A DNA stretch of 64,000 bases, from NCBI GenBank assembly GCA_012845835.1, contig JABAKD010000018.1, positions 4,796,116 to 4,860,115 of the forward strand, in the 5' to 3' direction. The notes beneath the pieces were generated by a model, which was given only the letters and a program-made list of their open reading frames with translations, searched no databases and was not told the origin of the DNA. The DNA comes from Undaria pinnatifida (Eukaryota > Sar > Phaeophyceae > Laminariales > Alariaceae). The position numbers and the translations under genes are program-made. Below, piece after piece: positions 1 to 64,000 of the stretch (positions within the stretch are counted from its first letter, which is position 1; each line of letters begins with the position of its first letter).

Positions 1-260
1 TTTACCTATACGTACTATCCAGATGCATGGATACAGGCCTTCCTTGAGGTTTTTAAAATATCGGGGGAGGGGGGGAATAATTGAAGCTCGAGATCCGAGG
101 TTCGATCTTCCAGATATTCCGATTTTCTTTATCTTGATCATGGCTTATCTGTTATTCATCCCGTCTAGCAACTTCAACCCTACACGCGAATGCCGAGCTA
201 TTGTCACTATTAACATGTTTTTTTAATAACCACATTTTTGTTCTCCAGCTCAACCCGGCC

Positions 261-528
261 CGTGCTACGATAAAGGTGTACCGTTTTTTGGCTAAAATGG
301 TTTCCGGATATGGCGGGGCTCTTTAACCCAAAATCCTCGGAAGTATACCACATTTTTTATTGCATGGTTCTCGTTGTGTGTCTAGGCCACATGTTTTTTT
401 TTCTTGTATCCGGCGGTATGAGTTTACTTTTCTCATAATACTCAGTTTTTTTGGGAGCGGTCTTAAGCTCCCAAATTTGACAAAACCTCAGAAAAAAAAG
501 TGGTGCCCCCTCTATCGTGGCACGCGTC
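261..528 (+). mobile_element. MITE-A copy, full length (family reference)
   Basis: The family has terminal inverted repeats near the consensus GACGCGTGCTACGATAGAGG. Conserved internal blocks in order are TTTCTGAATGACGGGGCTCC, TTAACCCAAAATCGTCGGAA, TTCTCGTTGTGTACCTAGG with CCATGGGAT, and GGGAGAGGTCTTAAGCTCCC, followed by an A-rich run and the right TIR (CTATCGTAGCACGCGTC). Copies are 230-305 bp and encode nothing, which fits a non-autonomous DNA transposon. This copy is 268 bp. Its left TIR lacks the outer GACG, and its right TIR has one substitution. Confidence 0.85.
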
Positions 529-786
529 ACCCCGTAACAGCTTTCACCCTCAGCGACCTCCTGGACAACAACACCCGTGGTCACGACAAGCGCCCTCCCT
601 TCTCCCCCCCCCGACACACGCCTTCATATTCATCGCGCAGAGAGCTCACTCAGCATACACATATATATGCATATATATGCGGAACAGGATTGCCGACCTT
701 AGGTTGTGGAACGAAACCGAAAAGCGCCAAATTTTGCTCCCCAGATGATCCCAAGGTGCCAAACGTTACGGTCGCGTCCACCCCTC

Positions 787-1091
787 GACGCGTGCTACGA
801 TAGACGCAGCACTACTCTACCTTTGGGATATATATATTTTTTCTGAATGACGGGTAGCTCTCGCTAACGCTAACCCCAGCTCGTCGGAATTGCAGCACTT
901 TCTTGTTCTTCAGTCTGTTTCATTTTTGTTTTCTTGGTATTCCCAGATCGCCACGGGTTTATTCACTGACTGGGCACTTTTTTTTCAGTTTACTCAGGAT
1001 CAGTTTCGTTGCGAGTGACATTCAGAGCTCCTCAAGAATAAGCAACCCTCAGAGGAGAAGGAAAAAATGGTGCGCTTCTATCGTGGCATGG
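787..1091 (+). mobile_element. MITE-A copy
   Basis: 305 bp. The left TIR is good, the right TIR decayed to CTATCGTGGCATGGAC. The GAATGACGGG and CGTCGGAATT blocks are present; the CCATGGG block is lost. Confidence 0.7.
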
Positions 1092-1465
1092 ACGGTTTAC
1101 TACCACCTATCTATAGAGGTGGCACGTTTTCTTTTTCCGGAAATATTTGCTGAATGACGGCGCTCCTTACACCCCACAACCGTCGTAATATCAACGCAAA
1201 AGTTGCAACGCTAGGCTTTACATACATAGATAGGCCGTATGAGTTTCCTCGTCAAGTCGCACTTTGTTTAAACTCTCAAAAATCCATTTTTTTTTTTTTG
1301 GATCAATCGAGTGTTCTATTCAAGTTGATCAGCAGGCCAGAAGTGCCTCCCGACCAAAAACAAAATTTGGTGCACCTGCTCGCTATCTTGACGTGTGCGT
1401 CCCGTGCATCCCTCCTCGCATTCCGACGCGATGTACTAAACAACAGGGCGCTTAATTTCGTTTAG
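1092..1465. other. No feature recognised
   Basis: Between two MITE-A copies. Contains a T10 run near 1291 and no coding or repeat signal that I can name. Confidence 0.4.
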
Positions 1466-1770
1466 GACGCGAGCTTCGACAGGGGCGAACCGCTTTTTTT
1501 CCCCAAGGTTCCTCAATTTGGAAGCTTAAAGACTTCTTTCTCTCTCCCAAAAAACTGATTCTGAGAAAAAAATAGTGCTGACTCTTACACCGGATGAAAC
1601 ATCCCAAGGCCTAGGTACACAAGGAGAACCATCATGCAAAAATAAACGAAATGGCGTTTTTTCCGACGTTATTTTTGGGTTAAGGATCCCTCCCCCCCCT
1701 CCCCCCCCCACTCAGAAAACATTTCAGACGCGAAAAGTGATACATACCTCTATCGTACGTAGCATGCGTC
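1466..1770 (-). mobile_element. MITE-A copy
   Basis: 305 bp, reverse. The right TIR carries a 4-bp insertion (TATCGTACGTAGCATGCGTC). The inner TTGGGTTAAGG block is followed by a C-rich expansion at 1687-1709. Confidence 0.8.
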
Positions 1771-2009
1771 TTAGCACTTTTAGGTTGAGACGGTTTCTGT
1801 CTGAGCGTGGATGATCAAAATCATCAAGGGTACGGGTGGGGGGGGGCACTTTTGGGGCCTCGTGTTTCAGTGGGTCGAGCGCTCACTGGCTGGCGCGAGT
1901 GACCCACCTGTTCCGTTTTTGCGGTCTCTTTATCTTTCGTGTGTTCTGTTTAATGCGATGTGACGCCGCCGCCGGGAACGGTGAGCTACGCTACGCCAAG
2001 AATTTAGGG

Positions 2010-5000
2010 CAATGTTTCCAGTCTATCGTTTCGAACGATGGAGTTGCAATATCGTTTGGACGACGTTTCCGATATATCGTTTAGGGCGATGTCTCCCGAT
2101 ATCGTTTAGGGCCATATTTCCAATAATGTCGTTAAAGACGGTGCATTCAGTGCCCTTTAGGATAATGTTTCCACTATCATTTAGAGCAATGCTTCCAAAG
2201 TCGTTAAGAACACTGCCTCCAATATCGTGTAGGATTGCACTTCCCACATATATACTTGGACGATGCTTCCAACACCGTTTAAGGACAATCTTTGCAATAT
2301 TATCGTTTGTGGGACAATGTTTCCAGCCACTTTTTTGTTTTTTCCACCCCGAGATATATATATATATATATATTGTTTTAGGACGATGTTTCAAAAAGAG
2401 CCATCCCTCTATAGGGCGTGAGTTAGCAACACTCCATGAAAAAGCAACGAGCAGTGGGACTGAACCCTATTCGCGATATAAATTAAAGGCAATAACCGGG
2501 GGGGGGGGGAAAGAATGGACGACACACCTGTGACTACGGCTTGTCCAGAAGCTGGAAAGTAGAAGTGTGAAAATAAAAATAAAAAACAAAAAGTGCGGTT
2601 CGGGTTGCAGTTTTTTGGTTCATGTTTTTTTTTTCTGACCTCCTCAAGTGTGTGTGGCATCCTCGGATAGTACGATAATGATACCCGTATAGCATATGGA
2701 TATGAACACGAGCGTATATTATATTAGGTTCAGGTCCAGCGCATACAACGCTGGTCGGGTTTTTGCACGAGCGAATGCCTTCGAAGGTATCGTCTCTGGT
2801 GAGGTATTTAGTGAGTTCCTTGTGAGAGGAGCCCAGGTTCTTCTTGTGCACCCCACGCGGGCGGGATGGCTCAAATACGGTTTAGGACGGCGTATTTTCC
2901 AGTATCGATTAGGACTGTGCTTGCAACATTGGTTAAGACGATTTTTTTTGTTTTGGACCCAAAAGGTCTTCACCATCGTTTAGGACAATGTTTCCCATAT
3001 CGTTCAGGACAACGTTTCCAATATCGTTTAGGACCATGTTTTCAACATCGTTTAGGACAACCAAGGTCGGGTACTATGATGCTTCCGATACCTTTCAGGA
3101 CGGTGCTTCCAATAATATCGCGTGACACGATGATTCCAATATCGTGTAGGACAATGTTTCAAATATCGTTCAGGACGATGTTTCCGATATCGTTCAGGAT
3201 ATCGTTTAGGGCAAAGCTTCTAATATCGTATATAGGACGATGTTTCCGATATCGTTTGAGACTGTGTTTCCAATATCGTTTAAGGGCCCATGCTTCAGTA
3301 CGGTCTAGGACTATGCTTCCAATGTCGTTGAAGACAACGTTCGCACTATGGTTAAGGACGACGTTTCTGATAATTGTTTTTGGGATGATTCCTAAACGAT
3401 ATTAGAAACAACGTCCTAAACGTCAACACAAACATCTTCGCAAGCGATATGGGGACATCGCTCTAAATTGTATTGGAAGGCGTCGTCCTCAATGACATTG
3501 GAAACATCGCGTCCTCAACAATATCGTAAACGTCGTCCTCAAGGGCATTGAAAACATGGTCCTTAAATATATTGGAAACGTCGTCCTGAGCGATATATTT
3601 GAAACATCGTCCTGGACGATGTTGGAAACAACGTCGAAAACAATATTGGAACCATCGTCCGGAACGATATTGGAAACACTCTATCCTACACACTGTACTG
3701 GAAGCACCGTAAAAAAACAAGATAGGAAACATCGTCCGGTATTGGAAATGCTGTGCTAAACGATATAGGCAACACCGACCTAAACAATATTGGAACCATT
3801 GTCCAAACGCCGTTGGGAGAAACACTCTCCTAAACTGTATTGGAAGCATTGTTTTGAAACGATATTGGAAACACCGTCGGGCATCGGAAATATCGTGCTA
3901 AACAGTATCGGCGACCTCGTCCTAAACGACATTGCATTGAAAGCGCTGTCCTCAACGACATTGGGAGCATTGTCCTAAAATACGTTGGAAACGTCGTCCC
4001 GAACGATATCGGAAACCTCACCCTACACCGGAAGTAGTGTCTTAACCAGCGCCCTCAGCGATACGAAACACCGTCCTAAACGATATGAAAGCATTGTCCT
4101 GAAAAAAGATATTTTTCGTCCTAAAGGACATCTTGCAAACGTCGTCCTAAATGATATCGCAAATATCTTCCTAAACGATACATCAAACATCGTCCAAAAA
4201 ATGAAGCTGGAAACCTTGTCCAGTAAACGATATTAGAAACATTATCCTAAGCGATACCGGAAACATCGCGCCCTTGACGATGTTGGAAACAGCGTCCTAA
4301 ATGATAGATCAAACATCGTCCTAAACCATGTTGGAAACGTCGTCCTAAACGATATAGGAAACATTGACCTCAACGATATTGGCAGCATCATCTTCACAAT
4401 ATTGGCAGCATCGTCCTAAGCGATATTGAAATATCGTCTAAATGACATTGGCAACATCGCCCTAAACGATATTGACATATCGTCCAAATGGTTTTGTAAA
4501 TATCGTCCTAAAACGATATAATAATAAACATCGTCCTGGACGATATTATTATTGTAAACTTCATCTTTAACAACATTCTAAACATCGTCCTAAACCATAT
4601 TGGAAACGTCGTCTTAAATGATACATGAGGCATCGTCCAGAACGGCATTGGAAACACAATCGTAAACAATATTGCCAACATCGCCCAACACGATGCTGGA
4701 ATCATGGTCCTACACGATTTGGAAACATCTTTGAAAACGAGGTCGGAAGCACCGTCCTGAACGATTTTGGAAACCTTGTCCTGGTTGATACAGGAAACAT
4801 CGCCCTAACGATTTGGAAAGTTCCTCTAAAGCGCATTGGACACATCGTCGTACACGAAATTGAAAACCTTGTCCCGAACTGTAGGAAACATCGCCTTAAG
4901 CAATGTTGGAACCACACGATATCAGAAACATGGCCCTAAACGATATGGAAACATCGGCGCAATCGACTATGGTTGGCCTAAACGATATTGGAAACATGGT

Positions 5001-5235
5001 GCCAACCGACTGTTGAAACATCATCCCAAACGATATCGTAAACATCGGGCAAAGTTACCAGGTCCTTTTGGACGATCTTTCCAATAGCGTTTAGGACAAT
5101 ATTTCCCATATCGTATATCAATACTAGTAAGATTATGATTCCACCATCGTCTAGGACGATGCTTCCACAACGACATCGTTTAGGACGGTCTTTCCAACGA
5201 CATCGTTTATGACGTTGTTTCCAACATATCGCTTA
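2010..5235. repeat. Degenerate 24-bp minisatellite with two orientation flips
   Basis: The recurring core is TATCGTTTAGGACGATG plus a short TTTCCAA link, with a 24-bp period. Forward orientation occupies about 2010-2390 and 2875-3385. The reverse orientation (TCGTCCTAAACGATAT core) occupies about 3393-5055, and forward resumes at 5065-5235. 2400-2870 is an interruption containing repeat F and a poly-T/A-rich stretch. Units vary by roughly 15-30%. Because 24 is divisible by three, several frames stay open with 8-residue periodic translations; these look like by-products, with no conserved start or codon bias. Confidence 0.9.
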
Positions 5236-6320
5236 CATTTTGCCCGTGCGCCGGGCTTCTCTTCTTGCCCATTCACGTCGAAGGTTTGGCAACTCTGGAC
5301 CCTTGTTGGATCCATGTAGGATACGGACTAAAACCTCGACGAGTGGGTGCGATGGTGCCATCTAATCACGCGTCTACAGCCGTCCCCTAAGGCTGCAGAA
5401 AATTCTAAGATTTTTCCAGAGCTTCAAACATGATGAGGGGCTCACCAATATAAAAAAATTCACCCCCGAAACTTAACGTCGAAGACACTCAGTCTCGCAG
5501 CCCGACAGACGTTTCTATGCGCTAGCCAACAAAAAACATGTATTCTCCCAAAATGATCATAAAACTTACTTACGGATAGTTCCCTTTTTTGGCTCAACAA
5601 GCGCCAGGAGTACCCTTTTTTGGCTCAACAAGCGCGACCTCTATGGCACTATGTAGAGGGATGACTCGATACGGAGCGTGCGGCAGTGAGGGTACCGCCA
5701 TCCTGCGCGCGCTTGTGTTACAGCTCCTCTGACTGCAGGTCGCGGGCACATACACACGTCTCCACTCACCCCAGGATCCGGGGCCAACGTCTCACGAGGA
5801 AGTGCCGTATAGGGTGTGCCGTTGAGATGCTGTGATCATGTTTCGGCCGATATGTATACCTCCCTACTCCAAAATGGAGTCATTCCAAATGGTGGGGTTC
5901 GCACTTTATGGACCAAACGTTTCTGACCGCGGTTGAGCTTCTCAGGGTGTGGAGTTATCGGTTAGAGCATGGCAATTTTACGAGCACATTTTTGTTTTCA
6001 ACTAGCCCATAGAAATGTTGGTCGGTCGGAAAGCGCGAACGAATGCCTTCGAAGGCTAATGTTTCTTGAGTTGGACATATATTGAGCTCCTTAAATGCCA
6101 GGAGCTCAGAAACGTCTTAAGAAAATCTGATGCGGCCCTCGCGCGGTATGACTCAAAAAAATCGGTTTATTTTTACACGTCCAGCGACACGATATGAGAC
6201 AGGTAGGTGGCACGATGGAGGTATACGAAGTAGCACCTTTTCCTGGCTGTTTTTGTTTCTAAACACCCGGGCGTCCTTGACTCAGATCGGTCCTTATACC
6301 ATCATTGGCGTTTGAACCAT
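5236..6320. other. No gene seen; one repeat F copy near 5985-6150
   Basis: Mixed sequence. 5985-6150 matches dispersed repeat F (GCGAACGAATGCCTTCGAAGG, then GAGCTC and CCAGGAGCTCAGAAA), also found at about 2700-2870, 34955-35100 and 35820-35970. A 13-bp phrase (CCCTTTTTTGGCT) occurs twice at 5582-5620. Confidence 0.4.
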
Positions 6321-6615
6321 GACGCGTGCTACGATAGATGTGGTAGCAGTTTTCGTCTGAAATGGCTTCTGAATGGTAGGGCTCCTTAAAGTAACCGAAA
6401 AAATTGTCCAAAAAACATTTTTTTTTTTGTTTTTTGTTGCATATTCTTTGTTTGTATAGACTAGATACCTAGGCCAATGGATTTTTCATCCGAGGTAGGA
6501 GTTCTTTCCCCCCGCTTCCTCTCAATTCAGTTTTCGGGAGAGGTTTTAAGATCACAAATTGAGGAGAGTAAAGTAGTTTTAGAAAAAAAGTGGTGCACCT
6601 CTACCGTAGCACGCG
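6321..6615 (+). mobile_element. MITE-A copy, fused head-on to the next copy
   Basis: 295 bp with good TIRs. The right TIR overlaps the left TIR of the next, reverse-oriented copy, producing a palindromic junction at 6596-6630. Confidence 0.85.
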
Positions 6616-6911
6616 CACATGCTGCGGTAGAGGTGTACTTTTTTTTTCTTTTTCCGGAGAGATCCTCACTTAAATGGAGATATTTCTCCCCCCCCAAAAC
6701 CGTTTCGGGTAAAAAAGAACCTAATCGTAACTACAGGATGAGAAAGCCCATGGCGTGTAGGTTGTATGCAACGAAATTGTTGCGAAACGAAGATGAAAGA
6801 AAAAAAAATCGAAGGTCATTCGGACGATTTTCGGTCAAGGCGGCCCACCATTAAAAAAAAAACGATTCAGCCAACAAATTATACCTCTATCGCAGCACGC
6901 GTCCTTTTACT
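6610..6911 (-). mobile_element. MITE-A copy
   Basis: Reverse copy beginning GCACATGCTGCGGTAGAGG and ending CTATCGCAGCACGCGTC. The internal CCCATGGCGTG block is retained. Confidence 0.8.
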
Positions 6912-7120
6912 GTTAGTAGAGAAAAGTAAAATGTCACACGTGTACCCTAGCGAAAAGCCCCATGGACTAGGCATACGACGAAAAAATATGTTGTACCTGG
7001 GTATACCAAGAATGAAAATTATAATTCCGACGGTTTTGGGTTGAGGACGCACCGTCGTTCAGATAACGTTTTTAGCCAAAAAGTGGTATACCTTAATACG
7101 CGTCTATATCGTAGCACGCG
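6900..7120 (-). mobile_element. MITE-A fragment
   Basis: Third element of the cluster. It lacks its left third and has CCCCATGGACTAGG, GACGGTTTTGGGTTGAGG and a right TIR with a small duplication (ACGCGTCTATATCGTAGC). Confidence 0.7.
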
Positions 7121-7184
7121 GCGTTCGGAGAATACCTGGTATGACGATTTTTTACGACCTACTCGTAGGACATGGGATTATTTA

Positions 7185-7300
7185 TCGGGTAGCACTTCCG
7201 TTTTTATCACGAAATCGGTTTTTGGGTGGGGTGTGGAGCTCCTCATGTGAGGGGTAGTATTAAGAAAAGGAAGAGTCCGCCCTCTATCGTCGCAGGTGTC
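7185..7300 (+). mobile_element. MITE-A 3' fragment
   Basis: Only the right half: CGGTTTTTGGGTGGGG, GAGCTCCTCATGTGAGG and CTCTATCGTCGCAGGTGTC. Confidence 0.6.
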
Positions 7301-8140
7301 GTGAGCGACATCTTGGCAAAACATAACTACGTGCACGTGACAAACGAGTTGTTTCTCCATCACAATCTCTGCTTAGAGATGGCCATAACATAGATGTGCG
7401 CATTATAACCTGACGTCAGACACCACCAGAGGGGTCTCGCGGACCTACCCTGCTCTGCAAGGTTTAAAATAGAACAAAAAACTGACGTCGAACCAAGGCT
7501 ATTCGATAGGGGAGTCCCTTTTTTCGGTGGGCCGGGTTAACTCGCGCGGGTAACCCCCGCTGTTCCTTTGCGGTCTTAGTATTAGAGGGCGTTAGTCCGT
7601 TTGACCACTCTGGTAAAAGGTTGACCCATTGCCTACCCAAACCAAGCTTTTTAACCCCCTGGAACGTCGGGATAGATAGCAGGTCGGTTTGGGCGGGCGT
7701 GTCAATATCCACGCGGTTCCATTTCCTTGGGATACCGGGGAGAATGTTTTCCAGGTTCGACATCGGGGGCGTCCCGAATATTTATCAGTGGTGGATGGTG
7801 AGATTCGAACACATGACCCAAAAACCCATGGTCTGTTGGCGACGCCAATTGACAGGGAATTAGATGGCCTTAATTCGTTCTACCCCTTCTTCTAGGAAAA
7901 GTTAACCAATTGCCTGCCCAACTAAGCCTTGTAACATTAAAATTTGCTTTCCTGCGATGTGACACCGCGATGGAATAGTTAGCTACCCTGCACCAAAATA
8001 TAACTGCCTGGAAGCCTTTTTCGCAGTGAAGTACAGAGTCGCTAGGGCGAGTGGCCGAAGCCCGGTACAGTGAAAACTAGGGGACCCCCCCCCCATCGTA
8101 GCCTTGATCTGCCAGGTACATAAACAAGCAGCATGCGTCA
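7301..8140. repeat. Repeat D-like mosaic, no gene
   Basis: Contains the repeat D phrases CTCGCGCGGGTAACCCC with CTGTTCCTTTGCGG (7540-7580) and a reverse D end (AGTGAAGTACAGAGTCGC, 8027-8044). A 35-bp phrase (CCATTGCCTACCCAAACCAAG-like) occurs at 7618 and again, diverged, at 7901. Confidence 0.4.
7797..7870 (-). tRNA. tRNA-like sequence, probably a decayed or SINE-type relic
   Basis: On the minus strand there is a box-A-like TGTCAATTGGCGT and, 45 bp on, a box-B-like TGTTCGAATCTCACC. The acceptor strands do not pair and the anticodon arm is irregular, so this is not a working tRNA gene by inspection. Confidence 0.25.
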
Positions 8141-10960
8141 CCATTGACAGTACTTCCTTTCTATCTGGTTAAGTCGAAGGGTGTGCTATCTACGCTGTAC
8201 CTTGCATCCGCTGAACCGGAGAACATACACAGCCATCCTCCGAAACACAATCAATCGCGCTCGTGCCCGTGCAATGCATCCCGAATATTTGGAGACCCTC
8301 ACCTGGCATTGGCCGGCAGAAACAAGATCGACGAATCCTGTTGATATTGCTGACCAAGAAAACAGCGCAAAAAATAAACACACACATATATATGGCATGC
8401 ACGCATGTGCGGCCATCGTCGGCGGAAGAGCCGAAGCGTCGTGAAGATTTGATGAGAAGAGGCGAAGAGAGGCTGGAGTGAGGTTTGGCCATCATGTACG
8501 TCTCTTGGCACGTTTTTGCTGTAGTAGATGGACAGGACCAAGGGGCCGAGGCGGGTGTCAGGCATTCTCGCGGAAAAATACTCGGTGGACTCTAAAGACC
8601 ACATATACATGGTAGGTTGGCCTACATTGTTAATCCAGATCGCTCGTGGAATCGGCTTGTGGCGGGAGGGAAGCCCTTTATGACAACGAAACACATGGAC
8701 CCGACACCTGGCACCTGATGTAGTAGTCTCACATACTTCATGCTGCCCAACGGCGAGAATACCACGACGAGCAGTATGATGGTAATGCCAACGGAAATAC
8801 AGCGTGGGCTGGAGGTATATCAAAGGGGCGTGTTGGGTGGATGTGGGTGTGGCGCGGGAGACGAGAGGGATGGGCTATACCGTAAGACATCGTGTTGATG
8901 GTACTCTACATCGTATAGTAGATATACGATACACAGCAGATTCACATCGGATTCACTAATTATTGCTCTCCACTTGTTCTTTCGCTCATATAGACTATAG
9001 ACTACATTTTTTGTTAACTTTGGATCGTGATTTCCACATAGTTACACCGTTGCTTAGTACCTTCGGCCGAATAATTTAGGTTCACCCCTGGGGTGTGTGT
9101 AAGCCATGCACTCTCACCCACATACTGACCCTGATCCCACCGCGTATGGTTTTCGGGCTAGGTTAGAGGGCTTAGACCTCTGGTCGGGTCGGGACCACCT
9201 ACGTAGTATACAGTGTATATCGGCACACTACTATTAATAGTACTTAGTGCATTAAATAGGGGTGCATGCATGCATGGCTTGTATACATCGCTACAGGAGG
9301 GGTGCATGCTTGTTTTTGGTATTCGGCGTAGTATGAGAGATAGATAGGTGCGGAATCGTTCAACCAAGGATATACTGTTTATCTACCGTGGGAGCATAAC
9401 ATGACAAACACAGCAAGCAGTTGCATATATCCATGGACAAAGTGTTTATTGTATTTTTAATACTACTGTCGATGTGGTATAATTTTACCACTCAAAAACT
9501 ATTTGCCCAGACCGAACAGGCATTATTAGCGGCAGCGGGGACACATTAGACTATAGCACCAAAATTGAGACTATCTGGTATTAGACTAGACTATAGTATT
9601 TCTTGCAAACCATACATACATGACATGGAGATTCTACGCGCCTCGTACAGGTTGGCTTGTCGGAGAGAGAGCGGAGACCTCTGACGCCATTTCAGAACTT
9701 TTAGCTATACACGCATCTCAACTATTGGCTGCGCTGCCGTCCCTCTCGGCCGGAATTCAAAAGCGCGCATACACATACATGCACACCACCCCCCCCTACA
9801 ATCACATATACATACATCGATCCTGCACACCGCCACTCGTCGCGTTCAACCAGAGGGAGAGATCAAGGAAGCCCACAACACGCAGCACGTGAGTTCAACG
9901 ACGTGAAGGAAGCATGCAGAGTGCTCCCGTGGCGTGCTACGATTTTGTCGTTACGTGCGTATTGTACGTGGTGCGGTAGAGGTGTGTGTGTGCACCATTA
10001 TTTTTTTGAGGCTCCTAACCGGTTAAGGAGGTCTTCATAGAGCTATCCCACGGTAGGGGTACTAGATACAGCAGAGCGTTCCTCTCCGAGCTGCCAACAT
10101 GGTGAGGAGCTAAATATCTCACACGAAGGAAAAATAACGTGGAAGGCGTTCGTTCGCGCAACCCGACCAAGCTTCTATCTCTTAGTAGTCCTAAAACAAA
10201 TTGAACTCGTCAAATTACTTGATTACAGTATACAAGATCCGGTAGTTCTGCACTCGAGGAGGAGCTAAACCGGACAGGTACATTATTGGTGAATCCACCA
10301 ACTGCAACCCCTACCGTGGGATGACTCTTTACGCCACCCAAAAACTGGTTTTGAAGTGAACCTGAAGGTTTTACCTGACGGAGGAACCGAGGTGGCCTAT
10401 GGTTAGCCAGAGGACCTATAAAAATCACAACAATACTAGTCTACAAGTAAGTACTGGTATATATATTTGCCAAAGAAATAGGATGATGATGTCACAACCC
10501 GACGATTTTTGGGCCAAGCAACAAGGAGCCCCTTCATGCACTAAAAAGTAGTTCGACCACAGGCAAAACGTTCTTCTACCTCTTGCGTACCTCTTTTCTG
10601 TGGCAGGACGCGTTGTTGGTAGAGAGGTAGTGCACATGTCGGCCGAAACGGTTTTTTTTTGCCGCCGACGGTCCTCCTCACAAACCGAGGAAAAATATCA
10701 AGCCAAGCAAAGTCTCGTTCGCTTTTTTCATTTTTTAACATCGTTAGGTGTCAATCTTGGGACACGTTGTGTTAACGTTCTGAGGAAGTCAAGCTCGAGT
10801 GTTCGGTATCGGGATCTTCTCGAACGAGGACCAGGCCCCAGAAAGTCAGTGCGGGCACCCCTAGTTGCACAGCACGTTTTGGTCACAAACTGTTTTTCAG
10901 AATGGCGACGCTCCTTTGTAGCCTATTATTAGCTCAAAATCGTCCGACCTCGTCCTTCTC
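8141..10960. other. No feature recognised apart from scraps of MITE-A
   Basis: The minus strand is open for 174 codons at 8299-8823 without any motif I recognise, so I do not call it. MITE-A scraps lie near 9930-10080 (GGTGCGGTAGAGG) and 10885-10960. 9540-9600 carries repeated AGACTATAG motifs. Confidence 0.35.
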
Positions 10961-11258
10961 ACGCGTGCCACGATAGAGGCGCGCACCACTTATTTTCTGA
11001 GGTATCCCTCAACTTGGGAGCTTAAGACCTTTTCAAAACAAAAAACACTGATGGTTTGGATAAACAAAAAAAGCTGCTATCGGATGAAAAAAACTCATGG
11101 CCTAATATAGGCTACTCGACGATATATCACGCAAAAAAATGACCTCGTACTATTTTTTTTTTCCCCGACGCTTTTGGGTTAATTAAGGAATCCTCCTGTC
11201 ATTATTCAGAGACCATTGCAGACGACAAATGCTACCTCTAGTACCGCAACACGCGTCT
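10961..11258 (-). mobile_element. MITE-A copy
   Basis: 298 bp, reverse. ACGCGTGCCACGATAGAGG to ACCGCAACACGCGTCT, with the CTCATGGCCTA and TTTTGGGTTAATTAAGG blocks. Confidence 0.8.
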
Positions 11259-11476
11259 TCTTGGTTGGCGAAATAGCTCTTCCTTCTTCTGCATACCTGG
11301 GCCACGGATTTCGTTTTTTTCGGAGTAGTGCGTAATATTTCAGTTTTGCTCAAAAACGTTTTTTTGTTTGGGTGAGATGATGTATGTGTCATCTATCTCT
11401 TCTTGTCCTGCACGCCCGCTGTTGTTGCTGCGACGCATGGGGTTGAGAGCCTCGTTCGGGCTTCAATTCAGAGGAA

Positions 11477-11625
11477 AAAATGCCGATGGTGATTGAATGA
11501 TGATTACACTCGTGGGATTACAGCATCATCAGCTGGCCACATGATATCAGATAGATGTCAAACCAGGAAAATGGTGATTGCACTGTGATTACAGCATCAT
11601 CAGCCACACGATGTCAAACCAGGGC
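11477..11625. repeat. Imperfect tandem duplication
   Basis: Two copies, 90 and 57 bp, sharing GGTGATTG, GATTACAGCATCATCAG, CCACA and GATGTCAAACCAGG. The first has an extra internal stretch. Confidence 0.7.
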
Positions 11626-11883
11626 TGCTCGGGAGTAAGCTGTGTGTCCTTACTGCAGCGTAACAAACTGTACAAAACGACTGCAGCAATGCAATCCAGT
11701 TCCTTGTACTAAAGCTGTACGCTCTTCGTCGACGCTCGACGCCTTTGACTAGATCTTGATTGAGCACTCGTCCGTAATTGGGTCGGAAGCATATGGAGGT
11801 CATATTTTCCGAGGTTGTTCATGCGAAAGCAGATTCGGGAAGCGCGAAAAAAAAGCGATGTCTCCAATAGAAGAGGTGTGCAG

Positions 11884-12140
11884 GGCGGCCCGCGGCCACG
11901 GCAGCTCGCCCCCCGTTCGCTTGTATGTAGAACTTCACAGACAGGCAGCTGGGGTTCAAGTTTGCGAGAACATTGGTAAGACAGAAAAATGCTACTCAAC
12001 GAGAAAGCAGGTACGCCAGGGCTACAGTATACCGGCTCTCTGATACGAAACCAACGTATGTTACGTGGGTCTTAAGGCTGGACTTCATGTTTCAGAATGG
12101 GTGCGCCCCACCTGCACGAACTTCAGTTTGACAACTGAAC
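11884..12140 (+). CDS. Candidate two-part exon pair, function unknown
   Basis: An open segment ending at 11975 (CATTG|GTAAGA) reads VRLYVELHRQAAGVQVCENI. Joined in phase to a second piece, 12096-12140 (acceptor ATGTTTCAG|AA, possible donor GAAC|GTAGAT), it continues E-W-V-R-P-T-C-T-N-F-S-L-T-T-E. The join is open and contains a sequon, but the phase leaving the second piece does not fit the candidate exon at 12501. Weak evidence: two moderate splice sites and GC content higher than its surroundings. Confidence 0.2.
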
Positions 12141-12500
12141 GTAGATGTCCTTGCTGACCCGAATTTTCTTAATCTGTCTTTGTTTTGCTTGTGGGGAAGA
12201 CTCTTTCTTGCCAGAGGACCGGTAGTGTGTGCTTTATCCCATATTGTTGGTTTGCATGGCAGCTAAAAACGCTGGGGTCTTTCCGGGCGGTTCTCGTCAG
12301 GAAGTAAGTGGCCTTTCAGTCAGCCGACACGGAGCACTTACTTATGGGTCACGGATTAGCGGATTCGGATGAAAAGAAAAGTGTCAGAGCAACTTAGCAC
12401 AAGCGCGCCGTCTGGTTCATCGTGTCGACTCTTTTTCGCGTGCTGTTGTTGTGGTTTTTGATGCTCACATTTTTTTTCTACACCACTTGGCAACTTTCAG

Positions 12501-12710
12501 AGGCCTTACAAAGGAGGGCATCGTGTATGTTTTCCAGCCGACGCCACCAATACCACCACACCTAACGAACCCGCCTATGGATGGGCTCAGAACCATACAT
12601 ATAGCGGTGTGATATTGCAGGATCCCCACCTCAGAGGGAAAACACCTCGAAAAATTCCGATGGTGAGAGCATCACAACCACCCCCAGCAGCAGCAGCGCT
12701 GGACTCCGGG
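12501..12710 (+). CDS. Candidate upstream exon, function unknown
   Basis: A 70-codon open segment between a strong acceptor (pyrimidine-rich stretch ending CAACTTTCAG, AG at 12499-12500) and a good donor (CCGGG|GTAAGAGA at 12711). An alternative donor is ATG|GTGAGA at 12663. Both borders would be phase 0. The translation includes KGGHRVCFPADATN and GWAQNHTYSG, with two N-glycosylation sequons (N-T-T, N-H-T), then a Pro/Ala-rich tail. That fits an extracellular protein and could belong to the 5' part of the YHYH gene, but no phase-compatible link to exon 1 was found. It could also be a chance open stretch. Confidence 0.33.
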
Positions 12711-13324
12711 GTAAGAGATGAGCCCGAAACACTGCAGAGTAAGAAGCTATGTGTGGGACACGCATGCAGCACAGCGATATTTGTGCATGCTGCACGCGGT
12801 TCCTAGAAGTTTGGTGTGATCGCACGTCATTTCGGCCGCTATATGCATGGGTTTCGGCCCGGGTCAAACTCTCGCGTGCTGGCCACACTCCGGGTGTGCT
12901 TCCTATACACTGAGGGCGCCGCTATAATACCGCTATATAGTGCCAGTTGAACGAGGGCCTTTGCCGTTAAAGTGATGGTTAAATCTCTTGGCAAGACGGG
13001 AACCCGCGCCATCATGACTAGACTCGGTACCATTCCTTGATAGTACCGGTGGCCGTTTTTGGCTGGGACATATCGGCACGAGAGGGAGAAACCACAACCG
13101 TGCTCATTGCATTCGTACTAAATAGTAACAACATTGGTTTTACTGTGCGTGCCATGCGAAAACAGCTCGAGCCAAACTTTCGTACCTCCAAATTTCGTAC
13201 ATGTTTTGTTGCGGGGGTACTTCCTGCGCATGGATGGGGTGTACAGTTGCCAGGGACGAAAACAAAGGACCCTCATTCGCCGGTGGAGACAGACAAATGC
13301 CACGGTATGTGACAGGGAGGGGCG
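12711..13324. other. No feature recognised
   Basis: No exon-like segment with matching splice phases and no repeat that I could relate to others in the window. Confidence 0.3.
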
Positions 13325-13624
13325 GACGCATGCTAGCAAATACTACAGGGTAAATGTGCACCATTTTTTCCCCGAGGCTTTTCACTTGTAAGCTCTTATA
13401 TTAATACCTCGAACCACAAAAAAACTGAGTTTTGAGTAGAAAAACCAGAAGGTGCAACTCGGTGACTGATTCATCGTAAGCCTACCATAGGGTACATAAA
13501 TATTCGTAGTGATGCGAAACAAGAATATTGCTTCCCGACGATTTTGGGTTTATTTATAGGAACCCCGCCATTAGCAAAATATTATCGACCCAAAAGTTGT
13601 CATCTCCTATCGCGTAGCACGCGT
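13325..13624 (-). mobile_element. MITE-A copy, diverged
   Basis: 300 bp. The left TIR is broken (GACGCATGCTAGCAAATACT). The right TIR has an inserted CG (CTATCGCGTAGCACGCGT). Confidence 0.65.
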
Positions 13625-13812
13625 GGGGGCGCACCGATTCATTGTCGGTGTGCTCCCCCAATAGAGGAGAGAGCTCCCTAACAGCACTCGAGAAAAAAAA
13701 CGAAATGGGTCATCCCGAGGAACAACCTCGTTGCATATGCAGGGGCGCACAACCATACTACACCTGTATCTGCCCTCTCACACGACAAACCTGACATTCG
13801 GGTCTATAGGCG

Positions 13813-14073
13813 AGTCGCTCTACGGTAGCCCTCCCTTACGTTTCCTTGTTTGAACGAAATCGCCGGTTTCAAAACCAGCTCCCTGTCGTACCTCCTGAAA
13901 TACGATGTCCCTCGACACCCCGACGTCGTCGATCGATAGACCTTTGCATACAAGAAAATAAGTGGACACTTTTTTTTTTTTCAATAGTAGTATCCTTCCT
14001 TGTGTCGAGCAGCCATTCAACGTTTTCGTTAAATAATATTGCTGGTTTGTTGGGGGGGGCTATCGTAGAATCG
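13813..14073 (+). mobile_element. MITE-E copy (family reference)
   Basis: The family has TIRs near CTACGGTAGCCCCC / GGGGGCTATCGTAGAATCG. Conserved interior: GAAATCGCCGGTTTCAAAAC, CAGCTCCCGGCCGTATCTCC, GACGTCATCGATCGATAG, GTATCCTTCCT and TCGAGCAGCCATGAAACG. Copies are 220-290 bp and non-coding. This copy is 261 bp. Confidence 0.8.
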
Positions 14074-14278
14074 GTGAGGTTGACATTCTTTGCGTTGGCG
14101 GAGGGAGAAGGGGATCGAGTTTTGTATTCTTTCTCGTTAGACAGCAAGGGCCTAGGTTACACACTTTTTTTTTTTTCTTTTTTCAATGTTAGGCTCTAAC
14201 TTTCGTTATTATTGTCTTTGCGTTTCTTTTGCGAACGCACGGGCTGATTCCGTGTATTACACAAGCATAACACACAAC

Positions 14279-14577
14279 GACGCGTGCTACGATAATAGAG
14301 GCGCACCCCTTTTTTTCTGAGGTTCTCTTCAATTTGGGAGCTCAAGACCTCTCCTAAAAACGGATATATATATATATATATATGGAGAAAAATAAAACTG
14401 TTACGATACCGGATGAAAAATCCCATGGCCTAGGTACACGACGAGAATCATCATGAAAACAAAAAACGTCCAATTATTATTTTTTTTTTCTGACGATTTT
14501 GGGTTAAGGAGACCCGTCGTTCAGAAAAAATTTTAGCCAAAGAACGGTACACCTCAATCAATCGTAGCCTGTCTGTG
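14279..14577 (-). mobile_element. MITE-A copy
   Basis: Reverse. Strong left TIR (GACGCGTGCTACGATAATAG) and decayed right TIR (CAATCGTAGCCTGTC). Carries an internal (TA)n run at 14365-14382. Confidence 0.8.
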
Positions 14578-15759
14578 CCACACACACGGCGATTCCATGG
14601 TATTGTGGGCGTTTCGCGGTTGAGCAGCCCCGACAGCCATATCCTTTTCTTTTTTTCACGGAATATATATGCCTCTTCTTTGTAGCACGCGCCGATGGTT
14701 GTGTGCGGAGACAGACGGCGATGGCACCCCGGTGATTCAATAGCAACCCATGTACTGTAGCTATTGACGTCGATGTCGTGATTTCGGATCCCGCCAAGGA
14801 GCTACTAACTGTATTCTGAACTTTTGGGTAGAAAGTTGCCAGGCCCTGGAACGTGCAAGGGTGCGAACTGCCTAGAAACTGGATGCGACGGAAGATCAGC
14901 AGGGACATTGCTCGAAAACAAAGAAGGTAGACTCCGGGGGGGAGAAATGAATGGTGACTCGTCGTGACGAACAACAATAATATGTGCACGAAAACAAGGG
15001 AGGTATACGCATCCGGGGGGAGACGGGATGGCACCCGAGGCCGCTGGGTTTTCGGCAAGAAGGTCGCTGAGAGGAGAGCCTCCTCTGCTACGAGTTAAGC
15101 TGGGATGAAGTGCAGACGTGATGGTTAAAAAGTAAAAGAAAGAAGAAGTAAGTTGGAAGGTCTATAACTACGAGATGATAAAAAGTAAAGGCCTGGTAAG
15201 TTGGAGGGTCGTTTTCGCCTTTCCTTCGGTCTTTTTTGCCTTTTTCGTGTTCGACGGGCGGTTTTGTTTTGTCCGTATGTTTATATCCTATATCCTACCT
15301 GGGATCCTCGACGGTTGGGGTTCCGTTTCCATTATGTCATGTGTGGAATGCTCTACATACACGCTATCACCCTCCTTCTCTTCTTGCCCATATTCACTTG
15401 TGGTGGAATAATGGCAGGCTTGGAAATAGCGCCGTTTATGGCATCCGAAAAACAGCTCGTTGGCCACATGTAGATGAACATGCCAATGCATGCAGCAGCG
15501 CACATTATAAATGCACCGCGGCCGGTTGATATACCCTGGTCACAGGTCAATTCGAGATGGAGTGGATGGAGTGGCAAGCCCCGATATTCAGCCATGAAGT
15601 AGCATGTAATAACGCCGGGTGTTGCACCGTCCTTACTCTCTCTTGCATCGATTTGAATTTGGCATCCTCAGTGACAGTGAGTGAGTGACATCGCGATACT
15701 TTTTTGATGTCACAGCTAGCTGCAGTATACCTCGTAAGCCTGTGTGTGTTTCTTTTTTT
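14578..15759. other. No feature recognised
   Basis: The minus strand is open for 166 codons at 14558-15058 but overlaps the MITE-A end and shows no motif. The phrase GTAAGTTGGAGGGTC-like repeats at 15149 and 15196. Confidence 0.3.
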
Positions 15760-15935
15760 TTTCTTTCTTAATCCTCCGGCGGATGGGGAAAAATCAAGCT
15801 TAAGCTCACCACACTACTTCCACGTAATTTCATACATACGCGTCGTGTGTCGATTTAACTCAGTTAGTTGCTTTCGCAACCCAACGTTAGCTGGCGCACC
15901 CTTCGGGTCCCATTGTAGTGATAGCGTGAGCTGGT
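15760..15935 (+). repeat. Left member of a direct repeat flanking a family B copy and the gap
   Basis: About 170 bp, matching 17820-17985 (shared CCTCCGGCGGATGGGGAAAA, CGTCGTGTGTCGATTTAACT, GCTGGCGCACCCTTCGGGTC). Confidence 0.75.
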
Positions 15936-16250
15936 ATTTTACTACTATCAACAGCTGAACAGCAGTAGTAGTAGTATTACCATACGTGCCATTCGGCAGC
16001 GTGCAGCGCGTAGATGCATGGATGGATGTTACGATGAAGGTATACCGCTTTGACTGAAACGTTATATGAACGATGGGGGTTAGCTAAGCCACAACCCTCG
16101 GAAGATCACATTCTTGTTTCTTTTTGCGATGTTTTGCGTTCTTGAAAAATACCCTGCTACCTACTGTTGGCCATGGCATTGCTCGCCGAACCTAGCCACT
16201 CTTTCTTTTTTTTTCTTCTATCCAAAAAATCAGTTTTTGGGGAGAGTGGC

Positions 16251-17163
16251 ATAGTCTAGTCTATATATTATAAAAAATGAAAATACACTCCAGCTGGCTG
16301 TGAGATCGAATATTTTGTCGAAACTCATCTTTGCAAGCTGTGTGTGATACTCCGATCGCGCGTATTACGGGTTGTGTGTCCTCATTAAGGATATAGGTCG
16401 GCGACTCCCCTCGCAACTACAGTGTAGCTATCAGGGTCAACAGGGTGATTTTAATCAGTCTGTGCGCGGAAACTATAAAACCCGTTTCTGAGGGGGACAA
16501 ATCTGACAGCTGTGGAGGGAAATGTATCCTTTTATCAAGTGAATCTTTTAAGTCGAATAACCGGTGAGGGGGGGGGCGGAGTTTTGAAGGACGTGGGGGC
16601 CTGGTTTTGATCAAAAGCGAGCGGGTTTTGAGGGGGGGGGGGGGGGGGGAGGGGGGGGCAATTTGTTCATGTAAGTTATAATCCTTTCAAGGGGATAAAT
16701 CTGACGGTTTTGGCACCAGTTTATTATTGGGGGGGGGGGGGGGGGGGTTGGGGCGGGGGTGGGGCGTGTGGGGCAGCTCAATATGTGCGTGGAAACTATA
16801 CATTATTTTGAGGGGAATAAATGTGCTGGTTTTGGAAATAATGCATCAGTTTATCATGTATATCCGGGGGTAAGTCGTACAATCAGTATGTAAAGAGAGG
16901 GTGGAGTGTTCGAGGGGGTGGGGGCGGGATGGGTTGGGGGAGGGGGGGGGGGGGGGAGGTGGGGGGTGGGCGGGGGGGGGGGGGGGGGGGGAGGGGGCGG
17001 GGGGGGGCGGGGGGGGGGGGGAGGGGGGAAGAAGGGTTTTAGGTGACGGGTTTGTTATACGTGTGGTGCTAGGTCTAGGCGATGGTGCGGGTAATGGGGA
17101 AGAAGGGGGCGTTCGGGGCGGGGGGGGGGGGGGAAGCAGCGGCATGGATGGCTCTCGAAAGAT
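16251..17163 (+). repeat. Family B G-rich repeat, truncated by the gap
   Basis: The head has the shared phrase GCTGTGAGATCGAATATTTT, TCGAAACTCATCTTTGCAAG and ATTAAGGATATAGGTCGGCG. Next come a middle block (GCGCGGAAACTATAAAACCC, AGTCGAATAACCGG), then long G runs separated by short unique phrases (TAGGTCTAGGCGATGG). The G runs could form G-quadruplexes on the + strand. Confidence 0.75.
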
Positions 17164-17663
17164 NNNNNNNNNNNNNNNNNNNNNNNNNNNNNNNNNNNNN
17201 NNNNNNNNNNNNNNNNNNNNNNNNNNNNNNNNNNNNNNNNNNNNNNNNNNNNNNNNNNNNNNNNNNNNNNNNNNNNNNNNNNNNNNNNNNNNNNNNNNNN
17301 NNNNNNNNNNNNNNNNNNNNNNNNNNNNNNNNNNNNNNNNNNNNNNNNNNNNNNNNNNNNNNNNNNNNNNNNNNNNNNNNNNNNNNNNNNNNNNNNNNNN
17401 NNNNNNNNNNNNNNNNNNNNNNNNNNNNNNNNNNNNNNNNNNNNNNNNNNNNNNNNNNNNNNNNNNNNNNNNNNNNNNNNNNNNNNNNNNNNNNNNNNNN
17501 NNNNNNNNNNNNNNNNNNNNNNNNNNNNNNNNNNNNNNNNNNNNNNNNNNNNNNNNNNNNNNNNNNNNNNNNNNNNNNNNNNNNNNNNNNNNNNNNNNNN
17601 NNNNNNNNNNNNNNNNNNNNNNNNNNNNNNNNNNNNNNNNNNNNNNNNNNNNNNNNNNNNNNN
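17164..17663. other. Assembly gap, 500 N
   Basis: Exactly 500 unresolved bases within a G-homopolymer region. A round number suggests an arbitrary gap size. Translations running across it are meaningless. Confidence 0.99.
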
Positions 17664-17819
17664 GGATGGATTTACTACGTGCAGCGCACAATGTCGAGAA
17701 GCAAAACGAAAGTAGTCCTTTCTGTGGGCACGATTCGTTCTGATTTAGAACCGAATCTCATGTCCTTCCTTCCGAGTGTATCGTATCACACCACCGCGCG
17801 AGGCTACTTTTTTTTTGTT

Positions 17820-17985
17820 TTTGTTTTTTTTATCCTCCGGCGGATGGGGAAAAATAAAGCTTTAGCTCACCACACTTCCACGTATTTTCATACGCGTCGT
17901 GTGTCGATTTAACTCAGCTGCTTTCGCAGCCCAACGCTAGCTGGCGCACCCTTCGGGTCTCATTCATTGTAGGTATAGCGTAAGC
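17820..17985 (+). repeat. Right member of a direct repeat flanking family B and the gap
   Basis: Matches 15760-15935 with small indels. The downstream sequence diverges after GGGTCTCATT. Confidence 0.75.
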
Positions 17986-18794
17986 TGTCCCTATCAGTGG
18001 TCTTCGTTACAACCCCGGCAGCTCAAGCTGCCGTTGTATACGGATGCGTGTGTATGTCGACCCGGCCTGTCCCCTGAGGGTCAGTTTCGGTGGAGATAGC
18101 CACCCGGAATGTCATCTTTCCGGGTAGTGTGGGACTTGCGCAAGCGCACCCACTAACAAAACCCCTGGCCATGGGAGATGGCCTTCCGCCGGACTTGGTC
18201 CAGTTACGGTCCACCCTACCCATTCGGGCGTTGGTCCTCGGAGGCTACTATATTATCGTAATAATATATAGCACACAGCTCCCCTTCGGAGTGGGTTTTG
18301 AGATGAGGTCGATTCTTGCGCAAAAACAAATGCTTCTTCGTGGACTCTGGGCTATTACACGAGTTGCGGATATTGTTGGGTAAGAACCGAAACCAACCAA
18401 ACAAGCATAAGACTTATGCACGCAATGATTGCACGTTTTGAGCCCATGGGAGAGTGCGTGTAAGATAACTGTTTGTGGTCTTGAGAAAATGCGGGAACCA
18501 AAAATGTGTCGCCTTACTTGGAAGTGAACATCGGGGTCGTGACTCACAGACAGCCCTGGATATGCTTTGAATCATACCCGTGCGTTAACATAGTCTACTA
18601 TTTTGCAGTTAAGGGCTTGCTCCGCCCCACTGAGTATTGTCCCTATACTCTAGAGTCTCCTTTACAACCCTGACAACAGAAGAGCTGCAAAAAAAAAATG
18701 CGCGTTTCACATAAATTCCAAACTGATTGCCCCCGACACATATCAAGGTGCGATTTTAAAAGGGTAACTTTGACTTATTCTTATTCTATGTTAC
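17986..18794. other. No feature recognised
   Basis: Open segments at 18090-18383 (+) and 18248-18547 (-) have no recognisable motif or convincing splice context. Confidence 0.3.
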
Positions 18795-19016
18795 ACCTCC
18801 CCCCCCACACACCGGCGGTTGTCTTTAGCGAACGTTTCATGGCTGCTAGACACGAGGATGTGAGCATGTTTTCTTGTCTGCAAAAGACTACCGAACGATA
18901 ACGTCGGCGTCGCAAGAGGGGCACTGTCTTTCAGGAGATACGACCGGGAGCTGGTTAGAAAAACCGGAGATTTCGTTAAAGAAAAGTTGGGGGAAGCTAC
19001 CTACTGTAGAACGATT
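18795..19016 (-). mobile_element. MITE-E copy
   Basis: Reverse copy with AACGTTTCATGGCTGCTAG, TTCAGGAGATACGACCGGGA and right end CTACTGTAGAACGATTC. The left TIR is eroded into a C run. Confidence 0.75.
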
Positions 19017-19103
19017 CAAATTTCAGAAACAGGACGCGAGCACTGAAAATAACAACGCGTTTTATTAGTTTGAATGTGAACACGAACACTTTGGAATACT
19101 CTC

Positions 19104-19386
19104 GACGCAGACTACGGTAGATGCGTGCGCCACGTGTGTGTTCCGAGGCTCTTAACCTGAAGCGATCTCTACCTCACGTTTGTTTCTAGCACACTGAAAG
19201 TGAACCCAACGAAACAACCCCATGCATGGTCTAGGTGTACGAAAACAAGCCTTTTGCGAAACACGAATTTGAATGATAAGAAATTCCGACGATTTTGGGT
19301 TAAGAAGCCCCGTCCTTCAGGAACAGTTTTAGTCGAAAAAGTGCTTCAGTCGAAAAAGTGGTATACCGTCCATCGTGGCACGCGTC
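19104..19386 (-). mobile_element. MITE-A copy
   Basis: Ends 79 bp before exon 1. The phrase GTCGAAAAAGTG is tandemly duplicated near its right end (19330-19360). Confidence 0.75.
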
Positions 19387-19465
19387 TCTCACCCGGTCAT
19401 CCCCATCCCTTGCCCTCCTTCGCCGCGACCAACGAAAACTATGCTGCTGCACGTTTGGCACGCAG

Positions 19466-19667
19466 CCCGTGGGCTAGAGACCAGGTATTGACCTACGAAG
19501 ACACGGCCTTTTACATTGAGTCGTTTACGCTTGACGCCTGCGGGGGACACGCCACCGAGGATGGAATCTACCACTACCACGGCACGGCGGGGTGTCTACA
19601 GGAGCAGGCCATGGTGGAAGCGGGGACTCGGGCGGACGAGCACTCAGCGCTACTGGGATGGGCGTTC
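19466..19667 (+). CDS. Exon 1 (visible): YHYH domain core
   Basis: Encodes the diagnostic stretch GGHATEDGIYHYHGTAGCL followed by an Ala/Glu-rich segment and HSALLGWAF. In the YHYH family this last motif continues directly into D-G-(F/I)-P-(I/V)-Y-G, and here it stops exactly at a donor (TTC|GTAAGAAT, GT at 19668). The reading frame runs on only four codons past the donor before a stop, which supports splicing. The acceptor is placed after CGCAG (AG at 19464-19465), so the exon begins on a third codon position and needs a preceding exon ending with two bases. The start is less certain than the end. A MITE-A copy ends 79 bp upstream and a MITE-E copy begins about 18 bp after the exon. Confidence 0.8.
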
Positions 19668-19683
19668 GTAAGAATTTCCTGAG

Positions 19684-19923
19684 GCGTTCTACGGTAGTCC
19701 CCCCAACTGTTCTCCAACGAAATTGCCGGTTTCAAAACCAGCTTCCTATCATATCTCCTGAAGTACGATGTCCCTCGACACCCCAACGTCATCGACCGAT
19801 AGCCCTTTGCACCCAAGAAAGTATATGGATACTTTGTTTTCAATAGTATCCTTCCTTGTATCGAGCAGCCATGAAACGTTAGATAAAGAAAATAGCTGGT
19901 TTTTGGGGGGGCTCTCGTTGAAT
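19684..19923 (+). mobile_element. MITE-E copy just inside intron 1
   Basis: Starts about 16 bp after the exon 1 donor. GTTCTACGGTAGTCCCCCC to GGGGGGGCTCTCGTTGAATG. Confidence 0.8.
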
Positions 19924-20299
19924 GGGTCTCATGAGAAACGGAATGTTGGATATGTGCTGTTTCATGCATGTGTGGTGGCGTGTTCCGATTGTTGCGTGTA
20001 TTTCACCGCATTGTCCTGAGAACGTAGCATACGGCACTAGGGAATGCCAACGAGTCCGGGTGTGGTTCTTAAGTGTAAGATTTGTGTTTATCTTCCGAAT
20101 CGGGTTGTTGTTTTTCTTTTTCTCTGAGACGTGGGCGGGGGTTTCCGCTGGCCTAACCTGCTACCGACGGCAATGACGGTATCCTCAAGTTTTCACCTAT
20201 ATCGCAATTACTACTTGTTCATAGCGCGAAATTACTCCGTGTAATACTTTTATTACTTCCTCCCCTGGCCCCCTTGTCGAGGCGCATTTACCGGCTTTG

Positions 20300-20656
20300 T
20301 CCCACAAATCGTACCAGATAAAGTACCAAATTTATTTCACTTGATAGTGGCTTTTGAGCTGTTTTTTTGTGTATTTGTGCTTTTTTTTTGGCAAATCGCG
20401 AGAGAGCGTCGACCCACCCTAACCCTAACCCTTACCCTAACCCTAACCCTAACCCTAACCCTAGCCACAACCGTAACCCTAACCGTAACCGTAACCGTAA
20501 CCGTAACCGTAACCGTAACCCCAACCCTAACCCAGGCTAGGGCTCCGACCCGAGCGTTGCTTCGCCGCGCGTTTTGGAAAAACTGATGAAAAAAATGTGC
20601 GGACCACCTCAAACACCGAAATATATTTGGTACTTTATCTGGCATGATTTGTGGGG
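20300..20656. mobile_element. Small TIR element carrying telomere-like repeats
   Basis: 20300-20338 and the reverse complement of 20618-20656 match at 35 of 39 positions (shared CCACAAATC and CCAGATAAAGTACCAAAT). Between them lies a 120-bp block of telomere-type hexamers. The element splits repeat B2, whose intact counterpart B1 shows the uninterrupted sequence. A clear target-site duplication is not visible. It has no coding capacity. Confidence 0.75.
20415..20537. repeat. Interstitial telomere-like array, CCCTAA then CCGTAA variant
   Basis: About eight CCCTAA units (TTAGGG on the other strand), a short degenerate stretch, then seven consecutive CCGTAA variant units, closing with two CCCTAA-like units. 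It is internal to a TIR element, so not a chromosome end. Confidence 0.9.
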
Positions 20657-20859
20657 TGAGAACATCGCAAAGGCTACTGCCCTCGTCCGGGGCCTACTAT
20701 ACGGTCTCGGATGACCGAGTTCCCCAAATGGTCCACGATCATTCAAACGTCTCATCGTAATTATGCGGCAGACAATATAAATCATACCAGGTACCTCGTA
20801 ATAACTTCTTCCCCTCACCGTCGAAAGAAAAAGAGATGGGCGGGCGGGAGAAACTACGG

Positions 20860-21243
20860 CAATTCCCGGTAGATCGGCGTGCAATCACCAGACCGCAACG
20901 TCTTCTCGATTACGACGTTGGATGGTCAGCTGAGGTCTCGCGCCTTTTGTGTGAGACTCTTGTGTTTCGCGAGCTCTGAAAGTTAGCTCTGAGAATAATT
21001 ACCTCATGGGGCTTTTCTCCATTCATTGTCGTTTGCCTAGTACTTGGATTCACATCATCCATCCCGTGAATCCAACGACCTGCCTGAACCCCTCAGGCTT
21101 TCGGACGTTTGATTTGATTGTCTTCTCGGAGCTATACAATAGTCATCATCACCGTCTATCCTAGAATTTCAACTCTTCAATCCTTCAGGCCAACGCAATA
21201 ACGAACTATTCATCGTCCTGTTCCGGAATCTACTAAATAATCC
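20860..21243 (-). repeat. A2 copy of split direct repeat
   Basis: About 380 bp, nearly collinear with 32155-32568 (shared ATTCCCGGTAGATC, GACGTTGGATGGTCAGCTGA, CGCGAGCTCTGAAAGTTAGC, GAATCTACTAAATAATCC). Lies directly between B1 and B2. Confidence 0.75.
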
Positions 21244-21249
21244 TCCACT

Positions 21250-21507
21250 TTGTGTTTTATCTTTCGAATTGGGTCGTTGTTTTTCTTTTTCTCTGAGACG
21301 TGGGAGGGAGTTTCCGCTGGCGTAACCTGCTACGGACGGCACTGACGGTATCCACAATTTTTCACCTCTATCGCTATTACTCCTTGTTCATGGCGCGATT
21401 ACTCCGTGTAATACTTTCATTACTCCCTTCCCTGGCCCCCTCGTCTGGGGCCTTCTAATCGGTCTCGGATGACCGAGTTCCCCAAATGGTCCCCGATCAT
21501 TCACACT
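21250..21507 (-). repeat. B1 copy of split direct repeat
   Basis: Uninterrupted counterpart of B2. It adjoins the 3' end of the recombinase pseudogene, and serves as the empty-site reference for the insertion in B2. Confidence 0.7.
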
Positions 21508-21529
21508 CCTCCAAATCCGAGGTCGTCCG

Positions 21530-22689
21530 CTACCGTTGCGGTTTGCCCCAGACCGCATCCTGGCCTGGTTGTCTCAGAGAACCCATTCCTTCTTTCGCAA
21601 GTTTTCTTGACACCTGACTCGCGTCCTCCGTGTTGTTGCGTGTGTATATCTTGTACGCGTCGGACTTCCATCGTCCTTCTCTCTGGATCTCTCGCTCCGA
21701 CACTACCCCTCCCCCTGCCGCGAGTGCTGAGCCCCCCCCAATTCGAAGAGAATGCCATGCGAATTTCCCCGGCTTTCCCTCGGACTCCAAAACGATATAT
21801 CTAAGCGCATTTATCGCCTAGCCGTATTGCCAAGCGACGACCTTTTCCTTACACCGGTACGAGGACCGAGGTGTCTTCGGGAAGCATGGGGCGCCACACG
21901 ACAACAATTCCACCATAAGAGCGACAACGGCTCCGTCCGATCGCAGTCTTAAACGTGCTCCGCTGACCTCCTCACGTGTTCTACCACTATGCTTCCTACC
22001 CCGGCTTGGTCTCCTTTGTGCCTGCGGAACTGGAACTCTACCCTATCTGCCTGCCGCCATTTTAAACAGCCCAACAGGATTTTGCCGTCGTAAAACGCTA
22101 CGTCGGCCCATGTTAAACCGGGGGTTGTGTGCACCGCGCCCCCGTCCCGAACGACCACTTCGTCCGAACGGGCATCGAATTAATAAAAATTGCTCATATC
22201 TAGACATAGCCATAACACGCGACCCCCTTGTCCTCGTGCGGATATGGTATTTTCCTCTTGGAGAAACATACCCCACGACACCGGACAAAGCACCCTCCGA
22301 GGCGTGCCCGTGCCAGCGTGTGCCCGACTGACTCCTTGCAGCGCACGTTTGACGAGCGGCGATTGCGTTGGAACCTCAAACCCGACAGCTGTCACATGAA
22401 AGGATTGCACAGCAGCTCGTTTACTTGAATTTGTCCCGGCCTGGTTGCCTTGCGATGGACTACACCAGCCGGCAAACTCGACTAAGGCAAGCTCATTGAT
22501 AACCTCGCCCGCATCCGACCTAAGATACTGGCCCCTTCCCACTAGCCTGTTAATGTTCGTCCATGATGCGAGACCTGACGCGTAAGTGCGCTCAGACAAT
22601 CGCGCAACGGAGTTTCGGACGTACTGGAGGTCAATGTTCCGGAACAAAGCACGTCCCCCGCTGGCCTCAGCACCTGTTCCTGCCAACAA
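21530..22689 (-). pseudogene. DIRS/Crypton-type tyrosine recombinase, broken
   Basis: Read on the minus strand, the first 170 codons give the SAM-like core-binding domain (SERTYASGLASWTNI; later LALVEFAGWCSP and LVKRALQGVSRAHAG). An in-frame TAA at 22180-22182 interrupts it. The same frame then continues with A-R-S-D-E (first catalytic Arg, 22168-22170), GGAVHTTPGLTWADVAFYDG and RRHKGDQAG. It stops at 21949-21951 and shifts frame at least twice. The C-terminal part has HSLRIGG (His 21752-21754, Arg 21743-21745), REGRWKSDAYKIYTRNN with the nucleophile Tyr at 21644-21646, and a short tail. All catalytic positions survive although the frame is broken, so decay looks recent. Such recombinases integrate circular DNA of DIRS-like retrotransposons or Crypton transposons. 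Flanking split direct repeats favour the former; no reverse transcriptase was found nearby. Confidence 0.82.
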
Positions 22690-22829
22690 CTACATAGGGG
22701 CGCAGCCCCTGCGCCGGCGTTCGTTACATACACCTGGCCTCGTGTCCATATGAGATTCTGTATAACATGTCTCGGTACATATATACTATATGGACGACTG
22801 GACGGTACCTGATCGGGTGAATATATGCA

Positions 22830-23887
22830 CTCAACAGTGTTCACACATTAATAGTGTGTGTATCGTGCTCGGGTTTCCCAGGTATATACACCAGTATCTG
22901 CTTATATAGACTATGCCGCTTGTATATATACCGGTATCTGCATATATATGTATATGATTAATACGCGCGATCGGAGGATTACGCATAATGTTGCGAACAT
23001 CAGTGTCCGACCAAATCCGTGATTTTAATATTATATGTGATTTAAGCATCTTGAAAACCCCTCTTCCCCCCCCCCCCCCCCCCTTCATTCTTTCTTTCTT
23101 TCTTTTTCTTCTTTTTTACTCCTCGCTTTCTCTTGCTTAAACGCCCCTACTATCGAAATCCGCCAGAGTAATAAACACTTCCACGCCCTGGATATCACCT
23201 CGTTATCGTTTCAGAGCCGTCCATGCCGCTGCTGCAATTCCCACCAACCCCCGCCCCCAACGCCCCCTCCTTCCCCACCACCCGCACCATCGCCTAGACC
23301 TAGCACCACACGTATAGCAAACCCCTACATCTATGCGACCTAAAGCCCTTCCCCCCCCCGCCCCCGGCCCCCCCCGCCACATTCCCCGCCCCCCCCCCCA
23401 AGAAATATTTATAGTTTCCACGCACAAATTGACCTGCCCCACCCGTCCCCTCCCCGCCCCCCCCCCCCCTCCCCCCCCCCTCCCCCCCCCCTCCCCCCCC
23501 CCCTCCCCCCCCCTCCCCCCCCCCTCCCCCCCCCCTTTTGATCAAAATCAGGCCCCCACGTCCTTAAAAACTCCGCACTCCCCTCACCGGATATTCGACT
23601 TACAGGATTCACTTTATAAACTGATGCTTTTCCTTCCACAGCTGTCAGATTTTGTCCCCCTCAGAAACGGGTTTTATAGTTTCCGCGCACAGACTGACTA
23701 ACATCACCCTGTTGACCCTGATAGCTACACCGTAGTTGCAAGGGGAGTCGCCGACCTATATCCTTAATGAGGGCACACAACTCGTAATACGCGCGATTGG
23801 AGTATCACACACAGCTTGCAAAGATGAGTTTCGACAAAATCTTCGATCTCACAGCTGGAGTGTATTTTTATTTTTATATTATATGTA
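22830..23887 (-). repeat. Family B repeat (C-rich on + strand)
   Basis: Reverse copy. An internal degenerate head lies at 22950-23060 (TAATACGCGCGATCGG), C runs at 23068-23083 and 23346-23536, and the terminal head ends near 23880 (TTCGATCTCACAGCTGGAGT). Confidence 0.75.
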
Positions 23888-24569
23888 TATATAGACTATA
23901 TCGCTGGTATGCACATCTACTATCAGCCCGTCTTCCCTGTTGCCGTGATATTGCATGCTGTATGATATATCGAACACAGTTGTTCGTGGTGTCTGCTGCT
24001 GCGCGTATTATCATCCTGCTGCGCGTATTACCATCCTGTATCTGCTGTACGTGTGCTAATATGATATCGGGCACCTCACGGGTTTTTGCAATTTTTTGGC
24101 GGCGTCTGTTGATTGGCTGTACGTGTGTCCGTTCTCCAAAATATTTCAAATATTTCAATTTCCTGGTGGGCTGCAGCAAACTTTTCAAATGTGTGCCCAC
24201 TCGATCGACAAATGTTACGCTGGCGAATGCAACGCGCCACCCGTGTAGTCGTACAAGAGACGAACTGCCGTTCGTAGCGTGTATTGCATGTGCCTCCGCT
24301 GCACGTTCAGCATTTCCGCCTTGTAGAACTGGGATGTGATTGGGGTAAGCAGTGCCCCGACAGTAAAATGAATGCTGTTTCCTATTATCAACGGCCACGG
24401 CCTGCTCTCGGAATGTTTGGCGAAAAACGTTTCGACTGACCCATCTTTCTGTGGACCTACGCCCTTTTAAACCCTCTTCGTCAGAAACATTTGGCCCCAA
24501 ACCCAAATTGTTATACCCCTCCCGTGGGATGGCACTGTTGAGTCGCCCGGGATGTTTTTCTGATCTACA
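23888..24569. other. No feature recognised
   Basis: The minus strand is open for 210 codons at 23874-24506, overlapping the family B head, with no motif I can place. Not called as a gene. Confidence 0.3.
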
Positions 24570-25040
24570 CCCCCGTTAACGTGCTACCCCGTTGTGACCC
24601 TATGTATGCTGTAATCTGGATACGCCCGCCCTCACTTTTCCGTCCTTGTTGTGAAGTAGTATTCAGATAGACACACCTTTTGAAACACACTAAAATGCGA
24701 TGTTTCGAACCAATTCAAACTACCTACACATCGTAGCATTGCCCGTCGGACTTGATCCCAGTCGGAACAAGTCCGCCCTCACCCGTCCGTCCTTGGTTGT
24801 GTCTACTGTAGTATGGTTCAGATTAACACCTCTGTGAACACACTCCATTTCCCTATAGACTGCTGTGGTATCGCCCGATGATAGTCTCCCTACGTGGTGG
24901 ATTTCGTGGGACTCAAGTCTTGCGGGTTTAACTTTCTCCATAAGTCTATACCTTCACACGTCCGTCCTTGATTGTGACATATTGTTCAAACTCCCCTCTC
25001 CTTGAACATGTGCCGTCTCGATTCCCTTTTTACTTTGTTG
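24570..25040. repeat. Three degenerate direct repeats of about 150-190 bp spacing
   Basis: The phrase GCCCTCAC…CCGTCCTT…GTTGTG followed by TTCAGAT and GAACACAC recurs at 24630, 24775 and, more diverged, 24955. Confidence 0.45.
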
Positions 25041-25589
25041 ACGACCGAGTTGACACTATTGCCACTCATCAAAGTGTCGTCAGACTTGCCGGAGAATGGT
25101 ATGAATGATAAGTAGTCCATCCACGCTCCGGTTATTGGTTGGATATATATATATATATATTCCCCAGCGCGATCCGCTCGTCGTTCGGTGTTTTGCTAGC
25201 GACACCTTGCCCTCACGAACTTACACGACGTACGAACTAACACCATAAATAAAAGCATGTATGCTTCTAGTTGATCCAGCTTGGGTTATGTGGCCCTGAT
25301 GTCTTAATTTGGTACTAGACACTATGTAGCGCCAGGCCCCGCCCTTGTGCGATCGAATGGCATGACATGCGTGTCTGTATGTAATATGTCCCAGGTAATC
25401 TGCGTATAGTTTGCTCGCTCGCATAGTTTTGGTACGTGCGGTGACAAAACCATCTTATGTACCTGTTCAACCAGGCGTATATGTAAATGTACGTCCAGTA
25501 CACCCCAATTGTTCCCGTGGTCGTCTCCTGGTCTGGTGGTAGTTACGTGGCGTTTGTCGTCATCACGTGTTGTTGCCATTCTTGAACGA
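25041..25589. other. No feature recognised; short (TA)n at 25143-25161
   Basis: No repeat relationship or coding signal identified besides the dinucleotide run. Confidence 0.3.
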
Positions 25590-26005
25590 CCGCATCTTTT
25601 ATATAAGCAAATAGACCTGCCCCACCCGTCCCCTCCCCCCCCTCCCCCCCTCCCAAAATCAGGCCCCCACGTCCTTAAAAACTCCGCCCTCCCCTCACCG
25701 GTTATTCGACTTACAGGATTCACTTTATTAACTGATGCATTTCCTTCCACAGCTGTCAGATTTTGCCCCCCTCAGAAACGGGTTTTATAGTTTCCGCGCA
25801 CAGGCTGCCTAACATCACCCTGTTGACCCTGATAGCTACACTGTAGTTGCAAGGGGAGTCGCCGACCTATATCCTTAATGAGGACACACAACCCGTAATG
25901 CGCGCGATCGGAGTATCACACACAGCTTGCAAAGATGAGTTTCGACAAAATATTCGATCTCACAGCTGGAGTGTATTTTAATTTTTATAATATTACGCAT
26001 CGCAT
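25590..26005 (-). repeat. Family B repeat, partial
   Basis: Reverse copy with a much shorter C-rich section (25620-25655) followed by the complete head. Confidence 0.75.
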
Positions 26006-26559
26006 GCTGTATCTCAGGTACGTACAGCAATTCTGTGGACAATGTTCTGGCATTCGTGAGGCAGTACTGCATAGTTCCTGTTCTATGTATGTATATACAT
26101 GCCCGGTCCTCACTACGTCGTGCGAAGAGTTGTGTATCTCCTGACTGGTATGACCTATATCGTGCCCTTGCCATTCACTGTTCGATGTGTTTCACCCTGA
26201 CACGCAAAGTCTCCTCCTTAGGATTAACATGACGTCTTCGCGCGAACAGAAACCGGGGATGAGTACAAGCGTATGCACATGACATTGTATATTCCCGTAC
26301 GTACATGAATACTTCTCGCTTATCTGGTACACGCCCATCCTTGGATCTTGTCCTTACTGCGCAGACAAATAGTATGTACCATATTCGAGTCGACTCTTCC
26401 GATCGCACCCCATACCAGGCGCATACATAATCCGTAGCGTAGTGGCATATCAATCGCACATAGTCTAGACTATTCAGTTGAACCGTGTCACATTCATGAA
26501 TCACTGTATCCGTGTAGCTCACCACGACGACAGCACACATACGTACTTTGGTCCCCCTC

Positions 26560-26690
26560 ACCAAAACGTATTTTTTTCAAGTTCCACGCATAGATAGGTT
26601 GAACAACGTCACCCTGTTGACCCTGGTACAAGCTACTTCAGAATCTAAGGGAACTCGCCGACCTATATCCTTCATTGGAACACACACTCA
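26560..26690 (-). repeat. Family B fragment
   Basis: Carries only TCACCCTGTTGACCCTGGTA and CGCCGACCTATATCCTTCAT from the head. A MITE-E copy directly follows. Confidence 0.6.
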
Positions 26691-26696
26691 GACAGA

Positions 26697-26986
26697 GTTG
26701 TTCTACGGTAGCCCCCCCCCCCAAGCTTTTCTTTCACGAAATCGCTGGTTTTGAAACCAGCTCTCGGCCGTATCTCCTGAAGAAATACGATGCCCCTTCC
26801 TTGCCGTCCCGACGTCATCTATCGATAGATAGTCCTTCGAAAACATGAAAATGTGCGTGCGGATTATTATTGTTGTTATTTTTTTTCGTAGCATCCTTCC
26901 TCGTGACGACCAGCCATGAACCGTTCGTCAAAGAAAATCGACGTTTTTTTTTTTTTTTTTTTGGGGGGGGGGCTATCGTAGAATCA
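26697..26986 (+). mobile_element. MITE-E copy
   Basis: 290 bp. Expanded T and G runs (26944-26972) near the right TIR (GGGGGCTATCGTAGAATC). Confidence 0.8.
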
Positions 26987-28189
26987 GTCCCCAGCAATAC
27001 GCGCGATCCGAGCATCACACACAACAACAGCTTGCGAGTATGAGTATTTGACGAATCTGCGACCCTTTTGATGCCTCCTCCCCGGCGCAATCGCCTGTTG
27101 TAGTGCTGGTCTGGGTGTTGCTTATGTCCCCATTATCAACCTACCTGTCAGTGCTGTCACCGTTCTTTTGACAGATTGTCTGGTGGTTTGTACTCCGTGC
27201 TCATCGTTCCTGTGAAGCCCGAACATATTAATGAAATAGAGGAGAGTGGGATACCGCTTCTCCAAATATTGTAAAACTATTTGAGGTAAATAAACATACA
27301 GACTAATCTAGTCTAGTCTAAAACCAGTCGTCATATATATAATAAACTGAAAAATATTTCCTCGGCAACCTGCGATGTTTTTTGTTTTTTTTTCAATAAT
27401 AGACTATAATAGACTAGATATTTTCGTAATCTTTTCATGGACAACGAAAATTTAAAAACCCAAAAAAGAGGGGGGAGTGCCCCGATCGTGTACGAGGTAC
27501 GATGTGTGTCATCTAATCAGCCAAGGTCATGGGAGACACGTTGTCTGTCTCGTTTATCATCTGCCCCCCCAGACCCGCATGCTCTTTTCGAGCGAGGTCA
27601 ACAACCGGTGTGTATAGCGCTCCAATTGTTACGCTCTAAGTGTCTGTACTACCCCCCATTTCAAGACCCGACGCAGTCGTGTCGTCATCTCATACTTGGA
27701 CTTGCCATAATTACTTTCTCTGCCGCTCTCAGACCTCCGTTTGTAGCGGCGAAGTATTTGTATTCAGACCGACACTGTGTGAAAGCCGTCTCCTCCAATG
27801 TCTTGATCTCTTTTCCATAAAGTGTTTGCTCACTTAGTAACACATACGTCGTATGATCCGCATACTCCGCCTAACACCACGCATGGTATCCTTCTTATAC
27901 CGGGCACATAAGAATACCTCCGCGTCTTATTATCTGGATGCCAAATTCGACTGCACCATATTTCGCATGTGCGCGTGTTACTCGTTCCTGTCCACTTCTC
28001 CTTGTCGGCCACTTACTCGAACTACGATGTATATCCTGGGATGATATGATCCGATACCGTTTCCGTGATGCAGCAATGTGCCGTATCGTCATGACCCTGC
28101 CAGGTACGTGTTGCGCAAGTGTACCCCTCCCATACCTAGCACGTACTACCCACGGTGTATGTAAATATTCTTGTGTGAAGCTCCGATAT
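26987..28189. other. No gene recognised
   Basis: 27300-27420 holds several AGACTATA/TAGTCTAG motifs. No open frame shows a motif or splice support. Confidence 0.3.
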
Positions 28190-29010
28190 ATATGTAGCGG
28201 GATATAGACTATAGACTAGACCACATATATCCACACGTATAACAAACCTCTCACCTAACCCCCCCCCCCGCCAACCCCCACCCCCCCCCCCGCCCCACCC
28301 CCCCCCGCCCCCACCCCCCACCTCGCCAACCCCCCCACCCCATCCCACCCCCACAGCCTCGAACACTCCGCCCTCTCTCTACTCACTGATTGTACGACTT
28401 ACCCCCGGATATACGTGATAAACTGATGCATTATTTCCAAAACCGTCACATTTATCCCCTCAAAAAAACGTATAGTTCCACGCACAGATTGAGCTGCCCC
28501 ACCCGCTCCACCCCCGCCCCAACCCCCCCGCCCCATAAAATAAACTGGTGCATTTTTGTTCATTTTGTTTCCCAAAACCGTCAGATATATTCCCTTAAAG
28601 GATTTATAGCTCTCACGCACAAATTGCCCGCCTGCCCGCCCCCCCCCCCCCCCTCCAACCCCGCTCGCTTTTGATCAAACCCAGGCCCCTACGTCCTTCA
28701 AACCTCCGCCCCCCCCCTCACCGGTTATTCGACTTACAGGATTCAATTGATGAACGGATACATTTCCCTCCACAGCTGTCAGATTTTGTCCCGGGTTTTA
28801 TAGTTTCCGCGCACAGGCAGACTAACATCACCCTGTTGACCCTGATAGCTACACTGTAGTTGTAATGGGGAGTCGCCGACCTATATCCTTAATGAGGACA
28901 CACAACCAGTAATACGCGCGATCGGAGTATCACACACAGCTTGCAAAGATGAGTTTCGACGAAATCTTCGATCTCACAGCTGGAGTGTATTTTCATTTTT
29001 TATAATATAT
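28190..29010 (-). repeat. Family B repeat
   Basis: Reverse copy preceded by ATAGACTATAGACTAG. C runs at 28259-28350 and 28637-28653; complete head at 28725-29005. Confidence 0.75.
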
Positions 29011-29037
29011 ATTTCTCCCTCTAGTGCTCAATGGCGG

Positions 29038-29243
29038 AGACAGTGCATGGCCACATCACCTCGCATGTTGTATTTGGCAATACGTTTCTCTTTCATATAA
29101 TTACCGATGTCAAAAAATAATGGTAACTATATGATGGTGGTGACAAACAGTGCATGACCACATCACCTCGCCTGTTGTATTTGGCAATAATACGTACCTC
29201 TTTCTTAATATTAGCGATTTCAGAAAATAATGGTAACTACAAA
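29038..29243. repeat. Tandem duplication, two units of about 103 bp
   Basis: Both units share CAGTGCATG, CCACATCACCTCGC, TGTTGTATTTGGCAATA and AAAATAATGGTAACTA. Confidence 0.8.
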
Positions 29244-29399
29244 TATTGTATAAAATAATCTAGCTTTCGTTCCATGTACAACAACAAATTATGAAGATTT
29301 AACACGTTGTTTACTACACCTAAACACTGGGTTGCATACTGCATCTAACATCAAACCTTCTAGAATAGTAAACATTACCAGGCAGATGATATAAAGGGA

Positions 29400-30850
29400 T
29401 GTCTTATTGCTTCAATCGTCAGGTTTGTCCACTTTAAGGATTTGTAGTTTCCGCGCACATATTGAAATGTCCCGCCCCCCGCCCCCCCCCTCCCCTCCCC
29501 CTCCCCCGATCCCTCTTGTTCAAAACCCCCCCACCCCTTCCCCCCCCCCCCCTTCCCCGATCCCTCCCCCCCCCCCCCCCCCTTTCCGCCTAGTTTGTCC
29601 GAACGCCCTACTCACAATCGAAAACGGCCAGAGTAATAAACACCTATACGCAGTTGATATGACGTCATTATCTCTCTGATCATCCATGACGTAGTTTTCA
29701 TTCTTTCCCCCCACCCCCCTCAACCCCCCTCCAACGCCCCCTCTTTTCCAACCATCCGCACGATCGCCTAGACCTAGCACCACGCGTATAAAAAGCCCCT
29801 ACATATCTTTGATCTCACAGCTGGAGTGTATTGTAATATTATTTGTGACCTAAACCTCCAAAAAATTCTTCCCCCCCCCCCCCCCCCCACTTCTCGCTCT
29901 CCCTTGCTCAAACGCCCCACCTAATATCGAAACCCGCCAGATTAATAAACACTTCGCGCACTGGATATCACCTCATCATCTTTCTAGAGCCATCCATGCC
30001 GCTGCTTCCCCCCCCCCCCCCGCCCCGAACGCCCCCTTCTTCCCCACCACCCGTACCATCGCCTAGACCTAGCACCACACGTATAACAAACCCCTCACCT
30101 ACAACCCTTCCCCCCCCCCCCCCTCCCCCCCCCCCCCCCCCCCGCCCCCACCTCCCCAACCCCCCCACCCCATCCCAACCCCACCCCCGCGAACACTCCG
30201 CCCTCTCTCTACTCACTGATTGTACGACTTACCCCCGGATATACAGGATAAACTGATGCATTCTTTCCAAAACCGTCCCATTTATCCCCTCAAAAAAACG
30301 TATAGTTCCACGCACAGATTGAGCTGCCCCATACGCCCCACCCCCGCCCCAACCCCCCCGTCCGCGTAAAATAAACTGGTGCATTTTTGTTCATTTTGTT
30401 TCCCAAAACCGTCAGATTTATCCCCTTAAAGGATTTATAGCTTCCACGCACAAACTGCCCGCCCGTCCGCCCGCCCCCCCCCTCCAACCCCGCTCGCTTT
30501 TGATCAAAGCCAGGCCCCCACGTCCTTCAAAACTCCCCCCCCTCCTCACCGGTTATTCGACTTACAGGATTCACTTGATAAACGGATACATTTCCCTCCA
30601 CAGCTGTCAGATTTTGCCCCCCCCAGAAACGGGTTTTATAGTTTCCGCGCACAGACTGACTAACATCACCCTGTTGACTCTGATAGCTACTCTGTAGTTG
30701 CAAGGGGAGTCGATGACCTATATCCTTAATGAGGACACACAACCCGTAATACGCGCGATCGGAGTATCACACACAGCTTGCAAAGATGAGTTTCAACGAA
30801 ATCTTCGATCTCACAGCTGGAGTGTATTTTCATTTTTTATAATATACTAT
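29400..30850 (-). repeat. Family B repeat, long copy
   Basis: Reverse copy with several C-rich blocks and internal repeats of its middle section (CGCACAGATTGAGCTGCCCC). Ends in a complete head that abuts an inverted head. Confidence 0.75.
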
Positions 30851-30995
30851 AACATTATAAAAAATATACTACACTCCATCCAGCTGTGAGATCGAATTTT
30901 TTGTCGAAACTCATATTTGCAAGCTGTGTGTGATACTCCGATCGCGCGTATTACGGGTTGTGTGTCCTCATTAAGGATATAGGTCGGCGACTATA
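30851..30995 (+). repeat. Family B head, inverted against the previous copy
   Basis: Forms a near-perfect inverted repeat with 30725-30840 about a short AT-rich centre near 30850. Only the head is present; the sequence diverges after GTCGGCGACT. Confidence 0.8.
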
Positions 30996-32154
30996 CACAT
31001 ACATGTCACTGTCAGGCACCCTTACCCTTTTCAGCACGTGTTGCTTCTTACGCTTCTGCTTGCAGTATGCCATACATATGGTAAACAACCGAACAGCTTT
31101 TCATGCGTGGTTGTTCCGTCTACTGCGCGATGATCATATATATATGCCATGTGCTGTCGGATTGTATGCGGACATGTACATAGAACTTTGGGATAGGTCT
31201 TCGTATGTACTACACAATGTACATGCATCTGAGCGTGTAATACAGCCCGCGGTGATCTGCGCACACCCATCTTTTGTGCACCTGATGTGTATGTTTTCGC
31301 TCATGGTCAGCCTGCCTATTCTTTGTGATGATACCTTCGTTATCATGAATGAATCTATCGTGTGAATCCCTATTCCTGCGGTCGGTCGCTTCCTACCTTC
31401 TCCGCGGGTTAATCGGTTTCAATACTAATCATGCGTCACCCCGCGGCCCCCTCCACATCTTGTTGTTCTCAGCCCGCTAACCCGATGAGACCTCAACACC
31501 ATCCTTCAGTGGATATTTTTTCACGCTCTTTACGGCCCGGCTGCTTTCTTGCACGCACCTGCTTCATTTCAGCTTAAGCTAAGCTCCTCACGCTCCAAAT
31601 AGGAGAGGTAGGGTGGTCGTGGGATTGGAGACAAAAGAGAAAATTCGCGGATTATCTAATTTCTTGTCAAGACAGGCCGACAGATACGCCAACCAACCAA
31701 CCAAGGGGTAAGAGACAGACGACACAAAAGTGCGCAAACGACCCAAACCTCTTCGCGTGCTGATAACGTTTTCAATTGTTTTTGGCGTTTTTGCGCGGGC
31801 GGCGAGAAAAAACAGCGGGGACAGGAAGCCGCTTGAGCGAGGCATAGGCGCCCCTAACTAACTCAACACAGCTCACGACCTCGACGCAAAGTCGCGCGCG
31901 CGCAAAACCACCACATAACTAAAGAAAAAAACACTAACAGCGCAGTACGTATTACAGGACTCCGCCCAAACTGATATCGATTCCCCTCCCTTTCCCCTCC
32001 ACCACCCTTACCCACCGCAACCCCCCCGAGACCACCTCTCCGAACTCCAACCCTAGGTAGCACAAAGAAAAACCTAGCTTATTTCTTGACGCTTCGCGCA
32101 CCCACCCACAGAAAGCCCGGGACTCCAGATAGATGGCCAGAACGTCGGACGGAG
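30996..32154. other. No gene recognised
   Basis: The inner flank of A1, where gag of a split-direct-repeat element might be expected. Open segments on both strands have no recognisable motif. Confidence 0.3.
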
Positions 32155-32568
32155 AAGAGAAACCACGGCGATTCCCGGTAGATCAATCACCAGACTGTAA
32201 CGTCTCCTCGATTGCGACGTTGGATGGTCAGCTGAGGTCTAGCGCCCTTTGCGGGAGACTCCTGTGCTTCGCGAGCTCTGAAAGTTAGCTCCGGGAATAA
32301 TGATCTCATGGGGCTTTTCTCCGTTCACTGTCGTTTGCACAGTACCTGGACTCACATAATCCATTCCGTGAATCCGACGACCTGCCTGAACCTCCCAGGC
32401 TTACGGGCGTTTGGTTTGATTTGATTGCCTTCTCGGAGGTATACAACAGTTGGTATCGTCACCTGTCCTGGATTTTCAACTCGTCAATCCTTCAGGCCAA
32501 CACAAACAACGAATTATTTATCGTTCTGTCCCAGAATCTACTAAATAATCCTTCACGTCCCGAAAGTT
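32155..32568 (-). repeat. A1 copy of split direct repeat
   Basis: Single A-type copy 11 kb from A2 in the same orientation, without a B-type neighbour, as expected for the left end of a split-direct-repeat element read on the minus strand. The match ends sharply near GAATCTACTAAATAATCC at 32565. Confidence 0.7.
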
Positions 32569-32603
32569 TGGAATGTTTTTTTTTTGGTTAAACGTCGCTG
32601 TAG

Positions 32604-32906
32604 GCATCTGCTACGTGCGGCAAAGAAAGGTGCATCATGTGTTATTTCCGAGGCTTCCCCCTTGAAGATCTCTACGATTATGTCACCCACAAACCTGACT
32701 TTGAGCAAAGTAAGATTAAAGTCCAACCCCCGGTGAACAATCCCCTGGCCTAAGTATATACCGGGAAAAAAAAAACTTGGAACGCAAATTCTAAAACAAA
32801 CGGCAAATCACCAATTCGAGCAGTTTTTTCATTTGAGCAGTTTGTGAAAACATAATAAGTGTTTTGTGACACCCAAGAAGTGCTACTCCTGCCGCAACAT
32901 GCCTGT
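32604..32906 (-). mobile_element. MITE-A copy, diverged
   Basis: Lies directly next to A1. Retains CCCCTGGCCTAAGTATA and the right end CCTGCCGCAACATGCC. The MITE interior around 32790-32870 is replaced by unrelated A-rich sequence. Confidence 0.55.
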
Positions 32907-33192
32907 ATTTCAACGGTATCATAGCACCCGTTGTGTTGCTAACAATAGTAGGTTTCAATACAGTACACAATCAATACCAACACTTGGCGACACACACGTA
33001 GTTATGCCCAAGCCACAGCTAGCTTGCCACACCGATGCAGGAATTCTCAGATCCAAGCTATGGTAGGGGGGTGGGTCGCTTTTACGGTCTCGTTTTTTTA
33101 ATCGGGGTCAGAGCTACTGTCTCTCGCGAGCAGACCTCCCCGACATCGTTACAACTTTGAGCTGACGCGTGCTAAGCAAGGTGTAGAGGAGC

Positions 33193-33458
33193 CGTTCTAC
33201 GGTAGCCCCTGCTAACTTTTCTTCAGCCAAAATCGCCGGTTTCGAAACCAGCTCCCGGCCGTATCTCCTGAAACAATGTGTCCCGTGCCACCGCGACGTC
33301 ATCGTTCGATAGATAGTCCGTCGCAAACAAGAAAACATGTATGTGAAGAAGATGTTTTTTTCGTATCCCCCTTCCTTTGTGTCGCGAGCAGCCATGGAAG
33401 TTTCGTTAACGAGCATCGCTTCTTTTGGGGGGGGGAGGAGCTATCATCGTAGAATCGG
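33193..33458 (+). mobile_element. MITE-E copy
   Basis: 266 bp. GTTCTACGGTAGCCCC to GCTATCATCGTAGAATCGG with a 3-bp duplication in the right TIR. Confidence 0.8.
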
Positions 33459-33754
33459 TCAGAGGTACAAGTACAACACTTTATTTTTCTTCAGAGGTTC
33501 CTCACTTGAAGATCTCTGTTTCGGAGACAAAAAACGATAAAGTGCGTACCCGATGGACAATGAACAGTTAGCAATCCCATGACCTAGGTATGCAACGTAC
33601 CATTCTTTCCTAGAAAGGACAAAGCATAAAATTCGGACGTTTTTTGGGTTAAAACGGAGGGCTAATAATGAGGGTTAATAAGGAGAGCCCCGTCATCACA
33701 GAAAGAAGACGCTTTCAGACAAAAAACGGTATACCTCTGTCGTAGAACGAACGC
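33459..33754 (-). mobile_element. MITE-A copy, left TIR replaced
   Basis: Begins directly at the end of the MITE-E copy. Contains CCCATGACCTAGGTATG and a duplicated GGGTTAA block (33647-33685). Confidence 0.7.
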
Positions 33755-35276
33755 TTCAGCGTTCTTATTTATTTTTGGTCGGTTTCTGGATGTTCCGGGC
33801 CAAGAAGTTGCTACTACGCTCTCCATTAACAAGACAAAATAGAAAATGAGAGCCGCTCGGGCGGGTGACCCAAATGCTAAAGTTAAAAGGGTGGTAGCCC
33901 CTCTAACACTACGAGAGAGAGGTAAGGCACGTTTCGGCTGTTCATTTTGGCTGAATGATGGGCCTTCTTAAGCTCCAAATTTTCCCCTTTTGAAGTATTA
34001 GAAGTTGGTTTCTATCGATACCCAGGCCGTGGGATTGTTTGTCGGGTACCAGCATTTTTATCTGCCTCCAAATCAGTTTTTTGAGTAAGAGAGCGGTGTG
34101 AGTCGACAAGATTTTCACCCCTAAGCACTAATCGGTAGAGGTGCCGTTAGACACGACTAAGTGATTCTTTTAGTCGGCTAGTTGTCTTGCAAAACCTGCT
34201 GATGATGGTTAGCCGACTTGCCGACTTGAGTCAGGAGAGGGAAGCGAGCCATGTCAGTCCCTCCCCTGGGCCGAGCGGGCCCCGCCAAAAAGAGGTAAAA
34301 CGCGCACCCGCATTCAATAATCCTTCCTACGAGTGAGTACGGGAACCCACTAAGTCGGATAGTCGGCGCACCTCCGTGAAGCAACCAACTATTGGTCGGA
34401 ATAATAACTAGCTGGTGATTTAAATCATGCCGACTCACGGCTCTAGTTTTTGGGTTAGGGGTGTAGAGGTCCTCAGAGCCATCCCACGGTAGGGGTTGCA
34501 GTTGTTGGATTAACTTATAATGTACCTGACCGATTGGGCTCTTCAAGGGAGGAACTACCGGTCAGTCATTAGACTAGTCAATTAATTCCACGGACCAATG
34601 CTACGGTAGGGGGGGGGGGGGGGATATGTTGTTACTACCCCCTTTTGGGCACTTTTTTTGTTTCAGTGAGTGGCTTGGTGTCACTCGCGCGAGGGAAACC
34701 CCTGTTCCTTGCGGTCACAGGCTTTCTCGTGCAGTCTAACCTTCTCGATATTTATTGACACGGAAAAGGGATATCTGGTTAGCTTACGCTGCTGCAACAA
34801 AGAAATCGCCGAACGTGTTCGTGTCGGGGAGGTACATGCAGAGGTTCACTCGCGCGAACACGATAGCTCAGAACCGGTCGTGGTGTACCATCGCCCTGAT
34901 CGCACGATATATCATAACGTTTTTTTTTTGTCAGGACTCTTTAGGCATACGATAGAAGCTTGCTGTCGGGTTGTGTGAACGAACGCTTTCCTCGTCGTCC
35001 CGAAGTCGATTTTTTCGGGTGAGATGTTGAGAGTTAGCTCCTCATGTCAGGAGAGCTCAGAAAAATCTTAGAATCTGATGCGGGATGGCTCCTCAACCAA
35101 GGATCTTCATTGAATAATTCGTGCACCTATATACATACCAGGTATACCGTTTAGTAGGTATCCTAGAGAGCAAATATTGTTGTAAGCCGACACGAAGCCC
35201 CTTCTCTTCTCACCCCCCTCCCCCTCCCCCACCCCCCCCTTGCGCGCGCCTCCGGCCAATGCTGACTCTCCCGAAG
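33755..35276. other. End of intron 1: repeat D and F pieces, no gene
   Basis: 34670-34730 has GTCACTCGCGCGAGGGAAAC with CTGTTCCTTGCGGTC (repeat D). 34955-35100 is repeat F. 35190-35276 is the pyrimidine tract before exon 2. Confidence 0.4.
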
Positions 35277-35327
35277 GATGGTTTTCCAATTTACGGACAG
35301 CTTGGCCCAGACGGAGTGGAAATGAAG
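35277..35327 (+). CDS. Exon 2: 17-codon YHYH domain exon
   Basis: A 51-bp exon reading DGFPIYGQLGPDGVEMK, the continuation of the YHYH motif that breaks off at the end of exon 1, 15.6 kb upstream. The acceptor (CCGAAG|GAT) follows an 80-bp pyrimidine-rich tract made largely of C runs, and the donor is AAG|GTCAGG at 35328. Both borders are phase 0, matching exon 1 and exon 3. The exon sits between two copies of dispersed repeat F, at about 35.0 and 35.9 kb. I am confident because the family motif is rebuilt exactly across the junction. Confidence 0.8.
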
Positions 35328-36039
35328 GTCAGGCATGTTTTGGCACACCAGCTTGTATTCTGCTCTTCTTCCGTCTCGGTCGTTTTCATGTAGTCCCGTC
35401 CGGTCGTTTAACGTCGTTTAATGTACACTTTGGATTGGATGACCCCCCCCCAGAGGGGGTTTATCCCAGGATAAATTCTTCGGCGCTGAGAACTCAGCGC
35501 GGCTGCAGCAGTTGGAGAAGTAAAATTCACATCGCGAAAACTTCACCATCAGCGTGCATTGTTTAGGTATTAGTTTTATTGCCGCCCTTTTCTAATCTCG
35601 GCCGTTTTGGCGGAGACTTAAGCGGATGGCCTGGGTTCGGCTCTCCGACTCAATGATTCAGACATTGGGCTCCAAGATTGTCGGCATCAATCTTGACCAT
35701 ATTCAAATCTCGGATCGGCCTGATTGCTTTGCGTCCGGATAGTATCGGTGCGGTGCATACGCCAGTATCCGTCCATTTCAGTTGAGCTCCTGAAGCGTGG
35801 AACTATCGGTTAGGAGTGTGTTACTTTTGTTGAGGACATACTAGTTTAGGACTAGCGCATACAAGTGTTGGTCGCGTTGCGCGAACAAGTGTCTCCGAAG
35901 GCATGTTTCGGGTGAGCTATTGAGCTTCTCTTCTTGTTGGGAGCTCAGAAACTTCCGCTGTGTCCCTACCGTGGGAAAACTATGTTTCCATCTCCGGGGC
36001 GAGTTCAAAAAATAATCGGACATGGCCTTACGTTGCCAG

Positions 36040-36144
36040 ATGTGCGGACTGGAAGGCGCTGACGATACGCACTGCCTGGACGCGTGCTCCGGGTACGAAG
36101 CCCTCGTTCCTGCCGCTGACGACTTCACCTACCGCTACTACACG
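36040..36144 (+). CDS. Exon 3: YHYH C-terminal Cys-rich region
   Basis: 35 codons, phase 0 to 0. It contains M-C-G-L-E-G-A, then CLDACSGYEA and DDFTYRYYT. YHYH proteins of algae and bacteria typically have C-L-D-(D/E)-C-x-G followed by a YRYY-T motif at this point, so the match is positional as well as compositional. The acceptor is TTGCCAG|ATG (AG at 36038-36039) and the donor ACG|GTAGGG at 36145. The upstream border of a repeat F copy lies about 70 bp away. The following intron holds an 87-bp imperfect tandem duplication. Confidence 0.78.
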
Positions 36145-36204
36145 GTAGGGAAACGTTCTGAGCAGTAATTGACGATGTATTAGGTATACCCTCCCTTTAC
36201 CATG

Positions 36205-36385
36205 ACATTTATGTGACCTCTAAAACAAGAACGTGTTCTGGGCCAGTTGAGCGCTGTTTCATCCTGCTCTTCGTCCACCAAGACGACGTCCCTTCCAATC
36301 GGACAGATCGTGTTCTGGGCCTGCTGCATTGTGTCACGCTACTCTTCGCTTACCAAACGGCGTCCGCTCCGATTACTTTTTTAGA
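36205..36385. repeat. Imperfect tandem duplication inside intron 3
   Basis: Two units sharing GTGTTCTGGGCC, TGCTCTTCG, CCACCAA/TACCAAA and CGTCC…TCC…CG, about 87 bp apart. Confidence 0.6.
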
Positions 36386-36860
36386 CTGACGCGTAAGGCT
36401 ATAATCTATGAGGATAGACCAGGTGCCAATATTTCACGCGAACGACGCTGGCAGGGGTAGCAGGTGTTTGCCAAACGATTCTCGCTGACGGGGTTTCTGA
36501 ATCGATCAACCAACACGCACTTCCCGTTGTCGTTGGAACGTCATATGTGTTTTACTGTAAGTATCCCTTGTACAGTCTACCTCTCAGCTTGGTCTGGGTA
36601 CCAATGTAAGACACGTTTACCGGTGTTAGTCAATATAAACGTGGCGTATAACTGTATCCATAATGAATGGATGCAGGTCATGTTTTTTTTCTCGTAAATA
36701 AAGTGGGGAGTCATATCAATTCAGGAGAACATCGGTAGAGCATGCGTCACACTTATTTGATGTTTCCTTTCTCGTAACACACCCAACGCCCTACAATATC
36801 CCTTGTATACCTGACAAAAAAACCCGGTATTTATACGTCGAAATCCAACTCATCTTCTAG

Positions 36861-36934
36861 TCGTGCGGGTACGACGAGTCCTTCTTCCCGTTCACGGTCA
36901 ACTGCTTCAGAGGATGCTGCCCGGATGGCGTCAC
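36861..36934 (+). CDS. Exon 4: YHYH C-terminal FPFTVNCFRGCC motif
   Basis: Reads S-C-G-Y-D-E-S then FFPFTVNCFRGCCPDGVT, the closing motif of long YHYH proteins, in which F-P-F-T-(V/I)-N-C-(F/Y)-R-G-C-C is typical. The acceptor is CATCTTCTAG|TCG (AG at 36859-36860), phase 0, matching exon 3. The best donor is AC|GTGAGT at 36935, which leaves two bases of a codon. That does not fit the phase-0 acceptor chosen for exon 5. A weaker donor at 36930 (GGC|GTCACG) would fit. Either the weak donor is used or a small exon is missed. Confidence 0.78.
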
Positions 36935-36997
36935 GTGAGTAGTACCACACCACAACAAGGAGAGTCGTGCCAAACAGTAGAGAGGTAGTATAAATAG

Positions 36998-37150
36998 GCG
37001 CGTGGTGCGATGGAGGTTAACAAGATTTTTTTTTTTCTGAGGGACGAAGCTCCTTAACCCAAGGTTCTTCGGAATTTCGTCATTCTTGTTTAAATATATA
37101 TATATATATTGCGTATACCTAGGACATGGTTCTGTTAATAATCGAGTTTG
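36998..37150 (+). mobile_element. MITE-A 5' fragment
   Basis: Left TIR GCGCGTGGTGCGATGGAGG, then CTCCTTAACCCAAGGTTC and a (TA)n run. Cut off by the next, reverse copy. Confidence 0.65.
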
Positions 37151-37164
37151 ACCGAGATGCTACT

Positions 37165-37432
37165 AGGTACGGGAGGGGTGCGCCTTTTTGTGTTTCTGCT
37201 CAGGGTTCCTCAATTCTGGAGCTTAAGACAGCATCCCCCAAAAGCTGATATGGAGAAAAAACAAAAAAAAAATCTGCTACCGGATGAAAGTCCGATTGTC
37301 TAGCTAGGTGCACAACGAGGATCATGCAAAAAACAAAATGACTTCTATTTCAGACGAATTCGGGGCTAAGGAGCCCCGCCAATTCAGAAATCTTTTCAGA
37401 CGAAAAGTGATACCTATGTCGTAGCACGCGTC
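37165..37432 (-). mobile_element. MITE-A copy
   Basis: Reverse, well preserved. CTACCGGATGAAAGTCC and right TIR CTATGTCGTAGCACGCGTC. Confidence 0.8.
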
Positions 37433-37929
37433 CTTTCGGTTTACTCCAAATCAGTTTTCGGGCACCTGCACCTAGAGAGCTATACCGTTGCAGGTGTCCG
37501 TATTACGCTTACACCTAGCTGACTGGCGGGGGAGGGGTTATATGCGAGGAACGCGCGTGCGCCATGAGCGGGGCCGAACCGTTTGGTGAAACGCGGAAGG
37601 TGCTTGCTGCGATAGAGGTTGCAATATTTTGGGCAATTTTTTTTCTTCCGAAATTTTGGGGACTCCTTGACCCAATATCGCTGTGGAGAGTGACATGTTG
37701 TTATTGCATACTACACCAGGTGTTTTAATTTTTGTTTTTAATTTTACACCTCTCGACGGGGAAATTAGTTCTTGATCATCGGGTTGCACGTACGTTCAGT
37801 TGAAAAAGAAAAGAAGAAAACATTTTTATTTGGGTTGCGTGTACAATGGAGCTCCTCAGGTGGTTAGGAACGCAGCGTCAGAAAAAACGTGGTGATGTCA
37901 CCTTTCTTTACCGTAGGACACATTTTCTA

Positions 37930-37976
37930 TACCATAGGTACCATAGATACCAAAGATACCATAGATATCATAGATA
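37930..37976. repeat. Short ATACCATAG-type tandem repeat
   Basis: Five imperfect 9-10 bp units directly before a MITE-A copy. Confidence 0.7.
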
Positions 37977-37977
37977 G

Positions 37978-38268
37978 ACGCGTGCACCGGTGTTTTTCTG
38001 ATAGCGATCTTCTCACGTGAGGAGAGTGCTGTACTGGACCCCCAAGACCTGATTTAAAAAGAAAAAGCGAAAGGAGCAACTCGGTGAACGATCCCACGGC
38101 CTGGCCTATCTAGGTACAAAATAACAATCCATAACTACTACTACTGCTGAAAACAACAAGAAGAGTAACATCCCCATAATTTTGGGTTACAAAGGAGAGT
38201 CCCGCGCCATTCGGAAACGAAACGCCCAAAAGGTGTTGCAACCTCTACCACACATAGCACCCGTCGTC
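37978..38268 (-). mobile_element. MITE-A copy, diverged
   Basis: Left GACGCGTGCACCGG, right CACATAGCACCCGTCGTC. A (CTA)n run interrupts the middle (38132-38150). Confidence 0.65.
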
Positions 38269-38269
38269 G

Positions 38270-38620
38270 CATGTGTCGGAACGCTGCGCAGCGGTACGAT
38301 TGATGTATCTAGCACTTATTTGTGGTTGGCTGTGAAAATGTTTCTGAATGACCCGCCGGGAATCCACTTAACCCCCCCCCCAAAAAAAGTCGAAATTTCG
38401 TCATTGTTTTTTGTGTCAAAATTTACATATATTTATTTGTTATATATCTGTTGTAGGCCATATAATAATTAGGGCAACATTATTATTGTTTATTCATCGG
38501 TACGGTTTTTCGGTTCTTCTGCTCTGTTGTAGTTTTCTCCATGTTCGGAACAATTTTCGTTGTATGCTTAGGCCATGGGGTTGTCTATCATCAGGTATGT
38601 CGTCTCCCTGCAACATGAAA
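38270..38620 (+). mobile_element. MITE-A copy, degenerate
   Basis: Has AATGTTTCTGAATGACC, ATCCACTTAACC with a C10 run, and TTCGTTGTATGCTTAGGCCA; the TIRs are barely recognisable. Confidence 0.5.
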
Positions 38621-38749
38621 GAAATAAAGCGCAGCTTTCCGAAAGGAGGTATTCATATATTGTATATTATTACATCACTTATTACGTATCCTTGCCCAGA
38701 TAACCGTTGTACACCTACCCTATGTGTGTTATCAGCATCTTGCTAAACT

Positions 38750-38979
38750 GACGAATGCTACTACGACAGAGGCACCACTTTTCGTCTGGAATTGTTTCTG
38801 AATGACGGGTCTCCTTAACCCCAAAACGTCGGAATTACGACATTCCCCCCCACCTCATTCTCGTTGTGTACTTAGGCCATGGGATGTTGCAGTTTTGTGT
38901 TCTTCAAGTCAGGTTTTGGGAGAGGTCTTAAGCTCCCAAATCGAGGAAGCCAACGTGCGCCTCTATCGTAGCACGCGTC
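38750..38979 (+). mobile_element. MITE-A copy, short form
   Basis: 230 bp, all blocks present. GACGAATGCTACTACGACAG to CTCTATCGTAGCACGCGTC. Confidence 0.85.
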
Positions 38980-39090
38980 CTTGCCTGCCGGGAGATGTTA
39001 TGGTGTGAACGAGTGGCACATATTTAGTTTTCCTCTCCAAATTCGGTTTTTGCCCCAGAGGGGCATAAAGCTCCTTGTGCGAGGAGTCAG

Positions 39091-39341
39091 CACGTGCTAC
39101 GATAGACGTAGCAGTTTTCGTCTGAAATTAGTTTCGAATGACGGGGCTCCTCAACCCAAAATCGTCCGAATTTCGTTTTTCTTTTAAAATAATTGTCGTG
39201 GTATACCTAGGCTATGGCATTTTTCATTACCTGTGCTGTAGCATTTTTCTTTTTCTCCTAATCGGTCTTTGGGGGACGTGTTGAGCTCCCGAAACGGGCA
39301 ACCTCAGAAAAAACGTGGTACACCTGTATCGTAGCATGCAT
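39091..39341 (+). mobile_element. MITE-A copy
   Basis: 251 bp. Left CACGTGCTACGATAGACG, right CTGTATCGTAGCATGCATTA. Confidence 0.8.
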
Positions 39342-39716
39342 TAGTTCCCAGGAAAGAAAGTGGTTCACCGCTACCGTGGCGTTCGTCGTGACTACTAGGC
39401 CCTGATACATTCCCGATTGAGAGGGGGTGGGCTCCACTGAGGGTCTACCCGAGACCGTTGGAAGCTTATTCTGGTGTTACTGAGGTGTTCTTCCACTCCA
39501 GAATGGTCGGAGTTCTTGCGTTACTGGGGTGTTATTACTACTCTATTATGGTCGGAGCCTGTCCAGTGATCACGGACTACGGTCGCGTTTCGCCATTCGT
39601 CAATTTATGTCAGAGAAAAACACAACAACAACAACAACAACCAGTGTCAACTCCGCACCATATAACCGGTCCCGTTTTTCCTCCCCAACATGATCAGATG
39701 CCACAATAAAGTTGAG

Positions 39717-39870
39717 TCCTGCGGGGACTCACCCGAGTCCGGGTACACGTCCGACCATGTCCCCATCGCGGTTGCTTCGTTAGACGAGCCCTACGACACG
39801 GAGCTGCTTGCCGGAGACGACCTGGAATACATCGGTTCGAGCTATTCCGTCAACTGCACCCTCTTCATGG
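39717..39870 (+). CDS. Exon 5 (probable): spacer after the YHYH domain
   Basis: An open segment reading SCGDSPESGYTSDHVPIAV, continuing through an acidic stretch (ELLAGDDLEYIG) to SVNCTLFM and ending at donor ATGG|GTGGGT (GT at 39871). It leaves one base, G, which with the first two bases of exon 6 makes a glycine codon, so the exon 5/6 phases agree. Four cysteines in the junction region fit a secreted protein. I recognise no domain. The start is uncertain: AG at 39715-39716 gives phase 0 and keeps the C-G-D context natural after C-C-P-D-G, but conflicts with the strong exon 4 donor. The polypyrimidine tract here is weak. Confidence 0.5.
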
Positions 39871-40398
39871 GTGGGTTTCCCATAAACATCGCTTACCGTG
39901 CGCGGGTTTACGGACTGATGTGTGCTTGTGTGGACTTTGCGAAATATGTGTGGCCCTCCCGAGGAACTCTGCTGACGCTTGCTACGCTAGGAGAAGTAAC
40001 AGGGTTCAGCAAACCACACTTTCTGATTGAAAAAAAGGAGCTCCTTAACCCAAAATCTCTCGAGTCCGAATTTTCTTTTTGTTGTTTTGCAATATGTTTT
40101 TGCTGCTGTGTACACCCTCTAGACTTGTCCCACGGAAATTTGTTAATCGAGCTCAACGTTCTTGATCACTACTGTCCTCGATTAATCGGTATTACGGTGA
40201 AATACAGATATATCCTGAACTGGGTAGAAGCCTCAGAACACGCACGCACATGGCCCACCTCTACCGTGAAATGGCTCTCTAGCTAACTAGTAAGAACCTT
40301 TATTTTCGAGGAAATAAAAAAAAATTGCCATCTTTTCGGTGATGCCGCACTCATGGCGGGGAAACAAAATGCGAGGATGAATAATATTTTGCGTGCTG

Positions 40399-40468
40399 GC
40401 GACCCAGTTGCAAACCGCATAAAACTCTTAACGTCGAGTTCGTGAGTTCAAATCCAGCTGGGGGTCGT
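40399..40468 (+). tRNA. tRNA-Lys(CTT)-like pseudogene
   Basis: Seven-base acceptor strands pair (GCGACCC with GGGTCGT, one G-U), the loop AACTCTTAAC resembles Lys-CTT, and the T arm has GAGTTCAAATCC. The D arm is about six bases too short and irregular. A relic or tRNA-derived repeat is more likely than a working gene. Confidence 0.3.
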
Positions 40469-40749
40469 TTTCTTCTATTATTAACTGGTGTTGCGACAGT
40501 GCGAGAGATAGTTGGTTGGCGAAAATCGGGACGAAGACCGACACGCGCTTAGATAAATGGACTCGATGATGCGCGACAAGATAAATGAACCGGGGGGGGG
40601 GAGAGGGGTGCCACCTGCGACCACGGCATGCCCAGACGGTTGGAGGTAGGGGGGAAACCTAGTCGAGCTGAAACGTAAAAGTGATGCAAAACCACAATGT
40701 CGAGAAATTCAAACCCGAGTTACCCTTGCACAAACATTCCCACTCGCAG

Positions 40750-41312
40750 GTTCCAGTACATCATCCCCCACACCTTCTCCCGCCAACAGCAACGCTTCCG
40801 AGGCGATCCAACCGCGGCCCAGCAGCCCTCCCTCTACCGAAGCTACCACCCCCACTCCTTCGGCCTCCCCCACTACCGCTCCTATCCCCCCGCCTACGCC
40901 TACTACCACCCCCACGACCCGGCCTACTGTCGCCCTGACGGATCCATCTACTGCCGCTCCTACGGCCTTGCCTACTACCGCTCGTACGCTCCCGCCTACT
41001 ACCTCTCCTACGCCCCCGCCTACCACCTATCCTATGACCGTGCCTATCACATCGCTGGCGCCGACTGCCACGCCCACGGTGGCAGACCCCTACCCGTCCC
41101 CTATCGAGGGTCGTACTTTTGCTCCCAACCCCCACACTTCCTCTGTCGAGGATCAGATTCCGACTCCGGAGGTAGCTCAACCCGCGGACCGTGCACCGTT
41201 GAGTGTGAGTGTTGTACGTCCTAAACACGGTGGTGCATACGATCGGGCCGCTGAGTCCTCGCCGTCGCCGACCCGCCAGGCTGTCGGGGCCGTGCTTTCA
41301 ACCATCGAGCAA
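40750..41312 (+). CDS. Exon 6: Thr/Pro/Ser-rich mucin-like linker
   Basis: About 188 codons with no stop. The first two-thirds is dominated by T, P, S and A (for example TTPTPSASPTTAPIPPPTPT), a composition typical of O-glycosylated stalks between extracellular domains. The last 60 residues are less biased and carry more charged residues. The acceptor is CACTCGCAG|GT (AG at 40748-40749). The exon starts on a second codon position, matching the single base left by exon 5. The donor is GAGCAA|GTGAGG at 41313, phase 0. The frame is closed upstream by a TAG at 40647 with no in-frame ATG, which supports an internal exon. The other frames and the opposite strand are also open here because of the repetitive CCT/ACC composition. 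I read those as shadows. Confidence 0.65.
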
Positions 41313-41827
41313 GTGAGGATAACTAACTAAAAGAGGGCGATTAACCGTAGACCATGAGGCCAACACCACGTGACGGTAGGAGGATGATTGTCACTAGCAT
41401 CGCGGGGGAGCAACCAGGACCCAATAGTATGGTTGAGAAAAAATGGGGATGCATAGGTATTTGTATTTATCGTAGGTCCTGATTACTATGGCCCTCGGAA
41501 ATAGTCACCGTTTTGAGTTACCGTTTTGTTGAGGACTCAGAGCCACTCGCGCGAGCGTTCGTCTATCTAATCGCTCTGTCGGTCATACGTAGTTGTGCGT
41601 TTCAGCTCCGGGAGATGCGCAGTAGTGATGTAGCTGTTTCATACCGTACGCCAACCTAATGAGTTTTACGCACGGCTTTGAGCGAGGTATGGCAGAACCT
41701 TGCGCGGTTGGGATAATTTGGAGTCATAATCCTGTAATCGTATTCTGCCGTGTTTTTTGCTCCGCATCTAAGGTCATGGCTACAGTAGTAGGGGAGATAA
41801 CCCATTTTCACCCCCCTGATTTGCGCC

Positions 41828-42025
41828 ACTCGAACGAGTGACTCTGTACTTCACTGACAGAAGATATCATATGGTGACTTGTTTTGGCGCAGGGCAGCTA
41901 CCCACTCCATTTCGGGTGGTTTCTATCGTAATACTAATACAAGCGCGGAAGGTTAAGATCGCAAAAATAACGAGGGGTCACTCGCGCGGGCGACCCCGAG
42001 CCACTGCAAAAAAAAGCTTCTGAAA
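41828..42025 (+). repeat. Repeat D copy
   Basis: Begins CCACTCGAACGAGTGACTCT and ends GGGGTCACTCGCGCGGGCGA then CCCCGAGCCACTGC. Related ends occur at 1885-1910, 7540, 8030, 34675, 42483, 45700 and 46863. The palindromic core TCACTCGCGCGAGTGA defines the family. Confidence 0.5.
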
Positions 42026-42202
42026 ATAAAGTAAACCACTACCATAGCCTTTGTCCCAATATAGTGCTAGGGCCCTTTCGCGTTCAACGGCTTGCCTTGA
42101 GAATCATGGCTTCTGCGACGAACCAGCTCGCGCTTGAGTTGCTCCGCCGGCGCGTACTTCGTCAGTGGTAAAAGTTTGTAGCTATTTCACCAAGGGTTCT
42201 AG

Positions 42203-42470
42203 CATGGCGCGTGCTGCACTATAGAAGGTGGGGAGTTCTTCGGTGGAGATGATTTCTGGATGGCGCGACTCCTTCCACCTTAACCCCAATCGTTGGACTG
42301 TCGTACTCGGTTTGCAAGCATACTGCTTCGTCTACCTAGCCCCCCACGGGTCTTCTTCAGCGGACTCGCACACTCAGTTTCCTCAAAAACAGTTTTTCGG
42401 GTGGGGCATATGGAGCTCCTCAAAGCCGAGGCTGTATATTATAGGGGGGTTCCGTTTGGGACCCTTATTT
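42203..42470 (+). mobile_element. MITE-A copy, diverged
   Basis: Left GGCGCGTGCTGCACTATAG, internal TTTCTGGATGGCGCGACTCC and CAGTTTTTCGGGTGGGG. The right TIR was not found. Confidence 0.5.
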
Positions 42471-42692
42471 TGGGAGCGGCTCGGGGCCGCTCGCGCAAGT
42501 GACCCCTCCCTGTTCCTTTCCATTTTTGAAACCACCACGTTAACGGTTACCTACGGACGCCGCATCAAACAAATCGCCGAAACCTTTTCTTTTGTTTATC
42601 GGGGTGCAGAGTAACTCGGGCTGGGGCTAATGGCTCAAACGCCGAAGAAGTGAAAAATGGGGTACCCCCCTTACCTTAAGAAGGGGGTACCC

Positions 42693-42960
42693 TGACGCAT
42701 GCCACAATAGAGGTATACCTTTTTTTGGCTATTTTGTTTTTCTGAATGACGGGGCTCCTTAACCGAAAATCGTCGGAAATGGATAGATTATTTGTTTTTT
42801 ACGATTCTCGTTGTGTACCCCCAGGACAAACGGTTTGGCATCCGATATCTAACAGTTTATCAATTTCTCTCCAAATCGGTTTGTGGGAGAGGTCTTAAGC
42901 TCCGAAAGGGAGGTAGTAGTATTAAGAAAAAACTGGTGCACCTCTATCGTAGCAAGCGTC
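42693..42960 (+). mobile_element. MITE-A copy, near consensus
   Basis: 268 bp. GACGCATGCCACAATAGAGG to CTCTATCGTAGCAAGCGTC, with AATGACGGGGCTCCTTAACC intact. One of the best preserved copies. Confidence 0.88.
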
Positions 42961-43372
42961 GACCCCTACTTAAAAAAAAAGGGGTACCCCCCCGTACCGA
43001 AGTCTTGGGCTAGTTACCACTTGAGCGTCGGAGTTAAACCCAACCTACTGACTTGCCGGTGGTCTGTTTAGGTTTACGCACAGCACACGTCGAGCACAAA
43101 AGCACGCCACATCAGATGATTTCTCACCACCACACGTCGGGCCACAAATGCGCCACCAATCAGATGCACGCCAAGAAGAAGAAATATCTCTTCAATTTTC
43201 GAACCCAAACAAACTGCCTGCATTCCCTAGGCGACTTAAATAGTCGGTCGGCGATTCATTACACTCAGGCCCACCTCACAGCAACCGCAACTTCTAAGAG
43301 CATAACATTCGAAGCATGCCTCTAAATGTGCCTTGCTTTATGGTCTTCCCTACGTGCACACTGTATGATCAG

Positions 43373-43693
43373 ACTGCCTCCGAGGACAGCGTCTTTGGCA
43401 GTGATGTCGTCGAGGCCGGCGCTTTGACCTCGGTCGATGTGGTGGCCAGCGCGTATGACGCTCGCCAAGGGGACGGGAGCGTTGACGGCGCGGGATGCGG
43501 AGAGGATGGGTGTTTGCCGTGGTTGACTCGGGATGGCATCGTCGCCAACCAAGAGTCGAGGTGGTCCTGTGCGCAAGACATCGTGCCGAGGCAGGGTGGT
43601 TGTGAGCTTGAGTTCACCTTCGGCCGGCTCCAGGACCTCGTAGGCCTGCAGATCTCGTTTTTGAAGGCAGACGAGCGCGATCGCTGGCTGGAG
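43373..43693 (+). CDS. Exon 7: N-terminal part of discoidin-like (F5/8C-like) domain
   Basis: 107 codons, phase 0 to 0. It has the hallmarks of the discoidin fold: an S-V-D-V-V-A-S-A-Y-D opening strand, D-G-I-V-A-N-Q then ESRWSC (the usual S-R-W after the nominal Asp-Gly), G-C-E-L-E-F-T-F-G, and LQISFLKADERDRWLE, which corresponds to the family's A-(F/W)-Y-K-G-D-E-R region. The donor is CTGGAG|GTGAGC at 43694. The acceptor is taken after GTATGATCAG (AG at 43371-43372); the start could be shifted by some codons. Family knowledge gives carbohydrate or lipid binding; the ligand here is unknown. A damaged copy of the exon end lies 160 bp downstream. Confidence 0.78.
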
Positions 43694-44309
43694 GTGAGCC
43701 CGAAGAATTGTGTGTACTGCAAGGGGGGCGTCGTACCTGTGGCAAATGTGTATCTAGTGTTGGGACCTGAACTACGGGCTGCCATCTTAATCACAATAAA
43801 AAAATCGCGATTCGCTTGGATGGGAGGCGGATGAGCGCGATCGGTGGCTAGCTGAGCTCGAAGACTACTATGTACCACGAATGGGTGTGCGCTTCGGCAA
43901 GGGTGCACCGGTGTTCTGAGTCTCTTCTCTAAAAGGGCTCAGTTTTGTTCATCCCAAAGAAGAAGAACTTCGAGAAATCTGAAAGTGCATAGGACCATCC
44001 CATGGATGCGTAACACGATAGAGTTTTCAGAAACAGTCGAAAACCTTTCGCGCGGGGGCTGGTTCACTACTTTTTGAAGTTGTGGCATATCATCCTATCT
44101 TGCTATTATATCTAGTCGCTTCGTCTCCACGAATTCAACGACGATGATAGATAGAAGTACGCGCTACACGGCGGAGATAAAATGGACTGGGTTTTGAAGT
44201 CTGTTCATTGGGGGTGAGGTACGTAGCCAATCGCTCAAGTGGCCTTAGCTTGCTAGGGAAAATGGCCGCATCCCCCCATGCTGGTCCACAATCGATGACG
44301 TCTATGCAG

Positions 44310-44456
44310 GTGAAGGTAAACGGCGACAGCATCGGTACCATCGAGTCCTACGCTGGACCAATTTTCGATTCCTTCTGGATCGAACAAACCGCCGTCAAGT
44401 CTGTCAGTCTGGGATCTGTCGGCCTACAGAAAGAGGACTGGATCAGCCTGCTCGAG
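44310..44456 (+). CDS. Exon 8: C-terminal part of discoidin-like domain
   Basis: 49 codons beginning VKVNGDSIGTIES and ending VSLGSVGLQKEDWISLLE, which corresponds to the family's closing strands (…W-x-S-I-x-E-V). The acceptor is TCTATGCAG|GTG (AG at 44308-44309) and the donor GAG|GTAGGC at 44457, both phase 0. Joined to exon 7 it gives R-W-L-E-V-K-V-N-G, an uninterrupted discoidin strand, which is strong support for both borders. The intron before it is 616 bp and the one after is 4.1 kb, filled with MITE-A, family B and MITE-E copies. Confidence 0.82.
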
Positions 44457-44607
44457 GTAGGCGACGGGGTAACGATGCCAATTCGTCGTGAAGCACTACC
44501 TGCAGAGGGTCTCCTCACGCAAAAAAGAAAACCCAACCGTAGGCTCCACGGTTTTTTAGATGGTAGTCCGGACGCACGCAAAAAAAAATCAATGACTTCC
44601 TCCCTAC

Positions 44608-44858
44608 GACTTGTAGACAGGGGTAGCACTTTTCGTCTGAAATGGCTTCTGAATGACAGAGCTACTCAACCAAAAAAAGTCGTCGATCGAAAAAATTTCT
44701 TTTTTGCTTGATTCTCGTTCAATACCTAGGCCATGCGATGTTCCATCCCGTAGCAGGTTTTATTTCCTCTAAGTATCAGTTTTTGGGAGAGGTCTTAAGC
44801 TCGGAAAGTGAGGGGACCTCAGAAAAAAAAATGGTACATCTCTATCGTAGCACGCGTC
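44608..44858 (+). mobile_element. MITE-A copy
   Basis: The left TIR is weak, the right TIR perfect (CTCTATCGTAGCACGCGTC). Contains AATACCTAGGCCATGCGATG. Confidence 0.8.
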
Positions 44859-44991
44859 AGACAGTTGGAGCGCCATTTCCGGGCGCGTGCTGCGATAAGC
44901 TTCGGCGTGGCTGGCACTTTGTCCCTAGCTAAGAGGCTACGGGTGGGTGGGGGGGTCACTCGCTTACGCGGCTTGCGCGGTTGGGTATCCG

Positions 44992-45373
44992 ACTCGTGCT
45001 ACGATCGAGGTACTTAGCACTTTTCGCCCGAAACTGTTTCTGAATGACGGGGTTTATTTACCCAAAATGGTCGGAAATATAGGTGACTTTGTTGGATGAT
45101 TCTCGCACGCGCGACTACTATCTAGAGGCAGCTCTTTTTGGTGTCTGAAATGTTTTCTGAACGAAGGAGTCTCTTAACCCAAGATCGTTGGAAATAATAG
45201 ACCATTTTTATATTCTCATGGTTCTCGTTGTGTACCTAGGCCATGGGGAACTTTTTCACCCGGTGCCAGTAGCTTTATTCGGCTCCAAATCAGTTGTTGG
45301 GAGAGGTCTTGAACCCCCAAATTGAGGGGTAGTATTGAGAAAAACAAGTGCTGCACCTCTATCGTTGCATGCC
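44992..45373 (+). mobile_element. MITE-A copy with duplicated 5' half
   Basis: Two successive 5' halves (44992-45110 and 45111-45215) each carry a CTGAA…GG…CTTAACCCAA-type block before one 3' half. Confidence 0.75.
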
Positions 45374-45510
45374 TAGGCCATGGGATATTTCATACGGTCA
45401 GCGGTATTATTTTTATTCTTTTCTCTCAAATCGGTTCTTGGGAGAGCTCTAAAGCTTCGAACGCGAGGGACCCCAGAAAACTAGTGGTGCGTCTCTATCG
45501 TTGCACGCCT
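45371..45510 (+). mobile_element. MITE-A 3' fragment in tandem
   Basis: Begins inside the preceding TIR with GCATGCCTAGGCCATGGGAT and ends CTCTATCGTTGCACGCCTC. Probably the product of recombination at the CCTAGGCCATGGG block. Confidence 0.7.
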
Positions 45511-45794
45511 CGTCCTATAACCTTTGAGACAACCTCATTACGCTTCTTTCTGAGCCTTTCGGTTTCGCGATGCGCCGGTTGCCGGCGGCATAGAACTGGT
45601 CGTCGAACCGTTTGATGTGTTGTACCAGCAACGGTTTTTACGAAGTCAGGGACCAAGGCTACGGCAGGGGGATTCTCCCAGTTTTCGCCATAGAGTTTAA
45701 GCCAGTCGCACGAGAGACGTGTACCTCACTGACAAAGCGACGTCCTACGATATGCTTGGCACAGCGTGGCTAGCTGTTGCATTGCGGGTTCAGG

Positions 45795-46800
45795 CGATAT
45801 ATTATAAAAATTAAAATACACCAGCTGTGAGATCGAATATTTTGTCGAAACTCATCTTTGCAAGCTGTGTGTGATACTCCGATCGCGCGTATTACGGGTT
45901 GTGTGTCCTCATTAAGGATATAGGTCGGCGACTCCCCTTGCAACTACAGTGTAGCTATCAGGGTCAACAGGGTGATGTTATGCAGTCTGTGCGCGGAAAC
46001 TATAAAACCCGTTTTTGAGGGGGACAAAATCTGACAGCTGTGGAAGGAAATGCATCAGTTTATCAAGTGAATACTGTAAGTCGAATAACCGGTGAGGGGA
46101 GGGCGGAGTTTTTAAGGACATGGGGGCCTGATTTTGATCAAAAGGGGGGCGGGAGGGGGGGAGGGGGGGGAGGGGACGGGTGGGGCAGGTCAATTTGTGC
46201 GTGGAAACTATGAATCCTTCTTGTGGGGGAGGGGGGGGAAATGTGTGTGTGGGGGTCGGGGGGCGGGTGGGGAGGGCTTTTGGTTGCATAGATGTAGGGG
46301 TTTGCTACACGCGTGGTGCTAAGTCTAGGCGATGGTGTGGGTGGTGGGGAAGGAGGGGGCGTTAGGGGCGGGGGTGGGTGGGAATTTCAGCAGCGGCATG
46401 GACGGCTCTAAAACGATGACGAGGCGATATCCAGGGCGCGGACGTGTTTATTACTCTGGCGGATTTTGATATTAGGTGGGGCGTTCAAGCAAGAGAAAGC
46501 GTGAAAAAAAAAAGAGGGGGGGGGAGGGGGGGGGGGGGGAGGGTTTTCAAGAGGTTTAGGTCACATATAATACCAAAATACACTCCAGCTATGAGAGCAA
46601 GGATTTGGTCGACACTGATCTTCGCAACATTGTGTGTAATCCTCCGATCGCGCGTATTAATCATATATGTAGGGGCTTGCTATACGCGCGGTGCTGGGTC
46701 TAGGCGATCGGGCGGGGTGTGGGGAAGGAGGGGTCGTTGGAGGGGGGGAGGGGGGATGAATGAAGGCTACGTCATGGATGGCTAGGAAGATAACGACGTG
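45795..46800 (+). repeat. Family B repeat in the last intron
   Basis: The clearest copy, about 1 kb: a complete head at 45795-45975, G-rich blocks at 46140-46190 and 46225-46280, and a second degenerate head at 46560-46670 followed by another TAGGTCTAGGCGA block. Confidence 0.8.
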
Positions 46801-47205
46801 ATATCAATTGCTTATGATATCACCCAAGCTTAAGACAGCAAAATAGCAGGGAGGCTGTCACACGCGCGAGTGACTCCGGACCACTGCAAAAAAAGACCCT
46901 AAAAGGGAGATCCCCCCCTCCCCTGTAGTAGCATTAGTCATACGCTTTTAATGACATCTACCTAACCCTAGCCGCAGCCTTACTCCTAGCCCCAACATTA
47001 ACCCTTTACTGAATACAATACATACTCTCATAATTCAAGGCATCAATTAGTTGCCATGAGCCAGGGAGACGACAGTTGTGTGTGTACCACTTTGGTATTT
47101 TGCATGGTGCCATTTTAAGTTGTCCGTGCGCGCCTCCATGTTGAAAAACGAAAAACAAAACGGGAGTGTACCTTCTTTTCTCGTATTCGAGACTATAGTC
47201 TAGTC
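46801..47205. other. No feature recognised
   Basis: Includes a repeat D end at 46863 and a short CTAACCCTAGCC stretch at 46964 that is too irregular to call telomeric. Confidence 0.3.
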
Positions 47206-47207
47206 CA

Positions 47208-47375
47208 CATCACACCATCACACCATCACACCATCACACCATCACACCATCACACCATCACAACATCACACCATCACACCATCACACCATCACACCATCA
47301 CACCATCACACCATCACACCATCACACCATCACAACATCACACCATCACACCATCACACCATCACACCATCACAC
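47208..47375. repeat. 8-bp satellite (CCATCACA)n with 72-bp higher order
   Basis: About 20 units. A variant unit (CAACATCA) at 47261 and 47333 is exactly nine units apart, which suggests that the array grew by duplicating a 72-bp block. Confidence 0.9.
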
Positions 47376-47424
47376 CTCGCAGCAGGCGCGATCAGAGTAT
47401 TTTCACACACAGCTTGCACACAAT

Positions 47425-47672
47425 GACTGATTCTTCGATACCCCCCCCCAAAACCAGCGGTTTTCTCTATAGAACGTTTCATGGCTGCTCCAGACGACAA
47501 AGGCCGCTACTAAAAAATAGTCTTCACATGCCTTCTTGTTTCCAAAGGACTATCGAACGATGACGTCGGTGTGGCAAGGGGCACCGTATTTCAGGAGATA
47601 CGGCCGGGAGCTGGTTTTAAAACCGGCGATTTCGTTAAAGAAACGTTGGGGAGGCTACCGTAAAACGACTCA
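47425..47672 (-). mobile_element. MITE-E copy
   Basis: Reverse copy from TGATTCTTCGATACCCCC to GAGGCTACCGTAAAACGAC. The interior CAGGAGATACGGCCGGGAGC is intact. Confidence 0.8.
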
Positions 47673-47978
47673 CATAATTCTCGACCAAACCCTCGATCGG
47701 AGTATCACACACAGATTGCACACATTTTTCTGGTTCTCAATAATGAATTCGAGAACTTGTTGACCAAAGCAGCTGAGGCTAGGGGGTCTTTTTGTTGTTG
47801 TTGTTGTTGTTGTTGTCTTTTTCTTGTGCAACTTCGTGATCATCACTCACGCGAGTTGCCCCCCTTTACCTTTTACTACCTTAACCTTTCGTGCTGCTGC
47901 ATTTTGCCCATGTGAATCTGCAATGCAAGGAAGGGTTGGCTTTAAGGTGCACCAACCAAAAGTCGCCTGAAGTGTGTT

Positions 47979-48242
47979 TCGGTTCGTGCAACGATAGGGG
48001 CGCACCACATTTTTTTTTAATACTACCCCGCAATTCGGGAGCTTAAGACCTCTCCCACAAACGCATTTGGAGAAAACCAAAACTGACTACCGGATGAAAA
48101 GTTCAATGAATGGGCTAGGTACGTAACGAGAACCATGCGAAAAAGAGAGTAAAATAGTTCCGCTGATTTTGGGTGAAGGAGCCCACGTCGTTTCGAAACA
48201 ATTTTTTGCCAATAAACGGTATACCTGTACCGCAGCATGCGC
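47979..48242 (-). mobile_element. MITE-A copy
   Basis: 264 bp, reverse. GGTTCGTGCAACGATAGGGG to CTGTACCGCAGCATGCGCC. Lies 320 bp before the terminal exon. Confidence 0.8.
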
Positions 48243-48562
48243 CGTACAGAGTCTCTCGAGCGAGTGGCTCAAACCCAGTACGTAGTGATAAAAGGGGGTA
48301 CCCCTCTACCGTACAGCCATGCATGGCTCGTTCTGTCACAAATTTGGTGTTATTGCAAGGAGAAAAAGTTTTGGAGTAAGCCTATTTTGTTTTAAAAAGA
48401 AATCAGCGCTTCTTCTCTGGCTCAAATTCATAAATCACAAGATGCTCCTTCTTTTTTTTTTTTTTCTTGTAATTTTACATGGTTTTCGACAAAGCTTTCT
48501 TCGACAGTAATATCCCTTACTGCGCGGTTTGTCCTCCCCGACTCGCTTCTTTTTTGCTGCAG

Positions 48563-48586
48563 GTACGCTTGATGGTCAAGCTCTAA
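48563..48586 (+). CDS. Exon 9: terminal exon with stop codon
   Basis: A strong acceptor (pyrimidine-rich CTTCTTTTTTGCTGCAG, AG at 48561-48562) is followed by VRLMVKL and TAA. Joined to exon 8 in phase 0 this gives I-S-L-L-E-V-R-L-M-V-K-L-stop, matching how discoidin domains end (E-V-x-L-x-V). The short length means the call rests on splice-site strength and phase, not on content. No membrane anchor follows, so the product is probably soluble or wall-bound. Confidence 0.65.
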   Translation, partial: VRLMVKL

Positions 48587-48900
48587 ACGCCCTGCCGTGC
48601 TTTAGATACGTGAGGAGAGGGGAAAGGGCTATGGTATTCGGGTTTCTTTGAAGGCCTCGCTGCCTCCAGCAGATCACAGCCGCGAACGGCTTCCCTGCTC
48701 TTAGTGCTGGTTTCAACGCTAAGCTCTCGAATGTTTTTCGGGTTTTAGGTGATATTTGGCATGCACGGTCGGCACCCCGTAGTTGTTTGTTACGCTGCGC
48801 CAGCGGAGCATACCTGTTAAAGTCCGAGGTTTGAGCGAGGCGGTACAGCGTCACTCGCGTGAGAGTGGCCTATTCGACGTAGTCGAAATGGGGGGCGCTG
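48587..48900 (+). other. Probable 3' UTR of the YHYH/discoidin gene
   Basis: Sequence after the stop codon at 48584-48586 with no recognisable coding content on the + strand. No clear AATAAA signal is visible. The end is not determinable from sequence alone. Confidence 0.3.
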
Positions 48901-50169
48901 TCTAGTCTAACGCTATATTTTTTGGCGGTTACAGGATCGGGGTCACACCAAGAAAAATACGGGCAGCTAAGTAAGGTAGGATATCGGGTTAAGGATTTTA
49001 ACAGGTCGAGTCAAATCTCACGAATCAGAGGAGGTTTCGTGGGGGAACCCCACCCAACACAACCCGTGAGATTTGAACACCCAACCTAGCCCCCGTGATA
49101 CGTGAATACTTCCTTTGACCCTACCCGGCACGGCCCGACCCGTGAGATTTTGAGCATCTCCTGATATGACCCGGACTCGACCATGTGAGATTTTGAAAGC
49201 CGCCTGATCTGTCCCCGGGGGGTCGTATCGTGACCCGTGTATAACCCTGGTGATCCATTGCCAGGAACCCATTGCAAGGAGCTGCACGGCAAGCGTGCAG
49301 CGCAGAGTAGTACTGCTTGTGCTGGCGCTTCCTAACGCATGGCAAAATATCAGAACGCACGCGTTGTCGTTGTATTTAGCGAGTAAGACGAAGTATAACA
49401 AACTGCTGGGCACGTGAGGTTTTGTATTTATTTTGCAGGCAACGCTTTTCCCTCGTCGAGCGCGCCTGCTGTGTATAGCTGGAAGGTGGGGTTTTGTTTT
49501 GCGTATTTTGCTGGCATTTTTCCTTCGGGTGGGTCGTGCGCAACCCGTTGTAGGACGTTGCTTGCGGACCTGAAGTTTGTGCCAAGGTCGGGTTTCGGTA
49601 GTTTTTTCAAGGACACGCACTTAACCCTCCGGTTGACGGTTATCGGAACCAAAGCAGCTTCGCACGTTTTGCTTAGAATGCCAGCTTCGGTCGATTGCGG
49701 CGTGCGTCGAGGCGGTAAACCTGGATTTGAGACAAGGTGGAGGTGTGATGTTCAACAAGCTTCTGAGGCTACGGTAGGGTGGTAACCTATTGGTTACATG
49801 TTGGTCACCATTTTCGAGCTCCCACAAGCGGCTGCCCCACTTCCATGGTGCCTTATAGTATCGTTGGTGTTTTTCGGTGTGGAAATATGCACCGGCATTC
49901 AGGCCATTCATTGCTTGTTAACTCTTGTGGGGGCCATGTACATCGACCAGAGAAATGGCGATTACGACATTTTCGAGCGCCTACGAGTAGCTCGACCGAG
50001 CAGCACGAGAAAGCTTAGGCCGCACCCGTCCTGCACGACCCCGTGCATCGTCGCACGTCGGGTACCAATTTCACGACACCCCAATCGGCAGTTCCCGATG
50101 CTGCTATCATCCACTTCCATCGTCATTTTTTTTTCCCTTTGAAGCCCCCAAGGGCCCAACGCTGCGCCG
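48901..50169. other. Downstream of the gene; no coding region recognised
   Basis: The minus strand is open for 200 codons at 49018-49620 and overlaps the repeated GTGAGATTT phrases. It shows no motif and is not called. Confidence 0.3.
49011..49076. repeat. Foldback hairpin
   Basis: A 12-bp perfect stem (TCAAATCTCACG at 49011-49022, complement at 49065-49076) encloses a second small stem (GTGGGG…CCCCAC). The stem phrase recurs singly at 49141 and 49188. Confidence 0.6.
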
Positions 50170-50399
50170 GACGCATGCTACAATAGAGGTATACCCCTTT
50201 CAGTCAGAAATTGTTTTCTGAATGACAGGCGGCTCCTAAATCGAAAATCGTCGGAAAAAAGGCCATGTTTTTGCATGATTTTCGTCTTGTATCTAGGCCA
50301 TGGGATTTCCATCCGGCATGTTGCAGTTTTATTTTTTTGTCCAAATCAGTAGAGGAGCGCCTCAGAAAAACGTAGCGCGCCTCTATCGTAGCACGTGTC
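50170..50399 (+). mobile_element. MITE-A copy, short form
   Basis: 230 bp. GACGCATGCTACAATAGAGG to CTCTATCGTAGCACGTGTC. The third internal block (GGTCTTAAGCTCCC) is deleted. Confidence 0.85.
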
Positions 50400-50940
50400 G
50401 CCGACAAAAGTAGAAACGGGTTCGATGTCGAGCGACGTACAGTAACACACCTCGCGCCATATAGCGCCCCTAGCTCGGAGGCGAAAGTTGGGATCCTTCC
50501 CAAGCCGACGCCTTGCTCTGTTGACCATTACAAAAGCATCCTGTGGTTTGTGCATCGTCGGCGGGGGCGTCACATCTCGCCTGCCGGAATCCCTCTCGCC
50601 TTTTTCATGTGTGTGGCGAGATGCTCCACCGTTGTTGGAAGCTGGTCGATTGCTATTTGTTGGGGCTGCAACGGAGATTCCAGACGTGTTTGTGGAGTCC
50701 CGCGCTCAGCGCACGCGGCCTCCACGCGATACACGCAAAAAAACTTGAGCTGCGACGAGCGCCGGATTTCAAAATGATCGTTCCGTGTTGAGATTTATGC
50801 ATCAGATTATGGTGAGCCAAAGAGCACCTTGGCGATGTCGCCGCACCGAGCGAGGTGCCCGTGATGGTCTTCCTTTTTCATGAAAGCTTCAGATACCGCG
50901 AGCGATAAGGTAGAGAAAGTGTAGGAGGTGGATTATTTAG

Positions 50941-53900
50941 ATGCTGGACCGGGCTAAGGTAAATCAGGGAGGTACATTTCGTGCATTGGTATCTTTTGCG
51001 CGGTTTCCCTTGGTGTTTCGTCTGCTTCCTGGAAGTTTCAAACGAACGAAGTGTGTCTGGCTGCAGCGTGGTTGCGGTCATTGTCTATTAGCTCCTACGG
51101 CAGCATTGCATCCGATGCACACGTCGACGTATAATTTTTGGAATTCACTTGACGAGGTGGTCAAGGAGGTTCCCAGTAGGGACCACCTCCTTGTCCTGAT
51201 GGACGCAAATGCTCGTACAGGCATGAGAGGGATCGAGTGGACCGACAGCAAGGTATTGGGTGCATACGGACGTGATGAGCTGAACGACAACGGAGAGCGA
51301 CCATTGACTCACGCAACTGACAACAAGCTCGCCCTCCTCAACACGTACTATGCTACACCTGCTCGTTGCATATCGTATACATTTCAGAGCCCTAAGCGAG
51401 GAAAGGTCCAGTACAGACTTGACTACATACTGACACGGCAAGTGGATAGACGATTGGTACGTAATGTCACTGTGCGGACTCCACCCAGGGAGAACGCCGA
51501 GTCGGACCACAACCTCGTGATAGCAAGTATTCGCCTCTTAGGCCGCATCGCACCAAATCGTCCAAAGGTAGTTGTCAAAAGCCGGCGAGCTATTGATCTA
51601 CAAAGATTAATGGCGGACCCGCATCTACGGATGAATTTGACAAATGCGATAGCAGCCAACCTTCCCTCTCCGACACCCGGTACTAATGCCGGAAGCGTTG
51701 ATGACATGGCCTCATTACTGACCGAGACGATACTGTCAAACGCCGCCGACATAGCGCCCCCTACTCGGCGTAAACAAGTACCGAGGGGCTGGTGTGCGAC
51801 TGAGGAGACGAGAGCTGAGTCGAATGCACGATGGCAGGATAGAGAAGACGCGAGGAAACGGGTCCGTTCTGCTCCAAACGATCGTGGTCTACGGCAAGCC
51901 TTGAAGGCGACCATCAAACAGCTGAAACGCACGCGGGCGGAAGCTGTTCAGAGGTTCTTCGAAGATTACGTTCGCCAACTCGAAGGGCGTATCCGAGAAG
52001 GTGATCATTTTGGCTTCTACAAACACCTCAAGGGGATGGATGTGGAAGGGAAGAGGACGTTTAACTCGCAGTACATCAAGGACGAGGAAGGTCGATTGCT
52101 GCGGGATAACGTCCTCATCCGCGAGCGGTGGGTGAGGTGGTTTCACAAACTGCTCAACACCAAGTCGCCGACCCTTGATCCACGCATTGTGGGCGAGCTT
52201 AAGCAGTGGCCCCCGTGCAGACCACTGGGCGATGTCCCGTCTAGGTACGAAGTAGAGGAGGCGATCCGGGCGCTGGCGAACCGAAAGGCGGTAGGGCCCG
52301 ATGGTCTCCCGGCCGAGCTCTTGAAGGTTTTGGCCGACGAAGGAGAATTCAACACCCTCGGAAACTTCCACGATATCATCGTCGCTGTGTGGAGGGGGGG
52401 TGGCGTACCGCAACAATGGAAATATGCTATGATTAAGGTGCTTCACAAGAAGAAAGATCGGACTGAGTGTGGCAATTATCGTGGCATCTCCCTCGTGGCT
52501 CACGCCGGTAAAGTACTCCTCAAAGTCATCGCGGGTCGCCTGAGTGACTATTGCGAACGCGAGAACATTCTGCCGGAGGAACAGTGTGGGTTCAGACCCC
52601 AACGCTCGACGGTTGACATGATGTTCGTAGTACGACGACTGCAGGAACTGGCGCGGAAGAAGGACACCCCCTTGTACATGTGCTTTATCGACCTCACCAA
52701 AGCATACGACTCCGTCGACCGAAGCCTTTTGTGGGACGTCCTTGCTCGTTTTGGCGTGCCATCGAGAATGCTCGCCGTCATCCGCCAATTCCACGACGGT
52801 ATGCAAGCATGCGTGCGGCTGGATGATGGAGAGTGCTCGGATAAGTTCGACGTGGGGCAAGGTCTCAGGCAAGGATGCGTGCTCGCGCCACTGCTGTTCA
52901 ACATGTTTTTCACTGCGGTACTGCGTGTGGCCGAGAAACGCTTCCTCGCTGATGCAGTCATCACGGACAACATGGTGCAGCTTCAACGAAAGAAGGAAGG
53001 CGAGAAGGGCACTTCACGCACAGGCAAAGTCGACGGACGGAGGGGGAAGGAGGGGGAGGGGGTGCAGAGATTGTGGGGTATGCTGTACGCGGACGATGCG
53101 GGCATCGTATTGCGATCATCATAAGGTCTAGAGAGGATGATGACGACGATCGTGACTGCGTGTTCGTTGTTCGGGCTTACAGTATCCGAGGCAAAAACAG
53201 AGATGATGTGCCTGGAAACCAAAAGCGGGGGGAAGGTGTCCTTCACGATCAATGCAGCCAGCCAGGTTTACAAACAAACAATCGAGTTTGTATACTTGGG
53301 CGGGGCTATCACCGCAGACAGAAACCTTAGCACTGAAATAACGCGGCGTCTTCAGAGGGCCTGGGCGTGTTTCCAGCGGTACAAGATGGAAATCTATGAT
53401 CGCCCGGGTTTGCGTTTACGGTTGAAGGTGCGGTTGCTGAAAGCTGAGGTGGTCGAGACACTGCTGTACGGTTGCATGACGTGGAGCCCGAAGAAGCCTG
53501 ACTATGACAGGCTACGTCGGGTTCACCGTTCCATGCTCCTCCGATGCCTTAGATGGCGGAAACGGAAGCGCGACGACCACACCCTATTGTACGCCGACGC
53601 GCTTGCCCAGACAGATTCCGAGAGCGGTGAGGTGATAGTGCGCAAACGGAGGATTTTGTTTGCGGGATTCGTGGCACGCATGGGGGAGGAGCGTCTGCCA
53701 CAGAGGGTGATGTTTGGGGAGTCTGTTGGGGGTAAAGGCTACTCAGGGGGGCAAGAGAAAGACTGGATGGATCATCTGAAGGAGGATATGTCGGTTTTTG
53801 GAATGAAATTCGAAGGATGGCGAAAGGCTGCTCAGAAGGCTGGCAGATGGTTTCGAAGAGTAGAGGAGGGAGCCGAGTTGTTCATGCGGCATTGGCATGA

Positions 53901-54138
53901 AACGGAGAGACGCAAAGCTGCAGAGCGACGCGCAAAGGCCGCGGCAGCGTCATCCACCGTTGGCATCTCTAAGCGGCCGGGGGGAGGGGGAAGGGGGGGG
54001 GGCGGGGAGGGGACTGGGGGAGGGGGGGAGAGGGGAGGGGGGGAGGGGGGAGGGGGAAAGAGAGGAAGGGGGGAGGGGCGGAAGGGGGAGCGTCATGCCC
54101 AAGAGACTGAAGTCTGGGTTTGGCCATCATCGTATTGA
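50941..54138 (+). pseudogene. Non-LTR retrotransposon (LINE) ORF2: endonuclease (partial), RT, C-terminal domain
   Basis: One frame runs 50941-54138 with a single TAA at 53122-53124. Near 51115-51560 is the C-terminal half of an APE-type endonuclease (LLVLMDANARTG, RLDYILTRQ, SDHNLV); its N-terminal half is missing or frameshifted. RT motifs follow: GNYRGISLVAHAGKVLLKVI, CGFRPQRSTVDM, FIDLTKAYDSVDR, GQGLRQGCVLAP and the active site LYADDAGIV at about 53083-53110. After the stop the frame resumes with GLERMM and ACSLFGLTVSEAKTEMMCLE, LLYGCMTWSP and a basic region, ending in a Gly/Arg tail from G-rich DNA. Role: target-primed reverse transcription. 5' truncation plus the stop make it inactive as read. 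Confidence 0.88.
53976..54091 (+). repeat. G-rich low-complexity tail in LINE ORF2
   Basis: GGGGGA-type purine repeat coding for Gly/Arg/Glu. Probably a late expansion near the LINE 3' end. Confidence 0.8.
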
Positions 54139-54291
54139 AAGTTGTGCGCTTTCTAATGGCCATCACAAGATAGCATAAGACCGCCCTGACTTCTTCGCAA
54201 TGTTGCGTTCTCTCCCAGGTGCCATTGATGATGGACGTGATACCCTCTGTTAGCCCAATGCCATCCTTAGCCAGTTCCTAGGGTCTGCTAG

Positions 54292-54495
54292 TATGACATT
54301 TTCCTTTCTTTTCTTTTTCTATTTCTTTTTTTCTTTTTTTCTCTTCTTCTTTCCTTGCTTTCCTGTCTTGTCTTTTCTTGCTTTTCTTGTCTTTCTCTTC
54401 TCTTTGCTTGCCTTTTTCGTCTTGTTTCGTTTTTTTTTCTTCTCTTTTCTTTCCTTTCCTTTATCTTCTTTTCTTTTCTTTGTTTCTTTTTCTCC
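54292..54495. repeat. Polypyrimidine (TTTTCTT)n tract
   Basis: About 200 bp almost purely T and C. The translations are low-complexity on both strands. Confidence 0.9.
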
Positions 54496-55679
54496 AATTG
54501 ACTTATGCCTGTCGTGCGTATGCGTAGTGATAGATACTACGTGTAATATATACGTGGTAGTCTTCCTTGGGTGGCAATCGGAATATTTGGTTTCTCCAGG
54601 CGTAAGTAGTGAGACGTATGCACCGGCCTGGACCTGGCACATCGTAGACTGACTCCCGATTTCACTTTTATATATTTCTGGTGGAGGCATGAAATGCGTC
54701 AGCTGTGATATATGCGTGTACCACCTTGGGTTGTGTGTGTTTTCCCTGGGGTATTCCTCAGCTCCAGAGTGACTGGAGCCTGTCCTGTGACCACGGACTT
54801 GATTATGCGAGTTAATGTGAGAACAACATAATTAATATCTGCTCCGTCAAGTTGGAGAAACCAGGGATGAACCCGACGTTCCTGAAAAAAGCGCTATTTC
54901 GTGAACACGCGTGTTCTTCTGTGGCGCATTCTAAGAAACATTTAGCATAGCACCTATCGTTTTGGACAGTCTCCAGTTGAGGAGCTCTCTCCTTTACCCC
55001 AATACCCCAATACCCCAATACCCCAATACGGGCTTCGATAAAAAACAACGTGCACGCTCCGACCAATACTCCCGTGGCCTGTGTGCTGTCCTAGCAAAAT
55101 CGAGTAGGGTCTCAGCCGAGGAGCTCCCCTCTGGAAGTTAAGAGATGTTTTGCCTAAACAGGGCTGCCGGCGTTATCCTTAATGTTGATCGCACCCTGCG
55201 GAAGAACTACTGTCAAGATCAAGCGCAAACACAATAGCTCAGGCCTGGACCCGTCGTGTTAAGCGCCCAGCTGTAGCCGAGGGGATCAGCCGCCCATATT
55301 GGTGGTGATATAGGATGGGCAGTGCTACGCTAATGTGTACATGCATAAAACTATCGAAGCACGACTGCCTTGTCCGTGCGATGTACTGCAATGGCATTGC
55401 ACACGTTATGAATATCAAAGTCTCCAAGTATGTACGATACCAGGCACCCTCTGGGAACCACCAGGGATACACCCATCCATCCTGAAGATGATGTAGCGTA
55501 AATACGCGAGACATTCTGCAGAATATTTGCTGTGGCCCAACCCCAAGGCGAGCTCTCAGGTCCGGACCAGCGTTGCTGATTACCCAGCAAGCCTAGAGGA
55601 CATCACCCAGTCACACAGGTAGTGGGATATATTGTGGTAAGGGCTACGCCGGTGTACCGCTGTGGTCGTTTCATTGGGC
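54496..55679. other. No gene recognised; small 8-bp array at 54999-55029
   Basis: Four tandem CCCCAATA units near 55000. 54740-54800 resembles 39500-39575 (CCTGTCCTGTGACCACGGAC). Confidence 0.35.
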
Positions 55680-56145
55680 TGTTGAGAGTATGAACATTGG
55701 ATTCAAATCTAAGTTAATGCGCAGTCTATTCGAGCAGTTTTTTCGCACGAATAAGATATACAGTTGAATCTTACCTTGAATGTTACGTTGAACCTTCGGT
55801 GGAACTTAGATGTAAACGTACATTTGAGTATGTTAAGGTTGTCCCGTTGTCCCGGTATTCTACCGGAATACGGGCATTGTTCATGATGATCAAGTGGTGA
55901 TGGAACCCACCATGATTACTCTCCCTACTTTCCCTTCTCTCCCTACTTTCCCTTCTCTCACTAGTTTTCCTTCTTCCTCTTCTTTTTCTTCTTCTTCGTC
56001 TCTATCTGGCCTCAAGCGCCCTTTCCAAACTATCCCTTTTCTTTCTTATCACAAGTGATCTTAACAGACACTTCGGTGCCACCTCTGCACCTCTTCGCAT
56101 AGAAGACAGAGCCTCCACACAATCATTGTGTTCACAGGATATTCA
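55680..56145 (+). repeat. Copia 5' LTR
   Basis: 466 bp. Shares GTTAAGGTTGTCCCGTTGTC and CTTATCACAAGTGATCTTAA with the 3' LTR. Contains only a short CT-rich stretch where the 3' LTR has its large CTT tract. Confidence 0.9.
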
Positions 56146-56249
56146 GCCTTCGACCTTCGATATAAGCATCGATCGGCACCAAGCGACATCTCATTGACGT
56201 TTGTTGCATCTTACCTGGAGGTTTGAGAGAAACCTTCAATAAGACGGCT

Positions 56250-56436
56250 ACAGCATCAGCATCAGCATCAGCATCAGCGATCAGCATCAGCATCAGCCAT
56301 CACCAACAGCATCAGCATCAGCATCAGCATCAGCATCAGCATCAGCATCAGCATCAGCATCAGCATCAGCATCAGCATCAGCAGCAGCGATCAGCATCAG
56401 CATCAGCGATCAGCATCAACATCAGCACTAGCATCA
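56250..56436 (+). repeat. (CAGCAT)n hexanucleotide array
   Basis: About 28 units with a few GATCAG interruptions, lying between the 5' LTR and the gag start. Translation would give Gln-His, Ser-Ala or Ile-Ser repeats. Confidence 0.92.
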
Positions 56437-56438
56437 CC

Positions 56439-57430
56439 ATGGGAGAGTCCACGAAAGCAGATGATGCGGTAGACAAGCTCGTTAGAGCCCTCAACGGCAA
56501 ATGCAATGGGCTTAAGTTCGACGTATGGAAACGCACGGCTCAGCCCATGATAAGTTTGCGTCACGCCTGGGTCTCTGATATCCTGGAAGGTCGTCCTTGC
56601 CCCGAGCCCAAACTAATTGGTCCTCGTCCATCTTCTAGAAGAAGTAGGCCTTCACGAGCTGTAACTCGCAGCCAGGCCGCTGACGAAACGGAAACTGAGT
56701 CCGGGAAAACACTCCCGGCTGGAACAGCGGAAAATGTACAGCCGGACGCAGGGACTACTCCCGTGGACACGGCGCATCTGCTCCCATCATCTTCAGGATA
56801 TTCTACACTCCCAGCCGCAGCATAAGTTTTATGGGCCACGGATGACAACATCTCGAATTTGGAAGACATCAAGCACTGGCACCGCGACAACCGTCTTCTG
56901 TTCGACTTCTTGTTCCTGAGCACATCGGGAGCTGCGGACAGCTTTCTTCGACAATTAAAGCGGAAAAGAGGTGAACTCGTAAATGGGAAGGCTGCTTGGG
57001 ATGGTATGGTTAGAAAATATCAAAATTCCACCCGCAAACGTAGACGTATGCTCAAACAACAACTAACTCATATGGTCATGACGGATGGGCAAGACCCGGA
57101 CATATTTATCAATGTAGTATACTATTTACGAGATGAATTGGTGGACATGGGGAGAGTTATTCAACGATGACAGCATACAGAACATAGTGCTGGAAGGACT
57201 CACGGATGAATACCTGCAAAAAATACGCCGCCGAAGCAGATGATGACTTCACACTCGACCGAGTTGTGATAACAATGCGTAATATGTACGCAAATAGAGC
57301 TACGCGAAAGAGGCCTTCGCCAAACGCGGAGGGGTGTGAATCTGCTATGGTAGTCACGTCAACACCCTCAGCAGTAGTGACCTGTTCACACTGCAAACAG
57401 CCAGGCCATCGATTCCAAAATTTCTCCTAA
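56439..57430 (+). pseudogene. Copia gag with degenerate zinc knuckle
   Basis: Starts at ATG 56439 (MGESTKADDAVDKLVRALNG). The frame ends at 56825 and resumes in others: 56859-57170 (GKAAWDGMVRKYQNST, MVMTDGQDPDIFINVVYYLR) and 57206-57430 (DDFTLDRVVITMRNMYAN). The zinc knuckle reads CSHCKQPGHRFQNF, with the last Cys replaced. At least two frameshifts and a stop at 57428 disable it. Gag would form the virus-like particle. Confidence 0.8.
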
Positions 57431-57442
57431 CGGAAGGGAAAG

Positions 57443-58417
57443 ATGTCGGGAGAAAAACCTCCCCCAACATCTCGAACAAAATCGTGGTGTAGCCTGCATA
57501 ATATCGATCGCCACGATAATAGCGACTGTCGGTCTCAAATTCGGGACGACAGCATAAACCGTCGCCCTCGTCCTGGTCAACAAAATGGCCCGCATAATAA
57601 CAACCGAAGGGCTCACGCCAACGCCGCCACAACTCCAACTTCAACAACGCAAATGGAAGCTTACGTCCCAAGGATACATGCTCCATCCACTACTGCGGCC
57701 GCGACTACAGCAGCTACTTCTACGTCCCTCGCGACTTGTCCCTGTCCATTCTCACCTCCAGTTGGTATAGGTTATTCTATCATCGCCGCACCTCCGATTA
57801 ACATCGCCGCGCAGTCCGTCGACTTCTCGATGACTGCGGACAGCGGAGCTTCTAGCCACTTCATCGACAATCAGCTTCTATCGGGCATCGAAAAAAAAAT
57901 GAACCACTACGTACAGCTGGACCCTCCCGTAACAATCGACGTAGCGGGAAACCATCGCCTTTATAGCGTTGGTCAAGGGGTTTTGTTCGTTCAAGTGTTG
58001 GACCATATAGCTTCTGAGCACTCCGTGCAGCTTCCTGTCACGGTCGTACCAGGGCTAGGCAGGCACCTAGTTTCGGGTGGATCAGCTGCTACGAGAGGGG
58101 TCGCTATGATCATCACCACGAAGTCGTATCTGGACAAGGGTGCATTTGCTATACCCCTACACAAAAGCAGCCACTGCTCTTCTCTGTATCATCTCGACCT
58201 CACCACTGGTGTTACCAGCCGAACACCTGAGACAGCGTTTCCGACCATTTCCGGCACCGGAAACCGTCCTCGCTATTATTCATGCTTCGATGACTTTTAA
58301 AGCTACTTCACAGCCTAAACCCGTGCTACTTAACATCGGGCACAAGAGGTTGGGTCATCCCAACGGGCAGGTGATGGCCAAGGTGAAAAATAAGCTGAGT
58401 GTGGGATACAAATTTCA
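57443..58417 (+). pseudogene. Copia protease and GAG-pre-integrase domain
   Basis: Contains a second Cys/His cluster (KSWCSLHNIDRHDNSDC), then the aspartic protease site ADSGASSHFID near 57837 and LPVTVVPGLGRHLVSGG. After a frameshift near 58290 comes LLNIGHKRLGHPNGQVM, the typical GAG-pre-integrase H-x-R-L-G-H-P-N motif. The protease stretch itself is open for 285 codons. Confidence 0.85.
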
Positions 58418-58423
58418 GATCGT

Positions 58424-58975
58424 GTGAAACGTGAAAAAATCAACAAGAGCACTCACCAGAAACATTCTAAAACGTCGCGGCCTGACCCTTCCAGCGAATG
58501 TTTGAAGCTGGTGAGTACTGACCCGCTAGGATACGCCTACATGGCAAAATATACCGACCATCACAGCAGGGTAAAAGGATCCTCCTCCATCGAAGAGCCG
58601 CCTTCCGTTCTACCAACAGCAGACTTGGCCACTTCTCAAGTAAGAGCGCGTCGGCTGACCCTACAACGCCAAGGATATCCGAAACAGCAGTTCGAGACCG
58701 CTTCGCAGTACACCATGGCTGTCGGAATGGACAAAATAGACCGTCCGGTCGGTCCGGTATCTATTTCGGTACCCAACACCTACGCGCAACCTATGGCCTC
58801 ACCACAAGCGGGAGAATGCAAACCTTCAGCGACCTCTGCTCGGAGATCAACGACTTCAGCACGGAGAACTCCTTCTAAGCTCCAACACCTTGAAGTCGCA
58901 ACTACAGCTCCGGCTCGCAAGACCGCCTTTGACCATCGCGACTGCCTTGTAATTTTTCTCAGGCAACCTCCATGA
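58424..58975 (+). pseudogene. Copia integrase start fused to linker, with deletion
   Basis: Begins INKSTHQKHSKTSRP, LKLVSTDPLG and MAKYTDHHSR, the N-terminal edge of the Copia integrase core. It then jumps to a Ser/Thr/Arg-rich linker of the kind found between IN and RT. The catalytic D-D-E core is missing, so part of the integrase has been deleted. Confidence 0.65.
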
Positions 58976-59200
58976 TCAAAAGTATCATTGCTTTGTGGAG
59001 TTCGATACAAGATTGCAGCGTTTTATATGTGGGAAAAATTAAAAAATTAAGCCTGTTTCTGATTCTGCCGTAGCGTGCTATCGGACTTTTCGTAGGTATC
59101 TCAACCCCACAGGACGAGTAAATATGGACGAGACTTGATCGTGTCCCCATCCAGGAGGTAATTTTACCGCAGTTTTAATACTTCGCACAGGGACGGGCGT

Positions 59201-59437
59201 ATGGTTATACGGGTATTTTTTTTGCGAGATGTGCTTGTTGGTACAGTTGAAATTGATACTTCGGTAGAGAATATTACTCAGGGCAGCAGTTCTCTTTTTA
59301 ACTTTAAAGTTACAACTGCTCGCCAGTTACGTATAAGTAAAGGTGGCACTATGGGTCGTATGACCTTAAGTCAACGATCATACAGCGATACCCCATGTTT
59401 TGCCGAATACGCGTACGAGTATACATTCCAGCATTGA
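59201..59437 (+). CDS. AT-rich ORF of unknown origin, 78 codons
   Basis: Reads …VLVGTVEIDTSVENITQGSS and ends …CFAEYAYEYTFQH. Third codon positions are A/T-rich, unlike the GC-rich protease upstream. Two readings are possible. GGTMGRMTLSQRSYSDT and the preceding DVLVGT resemble the C-terminal side of a Copia RT whose D-D site is mutated. Alternatively, it is foreign sequence inserted in the element: the strand-like composition and own start and stop would allow a viral or host fragment. I cannot decide. Confidence 0.35.
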   Translation: MVIRVFFLRDVLVGTVEIDTSVENITQGSSSLFNFKVTTARQLRISKGGTMGRMTLSQRSYSDTPCFAEYAYEYTFQH

Positions 59438-59710
59438 GGAGTAAATACTCACAAAGATGTCTCTTTAGCGTACGATTAGTATAAGACCGTTTATTGTGCT
59501 ATGCATATTCTAGGATCATATTGAAGTGGCGTGGTTAACTTATACCTTTCTTTCTTTCTTTTTGTGTTTGTTTTTCTTTTGATGGACTATGACTACACCC
59601 ATTATAGTCTATTACAGTACTATCACTACTCGTAATTCTATCTGGTTCTTATCTTTTAAGTGCGGAAGTACGTGAGTACACAAAACAAACAAATGGATAG
59701 TGAGAATGTT

Positions 59711-59977
59711 TTACTTTTTCTTAATGGACACTTGTCCACAATTCTCTTTATTTATCCAGCCTTGTCTATCTATTTGGTACAATTCAGCAAGCGTGTTTGA
59801 AACCCAATATACGTATCTTTGCGTTTCATCTTCTAGGGTATCTATCGCTGGTAATTGCACCAAGCATAGTTTTTGTACCTGTCTTTCCTTGTAAGGGTTA
59901 TTTTTTGTAAATGTGTGAATAACATGGATACATCCATAATGCCGCGGTTGATACACCGGACTGAATATGTGACTCAT
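59711..59977 (-). CDS. AT-rich convergent ORF, unknown
   Basis: 88 codons on the minus strand from ATG at 59977 (MSHIFSPVYQPRHYGCIHVI … RQVQKLCLVQLPAID … VSIKKK). No family recognised. Copia elements have no minus-strand gene, so if real it arrived by insertion or capture. The codon usage is A/T-rich and similar to that of the ORF at 59201-59437, towards which it points. Confidence 0.3.
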   Translation of the reverse strand: MSHIFSPVYQPRHYGCIHVIHTFTKNNPYKERQVQKLCLVQLPAIDTLEDETQRYVYWVSNTLAELYQIDRQGWINKENCGQVSIKKK

Positions 59978-60041
59978 TTGTGTTTGATTCTTACGAATTT
60001 GATTTTCAAGTACGAGGCTTCTCTGGTAATTTGACTTTGAA

Positions 60042-60052
60042 TGATGGGGGCG
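60042..60052 (+). other. Copia polypurine tract
   Basis: GATGGGGG directly before the 3' LTR start, in the position of the plus-strand primer. Confidence 0.6.
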
Positions 60053-61100
60053 TGTTGAGATTATGAACCTTGGATTTAAAGCTAAGTTAATTCGCAGCCT
60101 ACTCGAGCAGTTTATTCGCGCGAAGAAGATATGCAGTTGAATCTTACGTTGAATCTTACGTTGAATCTTCGGTAGAACTTAGATGTAAACGTACATTTGA
60201 TTATGTTAAGGTTGTCCCGTTGTCCCGGTATTCGACTGGACTACGGGCATTGTTCCGTGATGATCAAGTGGTGATACAACCCACCATGATCACTCTCCCT
60301 ACTTTCCCTTCTCTCCCTACTTTCTTCTTCTTCTTCTTCTTCTTCTTTTTCTTCTTTTTCTTCTTCTTCTTCTTCTTCTTCTTCTTCTTCTTCTTCTTCT
60401 TCTTCTTCTTCTTCTTCTTCTTCTTCTTCTTCTTCTTCTTCTTCTTCTTCTTCTTCTTCTTCTTCTTCTTCTTCTTCTTCTTCTTCTTCTTCTTCTTCTT
60501 CTTCTTCTTCTTCTTCTTCTTCTTCTTCTTCTTCTTCTTCTTCTTCTTCTTCTTCTTCTTCTTCTTCTTCTTCTTCTTCTTCTTCTTCTTCTTCTTCTTC
60601 TTCTTCTTCTTCTTCTTCTTCTTCTTCTTCTTCTTCTTCTTCTTCTCTTCTTCTTCTTCTTCTTCTTCTTCTTCTTCTTCTTCTTCTTCTTCTTCTTCTT
60701 CTTCTTCTTCTTCTTCTTCTTCTTCTTCTTCTTCTTCTTCTTCTTCTTCTTCTTCTTCTTCTTCTTCTTCTTCTTCTTCTTCTTCTTCTTCTTCTTCTTC
60801 TTCTTCTTCTTCTTCTTCTTCTTCTTCTTCTTCTTCTTCTTCTTCTTCTTTCTTCTTTTTCTTCTTCTTCTTCTTCTTCTTCTTCTTCTTCTTCTTCTTC
60901 TTCTTCTTCTTCTTCTTCTTCTTCTTCTTCTTCTTCTTCTTCTTCTTCTTCATCTCTCTTTGGCCTCAAGCCCCCTTTTCCCAACTATCCCTTTTCTTTC
61001 TTATCACAAGTGATCTTAACAGATACTTTGGTGCCACCTCCGCATCTCTTCGCATAGAAGACAGGGCCTCCACACAACCATTGTGTTAACAGGATATTCA
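60053..61100 (+). repeat. Copia 3' LTR with CTT expansion
   Basis: 1048 bp against 466 bp for the 5' LTR. Outside the CTT tract the two are about 90% identical by eye. The flanks of the tract (CTCTCCCTACTTTC and GGCCTCAAGC) are conserved, so the expansion happened after insertion or during the last transposition. Confidence 0.9.
60324..60951. repeat. (CTT)n microsatellite, about 630 bp
   Basis: About 205 triplets with few interruptions (60345, 60643-60647, 60849-60860). Translations in every frame are homopolymers (Phe, Ser, Leu; Glu, Lys, Arg) and not genes. Confidence 0.97.
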
Positions 61101-61106
61101 AATGGG

Positions 61107-61586
61107 CATTGTACCGTACATAGAATGGTTGGATACCTTTTGTCTGGGAGTTTAATTGTCGTTATTGGCGTTGCTTGTGGGCTCTTGAGATCTTGAGATA
61201 CGAACGGGAAGGGCCATCGCCGATGGCATACCATCCTCGTGTGATAACGAACCAACTATTGCATTGTGGACAGACGCACTCCGAGCCTACCAGGGGAAGT
61301 CCTCGGAGCTGATACCACCGGGCCCGCGGTCGCGCGAGTCGGTATAATTCAATTGAAATTGGTAAGATCTGCTTACTGCGCAAAACGTGACCAATTTACT
61401 TTTCGAAGGCCGGAAAGCACTGTATGGCGTGCTGGTGTGGGACACCAGCCGAAAGCATTTGAAGGCCCTACATTAGCAAGAGGAGCGCGAGGGCATGTTG
61501 CTGGCGGAGTCCATTCTGCAAGTTGGGGCAACGCGAGAGGTGAAGGCCGTGCCGGTGGCGGGCTGAAGCCGGAAGTCAAGGTGACG
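61107..61586. other. No feature recognised between the Copia and Gypsy elements
   Basis: Should contain the Gypsy 5' LTR or leader if that element is complete, but no second LTR copy is in the window to compare. Confidence 0.3.
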
Positions 61587-62493
61587 ATGGGAGGAGACAG
61601 ACCATCTATGTTGGGTAGTGATGTTGTTACGTTCGAAGATATGGGTAAATTTCTTGTTGCCTACTCGGAGTACGAGCAGCAAATGTGTATCACAAACCAA
61701 GATTGAGGAGACCAGATACTCGTGAGGAGGCTACAGCTGGTGGATTCGGCGACCTAAATGACGGTGGCTGATGAGTTCTACGATGGCACGCCCTGGGTCG
61801 ACCTCTCCGAGGAGGGGTTAATGCAAGGGCTCAAAAGTTTTGCTGGCGTTGATATGCAGCAGACGAGTGATGAAGATTTTTGCCGCCAAATATTCCGTGT
61901 GCTGAAGATGGATGTAAGCGTGCCGGTAGATGGCAGGGTATTCATGCAAAAACGTGCTCTGCGGAAATACTTTGCTGACAGCGGGCTCACGGAGAGGGTG
62001 AGGCCCGACGGTCGGCAGTACACGCTAACGCATGCAAGGTGCTGATGGAGGCAATAACGGCTGGAATCGAGCCGCCCGAGGTCCACCGCAAGGTGAAAAA
62101 AAAAAGCGTTCCGATCTCGTAACGCATGATTCTGACGCGTTGTTCAGCATAACTGACAAGCAGCAACGGGATCAAGCCGTAATTGAGGCCAACGATAGTG
62201 TACGCCGACAAACAGCAAAGCGGCGCGACGCTAGGTGGGTGGCTGTTGATGGGACCCAGCCGCAGGGATGTACTGCTGACGGGCACGACTCACGCGAGAG
62301 TGCCAAGGCTGCCGGTGTGAAAGCAGAGCGAAACCGTTGGTACGACAACAAGGAGTGCTTTGTGTGTCGCAAGCAAGGTCACAAGCAGCGGGACTGCCCC
62401 CAAAGCCAGCAGGGTAAGACGGGGAAGGGCGTCCATGGCCAGAGCCACGGCCAGACCCCTATGCAGCACCAGTCCACGAGCAGTCCAGCTTAG
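61587..62493 (+). pseudogene. Gypsy-type gag with intact zinc knuckle
   Basis: From ATG 61587 (MGGDRPSMLGSDVVTFEDMG), with in-frame stops at 61704 and 61755, then MTVADEFYDGTPWVDLSEEG. A frame change near 62037 restores a natural continuation (LMEAITAGIEPPEVHRKV), and another follows at an A10 run (62096-62105). It ends in RNRWYDNKECFVCRKQGH then KQRDC, a perfect C-x2-C-x4-H-x4-C knuckle. The TAG at 62491 closes it. Confidence 0.8.
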
Positions 62494-63330
62494 TATACAC
62501 GGAGCAAGACAACTGGAATAGCCCCTGCATCTGCCACCCCTCGAGCTAGTACGTACAAGATCGCCTCAAACGCGGTGGTTACGGAGACCGAACCTGCCGT
62601 GCCAGAACCGTCTATGCAAAATGATGACGGCTACGTGTACATTCGCGTGCCACAGAAAAGGATGGCGCCAGTGGATTGTGGGCTCACCGAGACGGTGCAG
62701 CACCAGGTGTCCCAGAGCGCTGGGCCACAGAATGCAGCGCCAGTTCTTCACTCCGTTCCGGTGCAGCTGCCGGCACCCGTGTCGCAGCAGGTGTGTGGTG
62801 ATTCCGTCACCATTTTCCTACGTGCGTGTCTCGGTCTTACAGCCGGGTGGAAGCGATGATACGAGCGTGGATACGGTGGAGATCCAGTCGCACTTGGAGG
62901 CCCTGGCACAGGATGTCGCAGGGCGTCTCGCCGTTTCCGGTGTTTCCGCGGCTGTTGAGGTTAAAGTGCTGATTGATTCTGGTTTAGGCATTACAGCTAT
63001 ATCGGAGGAGCTGGTAGAGGCCTTGCAGGGACAGCTGGGGATGACGCAAACCGCGTTAACGCAGACGTTTGTTGGGCATGCGCGTGTGGTGACGTCGTTT
63101 GGCCAGGAGTGTGATAATGAGGCGCAATTGTTTCCGCTCTACGTAACGATTAAAACACCATGGGGACCAGCTCGATTTGCCATTGCGTTTATCGTGCTAT
63201 CTTGGGGAGGCGATGTGGTATTCATCGGGCAGAAGACGCTGAGAGAGAAACTCGGCATTGACGTCATGGCGCAGCTCAAGGCCTATGTACTGAAGGCAAA
63301 AGGGCGTCGAGATGGCGCTGGGACGGAGCT
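62494..63330 (+). pseudogene. Gypsy-type linker and retropepsin
   Basis: After the TAG the gag frame stays open to 62859, then shifts. The protease reads VEVKVLIDSGLGITAIS with the catalytic D-S-G at 62975-62983 (usually followed by A, here L). WGGDVVFIGQKTLREKLGID is the family's later (I/L)-G-x-x-T/x-x-L-G-I-D motif. Confidence 0.8.
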
Positions 63331-63559
63331 TACAGCTCGTTCTGTGGGCGAGCCCAACGATGGTGTGCGAGTGGCGATGGCTGTCACGGCGTTCGTGCCG
63401 GGTGGCGACGCACCAGGCGACGTGGACGATGAGGTCACACTGACGCTGCCGTCTCAATTAGCCATGATATTCCACGATTCCGAGGTGGTAATGCGGGATC
63501 GTGCGGGCGTCTTGGAGACGGCTGTCAATAACGCTGTTGACCATGGCCCCCGCCGGAAT

Positions 63560-63720
63560 GTGCCAAGATGCTGTGCGATGTCGTTTTTCGCACGCACCTT
63601 GACGTGTTATGTCGGGCGTTGTCGGGTGACCCACCTGCACGCAAGAAGCCTGGGGCGGTCCCATTTCATTCAGGGGCAAGGGTGGCGCGGGCTAAGCCCC
63701 CGTATGAACGTAATCGCCTG
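63560..63720 (+). pseudogene. Gypsy-type RT leader fragment
   Basis: CDVVFRTHLDVLCRALSGDP followed by P-A-R…P-G-A-V-P-F…G-A-R…R-A-K-P-P-Y matches the region just before the RT palm in chromodomain-type Gypsy elements. It breaks off before any catalytic motif. Confidence 0.6.
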
Positions 63721-63734
63721 CGGTGGAGGGCGGC

Positions 63735-63983
63735 AGAGTCGTGCTCCGACTGCCGCTCGGTAGTGACGACGAGGTTGTCGTCAAGGAAGCCTGGGAAAGG
63801 CCGTAGGAGGCGGAGAGCACCTGGGAGCCGGTGTTGCGCGTGTTTGATGGCGCGACGGCCGTGCTGCCAAAAGAGCTCAAGGCGCTGCGGCTGAAGATGG
63901 ATCAGAAGCGGGGACTCGTACAACCGTATGGGTTACGTTTTGGACCATATTGTGATTTGGGGGGGATAATTCTGAACGACTGA
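63735..63983 (+). pseudogene. Gypsy-type C-terminal chromodomain fragment
   Basis: After TAG at 63804 the frame gives EAESTWEPVLRVFDGATAVL and LKALRLKMDQK, resembling the end of an integrase-linked chromodomain (E-x-T-W-E-P), then a stop at 63981. RT, RNase H and integrase should lie between this and the RT leader but are absent, so about 3 kb is deleted. Confidence 0.6.
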
Positions 63984-64000
63984 TTTCGGTTTTACCTAAA

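Follow-up and report, generated by a model that had tools for sequence, protein, structure and literature searches.

The element at about 20081 to 32556 of the window (the whole stretch of 64,000 nucleotides of Undaria pinnatifida DNA that was analysed) is very probably one decayed member of a non-autonomous, Ngaro-like tyrosine recombinase (YR) retrotransposon family that had lost its reverse transcriptase (RT) before it amplified; from the sequence comparisons we give this reading a probability of roughly 0.86. The RT-less family occupies dozens of places in the genome, and its copy numbers are lower bounds, as the genome searches scored the best candidates only. The initial annotation had left a choice between a gutted copy and a non-autonomous derivative keeping only its recombinase; the second fits the whole family and the first does not, given an RT-RNase H remnant common to 18/18 elements.

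Self-BLAST of the window finds two direct repeat pairs: A (20848-21248 with 32157-32556; 84% identity, E = 6e-124) and B (20081-20278 with 21249-21445; 89.4%, E = 4e-69), the outer B copy resuming past a ~400 bp insertion (20680-20753 with 21438-21511; 89%). Split direct repeats of PAT/Ngaro type, in the claimed order and one orientation, are thus confirmed, as is the proposed alignment of A1 with A2 and B1 with B2; the ends, previously placed at 20083 and 32568, are corrected to about 20081 and 32556. The order on the minus (sense) strand is A1, interior and YR, B1, A2, a linker of ~95 bp and B2. B1 and A2 touch at 21249/21248, a point that corresponds to the outer ends 32556 (CAC, the outer end of A1) and 20081, so the B1|A2 junction equals both outer ends joined (sense strand: window, AATTCGAAAGATAAAACACAAAGTGGAGGATT; intact relative L054, AATTCGAAAGATAAACAACAAAGTGGAAGATT), which bears out the circle-junction logic of PAT/Ngaro elements that had been suggested for these termini. 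Such a coincidence is not expected of two unrelated repeat pairs, and together with the E-values it rules out chance repeats. All four repeats are present also in the copies L009/L050 and L060. The window copy is 12.5 kb long owing to several later insertions, and comprises the following features:

32157 to 32556, minus strand: A1, the sense-strand 5' terminal repeat
30999 to 32156, minus strand: interior block I3, in two parts (30999-31526 and 32094-32156) separated by a ~567 bp insertion at 31527-32093
28207 to 30998, unstranded: later block of C-rich repeat insertion, absent from L009/L050
25990 to 28206, minus strand: interior block I2, collinear in L009, L011, L012 and others
25606 to 25989, unstranded: later C-rich insertion, a member of repeat family D2
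23898 to 25605, minus strand: interior block I1, beside the YR in L009, L011, L016 and others
22907 to 23897, unstranded: later C-rich insertion, absent from L011
22545 to 22685, minus strand: C-terminal RT-RNase H remnant of ~47 codons, overlapping the YR start
21533 to 22689, minus strand: YR, its frame broken by a frameshift and two stop codons (22180-22182 and 21949-21951)
21249 to 21511, minus strand: B1, matching the outer B copy
20848 to 21248, minus strand: A2, abutting B1 and matching A1 by self-BLAST
20754 to 20847, minus strand: A2-B2 linker, which solo as well as full copies have between A and B
20081 to 20753, minus strand: B2 (20081-20278 and about 20688-20753), split by the insert at 20279-20679
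20279 to 20679, unstranded: small transposon inserted in B2, carrying a CCCTAA-type array and inverted ends of ~38 bp (92%)

The remnant at 22545-22685 is matched by residues 737 through 783 of the L054 RT-RNase H (tblastn, E = 1.5e-7). Its DNA is found in all 18 YR-bearing elements spanning the place, 15 of which also match by tblastn at E ≤ 0.01; the match is weaker in L044 (0.79), L057 (0.023) and L058 (0.029). These ~47 codons are all that the 18 elements retain of RT and RNase H in the stretch from A1 to YR, and tblastn with intact-relative queries gave no other Gag, RT or RNase H match in them below E = 0.25; the same queries recover RT-RNase H between intact families at 43 to 63% identity. 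The earlier observation that no RT is readable stands except for this tail. Pfam matched no RT in the sense frames of the window, L011 or L009/L050, and it barely detects the RTs of the intact relatives (E = 0.0014 to 0.0065), so the absence of RT rests on tblastn with those relatives. Because the same remnant recurs in 18/18 elements, RT appears to have been lost before amplification, and we file the family as a non-autonomous derivative rather than an autonomous Ngaro. I3 lies collinear beside A in L011, L050 and L060 (46 candidate places genome-wide, best 40 scored); I1 (41 candidate places, best 40 scored) has no recognisable coding function. Rfam gave no match.

The YR is sense-oriented, on the strand that had been said to fit, and sits immediately ahead of B1; its frame is broken, as the initial annotation had stated. 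R, K, HxxR, W and Y residues, as we assign them, are still readable. All 12 family YR copies compared are decayed; the two window stops occur at those columns in 0/11 other aligned copies (L046 read from its part L052) and so are private to the window copy, having arisen after insertion. The open copy P0001, in L016, shares 41 to 54% identity with the intact YRs that RT-bearing families carry, and within the Undaria genome, where the comparison was made, the closest YRs tested belong to such families; the YR tree does not fix the order among L053, L054, L055 and the RT-less family. YR pieces matched nothing in Pfam, reached only E = 0.24 against PHROG, and gave nothing useful by phmmer against the PDB; an IMG/VR scan returned no relative. 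With a profile built from five YRs, 13 of 14 matches were Cre chains (E = 0.14 to 0.39, over the catalytic end), and the intact relative L056 matches PF00589 at E = 0.007; these matches are suggestive of a tyrosine recombinase, though not strong. Neither codon positions (no clear constraint) nor net between-group divergence (no constraint) has power on the near-star tree.

The proposed genome search for relatives with RT/RNase H between A1 and B1 recovered YR-related families that are complete Ngaro-type elements, with Gag, RT-RNase H, YR and the A1-B1-A2-B2 repeats, which are 99.6 to 100% identical. L054, for example, has A1 (2020-2297), a Gag-like ORF, an RT-RNase H of 783 aa, a YR of 391 aa, B1, A2 and B2. 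L053 and L054 also have an A2-B2 linker, and 38 bp of the window linker are 82% identical to that of L053. PAT elements carry a methyltransferase; Pfam, a weak test here given its E-values for RT, matched none in the scanned ORFs of L053 through L056, and these relatives look Ngaro-like rather than PAT-like.

End sites connect the two groups. TTT lies directly beyond the outer end of A in 13/18 copies (background, 2.4%), and B starts with TTT in 20/26 (the window being counted from 20081). The B-end sites and AAA core of the RT-less family match those of the intact families, which makes mobilisation in trans by the enzymes of intact relatives the likeliest mechanism. Before the family amplified, its founder would have been stripped of Gag and of the RT-RNase H frame save its last ~47 codons, leaving an interior of several kilobases with no recognised coding function, and would have kept the YR gene and the A1-interior-YR-B1-A2-linker-B2 arrangement. 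Family RNA could then be reverse-transcribed by enzymes of the complete relatives, the internal B1-A2 block would restore the ends to yield a circle, and a YR, the family's own or a relative's, would integrate this circle at a short AAA/TTT core. Recombination between A1 and A2 or B1 and B2, or YR resolution between two identical junctions, might produce solo A-B units, and recombination or resolution might likewise produce copies lacking A2-B2.

Both products exist. Solo A-linker-B units account for 14 of the 31 B-bearing places examined, and half of the YR-bearing copies (9/18) lack A2-B2. The initial annotation had held that genomic copies with A, B and YR apart from one another would refute its reading, and half of that pattern is present; Ngaro elements of Cafeteria burkhardae, however, are reported to have solo AB units too (PMC8547959), so independent units do not refute it. 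These same counts favour an alternative in which the RT-less family returned to DNA-transposon life, its own YR excising or resolving and integrating circles without RNA: circles of A-interior-B and of A-linker-B would integrate at AAA/TTT sites, and A1-B1-A2-B2 would arise where an A-linker-B circle integrated in tandem at the end of a longer element. A retrotransposon lineage would thus have dropped RT, kept YR and multiplied as YR-made DNA circles, a Crypton-like reversion with A-linker-B as miniature satellites. The TTT core at both ends agrees with this, as does a run of five tandem A-linker-B units beside a YR in the young family F3 (C32:1371413-1374703); the window stops being private, copies may have inserted while the YR was still open. 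We nevertheless consider this alternative unlikely. The intact RT-bearing relatives show the same A1-B1-A2-B2 order and 20/24 F3 copies keep the block, which argues that the order is inherited rather than a product of chance tandems; at the nine A1 ends examined no A-B unit was present upstream (three of them with only 119 to 166 bp of flank), and A1 and A2 of L009 are reciprocal best matches.

That last property is confined to one of four A1/A2 pairs (L009, 92.5%), those of the window (86.5%), L034 (87.4%) and C57 (87.3%) not being reciprocal best. If A1 and A2 were identical at insertion, the two in any one copy should be each other's closest relatives. In the tree of these repeats the window pair does group as sisters (support 0.42), both of the two A1/A2 pairs in an earlier alignment were sisters, and one of five B1/B2 pairs is sister, with low support. 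With a near-star tree of copies, the closest-relative test is a weak one. The low number of reciprocal pairs nonetheless counts against the non-autonomous retrotransposon reading, as do the 12/12 broken YRs without clear constraint, the lack of TTT outside A1 in the window copy, and the loss of A2 in 9/18 YR-bearing copies, a higher share than in F3 (at most 4/24 without the full block, one of those a gap).

A Crypton, a YR-only DNA transposon, with chance repeats is very improbable: YR is indeed the only recognisable gene, with no RT match beyond the tail in the copies examined, but a Crypton has neither RT association nor split direct repeats, whereas here the end repeats and junction are common to RT-bearing families, the RT-RNase H tail overlaps the YR, and the closest same-genome YRs compared sit in RT-bearing elements. 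Gutting of one ordinary Ngaro/PAT copy where it stands, through nested insertions and deletions, would account for the later insertions of the window copy, but this reading is contradicted by the same interior blocks and RT-RNase H remnant in the other copies and has hardly any probability left.

Among known systems, Ngaro elements come closest, with A1-[ORFs]-B1A2B2 split direct repeats, YR beside B1 and solo AB units (PMC8547959); Ngaro families are known in Ectocarpus (PMC12477816), and RT-bearing ones accompany the RT-less family in the same genome. Unlike them, the RT-less family has no Gag, no RT-RNase H except the C-terminal tail and no recognised interior genes, and has an A2-B2 linker (as do L053 and L054). 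In PAT-like DIRS elements (PMC4157794) the split direct repeats follow the same order. Solo LTRs and non-autonomous LTR derivatives likewise retain terminal repeats and copy number after losing internal genes, the solo units arising by repeat recombination; the RT-less family differs in keeping its integrating enzyme, a tyrosine recombinase. Descriptions of tyrosine-recombinase retrotransposons usually concern autonomous elements, remnants or solo repeats, and the literature entries examined (most subscription journals lying outside the search) described no RT-less, YR-keeping family of this type. Standing beside intact relatives with matching end sites, the family offers a natural test of trans versus cis requirements: Gag, RT and RNase H are candidates for supply in trans, the end repeats and perhaps YR for cis, and the AAA/TTT core and the contrast between copies that keep A2-B2 and those that lack it are direct readouts of circle formation and integration.

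Two other RTs were considered as the missing one and rejected: that at 50941-53124 of the window gives a strong RVT_1 match and looks LINE-like, and that of L016, of the same type, lies outside A1 in the flank. The later insertions are delimited by copies that lack them. Counterparts of 28206 and 30999 are nearly contiguous in L009/L050, those of 22906 and 23898 nearly adjacent in L011, and the insertion at 25606-25989 is missing between the flanking interior blocks in L009. Nested in I2 is a dispersed repeat (about 26692-26989) that L011 lacks. The small transposon in B2 has flanks (CCCTTGTC / CCCTCGTC) that resemble an 8 bp target duplication, and has further copies in L002 and L004.

Self-BLAST of the window bears out the split-repeat arrangement that the initial annotation had described around a broken tyrosine recombinase (YR), and puts the ends of the element at ~20081 and ~32556. 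The order on the minus strand, which also carries the broken YR between A1 and B1, is:

32157-32556, minus strand: A1, direct pair with A2
30999-32156: interior block I3
25990-28206: interior block I2
23898-25605: interior block I1
21438-21511: extends the B pair past a ~400 bp insertion, matching 20680-20753
21249-21445, minus strand: B1, direct pair with 20081-20278
20848-21248, minus strand: A2, followed by the linker
20680-20753 and 20081-20278, minus strand: B2

When the repeats are aligned, the B1|A2 contact (21249/21248) coincides with the two outer ends, 20081 and 32556. Blocks I1 to I3 are collinear and common to copies, and the C-rich stretches separating them are later insertions. 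Within B2, the insert at 20279-20679 is a small transposon whose inverted ends measure ~38 bp; it has an internal CCCTAA-type array and an 8 bp near-duplication of its target, and related copies occur at loci L002 and L004.

A search with YR query P0001, a native 325-codon open stretch from L016, matched 125 places in the genome. Several sets among them have YRs that are intact and nearly identical, and four representatives of these sets are YR retrotransposons.

RT-bearing relatives
L054: A1, Gag-like ORF, 783-residue RT-RNase H ORF, 391-residue YR, B1, A2, linker, B2; repeats 99.6-100% identical
L055: Gag-like, RT-RNase H and YR ORFs; B1/B2 pair 99.6%
L056: Gag-like ORF, RT-RNase H in two overlapping frames, YR; repeats more diverged, 94-98%
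L053: shortened RT-RNase H; repeats 100% identical

The B end and B|A junction of the window copy resemble those of intact families; on the sense strand the junction reads AATTCGAAAGATAAAACACAAAGTGGAGGATT in the window and AATTCGAAAGATAAACAACAAAGTGGAAGATT in L054. After three of 21 A outer ends were set aside as unaligned (C57, L013, L015), TTT comes next after the end in 13/18 (background 2.4% at any triplet position), the window copy having GTC there. TTT also stands at the start of B in 20 of 26 copies (window counted from 20081). The simplest reading of these sequences is that a three-base AAA/TTT core would serve as the YR crossover site, retained at both ends.

In tblastn searches with the L053-L056 proteins, the RT-RNase H of the window family is reduced to its last ~47-49 residues, overlapping the YR start. 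DNA of this tail is present in 18/18 elements spanning the place, its translation reaching E ≤ 0.01 in 15, and beyond it the relatives' Gag, RT and RNase H gave no match below E 0.25 in window-family elements. As a control, these queries do detect RT-RNase H from one intact family to another, at 43-63% identity. RT was therefore gone before the family spread.

For Ngaro elements the described layout is A1-[ORFs]-B1A2B2, and solo AB repeats are reported as well (PMC8547959); 15 Ngaro and 5 PAT-like families are described from Ectocarpus (PMC12477816). The window family is like these elements at its ends but fails on RT, and is therefore filed as a non-autonomous derivative. From this anatomy we favor a route in which its RNA would be reverse-transcribed in trans by complete relatives and then integrated by the YR. 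A bolder reading, that the family spread as YR-made DNA circles, seems to us improbable.

None of 12 copies compared has an uninterrupted full-length YR frame. The two stops of the window YR are found at those columns in none of the 11 other copies and are therefore private to it. Diversity at the YR codon positions is similar (0.110, 0.117 and 0.120), as expected of copies decaying after one burst; the near-star copy tree gives no power on selection.

The B-repeat query gave 43 matches, some to the small insert only, and 31 B-bearing places, window included, were examined.

Copy types among the 31 places
YR with A2 adjoining B1 (7/31): window, L009, L010, L012, L034, L044, L046
YR without A2 (7/31): L011, L016, L017, L018, L031, L039, L040
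Deletion derivatives without A2 (2/31): L032, L045
Solo A-linker-B units: 14/31
Solo unit plus an extra A fragment (1/31): L033

Four further places, picked via YR matches, comprise two with A2 (L059, L060) and two without (L057, L058), so that 9 of 18 YR-bearing copies have A2 and 9 do not. All four repeats are present in the window, L009/L050 and L060; L034 has A2 with no B2 seen within ~0.7 kb, and just 92 bp of A2 is visible in L059. Candidate places numbered 41 for I1, 46 for I3 and 99 for A, the best 40 of each being scored. Diverged family copies (73-81% identical; L057-L059 and I1/I3 matches) crowd contig C28 from ~10.3 to 14.4 Mb, perhaps a region of low recombination.

If A1 equalled A2 at insertion, the pair should be closest relatives. 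This holds in L009 (92.5%) and not in the window (86.5%), L034 (87.4%) or C57 (87.3%). For the young RT-bearing family F3, 24 loci with a YR of the 391-residue class were hand-picked among the P0001 matches. The B1-A2-linker-B2 block is found in 20/24; in one of these it is cut at 727/850 bases, and in another tandem A-linker-B units come after it. L064 has B1 alone with the core intact, L065 and L066 have B1-A2 without linker, and L067 enters a gap. Copies lacking A2-B2 thus also occur in F3, more rarely than in the window family. L065 and L066, with different flanks, both end at A2's inner end, without linker and B2. Beside an F3 YR, C32:1371413-1374703 holds five overlapping B-A-linker-B blocks in tandem at ~618 bp spacing.

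Other repeats and retroelements in the window
16250-17163, 22951-23884, 25607-25993, 28231-30992, 45797-46815: C-rich dispersed repeat, 0.4-0.9 kb, with C-tract minisatellites
13812-14078, 18799-19021, 19671-19927, 26695-26989, 33189-33462, 47425-47681: dispersed ~250 bp repeat, one copy within I2
50941-54138: LINE-like reverse transcriptase ORFs (RVT_1 E 1.3e-26 for 50941-53124)
57443-58300, 62621-63763: weak, sub-cut-off Pfam matches to the Pol beta-barrel and aspartyl protease of LTR-type retroelements
2049-5225: degenerate ~24 bp tandem array of ATCGTTTAGGACAATGTTTCCAAT type, partly inverted

The C-rich repeat has landed repeatedly within the element and in its surroundings, at some sites close to TATAGACTATA-like sequence, and one palindromic arrangement of it lies at 30708-30992.
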